Assembly: GCA_017996675.1 (NCBI GenBank)
Contig: JAGOGN010000006.1
Coordinates: forward strand, 1-23,495
Length of the DNA stretch: 23,495 nt
Direction: 5' to 3'
From: Lachnospiraceae bacterium
Lineage (GTDB): Bacteria; Bacillota_A; Clostridia; Lachnospirales; Lachnospiraceae
In this document: one piece after another, positions 1-23,495 of the stretch
How the letters are laid out: each line of letters starts with the position of its first letter
How positions within the stretch are numbered: the stretch's first letter is position 1
Notes under the pieces: model-generated
Told to the model about the DNA's origin: nothing
Database searches by the model: none
What the model saw: the letters and a program-made list of their open reading frames with translations, nothing else
Position numbers and translations under genes: made by a program

Positions 1-180
1 GTTGGGACGATGGGTGAATATGGCTTATTTATCACTGAAGTAGATGGAGAAAAGGCAGATGACAGTAAACAGCAGTGGTGGTGTATTACAAAGAAAAAGG
101 AACAGGTAAATACCGCTGCAGACAAGACTCCGATTCAGAACAAAGATCAGTTTGAACTCACAATGAAAGAGGGTTACTAA
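1..180 (+). CDS. DUF4430-type secreted protein, C-terminal fragment
   Basis: This is an open frame that runs in from the left window edge and stops with TAA at 178-180, so only the last 59 residues are visible. The fragment (with GEYGLFITEVDGEKAD and QWWCI) resembles the end of DUF4430 domains, the small fold shared with the C-terminal part of transcobalamin-like proteins and often found in secreted or surface Firmicute proteins. An ECF transporter S component starts only 3 bases after the stop, and its ribosome binding site lies inside this gene's last codons. The pair is therefore probably co-transcribed and translationally coupled, which suggests a surface protein working with a vitamin or cofactor uptake system. 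The family call rests on a short fragment and is moderate. Confidence 0.55.
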   Translation, partial: VGTMGEYGLFITEVDGEKADDSKQQWWCITKKKEQVNTAADKTPIQNKDQFELTMKEGY

Positions 181-183
181 AGA

Positions 184-687
184 TTGAAAGTCAAAGAGCT
201 GGTAATTTTTTCCTTTCTGATTGCTATTATGTTTGTAGGACAGGTTGCGTTGGCAGCAATACCAAATGTGGAAATCGTGTCGCTTCTAGTGGTGATCTAT
301 ACAAAAGTCTTTCGCAAAAAGGTCTTTTTTATCATTTATGGATTTGTATTATTAGAAGGCCTAATGTATGGATTTGGAATCTGGTGGATGATGTACCTTT
401 ATATATGGAGTATATTGGCGATTGTGGTACTATGTTTCCGTAAGCAGAATTCTGCAGTTTGGTGGGCGATTATCGCGGGAATATTTGGATTTGTATTTGG
501 TGCATTGTGTTCAATTCCTTATTTTTTTATTAGTGGAATACATGGAGCGATGGCATATTGGATTTCTGGTATCCCATTTGACTTAATTCATGGTGTCAGC
601 AATAGTATTGTGGTTTTTGTGTTATATAAACCGCTATATGGATTATTAGACCAGTTAACAAGAAATCAAATCCGTCTAGAAGAATAG
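184..687 (+). CDS. ECF transporter S component (substrate-binding membrane subunit)
   Basis: A 167-residue, strongly hydrophobic protein with about five or six membrane segments and a short charged tail. Energy-coupling factor S components of this length bind a vitamin or cofactor in the membrane and share the EcfA/A'/T energizing module, which is not in this window. The motif IPNVEIVSLLVVIYT near residue 27 is typical of one Firmicute S-component group. The start is TTG at 184, with AGAGGG at 169-174 as ribosome binding site; no ATG fits. It follows the DUF4430-type gene with a 3-base gap. A transcobalamin-related neighbour makes a corrinoid or related cofactor a possible substrate, but the sequence alone does not fix the substrate. 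Confidence 0.75.
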   Translation: MKVKELVIFSFLIAIMFVGQVALAAIPNVEIVSLLVVIYTKVFRKKVFFIIYGFVLLEGLMYGFGIWWMMYLYIWSILAIVVLCFRKQNSAVWWAIIAGIFGFVFGALCSIPYFFISGIHGAMAYWISGIPFDLIHGVSNSIVVFVLYKPLYGLLDQLTRNQIRLEE

Positions 688-700
688 GCGGATTTTTCTT
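669..700 (+). terminator. intrinsic terminator of the DUF4430-ECF operon
   Basis: A 10-bp stem (AATCCGTCTA / TAGGCGGATT, one G-U pair) with a GAAGAA loop, followed by TTTCTT. The right arm begins at the TAG stop codon of the ECF gene, so the terminator overlaps the end of the coding sequence. Confidence 0.8.
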
Positions 701-706
701 GGGAAA

Positions 707-736
707 TTGACAAAAATAAAAGAATTGTGTTATCGT
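707..736 (+). promoter_or_regulatory. sigma-A type promoter for the SurA-N-like gene
   Basis: A perfect -35 TTGACA lies at 707-712 and a weaker -10 TATCGT at 731-736 (18-base spacer), 26 bases before the start codon at 762. It lies directly after the preceding terminator, so the next gene is a separate transcription unit. Confidence 0.55.
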
Positions 737-761
737 AGATGATATAGAAAGAGGGTATCGT

Positions 762-1466
762 ATGGCGATGAAAAGATTAAAAGACTTAATTCCAAAAGCA
801 GATCATAGAAATGCAAAAATTGTTGTGTCTATCGTAGCGATTTTCATTATAGCAGTAGGAATTTTTTCGGTATATCGCGTTGCCAATATTTTTGACTTTA
901 CGAAATCGCTCAATGATGTGGCTTATACCTATCAAGATCATCCAGTTTTGCTAAAAGAAGTTGCCTATTATATTATGATTGAAGAAGAAACCGTGAATGA
1001 AACAGCTTTGGAATATGATGAAGAGAATCCAAAAGCATATTGGAATCTTCATATTAGCCAGACTTTTGTTTCGGAAGAAGCTGCGAAAACAGCCCGGGAA
1101 TACTCGATACGTGATCAGCTATACTCGATCGAAGCAAGAAAAGCTGGAATCAAGTTGGAAAAAGATGAAATTTCCGAAATCCAAATGAAGGCAGAGACGA
1201 TTTCAGAGGATATGACATCAAAACAACAAAAGGTGTTACAGCTAACTCAGAAGCAAATAGAGACCGCGCTGACGCAAAAAGCATTATCAGATCACTATGT
1301 GATTGCACTTTCCGAAAAGAATCATTTGGACAAAGAGGAGAAAGTTCTTTCTGCATATTATGGGATTAATTCTAAATTCTTTAAAGATTTAAAGCAAAAA
1401 TATCAGGTTCAAATAAATAAAAAAATGTGGAAGCAAATTTCACTAGGGGATATTTCGATTAATTAA
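762..1466 (+). CDS. membrane-anchored SurA-N-like protein, probable extracytoplasmic chaperone or foldase relative
   Basis: A 234-residue protein with a short basic N-terminus, one transmembrane segment at about residues 19-41, and a long, charged, helical extracytoplasmic region. The helical part (ARKAGIKLEKDEI and following) resembles the SurA N-terminal domain of PrsA/SurA-type peptidyl-prolyl isomerases, but no parvulin domain follows, so enzymatic activity is doubtful. The start at 762 is preceded by AGAGGG at 750-755 (6-base gap); the ATG at 768 would be too far. The gene stands alone between a terminator and the tRNA-Leu promoter. Fold assignment is inference from sequence character; a general membrane-anchored hypothetical protein is the alternative. 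Confidence 0.5.
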   Translation: MAMKRLKDLIPKADHRNAKIVVSIVAIFIIAVGIFSVYRVANIFDFTKSLNDVAYTYQDHPVLLKEVAYYIMIEEETVNETALEYDEENPKAYWNLHISQTFVSEEAAKTAREYSIRDQLYSIEARKAGIKLEKDEISEIQMKAETISEDMTSKQQKVLQLTQKQIETALTQKALSDHYVIALSEKNHLDKEEKVLSAYYGINSKFFKDLKQKYQVQINKKMWKQISLGDISIN

Positions 1467-1475
1467 AAAAAAATC

Positions 1476-1504
1476 TTGTGAAGAGAAAGTTTCTATGCTA
1501 TAAT
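1476..1504 (+). promoter_or_regulatory. host tRNA-Leu promoter, now driving the element-borne tRNA-Leu
   Basis: -35 TTGTGA at 1476-1481, a 17-base spacer, and a perfect -10 TATAAT at 1499-1504. Transcription should start near 1511, five bases before the tRNA 5' end at 1516. Because the host tRNA is split, the transcript now runs through its 5' half and into the complete tRNA-Leu at 1580-1661, then ends at the terminator at 1674-1717. Confidence 0.8.
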
Positions 1505-1515
1505 GAATTTTGTTC

Positions 1516-1557
1516 GCGGGTGTGGCGGAATTGGCAGACGCGCCAGATTTAGGTTCT
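1516..1557 (+). pseudogene. 5' part of split host tRNA-Leu(UAG), left attachment site attL
   Basis: The sequence has a Leu-tRNA acceptor strand GCGGGTG (1516-1522), a D-arm region identical to that of the neighbouring tRNA, the 5' anticodon stem CCAGA (1543-1547) and the loop TTTAGGT with anticodon TAG at 1550-1552. It diverges from tRNA sequence at 1558, and no variable arm or T-arm follows. The missing 3' part is at 12058-12105: CACCCGC pairs with GCGGGTG without mismatch, and TCTGG pairs with CCAGA. This shows the two pieces were one gene cut by integration in the anticodon loop. The shared core TTTAGGTTCT is at 1548-1557. Confidence 0.9.
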
Positions 1558-1579
1558 TGTGCGTGGCTCGCAAAAATTA

Positions 1580-1661
1580 GCGGATATGGCGGAATTGGCA
1601 GACGCGATAGATTTAGGTTCTATTGTCAACAGACGTGCAGGTTCAAGTCCTGTTATCCGCA
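1580..1661 (+). tRNA. tRNA-Leu, anticodon UAG, carried by the element
   Basis: An 82-nt class II tRNA with acceptor GCGGATA (1580-1586) pairing perfectly with TATCCGC (1654-1660) and discriminator A1661; CCA is not encoded. The anticodon stem ATAGA/TCTAT is perfect, the anticodon TAG is at 1614-1616, and the long variable arm contains GTC-AACA-GAC. The T-arm GCAGG/CCTGT (one G-U pair) holds TTCAAGT. Its D-arm region and T-arm match the split host tRNA exactly, while acceptor, anticodon stem and variable arm differ by compensated changes, so it is under selection to fold. It lies between the two attachment cores, hence on the element, and appears to be expressed from the host promoter at 1476-1504. 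It should read CUA and other CUN leucine codons. Confidence 0.93.
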
Positions 1662-1673
1662 GTATTTAAGAGG

Positions 1674-1717
1674 TAAGACGAAGATCTTCTTATAGGAGAT
1701 AATCGTCTTATTTTTTT
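1674..1717 (+). terminator. intrinsic terminator after the element tRNA-Leu
   Basis: An outer stem TAAGACGA (1674-1681) / TCGTCTTA (1703-1710) encloses an inner stem ATCTTCT / AGGAGAT with loop TAT. Seven T residues follow at 1711-1717. Confidence 0.85.
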
Positions 1718-1756
1718 ACGATTTTCTTTATAATCTATGAAAAACAAAATTCTATA

Positions 1757-1788
1757 TTTTTGGTAGTTCTACCAAAAGTTCTACCAAA
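1757..1788. repeat. left-end integrase arm-type sites
   Basis: Two perfect tandem copies of AGTTCTACCAAA occupy 1765-1776 and 1777-1788. An inverted partial copy precedes them, making a 9-bp palindrome TTTTGGTAG-TT-CTACCAAAA at 1758-1777. The same 12-mer occurs twice near the right end (11895-11917). Paired direct repeats near both ends match the arm-site layout of Tn916-type integrases. Their place about 40 bases before the initiator-like gene also allows a role as binding sites for that protein. Confidence 0.6.
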
Positions 1789-1829
1789 TTCTTATCTTTT
1801 ATTTCCTCGCAGAAAGTGAGGGATAAATC

Positions 1830-2762
1830 ATGGCAGATAAAGCCATCAATTTCACAATTACACCAAATGAATTATTGGCACTAAAAGAATATGGTGGTCA
1901 GCGTCTGTCTACTGGAGACAAAATTGTTTACCAAGTTCTTTGCAGTCATTTATATGGAAAGAAATTCTGCTATCCAAGCATTAAGACTATTGCAGAGGAA
2001 GCGGGGCTTGCTGACCGTTCTGTCAGACGTTCTTTAGTTCGTTTGGAAGAAGCTGGTCTAATCAAGACATTTGAACGAGTGGAGAACGGTGTTCAGAAAA
2101 GCAATAAATACTTTGTGAAGAGTATTCTTACACAGGCTAAAACAGAAACATCAAATCTGAGTTCTAAGACTTCTCAGAACAATTTGTCCGAGCAGAAAAT
2201 GTCAGGGGTGACAAATTGTCCTACGAAGAATAAGAAAACATACAAACCTTGTATATACTCTACTAATTCTACTTCAGAGAAAAAGGTGGAATCTGTAGAG
2301 CATACAAACAAGGATGTTCGTTTTGAGATTATTGAATCTGACAAGAGTTATCAAATGACCATTGATCAGGATATCTATGCCTTGGTAAAGAAATATTACT
2401 TTACGATTCTTCGAACAAAGAAAGACGAATATATGATTAATGGATTGAAGGTTAGTAAAGCACAGGTGACAGAGTGTTTGGAATCATTAACCTACAAAGA
2501 GATTCTATCTGTTGTTCAAAATGTAATGACCATGACAAGACGTAAGGGCTATGTGATCAAATCAGAGTTTGGATATTTCCTAAAGCTGTTTTGGAATATT
2601 AAGCATCCGTCTGAAAAAATGGTTTCAATTGTCAAAGAGGATGCGAAGCTTGGCAGAACCAAATTAGAAACACCAAGCACAAAGAATTCATTCAATAATT
2701 TCCATCAGCGAAATTATGACTTTGATGAATTAGAGAAGATGCTGCTTGGTGTGTCAGTTTAG
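1830..2762 (+). CDS. helix-turn-helix protein, putative replication initiator or element regulator
   Basis: A 310-residue soluble protein. Residues about 28-80 form a winged helix-turn-helix of the HTH_36 type (FCYPSIKTIAEEAGLADRSV followed by a RRSLVRLEEAGLI recognition and wing region), which is common in replication initiators and DNA-binding proteins of Firmicute plasmids and integrative elements. A low-complexity Ser/Thr/Asn/Lys linker follows (about 105-165), then a second folded, charged domain (about 170-310) that I do not recognise. The ribosome binding site is GTGAGGG before ATG 1830. The gene lies next to the attL-proximal repeats and upstream of the structured region and relaxase. 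This order suggests a role in replication of the excised circle or in control of transfer. The function is inferred from the fold and position. Confidence 0.55.
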   Translation: MADKAINFTITPNELLALKEYGGQRLSTGDKIVYQVLCSHLYGKKFCYPSIKTIAEEAGLADRSVRRSLVRLEEAGLIKTFERVENGVQKSNKYFVKSILTQAKTETSNLSSKTSQNNLSEQKMSGVTNCPTKNKKTYKPCIYSTNSTSEKKVESVEHTNKDVRFEIIESDKSYQMTIDQDIYALVKKYYFTILRTKKDEYMINGLKVSKAQVTECLESLTYKEILSVVQNVMTMTRRKGYVIKSEFGYFLKLFWNIKHPSEKMVSIVKEDAKLGRTKLETPSTKNSFNNFHQRNYDFDELEKMLLGVSV

Positions 2763-2765
2763 TTG

Positions 2766-2845
2766 CCTGTCATTTCACATCACATACTTAAGAGCATAGG
2801 CGATATGTGATGTGGGATGGCAGGATACAAGGGAAGGCATCGCCT
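2766..2845 (+). ncRNA. candidate structured RNA: long hairpin with possible pseudoknot
   Basis: Four bases after the initiator-like stop codon, positions 2766-2786 pair with 2804-2824 in an uninterrupted 21-bp stem: 18 Watson-Crick pairs and three T-G pairs (2770/2820, 2774/2816, 2775/2815). The wobbles favour an RNA made from the + strand. The loop (2787-2803) contains AGGCGA at 2798-2803, which is complementary to TCGCCT at 2840-2845, so an H-type pseudoknot is possible. No U-tract follows, so this is not a simple terminator. It may be a cis-acting RNA, part of the transfer origin, or an mRNA stabiliser. Confidence 0.45.
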
Positions 2846-2886
2846 GGGAGTGTAACTTCCATTGAGATTAGGTAAGCCATCGGCAA

Positions 2887-2934
2887 AGGGCAACGCCCTA
2901 TTGAGATGCCTGACGCTTGCGTCACCCGTAGGGC
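2887..2934 (+). other. nested alternative stems in the initiator-relaxase intergenic region
   Basis: AGGGC (2887-2891) can pair with GCCCT (2895-2899), or instead GCCCTA (2895-2900) can pair with TAGGGC (2929-2934) and enclose a perfect hairpin TGACGC-TT-GCGTCA (2911-2924). The two states exclude each other. The stretch is visibly richer in G+C than the flanking genes. No function can be assigned from sequence alone. Confidence 0.35.
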
Positions 2935-2935
2935 T

Positions 2936-2974
2936 GTACTTATCTGGAACAGATAAGTACGAGGGCACATACTT
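2936..2974. other. candidate MobV-type origin of transfer (oriT)
   Basis: A perfect 11-bp inverted repeat GTACTTATCTG (2936-2946) / CAGATAAGTAC (2950-2960) has a GAA loop. Its right arm overlaps AAGTA (2955-2959), which can pair alternatively with TACTT (2970-2974) around the loop CGAGGGCACA. In pMV158-type oriTs a shared middle arm likewise forms one of two exclusive hairpins, one carrying the nick site in its loop. The site lies 70 bases upstream of the MobV relaxase gene, the usual place. The exact nick position cannot be read from the sequence. Confidence 0.55.
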
Positions 2975-3004
2975 TTGATTATGTTGCAGGTGGAGGTTAA
3001 AAGT

Positions 3005-3055
3005 GTGAACAGGAAAATGTTACAGAAAAGGAGGCAAGAAAAATATGGGATATAA
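3005..3055 (+). CDS. possible 16-residue leader peptide overlapping the relaxase start
   Basis: A GTG codon at 3005 follows GGAGG at 2992-2996 with an 8-base gap and opens a 16-residue, basic frame that ends at TAA 3053-3055. This frame spans the relaxase ribosome binding site and overlaps its start codon at 3045. Translation could expose or couple the relaxase start. Frames this short arise by chance, so the call is weak. Confidence 0.25.
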   Translation: MNRKMLQKRRQEKYGI

Positions 3056-4142
3056 TATCGGAATGCCATGCATGAAATTGAACAATGCTGGCAATACAAG
3101 TAAACATTGTGGTTCGTTTGGTGGAGTTGCAATGGAAGCGTTAGAAGAACGAAAAGGACGGGATCCAGATATCAACCCTGAATTATCATATTTAAATCAG
3201 TCCTTTGGATTTACAACTGCTAAGCAGCTATTAGCATATTCCGACGAACATGTGGTCAACTTGACCAGAAGTTTGCATGAGGAAGGAAAACGAGGTGTCA
3301 GACGAGATGCTGTGCGAATGATTGTGACTATCTTTAAGCCTCCTGGCGGTCTTATGGACGCATTAGAGGAAGAAGAACAAAAAGAACTACTCTCCGACTG
3401 TTTAGAGGAATTTACAGCCATTGTAGGAGCCGACCGCATAAAGGCGGCTTCCATTCATTTTGATGAACTCAGTCCACATATTCATGTGTTCTGGGAACCA
3501 ATGACAGAGGACGGTAGGCTCTGTGCGAAAGAAGTGCTAAATCTAAAGATGTATCAGACCATCAACAAAGAGATGCCAAAGCGACTACGAGAACGTGGAT
3601 GGGATATGATTGATGATTGCAATTGTTATGATGCAGAAAAAGAAGCACAGTTAAGCGCTAAAGAGCGTGAACAGCATTATAAGGAACGAGCTGCTAAGAA
3701 TGGGCGAAGCTCTGCAAGATTTAAAGCAGAAGCATCTAGAGAACTTGTAGATTTGCAGGAACAGATGGATGAACTCTCTAAGAATAAGATGAAGATCTTG
3801 GATGAACCAGAAGTGAAGGAAGCCTTTGGTCAACTTGTTCATAAAGGTATCTTGGCAAAAACAAAGGTATTCTTATTAGAACATGTTTTGCCAAAAATCA
3901 ATTCTCTAATTATGTATGATGTAATTGATGCCACATTGGAGTTTTTAGATAAAAAGGGGTTGCTCAAAGATAAGCACGAAGCGGTTAATGAATTATATGG
4001 TGCTGGAAAAGATGGTACTCATATTATTTCGGAAGAAGTACAGGAACGGTTAAAAGACGAAATTGAACATGATATGGTATGTGGTATGATGGAAGAACCT
4101 GAATTCGGGGTTCAGCGAGGACGACATGGACGGTTAAGATAA
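3045..4142 (+). CDS. MobV/Pre-family relaxase (plasmid mobilization protein)
   Basis: A 365-residue relaxase that should nick the element's oriT and stay bound to the 5' end of the transferred strand. The MobV metal-binding motif is clear at residues 137-152, IHFDELSPHIHVFWEP, with H138, D140-E141, H145 and H147. The N-terminal region (EERKGRDPDINPELSYLN) matches the family's conserved first motif, and residues about 205-260 form a charged coiled coil, usual for the C-terminal half of this family. The start ATG 3045 follows AAAGGAGG at about 3027-3034. It lies just downstream of the oriT candidate. No coupling protein or secretion genes accompany it, so transfer would need a helper. Confidence 0.88.
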   Translation: MGYNIGMPCMKLNNAGNTSKHCGSFGGVAMEALEERKGRDPDINPELSYLNQSFGFTTAKQLLAYSDEHVVNLTRSLHEEGKRGVRRDAVRMIVTIFKPPGGLMDALEEEEQKELLSDCLEEFTAIVGADRIKAASIHFDELSPHIHVFWEPMTEDGRLCAKEVLNLKMYQTINKEMPKRLRERGWDMIDDCNCYDAEKEAQLSAKEREQHYKERAAKNGRSSARFKAEASRELVDLQEQMDELSKNKMKILDEPEVKEAFGQLVHKGILAKTKVFLLEHVLPKINSLIMYDVIDATLEFLDKKGLLKDKHEAVNELYGAGKDGTHIISEEVQERLKDEIEHDMVCGMMEEPEFGVQRGRHGRLR

Positions 4143-4215
4143 AATATGATACGATAGATTTACTGTTAAACTATCTTTGGATATTTTACATTTATCAAGG
4201 ATTGGAAGGTACTAT

Positions 4216-5610
4216 ATGAAGAATTTAAGTAACAAACATAAAACTACGCTTCTATATGGAGTGCTCTTTGGATATGTTTTATCTTTTGTCTTTGAAGGAC
4301 GAGTATATTTTCAAGCAACAAAATTATTATCATATGATACATCGAATCAGATGCTTATGGCTATGTTTTGTCACATGATAGGTCTATTAGCTACAGGAAT
4401 ATTAGTTAAGAGACGAAGAAGCACAAAACAAGTTATGTTTTTTACTATTCTAGCATGTATTATTTTAACTCCATTCTTTTTGTTCTCTAATATGCTTGTC
4501 GGGTATCTGATTATTGCTTTTACTTCTTTTTTGTCTGGAATGGCAGTGGCTTGTTGGGCTGATTATTATAAAGAATGCGTTCAACCAGAAGCACGTATGA
4601 CAACCATTGCAAATTCGCTTATCATTGCGAACCTTCTAATGATACTTGCAGGGTTAATAGCGACCTATCTTTCAATATATGGCAGTTTTATTTTGATCTC
4701 ATTATATTTAGTAGTCGCTTTATGTACATTAGTATCTTTTGATAATGAATATAGTTGTGCTGACATTTATGAATTACAGAAACTTAGCCACTCACAAATC
4801 CATACATTATGTTTGTTTTTTGCATTTGTTGTGGTTGCGACAATTGATTCAGGGCTTATGTATGGTGTGATTAATTTGAAATATGAAGTGTTTTCATATT
4901 TGACTAGTTGGTTTTGGGCTATACCATATATCATTGCCATACTTATTATGAAATCTTCATATGAAAAGAAAAAAGAATCATATTTTCTCTATATTGCTTT
5001 TTGCATGATTGGAATGGGTTTCATATTTAATCTGCTATTACCGTTTTCAGCAATTAGTTATATCGTCATAGATATATTCTTACTGGGTGCAGCAGGAATC
5101 ATAGATTTGTTCTGGGCTTCAAAAGTGGGTGAAAGCTTTGAATATTTAAAAAATCCGGTAAGAGTATTAAGCGTAGGATGGGCGGCGAATGTATTTGGCG
5201 TTTTTATTGGAGGTATTCTTAGTAAAAAAGTAATTTCTTCAAAGTTCGATGATAAAGATTTAGTTATTATGGCATTAATTGTAATTGCTATATCACTTAT
5301 CTTATTACCTGAGATGCTGAAACGCTTGTATCTATTGCTTGAGTCAACTAAATGCATTGATTCATATAAAGAGCAATCAGAAGTTCAAAAAAAGGAATTT
5401 GCGTGTTGTATTCCAAATTATGAGAATCTCACCAATCGTGAAAAAGAAATTTTACAACAAATTCTGCTAGGCAAAACTAATAAAGATATTAGCTTAGAAT
5501 TATCAATTTCTGAAAATACAGTAAAAACTCATGTTAGAAATATATTATCAAAATATGGTGTGACTAATCGGGCTCAACTCATAAGCATCATCTGGCAAAA
5601 AGAACATTGA
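4216..5610 (+). CDS. membrane-embedded LuxR-family transcription regulator (about 12 TM segments)
   Basis: A 464-residue protein. The first about 365 residues form roughly twelve hydrophobic segments in an MFS-like arrangement, and the C-terminus is a LuxR/GerE helix-turn-helix (NLTNREKEILQQILLGKTNK, then DISLELSISENTVKTHVRNI). One-component regulators with a 12-TM sensor part fused to a LuxR domain are frequent in gut Actinobacteria such as Eggerthellaceae; their ligands are mostly unknown. I chose ATG 4216 with GGAAGG just before it rather than the TTG at 4177, which lacks a ribosome binding site. The gene heads the cargo module, and a dyad placed at about -42 of the next transcription unit is its likely target. 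The host tree and the ligand are unknown. Confidence 0.75.
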   Translation: MKNLSNKHKTTLLYGVLFGYVLSFVFEGRVYFQATKLLSYDTSNQMLMAMFCHMIGLLATGILVKRRRSTKQVMFFTILACIILTPFFLFSNMLVGYLIIAFTSFLSGMAVACWADYYKECVQPEARMTTIANSLIIANLLMILAGLIATYLSIYGSFILISLYLVVALCTLVSFDNEYSCADIYELQKLSHSQIHTLCLFFAFVVVATIDSGLMYGVINLKYEVFSYLTSWFWAIPYIIAILIMKSSYEKKKESYFLYIAFCMIGMGFIFNLLLPFSAISYIVIDIFLLGAAGIIDLFWASKVGESFEYLKNPVRVLSVGWAANVFGVFIGGILSKKVISSKFDDKDLVIMALIVIAISLILLPEMLKRLYLLLESTKCIDSYKEQSEVQKKEFACCIPNYENLTNREKEILQQILLGKTNKDISLELSISENTVKTHVRNILSKYGVTNRAQLISIIWQKEH

Positions 5611-5620
5611 TTGACATAGA

Positions 5621-5665
5621 ATCATCCTTAGGGATGATGTAATTAAACCTCCATTTTTCTATACT
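5621..5665 (+). promoter_or_regulatory. activator-type promoter of the surface-protein operon, probable LuxR operator
   Basis: A perfect 7-bp dyad ATCATCC-TTAG-GGATGAT (5621-5638) lies upstream of a good -10 TATACT (5660-5665) that has no recognisable -35. A start near 5672 puts the dyad centre at about -42, the usual place for LuxR/NarL-type activators of this promoter class. The regulator gene lies immediately upstream. Two further small dyads, CTATAC-TTA-GTATAG (5659-5673) and TTTATC-ACTA-GATAAA (5677-5692), surround the start. A weaker alternative promoter uses TTGACA at 5611-5616 with GATGAT at 5633-5638. Confidence 0.5.
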
Positions 5666-5724
5666 TAGTATAGGTCTTTATCACTAGATAAAAGAAATAT
5701 ACAAGAAGAAAAGGAGGTCTTTTT

Positions 5725-6555
5725 ATGCACAAAAAGTATTTTATTAAATTTACTTTGTTACTGGGGCTACTAGTGATAATCAGCGGATGTGGAAATCGTA
5801 AAAGTGTGGATGAACCAAATACTGAACAAAGCACTACGCAAGAAAGCGAAACTATTAGTGAAGAAACTACTACCGAAGATATTCCAACAGATTATGCGTA
5901 TACTACTACAGTTTCTATAAATCCTCAGATAAAGTTATATTTAGATATTGAAAACTATATTTTAGGTGCTGAGTATTTGAACGACGATGCAAAAGATGCA
6001 TATGCTGATTTAAAATTAAAAGGTTTAATACTGGAAGACGGTATGGAACAAATAGTAACAGCTGCGATTGAAAAACAGTATTTAAAAGAGGGAATGGACA
6101 TATCAATTACAATTGATGATGTGACAAATCAAGATGTAGAAAAGGATAATCTACTATTTGGAATCAAAGATGATATAAGTCAATTATTAGATGATTCAAA
6201 TGTAACTGCGACTATTGTTGTAAATAGTGATTCACAAGACAACGAACAAGCAGAAATACAAAATCAAAGCTCTGAACAAGAATCTACCATGTGCTCTCGT
6301 TGCGGAGGCTCTGGAGAATGTGTGGGATGCCATGGTGGAAAGGATAAATGCCCTGCATGCAACGGTACTGGATACGAAACATGTCCTATGTGTGATGAAA
6401 ATGGATTAGATCATGGTCAAACATGTGCAACATGCGGTGGAACACATCACTACTTATGCACTCACTGTAAAGGAGTTGGAACAGCCATTGATTGCCCTGA
6501 ATGCGGAGGAACTTTTAAGTGTCAAGCTTGTGGCGGTACTGGAATACAAAAATAA
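5725..6555 (+). CDS. surface lipoprotein with RsgI-like middle domain and DnaJ-like cysteine-rich tail
   Basis: A 276-residue protein. A lipoprotein signal (hydrophobic residues about 8-19, lipobox ISGC with lipidated C22) is followed by a Ser/Thr/Glu-rich spacer (about 25-58). Residues about 60-130 (VSINPQIKLYLDIENYILGA and onward) resemble the extracytoplasmic middle domain of RsgI-type anti-sigma factors. The tail (about 190-276) contains eight CxxC motifs, several as CxxCxGxG, the zinc-binding pattern of DnaJ. A DnaJ-like zinc region outside the membrane is unusual; it might bind metal, respond to redox state, or bind unfolded protein. The ribosome binding site is AAGGAGG before ATG 5725. 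It is the first gene of an operon with the next two. Confidence 0.65.
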   Translation: MHKKYFIKFTLLLGLLVIISGCGNRKSVDEPNTEQSTTQESETISEETTTEDIPTDYAYTTTVSINPQIKLYLDIENYILGAEYLNDDAKDAYADLKLKGLILEDGMEQIVTAAIEKQYLKEGMDISITIDDVTNQDVEKDNLLFGIKDDISQLLDDSNVTATIVVNSDSQDNEQAEIQNQSSEQESTMCSRCGGSGECVGCHGGKDKCPACNGTGYETCPMCDENGLDHGQTCATCGGTHHYLCTHCKGVGTAIDCPECGGTFKCQACGGTGIQK

Positions 6556-6586
6556 AACACGTTAAACAGAAAGAGAGGATACAAAA

Positions 6587-8140
6587 ATGGTAAGAAAAAG
6601 AAAATGTATCATAGGAATATTATTAGTGTTGTGCATGGTTATTTTACAAGTTCCATTTGCCGTATCTGCACAAGGAACTAGATCAATTACAGTTACAAAC
6701 AATGAATCACATGGATCAATTTCATATTCCACGAATGGAACTGGTGATGATGCAAATGGAACAATCACAATGGGACAGTCATTTACGATTCCCAATGATG
6801 CAACATCTATTGATATTGCAATTAATCCAGAAGAAGGATATCGTATAGATTCCGAAAGTGGCATTGAAATAGGCGGTTCAAAAACGAAAGTAAATAGTGA
6901 GAATCATATTATTTATAATCAGCTCGATGAATTGGATCAGACTACCTCAATTAATGTTCTTATTCAGTTTCAATCTGATAATGGTGGAGAACAAGGTGGA
7001 GATCAGCCAAATCCTGGACCTGGAGATGAATCTCAAAGTCCAATTTCTCTTTACCTTGTTTGGAACGGCGGAACACAAATGATTGACGTGAACACCATAG
7101 AAAATCCGGAAAATATATTTACAGTTCCAAGCGATTGCGATTTTGACTCAATGAATGTATATGCAATTAGCGAAGGACAGGTAGCAGGAACAAATGATTT
7201 ATGCCTAAATAAAACAAATCAAGCGAATGATACAACACAAACAGTCCGAAGCTGGCATGTTACAGATTACTGGCAACCACCAATATTAGATGATGATGAT
7301 CCAATGAATGATCACCCAATTACAAATTATAATGTTAATTGCTCCATCACTATAGTAAAACAGTCATCTAGACCTGTTTCAATAGATTTCCCAAATGGAG
7401 AGAAAAAGGCTGATGGATGGGAGTTTGGTAATGTTCAATTAACTGATTTAGCCAGTGCAACTACTAAGGAAAAAGCAGTTATCCTTGAAACATATTATGA
7501 AAACTCAACAATTGCAATTGTTGATCCTTTTGAAAATGGATTTCAATCAATTGAAACCGTGGACATACCTCAAAATGCCGTAACTATACAGGGAGCAGGC
7601 ACGAACTCAGATCCGTTTTCAGCAACTATAAATTCTGATTTTTATGATACGGTTTTATTTAAGGTAACCTGTAACAATGGTGATGTAAGATATCTTAAAA
7701 TAGTTCGAAAAGGGATTGAAATACATCTATACACAAATAATTCTGGAGACACGGGGTATTTATCAGATACACTTCATGGTACACAACCAGGATGCCCGAT
7801 TGATTGGTCGGATGGTACTACAACGAAAATAATAGCAACCTATTATTATGATATGTCAAAAACTAGTACTGACTTTGATATGATAGCTACAATTAAACAC
7901 CAAGATGGAACAATAGAAATGAAGGTAATAGCTGGAATACAAGGGGAAGAGACATTATGCGTAGGAAATGGAACAAAAGGGGGCGATTACTTGATTTGGT
8001 CAGGTAATCCAGCAAATAAACCTTTATCAGTATCTGTAACTGCGGTTGCAACTGGCTCATTTTCTGGAAAAGTAACGCAATTTACTGGAGCTAGTTTTGG
8101 ATCAGGCGCAGGTGTTTCGTGGAAAGCAGACAATGAATAG
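6587..8140 (+). CDS. large secreted protein of unknown function
   Basis: A 517-residue protein with a clear signal peptide (basic start, hydrophobic residues about 8-24, cleavage near VSA-QG at about 28). After it comes a beta-rich region (about 32-120) reminiscent of divergent InlB-type repeats, an acidic Gly/Pro/Asn linker (about 130-150), and a long beta-rich region without a family I recognise. No membrane anchor or sorting signal is present at the C-terminus, so it is probably released or held by partners. The ribosome binding site is AGAGAGGA. The following gene's ribosome binding site overlaps this gene's stop codon, so the two are translationally coupled and likely made in fixed ratio. 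A binding or adhesion role is possible but unproven. Confidence 0.5.
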   Translation: MVRKRKCIIGILLVLCMVILQVPFAVSAQGTRSITVTNNESHGSISYSTNGTGDDANGTITMGQSFTIPNDATSIDIAINPEEGYRIDSESGIEIGGSKTKVNSENHIIYNQLDELDQTTSINVLIQFQSDNGGEQGGDQPNPGPGDESQSPISLYLVWNGGTQMIDVNTIENPENIFTVPSDCDFDSMNVYAISEGQVAGTNDLCLNKTNQANDTTQTVRSWHVTDYWQPPILDDDDPMNDHPITNYNVNCSITIVKQSSRPVSIDFPNGEKKADGWEFGNVQLTDLASATTKEKAVILETYYENSTIAIVDPFENGFQSIETVDIPQNAVTIQGAGTNSDPFSATINSDFYDTVLFKVTCNNGDVRYLKIVRKGIEIHLYTNNSGDTGYLSDTLHGTQPGCPIDWSDGTTTKIIATYYYDMSKTSTDFDMIATIKHQDGTIEMKVIAGIQGEETLCVGNGTKGGDYLIWSGNPANKPLSVSVTAVATGSFSGKVTQFTGASFGSGAGVSWKADNE

Positions 8141-8151
8141 GAGGTTCCTTG

Positions 8152-8703
8152 ATGAATAAGAATTATAAGATAAGATTTTTTTTGACTATGTTATTAATGA
8201 TATGCACGCTTGTAATCCCTGTTCAAAGTGTGATGGCTGCTAATGTTCTTTCTGTAAGTGGAAAATTAAAGGACAATATGTTGACAGTATCAGGGACAAC
8301 AGATGCATCAGTTATTGCAGCTGTGATTTGTGTTTATAATAGTGACGAATCTGAATTATTAGCGATGGAAAGTGTTTCTGTTTCCAATGGAACATATAGT
8401 AATGAATTTTCAAACAGAACGTTTTCAGGAGATACTTATATCGTTAAAGTAGCTGATTATGATGGTGGAACATATAACACTATAACTGTTAAAAAAGAAA
8501 ATGATGCAGCAAATATAGATAACCCACAGAACACAACAGATGTTCCGCAAAAAACTACTGTTGATACAAGTACTGGGACTAAATCACCCGAGACTGGCGA
8601 TACATCATATGCTATTGATTGGTGTATATTATTGCTGCTTAGCGGTTCCTTATTGATTATTATAGGCTCATTAAATAATAAGAAAATAACAAAAGTTTTA
8701 TAG
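8152..8703 (+). CDS. cell-wall-anchored surface protein with variant sorting signal
   Basis: A 183-residue protein with a signal peptide (about residues 8-29, ending VMAAN), one small beta-sandwich-like domain (about 30-115), a Thr/Asn/Pro-rich stalk, and a C-terminal sorting signal: SPETGD, a hydrophobic stretch, and a basic tail (NNKKITKVL). The SPETG box is a variant of LPxTG, so it is probably attached to the wall by a host sortase; none is encoded here. The start is ATG 8152 rather than TTG 8149, with AGGAGG at 8139-8144 overlapping the previous stop codon. It likely anchors or partners the large secreted protein encoded just upstream. Confidence 0.65.
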   Translation: MNKNYKIRFFLTMLLMICTLVIPVQSVMAANVLSVSGKLKDNMLTVSGTTDASVIAAVICVYNSDESELLAMESVSVSNGTYSNEFSNRTFSGDTYIVKVADYDGGTYNTITVKKENDAANIDNPQNTTDVPQKTTVDTSTGTKSPETGDTSYAIDWCILLLLSGSLLIIIGSLNNKKITKVL

Positions 8704-8707
8704 TAAA

Positions 8708-8748
8708 AATGCCATCAAAGAAATGAAACATGCTTCTTTGGTGGCATT
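8708..8748. terminator. bidirectional terminator between cargo operon and nuclease gene
   Basis: A 15-bp stem (8708-8722 with 8734-8748, one G-U pair) and an 11-base loop lie between convergent genes. On the minus strand the stem is followed by TTTTTA, a good terminator for the nuclease gene. On the plus strand the T-tract is weaker (CATTTATT). Confidence 0.75.
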
Positions 8749-8751
8749 CAT

Positions 8752-9741
8752 TTATTCTTCTATTCCAGGAATATTAACTAATTCCTGTAGTTTCTTTTGG
8801 AGCACTGCTTTATCAGGCAGTTTTAACTGATATTCTGATACTAGCATCGGTGACATTGTTCTGCTCATGGAGTATTCAACAACTTCGTCATTTTTTGAAG
8901 CGCATAGGAGCAAGCCAACACTTGGATTTTCATCGGACTTTTTCACTTGACGATCAAGCGCTTCAAGATAGAAATCTAATTGAGATACATATCCAGGTTT
9001 GAATTTCCCGACTTTTAATTCAATGGCAACAAGACATTTTAAATCTCTATGATAAAATACAAGATCTGAATAAAAATCATCACCACCAACTTGTAAACGA
9101 TATTCTTCCCCGACAAAAGTAAAGTCTCTTCCCAATTCTAATATGAATTGTTTCATATTCTCTACTAACGCTTTTCGCAAATCATTTTCATGAAATTTAT
9201 CTGGAAGATCCAAAAACTCAATGACATACGAATCTAAAAATGGAATTTGTGATTTGTTTGATATTGGTTCAGGCAAAAGTTTTTCTTTAGATAGCATATA
9301 TCGTTCATAATATCCACTATCGATTTGGCGTTGCAATTCTCTTGCAGAATAGGATTCTTTGACGCAAAGTGTAATATAAAAATGTCTCTCTTCAATTGTT
9401 TTCGATTTGGATAGAATGGCAAGATGATTACTCCAACTAATTTGTGTCAACACTGTTGTCACAAATTCATCATCCTTATATATTTCATAAAACTGTTTCA
9501 TTCTATATAAACCTCTACGATTAAATCCTTTGATTCCGGGAAATTGATTTTGAATATATTCAGACATTGAATCTATATAGGAATCTCCAAAAGAAGCAGC
9601 TTTTGATTCGTTAGAGAGCAATTCACCTACTGCCCAATACATTTTTATCATTTCTTCATTTACTTTTTTGAGCGCATTACTTTTCGATGTTTCAATAATA
9701 TCTGTAACCCTTGAAAAAGATAATTTCATTTCATCAGACAT
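8752..9741 (-). CDS. PD-(D/E)XK nuclease domain protein, DUF1016/YhcG family
   Basis: A 329-residue protein. The N-terminal helical DUF1016 region (about 10-150) contains the conserved block VLTQISWSNHLAIL (97-110). The C-terminal PD-(D/E)XK-like core shows D226 (SDLVFYH) and E241-x-K243 (AIELKVGKF), so the catalytic residues appear intact. The family is a putative nuclease often found on mobile and defence-associated loci; its substrate is not established to my knowledge. It lies 54 bases downstream of the XRE repressor gene, in the same direction, so they are probably co-transcribed. A 29-bp sequence inside the gene (codons about 93-102) is repeated inverted in its own leader. It could be a defence gene or an element-stability gene. 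Confidence 0.8.
   Translation of the reverse strand: MSDEMKLSFSRVTDIIETSKSNALKKVNEEMIKMYWAVGELLSNESKAASFGDSYIDSMSEYIQNQFPGIKGFNRRGLYRMKQFYEIYKDDEFVTTVLTQISWSNHLAILSKSKTIEERHFYITLCVKESYSARELQRQIDSGYYERYMLSKEKLLPEPISNKSQIPFLDSYVIEFLDLPDKFHENDLRKALVENMKQFILELGRDFTFVGEEYRLQVGGDDFYSDLVFYHRDLKCLVAIELKVGKFKPGYVSQLDFYLEALDRQVKKSDENPSVGLLLCASKNDEVVEYSMSRTMSPMLVSEYQLKLPDKAVLQKKLQELVNIPGIEE
9438..9466 (-). repeat. 29-bp inverted repeat, copy inside nuclease gene
   Basis: This 29-bp sequence is the exact reverse complement of 9760-9788. Each copy is itself nearly palindromic (TTTGTG-CAACA type arms, one central mismatch pair). This copy encodes the conserved FVTTVLTQI block of the nuclease, so it is probably the source copy. 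Confidence 0.9.
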
Positions 9742-9759
9742 AATAAAGGTTCCTTTCTG

Positions 9760-9788
9760 ATTTGTGACAACAGTGTTGACACAAATTA
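9760..9788 (+). repeat. 29-bp inverted repeat, copy in XRE-nuclease intergenic leader
   Basis: An exact inverted copy of 9438-9466. It fills most of the 54-base gap between the XRE stop codon and the nuclease start. The two copies bracket the nuclease start codon and its first about 92 codons (293 bases between them). In one transcript they could pair over 29 bp. Confidence 0.9.
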
Positions 9789-9795
9789 TATTTAC

Positions 9796-10275
9796 TTAAT
9801 TTTCTTGAACAGTTCCGATTGTTTTAATTTCTTCTTCTCTCATAGGATCCGTATACATGTTCATAATCATTGCTAGTTGTGTAAAGAGTTGTTTGCGTCC
9901 TTCTTCATTCAAAGAATAGAATCCTGTAAGCAATTGATCAATCTTATCTAAGTCATCTTTTCCAATCATTTGCATTAGTGGTGTCATGCGATATTTGATA
10001 TAACGCGAAACTCTTCCGTCATCAAGCCATCCGTCAAGTCCAGATGGCAAGCTTGGCATTACTTCCCCTTCATCATATGGATTTTGTTTACAAAATTCAG
10101 ATATATCTACATTTAGCACATTTGCAAAGCGCAATGCAAAATCAAATCGTATAGAGGAATCTCTTTTAATAATTGAATAAATTGTTTGTGAGCTGACTTC
10201 CGTTCTTCTTGAAAATTCCATCACGGACATACCACGTTCATCAAGTACCTCTTTTAATCTTTTCCCATATCCCAT
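9796..10275 (-). CDS. XRE-family repressor, probable control protein of excision
   Basis: A 159-residue protein with an N-terminal XRE helix-turn-helix (about residues 5-58; LKEVLDERGMSVMEFSRRTE, then VSSQTIYSIIK) and a helical C-terminal part (about 75-155) for oligomerisation or signal input. The start is ATG 10275 with GGAGG at 10284-10288; a TTG three bases earlier is less likely. It is divergent from xis-int, and the 176-base gap holds five TGCATAA-type boxes. This is the arrangement of repressors that keep an element integrated, such as ImmR of ICEBs1. The usual partner protease is absent; the downstream gene is a nuclease instead. Repressor function is inferred from layout. Confidence 0.75.
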   Translation of the reverse strand: MGYGKRLKEVLDERGMSVMEFSRRTEVSSQTIYSIIKRDSSIRFDFALRFANVLNVDISEFCKQNPYDEGEVMPSLPSGLDGWLDDGRVSRYIKYRMTPLMQMIGKDDLDKIDQLLTGFYSLNEEGRKQLFTQLAMIMNMYTDPMREEEIKTIGTVQEN

Positions 10276-10301
10276 CAATCAATCCTCCTATTATTGTTCT
10301 C

Positions 10302-10435
10302 TTTTATGCAATAAATTATATCATATGCATAAAAATTATGCAATTAGATAATAAATTATTCTATTGCATAAAAAATACTTGACATATTATTCATAAAGAT
10401 ATATTATTACACTATAATTATTCAAATGCATAAAA
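10302..10435. promoter_or_regulatory. cluster of five TGCATAA-type operator boxes between repressor and xis
   Basis: Related boxes lie at 10302-10313 (TTTTATGCAATA), 10324-10335 (TATGCATAAAAA), 10336-10345 (TTATGCAATT), 10362-10373 (TATTGCATAAAA, the reverse complement of the first in 11 of 12 bases or better) and 10425-10435 (AATGCATAAAA). The fourth lies just upstream of the xis -35 and the fifth just before the xis ribosome binding site. They are the likely binding sites of the XRE protein on both divergent promoters. Confidence 0.6.
10379..10407 (+). promoter_or_regulatory. promoter of the xis-int operon
   Basis: -35 TTGACA at 10379-10384, a 17-base spacer and -10 TATTAT at 10402-10407. 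A second -10-like TATAAT is at 10413-10418. Operator boxes flank it on both sides. Confidence 0.7.
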
Positions 10436-10451
10436 CAAGGAGGTGAAGTCA

Positions 10452-10640
10452 ATGTTAAATGAATATCCAGATGTAATGAGTGTGGAACAGGTTGCAGAAG
10501 CATTAAATGTTTGCAGACCATGTGTTTACAATCTCATCAAAGATTCAGAGATACTTGCCAGACGAATTGGTAAGGTATACAGAATCCCAAAACAGAGTGT
10601 TATTACATTTATTTGTGGTGACGAGAAGAAAGGAGCATAA
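10452..10640 (+). CDS. xis: excisionase (HTH_17 type DNA-binding protein)
   Basis: A 62-residue basic protein with a MerR-like helix-turn-helix (VMSVEQVAEALNVCRPCVYN) and a wing ending in RRIGKVYRIPKQSVITFI, the usual form of small excisionases beside Tn916/ICE-type integrases. It should bend the attachment-site DNA and direct the integrase to excision. ATG 10452 fits AAGGAGG at 10437-10443 (8-base gap); a GTG at 10443 overlaps the ribosome binding site and is rejected. The integrase gene follows after 2 bases, so both are made from one message under control of the divergent XRE repressor. Confidence 0.8.
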   Translation: MLNEYPDVMSVEQVAEALNVCRPCVYNLIKDSEILARRIGKVYRIPKQSVITFICGDEKKGA

Positions 10641-10642
10641 GA

Positions 10643-11881
10643 TTGGGACTAACAGAAAAGAAAGGTATCTACTATGCAGTCACAAAGTATAAGGGATCAG
10701 ATGGTAAATGGAAAACAAAATTTATTTCCACAAAGATTAAGGTAAGTGATCATCGCAAAAAGGAAGCAAAGGAAATCGCAGCTAAGCTGATTGCAGATTT
10801 CAATTCTTCTTTATGCGGTGACCACAGCCAGCTTACCATCAGTGAGTATTCGGAGATATGGTTTGAACATATGAAACCAATCATTCGATCTAACACGATG
10901 GATTCATACAAACGTGATATGAATCGGCATGTAATACCACTATTAGGGAAAAAGAAAATAAACCAGTTGCATCAGAAGGATGTAGAAAATTTTATTCATC
11001 AGGAAATTCGTATCTGCGATGAACGTGCAAAGGCACAGGCGATTATCAGGGCTGATGCAGAAGCAAAAGGGGAAATACCGAAATTTGCAGCACAGTTCTC
11101 CCCATTCTACAAATCCATTAAGAAGCATGTAAATGTATTAAGCGAGATGCTTAATTATGCAGTATCTGTGGATGATGTGCAGTATAATGTTGCAGATAAA
11201 ATTGATAAGTCCATTTTCCGCAAATTGGCGGGGGATAAATTCAGAGGTTCAGCTTATACAATGGAAGAAACCGCAGAATTGCAGAGACTTGTTATGGGTA
11301 CGGAGATTGAAGTTCCAGTTATGTTGGCTCTTATGCTTGCATTAAGACGATCAGAAGTGATTGGCCTTAGATGGTCAGCAATTGATTTTGAGGATAATAT
11401 TGTTCATATCAATCACACATGCATCATTGAGGATAATAAACCAAAGTATGTTGATTTGACAAAGAATAGTTCCTCAAGAACAGATATGTATTTAGCGGAG
11501 AATGTAAAGGCGTATCTTCTATCAGTGAGAATGCATCAGGAAGAGGATAAGAAGTTATTTGGAAAAGGATATAAGGACAGTGATTATATCTGTAGATATG
11601 CAGATGGTACCTTAATGAAACCGAATTACGTATCACATAACTTTAAACGTTTCTTAGAGAGAAATCATCTTAGGGCAATTCGATTCCATGACTTACGCCA
11701 TACAGCAGGTAGTACAATTTTAAATCAGACTGGGGATTTAAAGCTTACTTCGGAATATTTAAGACATTCATCAATTCAGGTAACTGGGGATATCTACTCG
11801 CACGTAGATATGGGAAGAAAGAAAGCAGCTGCAGATATCTTAGCAGCCAATATTGTAACTAATAATGAGAGCAACTTTTAG
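10643..11881 (+). CDS. int: tyrosine integrase of the tRNA-Leu element
   Basis: A 412-residue phage/ICE-type integrase. Residues about 1-55 form an arm-binding domain (GIYYAVTKYKGSDGKWKTKF), about 65-175 a core-binding domain with an insertion near 128-150, and about 205-405 the catalytic domain. The catalytic residues are visible: R235 (ALRRSEVIGL), H349 and R352 (HDLRH), H375 (LRHSS) and Y385 (DIYSH). The start is TTG 10643 with AAAGGAG 7 bases before it; no ATG is near. The gene ends 176 bases before the right attachment core, and its stop codon touches the arm-type repeats. It should recombine the element at the anticodon loop of tRNA-Leu(UAG). Confidence 0.93.
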   Translation: MGLTEKKGIYYAVTKYKGSDGKWKTKFISTKIKVSDHRKKEAKEIAAKLIADFNSSLCGDHSQLTISEYSEIWFEHMKPIIRSNTMDSYKRDMNRHVIPLLGKKKINQLHQKDVENFIHQEIRICDERAKAQAIIRADAEAKGEIPKFAAQFSPFYKSIKKHVNVLSEMLNYAVSVDDVQYNVADKIDKSIFRKLAGDKFRGSAYTMEETAELQRLVMGTEIEVPVMLALMLALRRSEVIGLRWSAIDFEDNIVHINHTCIIEDNKPKYVDLTKNSSSRTDMYLAENVKAYLLSVRMHQEEDKKLFGKGYKDSDYICRYADGTLMKPNYVSHNFKRFLERNHLRAIRFHDLRHTAGSTILNQTGDLKLTSEYLRHSSIQVTGDIYSHVDMGRKKAAADILAANIVTNNESNF

Positions 11882-11917
11882 TAGAACTGGAAAAAGTTCT
11901 ACCAAAGTTCTACCAAA
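11881..11917. repeat. right-end integrase arm-type sites
   Basis: Two AGTTCTACCAAA copies at 11895-11906 and 11906-11917 (11-base period) are preceded by an inverted GTAGAACT (11881-11888), forming an 8-bp inverted repeat with the first copy. The 12-mer is identical to the pair at the left end. A shorter match, TTCTACCA, lies at 12041-12048, ten bases from the right core. Confidence 0.6.
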
Positions 11918-12057
11918 AGTGCTCCAAGAACAATCCGAGAAAATAAAAGGAAAGACAATTAAATATAGAAAGAAATGCTCATACAGCCTGTAAATACAAG
12001 GGGTTAGATGAGATTAAAATATCATAGACTACAAGAGGTTTTCTACCATGCATAATC
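11918..12057. other. right terminal region of the element, no gene seen
   Basis: These 140 bases lie between the arm-type repeats and the right core. They hold one partial arm repeat (12041-12048) and no open frame or clear terminator. They should form the left part of attP in the excised circle, directly joined there to the bases before the element's tRNA-Leu. Confidence 0.6.
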
Positions 12058-12105
12058 TTTAGGTTCTGGTGGGAGACCGTGCAGGTTCAAGTCCTGTCAC
12101 CCGCA
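12058..12105 (+). pseudogene. 3' part of split host tRNA-Leu(UAG), right attachment site attR
   Basis: It begins with the core TTTAGGTTCT (12058-12067) and continues with the rest of the 3' anticodon stem (TCTGG), a short variable arm (GGG-AGA-CC), the T-arm GCAGG/CCTGT with TTCAAGT, the acceptor strand CACCCGC (12098-12104) and discriminator A12105. All stems match the 5' part at 1516-1557 and not the element's tRNA at 1580. It has no promoter of its own facing it and cannot make a tRNA while the element is integrated. Confidence 0.9.
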
Positions 12106-12137
12106 TAATTTTTTAATCTAGGATATATAAAGAAAAT

Positions 12138-12180
12138 AGAGCTGAAGCCTTTTAAATCAAAGGGTTTCGGCTCTGTTTTT
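12138..12180 (+). terminator. terminator of the original host tRNA-Leu unit
   Basis: An imperfect stem of about 14 bp (AGAGCTGAAGCC... with ...GGTTTCGGCTCT) and a run of T at 12176-12181 lie 32 bases after the tRNA 3' end. Confidence 0.8.
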
Positions 12181-12229
12181 TATTTGTTCATGATTTTGAA
12201 ATAAATTTTAACAAACTGTGAATTTTCTG

Positions 12230-12258
12230 TTGACAAATAAAGACGGAGCAACTATAAT
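12230..12258 (+). promoter_or_regulatory. full-consensus promoter without a downstream ORF
   Basis: TTGACA at 12230-12235, a 17-base spacer and TATAAT at 12253-12258 match the sigma-A consensus completely. It points right, toward a terminator about 75 bases on and a convergent gene, with no reading frame between. Confidence 0.8.
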
Positions 12259-12264
12259 AACCTT

Positions 12265-12362
12265 AGTAGATAACTTAACTATCTCATTTGAACTTGCTAA
12301 TTTACGTTTTTCCCTTTATATATCCTAGAGATAAGAAATCCGATTTCGGATTTCTTATTTTT
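12265..12362 (+). ncRNA. candidate small RNA of about 95-100 nt
   Basis: Transcription from the consensus promoter should begin near 12265. It should end at a strong terminator: a 12-bp perfect stem ATAAGAAATCCG (12331-12342) / CGGATTTCTTAT (12347-12358), loop ATTT, then a T run to 12362. The interval has no ATG and no plausible ribosome binding site. TATCTC near 12281 could pair with AGATA just upstream or with GAGATA near 12328, so alternative folds exist. I do not recognise a known RNA family. The end points are estimates. Confidence 0.5.
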
Positions 12363-12370
12363 GTTGTAGT

Positions 12371-12415
12371 AAAAAAACAACCAGCGTAGCAGTGTATAAC
12401 TGTCGCTGGTTGTTT
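12371..12415 (-). terminator. terminator of the GntR-ABC operon
   Basis: A perfect 12-bp stem AAACAACCAGCG (12375-12386) / CGCTGGTTGTTT (12404-12415) has an inner CAGT/ACTG stem in its loop. On the minus strand it is followed by a run of seven T (12371-12377), 9 bases after the permease stop codon. Confidence 0.85.
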
Positions 12416-12423
12416 GCGTGATA

Positions 12424-14343
12424 CTATCTTTCAGGTTGTACAAAAGTTAATTTCGAAACCTGAACTCCATTTGCATCCAACAGTTCTAATAACTTTGTAC
12501 ACTGGTCATTGATATGTAAATCTACATTGAGGTTTACCGTGTAGTTATCCGAGAATGTAGAGGTATTGATGGAGTATTCATTAAAGTAGCTGTTTTGATC
12601 CTGAAAACTGGTTTGATCATTTGGGGCATAAGAATAATTTAGTGAAATAACAGTGGAATAGTAATGGGACTTTTCTTCGTCTGTTAACTGGGTTGGAAAG
12701 GCTTGAATGTGCCCAACTTTTATTTCATCTAGATAAGCCTCAAGTATTGGTAAGATTAAATCCGCATCCAGCGTCTGATTCAGAGAAGGCGGTACAGCCC
12801 CGGCTGGTTTCTCACCTGTTTTTTCGTCATAGTATTCTGGTGTATAGACAGATAAATTTAGCGGACTGAGATGTTCTTTCTTGTCCATTCCTAGCAAGTT
12901 GATAATGCGGTCAAAGTCGTTAAATAATTCGCTCGTAAGAGAACTGATTGAATTTGAATCGGCAATATCTGCTTTCGATACGCGGAAAGGATAAACACGT
13001 TTTAGTTCATGGCCATTTTTTAAGTGATAAGTGAGGGATATGGTTTGAATATCATCCGTTGCTATATCAACCGGTGAATTTTTCTTGGCCAAAAGTTGCT
13101 TTTGAAGTTCTCGAGTAAATTTTATTTCTTTTTGCGAGGTGCACTGCGTTTTATAAAAATAATCGAGATCCACATATTTAATGCTGTCCGTTGTAGGGAT
13201 TTTGGATTCTAAATTTAAAATATCATAACGAATACAACAGAGTGCAATGATTACAAAAGCGGTGAAGAAGAAAGATTCCATGACTTTTTTCTTGTTAAAG
13301 ATGCGGAATCTTTTTTTGATAATCATTTCTACAGCATAAAAACAGATAAATGAAAAGGCAAAAACAAAGATAAACACTACTCGAAAGTGAGATTCATTTA
13401 AGTAGACATCAGAGTTAAAAAAGAAACTGGTGAAAAACTCTGTTAGTAATCCAATCATGCAAAGAGATGCCAACCATAAAAAGAATGGTCTCATCATCTT
13501 ATAGGATAGCACGTCACCTACACATTCGATTTTACGGTACTTATATAACAGGAAAGCAACAATGATAATGAGAATAGTTGCAATTGCATAGGGAATATAA
13601 AAACCAGTGGAAGAAACTTCAATTTCCATCGAATGAAGTGGCAAATCAATTGGACTGAACGTGTGATAACCTGTTAAATGAAACAAAGGAGAAAGCAACG
13701 AATCTTTTCCGGAATAAGCGCTCTCCTGGGTGGTTACACCATAAAGCAGCAAATGTCCAAGTCCCAATACGAGAAATTTCACTCCAACATACAAAAGGTT
13801 GAATATAATATAAAGTGCTGCTGGCCAAAAGAAATTACCCGAAAACATACAAAACATGACCATTGTGCTATAAAGCAGAATCGTGACAAAAAAGCAGGAA
13901 AGAATCCACGGATGAAGATTGTCAGTATAGGCTGGATTGATTCCCAAAGTTACCAGAGTAGTCAGCAGGTAATTAATGAGCTGCGGAACGAGAAGATAAG
14001 TTAAACCGCTTACATAGTTTGTTAGAAACAAGCCTTCTCTTGCGATTGGAAGTGCATGAATGGCATGTGCAGAACGAGCATTAAACTGGTAAGAAAAAAC
14101 AGCCATCGCACTGAGTACAATAAAAATGGATAAAATAATTGGTGAAGCACAAATATTCATAACGGTAGAAAGTCCGTATAAAAAATCACGCTTATCTACA
14201 AATGAATGATTGGAATTACTCATAAACAATGAGAAAGGGCCAGTGAAAACAAGTAAAAAAAGGTATCCCGTCCAGATCGGCCAATGTCTTCCGATGTTAT
14301 TTTTAAATATAGTGAAATTAAAGTAAGATTTCTTTGATGCCAT
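12424..14343 (-). CDS. ABC transporter permease, YtrB-operon type
   Basis: A 639-residue membrane protein. The N-terminal about 380 residues hold some seven to eight transmembrane segments, and the C-terminal about 250 residues form a soluble, largely beta domain outside or at the membrane. It is the last gene of the GntR-ATPase-permease operon and presumably pairs with that ATPase. Systems of this layout are linked in Bacilli to cell-envelope stress and antimicrobial peptides; the substrate here is unknown. The start is ATG 14343 with GGGAGGTG 7 bases upstream, rather than the ATG at 14364, which lies upstream of that site. It overlaps the ATPase gene by 26 bases. Confidence 0.75.
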   Translation of the reverse strand: MASKKSYFNFTIFKNNIGRHWPIWTGYLFLLVFTGPFSLFMSNSNHSFVDKRDFLYGLSTVMNICASPIILSIFIVLSAMAVFSYQFNARSAHAIHALPIAREGLFLTNYVSGLTYLLVPQLINYLLTTLVTLGINPAYTDNLHPWILSCFFVTILLYSTMVMFCMFSGNFFWPAALYIIFNLLYVGVKFLVLGLGHLLLYGVTTQESAYSGKDSLLSPLFHLTGYHTFSPIDLPLHSMEIEVSSTGFYIPYAIATILIIIVAFLLYKYRKIECVGDVLSYKMMRPFFLWLASLCMIGLLTEFFTSFFFNSDVYLNESHFRVVFIFVFAFSFICFYAVEMIIKKRFRIFNKKKVMESFFFTAFVIIALCCIRYDILNLESKIPTTDSIKYVDLDYFYKTQCTSQKEIKFTRELQKQLLAKKNSPVDIATDDIQTISLTYHLKNGHELKRVYPFRVSKADIADSNSISSLTSELFNDFDRIINLLGMDKKEHLSPLNLSVYTPEYYDEKTGEKPAGAVPPSLNQTLDADLILPILEAYLDEIKVGHIQAFPTQLTDEEKSHYYSTVISLNYSYAPNDQTSFQDQNSYFNEYSINTSTFSDNYTVNLNVDLHINDQCTKLLELLDANGVQVSKLTFVQPER

Positions 14344-15217
14344 AGTTTTCACCTCCCAGCTCATAAATAAAGATTTCTTCTAGCGTTAAAGGAAGCATAT
14401 CGATAAATAAAGGATTCAATGCTTTGATTTGTTCAATTACTTCCTTTTGATTTCCTTTGATAATTAGGCTTAAAACACGGCCGTTTTGAGAAGAATGCAG
14501 TACATTTGGTATCGAGTTAAGATTAGGAATAATTCCTTCAAACGCGACCTGAACTTTGATGGTATTATCTTGTAATTCTTCCAGTGAACGTTCTAGAATA
14601 ACGACACCTTCGTTCATAATACCTACATGATCACAGACATCTTCTAATTCCCTTAAATTATGGGAAGAAACTAAAACAGTAGTATTTCGGTCTGCAACGT
14701 CTTTCATAAGGATGCTCCAGATTTGTTTACGCATAACTGGATCCAGTCCGTCTACTGGTTCATCTAGAATTAAAATGTCAGGTTGGCAACTAATGGATAA
14801 CCAGAAAGCTACCTGTTTTTGCATACCTTTTGAGAGGGAACGAATATTTCGTTTCACATCTATTTTTGGAAAATATTCCGCGAGTTTGTGGAATAGGGTA
14901 TTGTCAAAATTCTTATAGATTCCTCTGTAGAAATTTCTCATATCCAGTGTATTTGCCTGTGGAAAATAAAAAATATCATCAGGAATATAGGCTATTCGCA
15001 TCTTGACGGATGGATTTTCATAAACTGGTTCGCCTGCAATGAGAATGGAACCTGCGTCTTCCTTATAGATGCCTGCAAGGTGACGAATGATGGTACTCTT
15101 TCCAGCACCATTAGGTCCAACTAAACCATAGATTGAACCAGGAGAAACATGTAAAGAAGCTCCCTTTAGTGCAGGAAAGCCGTCGAAATGTTTGATGATG
15201 TGTTCTGCTTTAATCAA
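14318..15217 (-). CDS. ABC transporter ATP-binding protein, YtrB-like
   Basis: A 299-residue ATPase with Walker A GPNGAGKST (34-42), signature LSKGMQKQ (128-135) and Walker B ILILDEP (148-154), followed by a switch His in LVSSHNLRELEDVCDHVG. Residues about 220-299 form a C-terminal extension. The start is TTG at 15217, with AAAGGAGG 8 bases before it; this codon overlaps the end of the GntR gene, so translation is coupled. It should energise the permease encoded next. The GntR-ATPase-permease order matches the Bacillus ytr type of operon. Confidence 0.9.
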   Translation of the reverse strand: MIKAEHIIKHFDGFPALKGASLHVSPGSIYGLVGPNGAGKSTIIRHLAGIYKEDAGSILIAGEPVYENPSVKMRIAYIPDDIFYFPQANTLDMRNFYRGIYKNFDNTLFHKLAEYFPKIDVKRNIRSLSKGMQKQVAFWLSISCQPDILILDEPVDGLDPVMRKQIWSILMKDVADRNTTVLVSSHNLRELEDVCDHVGIMNEGVVILERSLEELQDNTIKVQVAFEGIIPNLNSIPNVLHSSQNGRVLSLIIKGNQKEVIEQIKALNPLFIDMLPLTLEEIFIYELGGENYGIKEILL

Positions 15218-15587
15218 TGGAAGTGCCTCCTTTTAGTTGAATTTGTATAAATTGAAGGATCTCGTCTGCACTCATTCCCAAATATAGTAATTCTTTTATA
15301 ATAGGGGTGATTTGCTGGAGTAGTTCTGTTAAGCGAGGGTTTTTAGTGGCGTCTGCAGGAGAAGCAAAGGTGCCTTTCCCAACAACAGAATATACATATC
15401 CTTCGGTTTCTAAATCTTTGTAGGCCCGCTGTATGGTATTTGGATTAATGGACAAAGAGGTTGCCATTTCTCTTACAGAGGGTAATTTTTCGTCAGGTTC
15501 GATGATGTTTTGGACGATTCTGGTTCGAATCGCATCCTTAAGCTGTTCGTAAATGGGTCTGGTATCCCGATAGTTTATCGCAATCAT
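15210..15587 (-). CDS. GntR-family repressor, YtrA subfamily
   Basis: A 125-residue regulator: an N-terminal winged helix (about 10-75; PIYEQLKDAIRTRIVQNIIE, then LPSVREMATSLSINPNTIQR) and a short helical dimerisation tail, the compact form typical of YtrA rather than larger GntR proteins. It is the first gene of the operon. A perfect 11-bp inverted repeat overlaps its promoter's -10, so it probably represses its own operon and is released by envelope stress or an effector. ATG 15587 follows AAAGGAG. Confidence 0.88.
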   Translation of the reverse strand: MIAINYRDTRPIYEQLKDAIRTRIVQNIIEPDEKLPSVREMATSLSINPNTIQRAYKDLETEGYVYSVVGKGTFASPADATKNPRLTELLQQITPIIKELLYLGMSADEILQFIQIQLKGGTSID

Positions 15588-15602
15588 ATAGAAACTCCTT
15601 TC

Positions 15603-15637
15603 TACTAAGTGTACTAATTGTATTAATACACTTAGTA
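15603..15637. promoter_or_regulatory. operator of the GntR/YtrA-type regulator
   Basis: A perfect 11-bp inverted repeat, TACTAAGTGTA (15603-15613) and TACACTTAGTA (15627-15637), has a 13-base spacer. It overlaps the -10 box of the operon promoter and the likely transcription start, as expected for an autorepressor site. Confidence 0.75.
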
Positions 15638-15661
15638 TAGCAAAAAGGAGTCAGATGTCAA
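15634..15661 (-). promoter_or_regulatory. promoter of the GntR-ABC operon
   Basis: On the minus strand, TTGACA (15661-15656), a 16-base spacer and TATACT (15639-15634). The -35 directly abuts the T-tract of the degV terminator. Confidence 0.75.
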
Positions 15662-15691
15662 GAAAAAGGTTCGATATAGTATCGAACCTTT
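15662..15691 (-). terminator. terminator of degV
   Basis: A perfect 12-bp stem (15665-15676 with 15680-15691) with a 3-base loop is followed on the minus strand by TTTTTCTT, 7 bases after the degV stop codon. As the stem is symmetric it could act in both directions, but only the minus side has a T run. Confidence 0.85.
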
Positions 15692-15698
15692 CCATTAT

Positions 15699-16571
15699 TT
15701 AACGATATTCACCCATATAGAAGAGGGCAAGGGTACCAGGACCCGAGTGTGTTCCAATGGTAGGACCGACTGGATTGATTAAAAAAGAATCAAAGCCAAA
15801 TCGTTCTTTAATAAGTGTAGCAACATATTCGGCATCGTCCATACAGTCGCCGTGACTGATGAAAATAATATCATTCAAATCTCTAAATTTACCCATTTGC
15901 TTTTCCATGGCATTAACGAGTTCAATCAGAGACTTCTTTCGTCCGCGAACTTTACTTAGAGGGATTAGGTGTCCTTCGTTATCTACATGAAGAAGAGGTT
16001 TGATATTAGCAAGCGTACCAATAACGGCAGCAGTTTTCGATACTCGGCCTCCACGATGCAAATGGTTTAGATCATCCACCGTAAAATTGTGAACTAAATT
16101 AAGTTTATGTGTTTCTAACCAGTCCACCAGCTGCTCAATGGTGTAACCCTGATTTTTTAACTGAACGGCTTTATGAACTAATAAGCCTTCGCCCAAAGAA
16201 GCACAAAGGGAATCAATAACATAAATTTTGTGGTCAGGGTCTTCGTTAGCAAGTTCTTCGGCAGCTATTCTTGCACTATTATAACTTCCGCTTAATCCGG
16301 AAGAAAAAGCGATGTGCAAAATATCACAGTCGTGTTCCGAAATCAACTTCTCAAAGACGGCACGTGCACCATCAGGATTTACCTGGGAAGTGGTAGGCAT
16401 AGAGCCTGCGCGCATTTTATCATAAAATTCGTGGACGTCAAGTTGATTGTCGCCTTCGTAGGTTACATCTTCTATGGTATAAGAAAGAAACATTAAGCCA
16501 ATTTGATGTTCTGAATAATATGAGTTCGGTAGATCACAGGTGGAATCAGTAGTAATCAAATAATTTTTCAT
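15699..16571 (-). CDS. DegV family fatty-acid-binding protein
   Basis: A 290-residue protein of the family's normal length. The hallmark TTDSTCDLP opens the protein (7-15), and SSGLSGSYNSA (about residues 92-102) forms part of the lipid carboxylate-binding site. DegV/FakB proteins bind fatty acids and present them to the FakA kinase for entry into phospholipid synthesis. The start is ATG 16571 with GGAGG at 16584-16580; the frame extends further upstream only through a TTG that overlaps that site. It is a single gene with its own promoter and terminator. Whether it works with FakA or in another role cannot be told, as no fakA is nearby. Confidence 0.9.
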   Translation of the reverse strand: MKNYLITTDSTCDLPNSYYSEHQIGLMFLSYTIEDVTYEGDNQLDVHEFYDKMRAGSMPTTSQVNPDGARAVFEKLISEHDCDILHIAFSSGLSGSYNSARIAAEELANEDPDHKIYVIDSLCASLGEGLLVHKAVQLKNQGYTIEQLVDWLETHKLNLVHNFTVDDLNHLHRGGRVSKTAAVIGTLANIKPLLHVDNEGHLIPLSKVRGRKKSLIELVNAMEKQMGKFRDLNDIIFISHGDCMDDAEYVATLIKERFGFDSFLINPVGPTIGTHSGPGTLALFYMGEYR

Positions 16572-16600
16572 AGTATATTCCTCCAAGAATGATAATAATA

Positions 16601-16629
16601 ATTATATCATACGACAGAAGATAAAACAA
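16601..16629 (-). promoter_or_regulatory. degV promoter
   Basis: On the minus strand, TTGTTT (16629-16624), a 17-base spacer and TATAAT (16606-16601), about 30 bases before the degV start codon. Confidence 0.65.
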
Positions 16630-16650
16630 TCATTCTACTTTTTGAGACCG

Positions 16651-16679
16651 TTGAGAAGTTCTAGAGAATGTGGTACAAT
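16651..16679 (+). promoter_or_regulatory. promoter of the MacB/FtsX-type ABC operon
   Basis: TTGAGA (16651-16656), a 17-base spacer and TACAAT (16674-16679), about 40 bases before the ATPase start. It is divergent from the degV promoter. Confidence 0.7.
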
Positions 16680-16720
16680 GGATACGTAATCAGTCAATTA
16701 ATTGAAAAAAAGGTGATGAT

Positions 16721-17425
16721 ATGGATAAATTCATACAATTAGACCAGGTAATAAAGACTTATCATTTGGGAGATCAGACGATTCATGCGGTGAATGGGAT
16801 TCATATGGAAATTGCAAAGGGAGAGTTTGTTGTAATTGTAGGACCCTCAGGCGCAGGGAAGACAACGGTGCTAAACTTATTAGGTGGAATGGATCGAGCT
16901 ACAAGCGGACAAATTCTTGTGGATGGAAGGGATATTGCTACGTTATCCAATAGAAACTTAATTGGATATCGAAGAAATGAAGTGGGATTCGTTTTTCAAT
17001 TTTATAATTTGATACAGAATCTGACAGCACTGGAAAACGTGGAATTAGCGATGCAAATCAGCAATAATCCCATGAATCCGGAGGAAATATTAGAAGAAGT
17101 AGGACTTCTTGATCGAAAAAATAATTTTCCGGGGCAGCTTTCTGGAGGAGAACAACAAAGAGTAGCGATTGCGAGAGCGCTTGCGAAAAATCCGAAATTG
17201 TTATTATGTGACGAACCAACAGGCGCACTGGATTATGAAACGGGAAAGGCAATATTGAAACTTTTACAGGATACATGTCGGTCAAGAGAGATGACAGTAA
17301 TCGTCATTACCCATAACCAGGCACTTACGCCAATGGGGGATTTGGTCATACACGTGCGAAATGGACAAGTTCAAATGGAGGAAAGAAACGCTCATCCGAA
17401 AAGTATAGATGAAATTGAATGGTAA
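16721..17425 (+). CDS. ABC transporter ATP-binding protein, MacB/LolD type
   Basis: A 234-residue ATPase with Walker [10 protein letters not shown] (41-49), Q-loop VFQFYNLIQ (91-99), signature [14 protein letters not shown] (140-153), Walker B LLLCDEP (160-166) and a switch His in VIVITHN. This is the class paired with FtsX-like permeases, which use ATP for mechanical work on extracytoplasmic substrates such as lipids, peptides or cell-wall enzymes. The start is ATG 16721 after AAAAGGTG. The permease ribosome binding site lies just after this gene's stop codon at 17425, so the two are one operon. Confidence 0.92.
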
Positions 17426-17442
17426 GTGAAAAGGAGGCTCGT

Positions 17443-19881
17443 ATGAAAACTGCGTTGTTAAAAGAATTTTTCAGAACCTTAAGACTTACCATCAATCGTT
17501 TTTTTGCCATAGCAATTATGGTAGGCTTAGGAGTGGCTTTTTTTGCTGGACTGAGAGCAACTCAGCCTGATATGGAACTTTCTGTGAATCGATGGTATGA
17601 GGAATCAAATTTTTACGACTTGTGGATAAAAAGTGACAGAGGGATCACAAACGAGGAAGTAAATGAAATTAAAGAGCAGAAAGATGTATTGCAAACGGAT
17701 GAAGGATACTCCGACCAGATGTATGCACTGATTGAGGATAATCGGAGCGTAACTAGGGTATATTCGATGCCTTCGAATGTGAATCAACTAAAGATTAAAG
17801 AAGGTAGATTGCCAAAGACTTCTCAGGAATGCTTTGCTGATTCTAAACTGATGGAACAAAGTGATCTGAAGATTGGAGATTGGGTAGAATTCGAGACAGG
17901 TGAAAATGCCCTCATGCAAAGTATCAAGAATCAAAAGTACAAAATTGTAGGGTTTGGAGATACGCCATTATATCTGACGGCTGATCGTGGAAGCAGTACG
18001 ATTGGAAATGGTAAAGTGGATTATTTTTTCTTCTTGCCGAAAGAGGAGTTTAGTAGTCCAGTCATGACGGATGTTTATGTGCAACTGAAGGGGTTGGATA
18101 AAGAAGCAATCTATCAGTCCGGATACGATGATAAAATAAAGGCATCTGCGACTGAAATGAAAAAAATGCTCAAGGAAATGAAGTTACAAACTTCTGGGGA
18201 GGAAGAGAAAAATTGGTACGTTTTATCAAGAAAAGAAAATGCTTCTTATGTAGAATATGGATCTGACGCCGAAAGAATTGGGGCAATTGGAAAAGTCTTT
18301 CCAATTATATTTTTTCTAGTGGCGGCCTTGGTTGCTTTAACGACAATGACTAGAATGGTTGAAGAGGAGAGGAATCAGATTGGCACGTTAAAAGCCATGG
18401 GTTACTCGAGTTTTTCGATTAGTGCAAAATATTTTTGGTATGCATTGCTAGCATCTGGCTTAGGCAGTTTGCTGGGGCTTTTAGCTGGACAAAAAGTACT
18501 TCCGACAATTATCATGTCCGCCTATAAGACATTGTATCAGTACTTGCCTCATATGCTAACACCAGTAAGTATTTGGTTTTCCTTATATGCAGTTTTAGCA
18601 GCGATTGCCTGCACGACGCTTGCAACGGCTGTTGCTTGTTATAAGGAACTTTTAATGATGCCTGCAGAGTTGATGAGACCTCAGTCCCCAAAACCTGGAA
18701 AGCGGGTTTTGTTGGAACGTGTGGGATTCATATGGAAAAGATTGGATTTTACAGGAAAAGCAACGATTCGAAATTTGTTTCGTTATAAAAAGCGGTTGTT
18801 TATGACTTTATTTGGAATAGCAGGAAGTACAGCGCTGTTGCTGGTTGGATTTGGTGTCAGGGATGCAATATTAAAAGTCAAGACGACACAATATACTGAA
18901 ATCATTAAATATGATGCTGAAGTTGCAGTCGACGAAGAGAAAAATCTGGACTGGGAAGTGGAGAAGGCTTTAGGAGAAGATGATCGAATCACAGAATGGC
19001 TTGCCGTTCAAAAGAGTAATGTGGTGGTTTTCGCAAACGGAGAAAAACAGGAAATATCCTTAATTGTTCCTAAAAATCTAAGTAAGTTTGGCAATTATAT
19101 TGCGTTAAGGGAACGAAGGAATGGAAAGAAAATCCAATTGTCAGAGAATGGAATCGTGATTACAGAGAAGTTGGCCCGATTACTTGATGTTAAAAAGGGT
19201 GATTCCTTAAAAATTCAAGAGGGGGATCTTTTGTCGAAGAAGGTCATGGTAGACGGAATTACAGAGAATTATTTCCTGAACTATGTTTATTCGTCAAAAG
19301 AGTATTATGCCAAGGCAATGAAGACAGAACCAGTATTTATGGATTTCTGGATACATTTAAAGGATCAAAGTGAGAGTAGTCGAGATCAGTTTGGGTCCGA
19401 TTACTTAAAATATTCTTCTGTGCAGGGAGTAGAGTTTACCCAAAAAGCAAATGAGAAAATAGCGGACATGTTAAAAACGATGGATGGTGTCATTTGGGTT
19501 TTGGTGGCTTCTGCAGGATTGTTGGCCCTTGTGGTTTTATACAATCTAAACAATATTAATGTGACGGAAAGAAAAAGAGAACTCTCAACGTTGAAAGTTC
19601 TCGGGTTTTTCGACAGAGAAGTAAGTGCCTATTTATTAAGAGAAAACGTCATTCTGACCTTAATGGGAATTCTGCTTGGGTATGTGTTTGGTTTTTTACT
19701 CACACGTTTTGTGGTGTCAACGGCAGAAGTGGATGTCTTAATGTTTGGCAGACAAATTCGTCTGATTAGTTATTTGTTTAGTGGCTTTATTACTTTTTTC
19801 TTTACTGCTTGTGTCAATATCATTATGCATTTTTCGCTAAAAAGAATACACATGCTAGAATCATTAAAGAGTGTGGAATAG
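17443..19881 (+). CDS. FtsX-like ABC transporter permease
   Basis: An 812-residue permease with one N-terminal membrane segment (about 18-38) and a large extracytoplasmic domain (about 40-275). A first FtsX unit of three membrane segments (about 280-400) follows, with the cytoplasmic hallmark RNQIGTLKAMGYSSFSI between the first two. Then come another membrane segment near 455-475, a second extracytoplasmic domain (about 480-675) and a second FtsX unit (about 680-800) with KRELSTLKVLGF. This duplicated form is common in Firmicutes for lipoprotein or antimicrobial-peptide related transport. ATG 17443 fits AAGGAGG at 17431-17437; an upstream ATG at 17419 has no such site. Its 3' end overlaps larC, convergent, by 18 bases. 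Confidence 0.9.
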   Translation: MKTALLKEFFRTLRLTINRFFAIAIMVGLGVAFFAGLRATQPDMELSVNRWYEESNFYDLWIKSDRGITNEEVNEIKEQKDVLQTDEGYSDQMYALIEDNRSVTRVYSMPSNVNQLKIKEGRLPKTSQECFADSKLMEQSDLKIGDWVEFETGENALMQSIKNQKYKIVGFGDTPLYLTADRGSSTIGNGKVDYFFFLPKEEFSSPVMTDVYVQLKGLDKEAIYQSGYDDKIKASATEMKKMLKEMKLQTSGEEEKNWYVLSRKENASYVEYGSDAERIGAIGKVFPIIFFLVAALVALTTMTRMVEEERNQIGTLKAMGYSSFSISAKYFWYALLASGLGSLLGLLAGQKVLPTIIMSAYKTLYQYLPHMLTPVSIWFSLYAVLAAIACTTLATAVACYKELLMMPAELMRPQSPKPGKRVLLERVGFIWKRLDFTGKATIRNLFRYKKRLFMTLFGIAGSTALLLVGFGVRDAILKVKTTQYTEIIKYDAEVAVDEEKNLDWEVEKALGEDDRITEWLAVQKSNVVVFANGEKQEISLIVPKNLSKFGNYIALRERRNGKKIQLSENGIVITEKLARLLDVKKGDSLKIQEGDLLSKKVMVDGITENYFLNYVYSSKEYYAKAMKTEPVFMDFWIHLKDQSESSRDQFGSDYLKYSSVQGVEFTQKANEKIADMLKTMDGVIWVLVASAGLLALVVLYNLNNINVTERKRELSTLKVLGFFDREVSAYLLRENVILTLMGILLGYVFGFLLTRFVVSTAEVDVLMFGRQIRLISYLFSGFITFFFTACVNIIMHFSLKRIHMLESLKSVE

Positions 19882-21060
19882 TTCCTTTCGAATATCTTGA
19901 ATGGAGCAGTTATTTTCTTTTGCAAGTCGCGATAAATCATCATATTCTGGTTTGGTAGTTTCATACTTTCCATACCGACTCTGCTTGACTTTAACTTCGC
20001 CATAAGACGTCTGGTGTGTTACGGTTTCTGCTGACATTGTGACCCGGGAGAGTTCGTGAAAACGAACCCCCCGGGTTGTTGTATGTTGAAATAAGAATTC
20101 GATGATGGAATCTTTATCTTTTAAATTGCAAATACAAGTAATTAGGATGCCAGGTCGATTTTTTTTCATTTGGATCGGTGTATAGAAAAAATCAAGAGCT
20201 TGAAACTTAAAAGCTTCTTCCATGCAAAAGCCTAAGTCTTCACCAGTCATGTCATCGACATTACATTCTATTTGTATGATGGAAGGAAAGTTCTGGGTTT
20301 CCTCCCCTAGAAAGCCTCGTACACAGTTTGCAACAGGAAAATCTTTGGTACCCATTCCATAACCAATTGTTTGAATTCGTAACGGCGGCATGGATTCGAA
20401 TGACTGAACAAAATGTGCTAAAATAGCAGCTCCTGTCGGTGTGCAAAGCTCACCATTTATTTCGCCAGAATAGATGGGAATCTGCTTTAGTAATAATGCG
20501 GTTGCTGGTGCAGGAACTGGTAATATTCCATGTGCACAACGAACCGTTCCTTTTCCAACATGTATTGGTGAGGCCAAAATTCGGTCAGGAGATATCATAT
20601 GAAACAGTAAGCAACAGGCTAAAACATCAGAAATTGCATCCATAGTACCAACTTCGTGAAAGTGAACCTGCTCAATTGTGGTTTGGTGGACTTGACTTTC
20701 TGCTTCGGCAATGGATCGGTAAATCGCAATTGCATCATTTCGCACCTGGTCGGGAAGATTCAGGTGATTTAGTATGTGCAAAATCGACTGATAGGACTGA
20801 TGTTCGTGTTCATGTTTATGCTCGTGATGTGAATGGGAATGGTCGGACTCCATTTGATCATGATAATGAATCTCGATATGGGTTCCGCTAATTCCGCATT
20901 TCATGGAGGCGGCAGCAGTAAGTGTGATGCCAGGAAGTTCTAATTCCTGGAATTTTTTTTCAAACAAGATTTGTTCCTCTTGTGTAAGAAGTTCGTAAAG
21001 CGCTGCGGCTAACATATCGCCTGCAGCACCCATATTACATTCTAGATAAAGTGTTTTCAT
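19864..21060 (-). CDS. larC: LarC, nickel insertase for the nickel-pincer nucleotide cofactor
   Basis: A 398-residue protein. It opens with MKTLYLECNMGAAGDM, the conserved LarC start, and carries a His-rich segment at about residues 65-87 (HYHDQMESDHSHSHHEHKHE), a likely nickel-binding region. LarC inserts nickel into the pyridinium-3,5-bisthiocarboxylic acid mononucleotide, using CTP. In Lactobacillus plantarum larC is split and read by frameshift; here it is one continuous frame. The start is ATG 21060 with GGAGG five bases upstream, not the TTG at 21072. It overlaps larB by 26 bases and is the last gene of larEBC. Its end overlaps the convergent permease gene, and no terminator is seen between them. 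Confidence 0.93.
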   Translation of the reverse strand: MKTLYLECNMGAAGDMLAAALYELLTQEEQILFEKKFQELELPGITLTAAASMKCGISGTHIEIHYHDQMESDHSHSHHEHKHEHEHQSYQSILHILNHLNLPDQVRNDAIAIYRSIAEAESQVHQTTIEQVHFHEVGTMDAISDVLACCLLFHMISPDRILASPIHVGKGTVRCAHGILPVPAPATALLLKQIPIYSGEINGELCTPTGAAILAHFVQSFESMPPLRIQTIGYGMGTKDFPVANCVRGFLGEETQNFPSIIQIECNVDDMTGEDLGFCMEEAFKFQALDFFYTPIQMKKNRPGILITCICNLKDKDSIIEFLFQHTTTRGVRFHELSRVTMSAETVTHQTSYGEVKVKQSRYGKYETTKPEYDDLSRLAKENNCSIQDIRKELFHTL

Positions 21061-21814
21061 GATTGCCTCCAATTCGATTGATCATATGTGCAAGATATCC
21101 TGCGCCAAAACCATTATCAATGTTCACAACACTTACACCGCTTGCGCAGGAATTTAACATTGCTAAAAGAGCAGAGAGTCCTTGAAAGGCAGCACCATAA
21201 CCAACACTGGTGGGAACTGCAATAACAGGGACATCCACTAAACCGCCTACTACACTGGCAAGTGCACCTTCCATACCTGCTACGGCAATGATCACGTTAC
21301 ATTGCTCTAACACAGAGACATTGCTTAATAACCGATGAACACCGGCAACACCAACATCATAAAGCGGTGTAACCTTGCTTCCAAGTGAAAGAGCAGTAAG
21401 CTCCGCTTCACGGGCGACAGGAATATCAGAAGTGCCCCCGGTTGCGATTACAATATTACCAATTGGTTGAGCATATTCTTGTTGATTTACGATTCCTATT
21501 TTGGACATGGGATCATAAAACAAATCAAAATTATTTTGTAACTCTGCGGCAGCAAGTGCATCTAATCGCGTGATTAAAATGTTGGAAGCACCAGTATGAA
21601 GCATGGATGATAGAATGCCGGAGATTTGTGGAACAGTTTTATGGCTTCCGAAAATAACTTCCTGAGAGCCTTGGCGGATGCGGCGGTGATGATCAACTTT
21701 GGCATATCCGAGATCTTCAAATGGAGAATGCTGCAGCTCATGATAGGCTTGATCTACAGAAATTGTTCCATTACGGAGTTCTTCTAGTATTCTTTTAGTT
21801 GCTTGGGATTCCAT
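21035..21814 (-). CDS. larB: LarB, pyridinium-3,5-biscarboxylic acid mononucleotide synthase
   Basis: A 259-residue protein with a PurE-like C-terminal domain (about 115-245). Conserved motifs include IATGGTSDIPVAREAE, VAGMEGALASVVGGL and VPTSVGYGA. LarB carboxylates and hydrolyses nicotinic acid adenine dinucleotide to give the precursor that LarE then sulfurates. AAGGAGG lies about 10 bases before ATG 21814. The gene overlaps larE by 31 bases upstream and larC by 26 bases downstream, so the three are translated from one message. Confidence 0.95.
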   Translation of the reverse strand: MESQATKRILEELRNGTISVDQAYHELQHSPFEDLGYAKVDHHRRIRQGSQEVIFGSHKTVPQISGILSSMLHTGASNILITRLDALAAAELQNNFDLFYDPMSKIGIVNQQEYAQPIGNIVIATGGTSDIPVAREAELTALSLGSKVTPLYDVGVAGVHRLLSNVSVLEQCNVIIAVAGMEGALASVVGGLVDVPVIAVPTSVGYGAAFQGLSALLAMLNSCASGVSVVNIDNGFGAGYLAHMINRIGGNHENTLSRM

Positions 21815-22626
21815 AAAGAGGGTTCCTCCTTTTGTGTTGATGTAGAATTAGTTTGTGGAGCCAAATGTTTCGAGGTGGATTCACTTCGTGGAAGTAAATC
21901 TAAAATTACACGCTTTCTAAATTGCAAGAATATCATGAGTATTTCATTACGATATTCTAAGATTCGCTGGTATTGTTCCTCTGGTACTTGAATCAGTAAA
22001 GCATCATAATAGATTCTGACACGATAGTCCACAAAACCTAACTGATGAAGGTAATTTTCACATTGCTCTACAATATCCAATAATCCAATTGTGATTGGAG
22101 TTTCTGTTGGAATACGTGTTGCAAGGCAGGAATAGGATGGTTTGTTAGCAGTAAATAAGTTTAATTTATCGGAATGCTCTCTGACTTCATCTTTGGTAAG
22201 GTTGCATAATCGCAGAGGACTGACAACTTTTAGTTCTTCAATTGCACGCATTCCAGGACGTTCTGATTCTAAATCAGAAGCATTGGTTCCGTCTGCAATA
22301 ACGGAGTAGCCCAGTTGCTGTGCCTTTTCTAATATTGCATGCAGCATGGTTCTTTTACACAGGTAGCATCTATTTTCTGGATTCTCTCGTATTTGAGAAA
22401 CGGATAAGATATCCACTTGGATAATCGTTAGTGGAATATGATATTTGTTACAGAATTTTTTAGCATCTTCTAATTCAAAAGAAGGCTGAAAGACGCTCTG
22501 GCAGTAAATGGCATCGACTTTTTTAGCATATTGTTTAGCCATATATAATAAGTAAGCAGAATCTGTTCCACCCGAAAAGGCAATGGCAATTTCAGGGTTT
22601 GCTTGAAAATACTCTTTTAAATCCAT
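21784..22626 (-). CDS. larE: LarE, ATP-dependent sulfur transferase for nickel-pincer cofactor
   Basis: A 280-residue PP-loop ATPase with SGGTDS at 18-23. LarE adenylates the biscarboxylate precursor and adds sulfur twice. Three cysteines stand out: C87 and C90 in CYLCK and C167 in SYSCLATRIP. Single-cysteine LarE proteins sacrifice their own sulfur, while those with this three-cysteine set can hold a [4Fe-4S] cluster and act catalytically; this protein looks like the second kind. The tail (about 250-280) is longer and Ser/Thr/Gln-rich. The start is ATG 22626 with GGAGG 8 bases upstream; the ATG at 22641 lies before that site. It is the first gene of larEBC. Confidence 0.93.
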   Translation of the reverse strand: MDLKEYFQANPEIAIAFSGGTDSAYLLYMAKQYAKKVDAIYCQSVFQPSFELEDAKKFCNKYHIPLTIIQVDILSVSQIRENPENRCYLCKRTMLHAILEKAQQLGYSVIADGTNASDLESERPGMRAIEELKVVSPLRLCNLTKDEVREHSDKLNLFTANKPSYSCLATRIPTETPITIGLLDIVEQCENYLHQLGFVDYRVRIYYDALLIQVPEEQYQRILEYRNEILMIFLQFRKRVILDLLPRSESTSKHLAPQTNSTSTQKEEPSLWNPKQLKEY

Positions 22627-22702
22627 AATTGAATCCTCCATTCTTTTTTCAATTTAACACAAAATTTTAAAAAAAGCTATATCGGTCATACAAAGGATTT
22701 GA

Positions 22703-22731
22703 TTGAGAATCTAGTAGGAATGGGATATAAT
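22703..22731 (+). promoter_or_regulatory. promoter of the small unknown gene
   Basis: TTGAGA (22703-22708), a 17-base spacer and a perfect TATAAT (22726-22731). A start near 22738 lies 18 bases before ATG 22756, which rules out the longer open frame that begins at 22699. Confidence 0.75.
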
Positions 22732-22755
22732 AATGAAAAACAAAGGAGGATGCAA

Positions 22756-23019
22756 ATGGGCGATCAAATTACCATGACTTTTACAGGACCAATGATAAGC
22801 GAAAATACAAAGATTGTACGGGTACGATTTGAGAGAAAAGACGAGAATAGTGTTTCTTTTGCGGAGGCTATCTTGCCAGAATGTAAGATGGAATGTAATT
22901 CGGGATTTGCACCTCGGGAACTCGTTCTTTTGGAAAAATACCTGCTTTCACAGAAGGATTTTATATGGGAAGAGGCTGGAAAGATTAAAAAGGATATTTT
23001 TACTTTGTTAGGAGATTAA
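22756..23019 (+). CDS. small protein of unknown function (87 residues)
   Basis: A soluble, charged protein beginning MGDQITMTFTGPMISENTKI, with two cysteines (ECKMECNSG) and a helical C-terminal half. I do not recognise the family. It has its own promoter, an AAGGAGG at 22743-22749 with a 6-base gap to ATG 22756, and its own terminator, so it is a real single-gene unit. An ATG at 22750 touches the ribosome binding site and is unlikely. It is divergent from larE but nothing visible ties it to nickel metabolism. Confidence 0.7.
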   Translation: MGDQITMTFTGPMISENTKIVRVRFERKDENSVSFAEAILPECKMECNSGFAPRELVLLEKYLLSQKDFIWEEAGKIKKDIFTLLGD

Positions 23020-23027
23020 TTAGATTT

Positions 23028-23065
23028 AAAAGTCGTTGCGAATTTGCTCGCAACGACTTTTTTTA
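23028..23065. terminator. bidirectional terminator after the small unknown gene
   Basis: A perfect 14-bp stem AAAAGTCGTTGCGA (23028-23041) / TCGCAACGACTTTT (23048-23061) has a 6-base loop and a T run to 23065. It lies between convergent genes and should serve mainly the plus strand; the minus side has a short T run (AAAA at 23028-23031 within the stem). Confidence 0.85.
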
Positions 23066-23072
23066 TAGAGTT

Positions 23073-23495
23073 CTATTCACTTTTAATAATAAAGGATACT
23101 TTTCCATCACCATCTTTGGCAAGCTGAGTAAATGTCTTGTAATCTTTGGCAGCGGCCTGAATTGCTTTTGCTCGATTTAGTAAGTCCGAAACATTGCCAT
23201 TCATCGACTTGGCTAGAAGACTGGTGCCGTCGGAAAGTTTTTGGCTACCACTTAAGAGTTGATTCGTTCCGTCTTTTAATAAAACGGAACCGTTATGTAA
23301 TTTGGTGATACCACCTGATAATTCTTTGGTTTTGGATGAAAGGGTTCCCAAACCAGTACTCAAGGCCAAGCTTCCGCTTTTGACCTGGGATGAACCGGAA
23401 ACAAGTTGATCTAAATTGGTTAGTAATTTTCCCTGATCCATTTGTGCTTTGATTGTAGAAAGTGCCTGATTCGCACCTGTTAGAGCTGCTTGATT
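23073..23495 (-). CDS. YhgE/Pip- or MMPL-like membrane protein, C-terminal end only
   Basis: The frame is open through the right window edge; the last 140 residues are visible. They consist of repeats of about ten to eleven residues with the pattern L..G...L..G (LVSGSSQVKSGS, LLKDGTNQLLSGSQKLSDG), then a short end DGKVSFIIKSE. Such repeats form the long extracytoplasmic coiled stalk of YhgE/Pip and some MMPL-family proteins in Firmicutes, which are linked to export or phage infection. The internal ATG at 23441 is not the start. Which of the two families it belongs to cannot be decided without the N-terminal part. Confidence 0.65.
   Translation of the reverse strand, partial: NQAALTGANQALSTIKAQMDQGKLLTNLDQLVSGSSQVKSGSLALSTGLGTLSSKTKELSGGITKLHNGSVLLKDGTNQLLSGSQKLSDGTSLLAKSMNGNVSDLLNRAKAIQAAAKDYKTFTQLAKDGDGKVSFIIKSE

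Follow-up and report, generated by a model that had tools for sequence, protein, structure and literature searches.

A mobilizable element that splits a host tRNA-Leu(UAG) gene appears to bring a whole foreign tRNA-Leu(UAG) under the broken gene's promoter

We analysed a 23,495-base stretch of DNA from a Lachnospiraceae bacterium (hereafter the window), in which a host tRNA-Leu(UAG) gene is split in its anticodon loop by a mobilizable element of ~10.5 kb. The 5′ half of the broken gene (1516-1557, forward strand) lies to the left of the element's left junction, attL, and the 3′ half (12068-12105, forward strand) lies directly to the right of the core at the right junction, attR. Joining the two host flanks yields an 80-nt tRNA-Leu(UAG) with a perfect anticodon stem (CCAGA/TCTGG). 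Each junction carries the same 10-base core, TTTAGGTTCT (attL, 1548-1557; attR, 12058-12067; both forward), made up of the anticodon loop and three stem letters, and the element set off by these cores spans 1558-12067, or 10,510 bases. A terminator-like site with 20 pairs (12133-12179, forward) follows the 3′ half and is the putative terminator of the host tRNA gene.

The left part of the element encodes a replication- or regulator-like protein with an HTH_36 domain (1830-2762, forward; Pfam PF13730), a relaxase of the Mob_Pre or MobV-like type (3045-4142, forward; Pfam PF01076, with an NCBIfam MobV score of 65.4 bits, below the cut-off of 100) and a protein in which a LuxR-type C-terminal domain (Pfam PF00196) follows a long hydrophobic region (4177-5610). 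Towards the right end lie an Xre-type repressor (9796-10278, reverse; Pfam HTH_26 and HTH_3), an excisionase-like protein (10443-10640, forward; TIGR01764, 40.4 bits against a cut-off of 28.8) and a tyrosine integrase (10643-11881, forward; Pfam PF00589 and PF14659). The element genes also include a YhcG/DUF1016 nuclease, and two element proteins without a Pfam match look secreted. The element thus has an integrase and an excisionase of its own together with a relaxase, and because Pfam finds no secretion-system or conjugation family in its ten main proteins, the set on which this class assignment is judged, we call it a putative integrative mobilizable element.

Several further features of the element deserve mention in their own right. 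Its cargo region (5725-8703) encodes an RsgI_M-domain protein whose end is rich in cysteine, a protein of 517 aa without a Pfam match and a protein in which the motif SPETGD stands ahead of a hydrophobic tail, an arrangement that resembles a cell-wall anchor. A perfect 29-base inverted repeat (9438-9466 and 9760-9788), each arm of which is itself nearly palindromic, has one arm in the YhcG/DUF1016 gene and the other just before that gene; the two arms might act as paired operators or bound a segment that inverts, and the second copy of the element described below aligns across it with unchanged orientation. A long near-perfect hairpin (2765-2825) between the HTH_36 and relaxase genes marks a region that might be the place for oriT, and an Rfam microRNA match at the same position (31.9 bits against a gathering score of 90) is most likely due to chance.

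Just inside attL, on the same strand as the broken gene, stands a complete tRNA-Leu (1580-1661, forward) with the anticodon TAG at 1614-1616. It is the single tRNA that ARAGORN reports in the window, it scores 56.1 bits with Rfam model RF00005 (gathering score 29; E = 7.8e-10), and it holds a third copy of the core at 1612-1621. A spacer of 22 bases (1558-1579, forward), the start of which forms a dyad with an arm on the attR side, separates it from the left core, and both programs thereby bear out an earlier note on this DNA, which had placed an intact tRNA-Leu of the same anticodon 22 bases inside that core. Letter comparison likewise confirmed the note's list of differences between the host and carried genes: the 5′ halves are equal at 38 of 42 positions, and of the four that differ, two are in the acceptor (positions 5 and 7) and two are the outer positions of the anticodon stem, with the pairing partner changed each time. 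The D- and T-arm letters are equal in the two genes and the variable arm differs. This succession of a half and a whole gene occurs once in the window and in none of 100 shuffles.

The promoter of the broken host gene is predicted at 1476-1504 (forward; TTGTGA, 17 bp, TATAAT), 11 bases ahead of the broken tRNA, with 10 of 12 consensus letters and a TG before the second hexamer. As the sole promoter-like site within 1400-1800, it agrees with the earlier claim that a host promoter reads towards the carried tRNA and that the 22-base spacer has none; the scan expects 1.2 such sites by chance, so the call rests on position and quality and not on the count. Behind the carried tRNA lies a terminator-like hairpin with a T run at 1711-1717 (1668-1717, forward; RNAfold gives −22.8 kcal/mol for 1662-1722), and the terminator claimed there is in this sense present, though the hairpin is missing from the consensus terminator scan. 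A transcript from the host promoter would comprise the dead host 5′ half, the 22 bases, the intact tRNA and the terminator, and RNase P could release the carried tRNA from it. When the element's ends are joined as in the circle, the best promoter-like match in the 240 bases ahead of the carried tRNA has 8 of 12 letters, a bare hint that the gene may be silent in the circular form.

A near-identical copy of the element is carried by another species, in different flanks, on contig JAKPAB010000352.1 of a metagenome assembly that is 95% complete (G001). The two copies show 11 differences in 10,529 aligned bases; four of these (1579, 12068, 12098 and 12100) fall at the ends, in what is a comparison of host DNA, and seven are inside. 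The site in G001 has a single complete tRNA-Leu(UAG), identical in letters to the carried tRNA and directly behind a promoter-like site, and a 3′ half belonging to the G001 host itself stands at the far end; no extra 5′ half was found at the G001 attL. The half-plus-whole arrangement is therefore seen in one of the two copies with both ends readable. The earlier note had suggested looking for a tRNA-Leu beside attL in related elements, and G001 indeed has one, but without an extra 5′ half.

At 82 of 82 positions, the carried tRNA has the letters of the native tRNA-Leu(UAG) gene in two other genomes of the family to which G001 belongs (G177 and G392), and the native gene of a third genome (G282) is one base off. 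In ~1.5 kb on each side of these three genes we found no likeness to the window. The full identity to native genes elsewhere indicates a foreign native gene and not a drifted host copy, and since the carried tRNA has the host 5′ half on one side and the rest of the element on the other, it came with the integrating circle. The proposal that integration swaps the host tRNA for the element's accordingly stands in part: the data support that the circle brought a foreign whole tRNA-Leu(UAG) and set it behind the broken gene's promoter, and the lack of an extra half in G001 speaks against the proposal. Its description of the carried tRNA as a diverged, maintained gene gives way to that of a foreign native one, and maintenance cannot be shown because the two element copies are too alike. 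A likeness of the spacer's start to other tRNA-Leu stems, for which we estimate a chance of about 1/64, was discarded.

Searches of wider sets of genomes returned few relatives of the element, which is rare among species genomes. The integrase was found at two loci in the genome contigs, one on the G001 contig (L010) and the other, L011, in a different genome (G716), and at E <= 1e-70 in one of 391 class genomes, namely G001. Six further loci with an alignment were 21-32% identical, and the integrase protein cluster represents 49 member sequences and one contig. A single query sequence gave no integrase match in viral contigs, the matches in plasmids and phages all fell under 60%, and neither the spacer string nor the attR string occurred in viral contigs. 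The genome with L011 gave five DNA matches, none of them an attL, and these searches did not find a third copy of the element with both ends. Three phage records (H21-H23) matched tRNA-Leu, two of them as Leu(CAG) and one as Leu(UAG).

Two patterns for the half-plus-whole tandem, both of which recover the arrangement in the window, gave no match in viral contigs, in 397 family genomes or, with looser spacing, in 387 order genomes (the two samples overlap), which indicates mainly that the tandem is not native to those hosts. Tandem tRNAs in element-free relatives, which the earlier note had named as evidence against its reading, were thus absent from both samples, with no close relative of the window host seen among them. 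No relative of that host with an empty site was found among the genomes searched. The right flank (12110-20000) had no match in 392 order genomes at E <= 1e-100, a strict limit with two candidates per genome scored in the rows shown, and this search ran without a positive control and so shows little. Compared with G001 and a genome of the same genus (G304), the flank at 12100-23495 matches G001 only (69% over 519 bases and 73% over 99 bases).

Both ends of the element carry two exact copies of an arm-type repeat, GTTCTACCAAA, at 1766-1788 on the left (starts 1766 and 1778) and at 11896-11917 on the right (starts 11896 and 11907), all on the forward strand, and the window has no other exact copies. 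In Lambda/Tn916-like integrase systems, arm-type repeats lie on both sides of the core, besides the core-type sites. The window has GTTCTACCAAA twice per end, and these repeats are candidate arm sites of the integrase. The right-end repeats lie 152 and 141 bases from the core, and L011, whose integrase is 70% identical, has TTCTAACAA twice (4023-4042) at the same distances of 152 and 141 bases from its core (4183), which an orphan 3′ half of a tRNA-Leu adjoins. Between L011 and the window, the arm letters have changed and the geometry is kept.

The left repeats lie 148 and 160 bases from the carried tRNA's own loop and 212 and 224 bases from the window core. This near symmetry of the arm repeats round the carried tRNA's loop, and not round the window core, points to an ancestral attP that held only a half gene. 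The dyad between the arms next to the crossover gives a different picture: the two arms that flank the loop mirror each other at 8 of 12 positions in an attP with the whole tRNA and at 3 of 12 in a half-type attP. A score of 8 of 12 is reached by 0.31% of shuffled arms and by 105 of 23,483 window stretches; when only dyad positions 4 to 12 are scored, the arms are equalled by 3 of the 377 stretches beginning with TCT. The attB itself scores 7 of 12 (window attL, 8 of 12) and the two loop-adjacent positions of the whole-tRNA attP are asymmetric, so the dyad is modest evidence.

When the integrase cuts in the anticodon loop, the recombined gene consists of the host's 5′ half and the 3′ half supplied by the element, and its acceptor and anticodon stems both have to pair as before. 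A whole gene avoids the mismatch that such a joint can bring. If the foreign 3′ half were set on the 5′ half of the window host, two of the five anticodon-stem pairs would be lost by our computation. Joined to 30 distinct native tRNA-Leu(UAG) genes, the element's 3′ half would disrupt the anticodon stem of 19 and the acceptor stem of 3, with at least one of the stems affected in 20, which fits the idea that the whole gene was selected for stem compatibility. None of the same 30 native genes has a non-standard pair in its anticodon stem. This set is biased, consisting mostly of best matches to the carried gene and including one phage-type record and two genomes with two loci each; a further gene with a different loop letter and a standard stem, ATAGA/TCTAT (L028), lies outside it, and with that gene the counts would be 0/31 for non-standard pairs and 19/31 for broken anticodon stems.

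The anticodon stem at the G001 attL starts with an A, and the half at attR ends in a G, which calls for C or T. As no non-standard stem occurs among the 30 genes, the A is not what one expects from G001's own gene. The tRNA-Leu(UAG) of G304, tried as a stand-in for the original gene of G001, was too different to serve. Two histories bear on this site. In one, the whole tRNA came in with the circle, and recombination in G001 between the 5′ halves of 42 bases then removed 64 bp; in the other, the circle brought in no more than a 3′ half, which is the usual case. The second history also fits, provided that a single base has changed in one of the two halves; elsewhere the element has seven changed sites. 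The A fits the 64-bp deletion better than the restoration of the gene from a half, because the deletion yields an A, and we consider the first history the probable one.

We therefore favour, with a probability of roughly 0.7, the explanation that a foreign whole tRNA was imported and placed under the host promoter and that the site in G001 was later trimmed by a 64-bp deletion. The two halves and the core show that the tyrosine integrase recombined the circle with the host tRNA-Leu(UAG) gene in its anticodon loop, and the position of the carried gene and its full identity to native genes elsewhere show that the entering circle bore a foreign complete tRNA-Leu(UAG) 22 bases from the crossover. 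Integration splits the host gene and sets the carried gene under the host promoter. In G001 the near-identical 5′ halves probably recombined, and the loss of 64 bp left a single clean gene. Of the two forms of attP, the half-type is probably the older, and the whole-gene form probably arose from it by capture of a host 5′ half with its leader. This form probably also preceded both integrations seen here, which is the weakest step of the argument.

Other accounts start from the same anatomy. The strongest of them, which we nevertheless regard as doubtful, is that the element, like most islands that target tRNA genes, normally carries a 3′ half only and that the whole gene is an accident of sloppy excision, cut 64 bp too far upstream in a host with a tRNA like that of G177 and so taking the 5′ half and leader along. 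The near-symmetric spacing of the arm repeats round the carried tRNA's loop (148/160 against 152/141), the right-arm geometry that L011 keeps to the base and the half-type anatomy of G001 all speak for it. Against these stand the A in the G001 attL stem in place of the expected C or T, which needs an extra change where no native gene of the 30 is mismatched, and the 3 of 12 dyad positions of a half-type attP. The carried tRNA might also be mere baggage, its host having further tRNA-Leu(UAG) genes that make the break and the replacement irrelevant. We hold this to be unlikely, given that the six tRNA hits of at least 80 nt that ARAGORN finds in the G001 assembly include one Leu(UAG) (the others are Leu(UAA), two Leu(CAA), Ser and Tyr) and that the anticodon-arm pattern, which misses variants, never occurs twice in 16 single-contig family genomes (once in seven, not at all in nine).

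To two further accounts we give very little weight. A merger of two strains' forms of the element during assembly could have produced the extra 64 bp, and the pattern of core, spacer and 5′ half is indeed found in 0 of 68 fetched loci; a random chimera would not be expected to create a dyad between the spacer and the attR arm, and every letter of the carried gene is intact. Slightly less probable still is a pair of tandem tRNA-Leu(UAG) genes that pre-existed in the host, the first of which the element hit. Tandem tRNA genes are common in general, but the second gene should then lie to the right of attR with the 3′ half, whereas it lies inside attL, and the family and order samples described above hold no such tandem.

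The import of a foreign whole tRNA agrees in principle with what is described for conjugative elements of the Pasteurellaceae, so the replacement of a broken tRNA as such is already known. In the available portions of two reports (PMC6861422, PMC6028734), ICEs of the ICEMh1/ICEPmu1 type insert in the anticodon loop of a tRNA-Leu gene, as in the window, and have an intact replacement tRNA-Leu beside broken copies; the same portion of PMC6861422 places an extra disrupted copy just upstream of the full-length tRNA, again as here, and its authors also discuss completion of the tRNA by joining at attL. The window has the same intact tRNA-Leu inside one end and broken copies at both, but its ten main proteins show no transfer family beyond the relaxase. 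As these partial sources have it, the Pasteurellaceae elements are conjugative (ICEMh1-PM22 has 77,786 bp), with a tRNA-Leu for UUG and a core of 10-13 bp, whereas ours is a 10.5-kb mobilizable element of a member of the Bacillota with a tRNA-Leu(UAG), and the likeness is one of anatomy. It differs further in that the carried tRNA is matched to native genes of other genomes and that a second host has a clean gene.

Islands that restore their target from fragments form a second point of comparison. According to the part of the Islander report available (PMC4383910), 2083 of 3919 islands are anticodon-centred and the gene is restored by fragments, and these islands share with the window a tyrosine integrase, a crossover in the anticodon loop and a displaced 3′ tRNA fragment at the far end. 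The core repeat of the window does lie inside the tRNA and the fragment at the far end is displaced; the window element, in contrast to such islands, carries a whole tRNA with its own 5′ half and leaves the host 5′ half unused, and its target is not restored by a joined fragment, although the anatomy of G001 fits that description. ICEApl1 and ICEHin1056, which also target tRNA-Leu, carry 65 bases of the tRNA gene and alter the gene that results by introducing letters from the tRNA of a different species, as told in the accessible part of PMC4908127. For pTN3-like archaeal integrases, the available text of PMC8371274 describes an attachment that uses the 5′ half of the tRNA, which bears on the question of the promoter; there, unlike in the window, joining restores an uninterrupted gene. 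We found no description of a whole tRNA carried by a Bacillota element in a literature search with most subscription literature outside its scope. As far as we have seen, the new points are that the carried gene is fully identical to native genes of other genomes, that the site in a second host is clean, that the geometry of the arms is conserved, and that stem compatibility could be a reason for carrying a whole gene.

Elements that insert in tRNA genes are usually described as repairing their target with a fragment. The element in the window supplies a foreign gene in full, and the site is seen in two states in two hosts whose elements are nearly the same. We tentatively entertain, though with well under even odds, the further idea that a promoterless whole tRNA is a host-range device, switched on only by a host tRNA promoter and carried complete because the exchange of a half breaks the stem in many related hosts. 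Under this idea, an essential host tRNA would be swapped for a foreign one across species, and the 64-bp deletion, by exchanging the spacer arm of attL for other sequence, might lock the element into its site. If the import of a foreign whole tRNA is true, mobile elements would substitute foreign tRNAs for those of their hosts with few traces left behind, a point relevant to the movement of tRNA genes between species and to the broad host ranges possible for integrases that act in the anticodon loop. The expectation would then be that tRNA genes beside the ends of such elements match the genes of other lineages.
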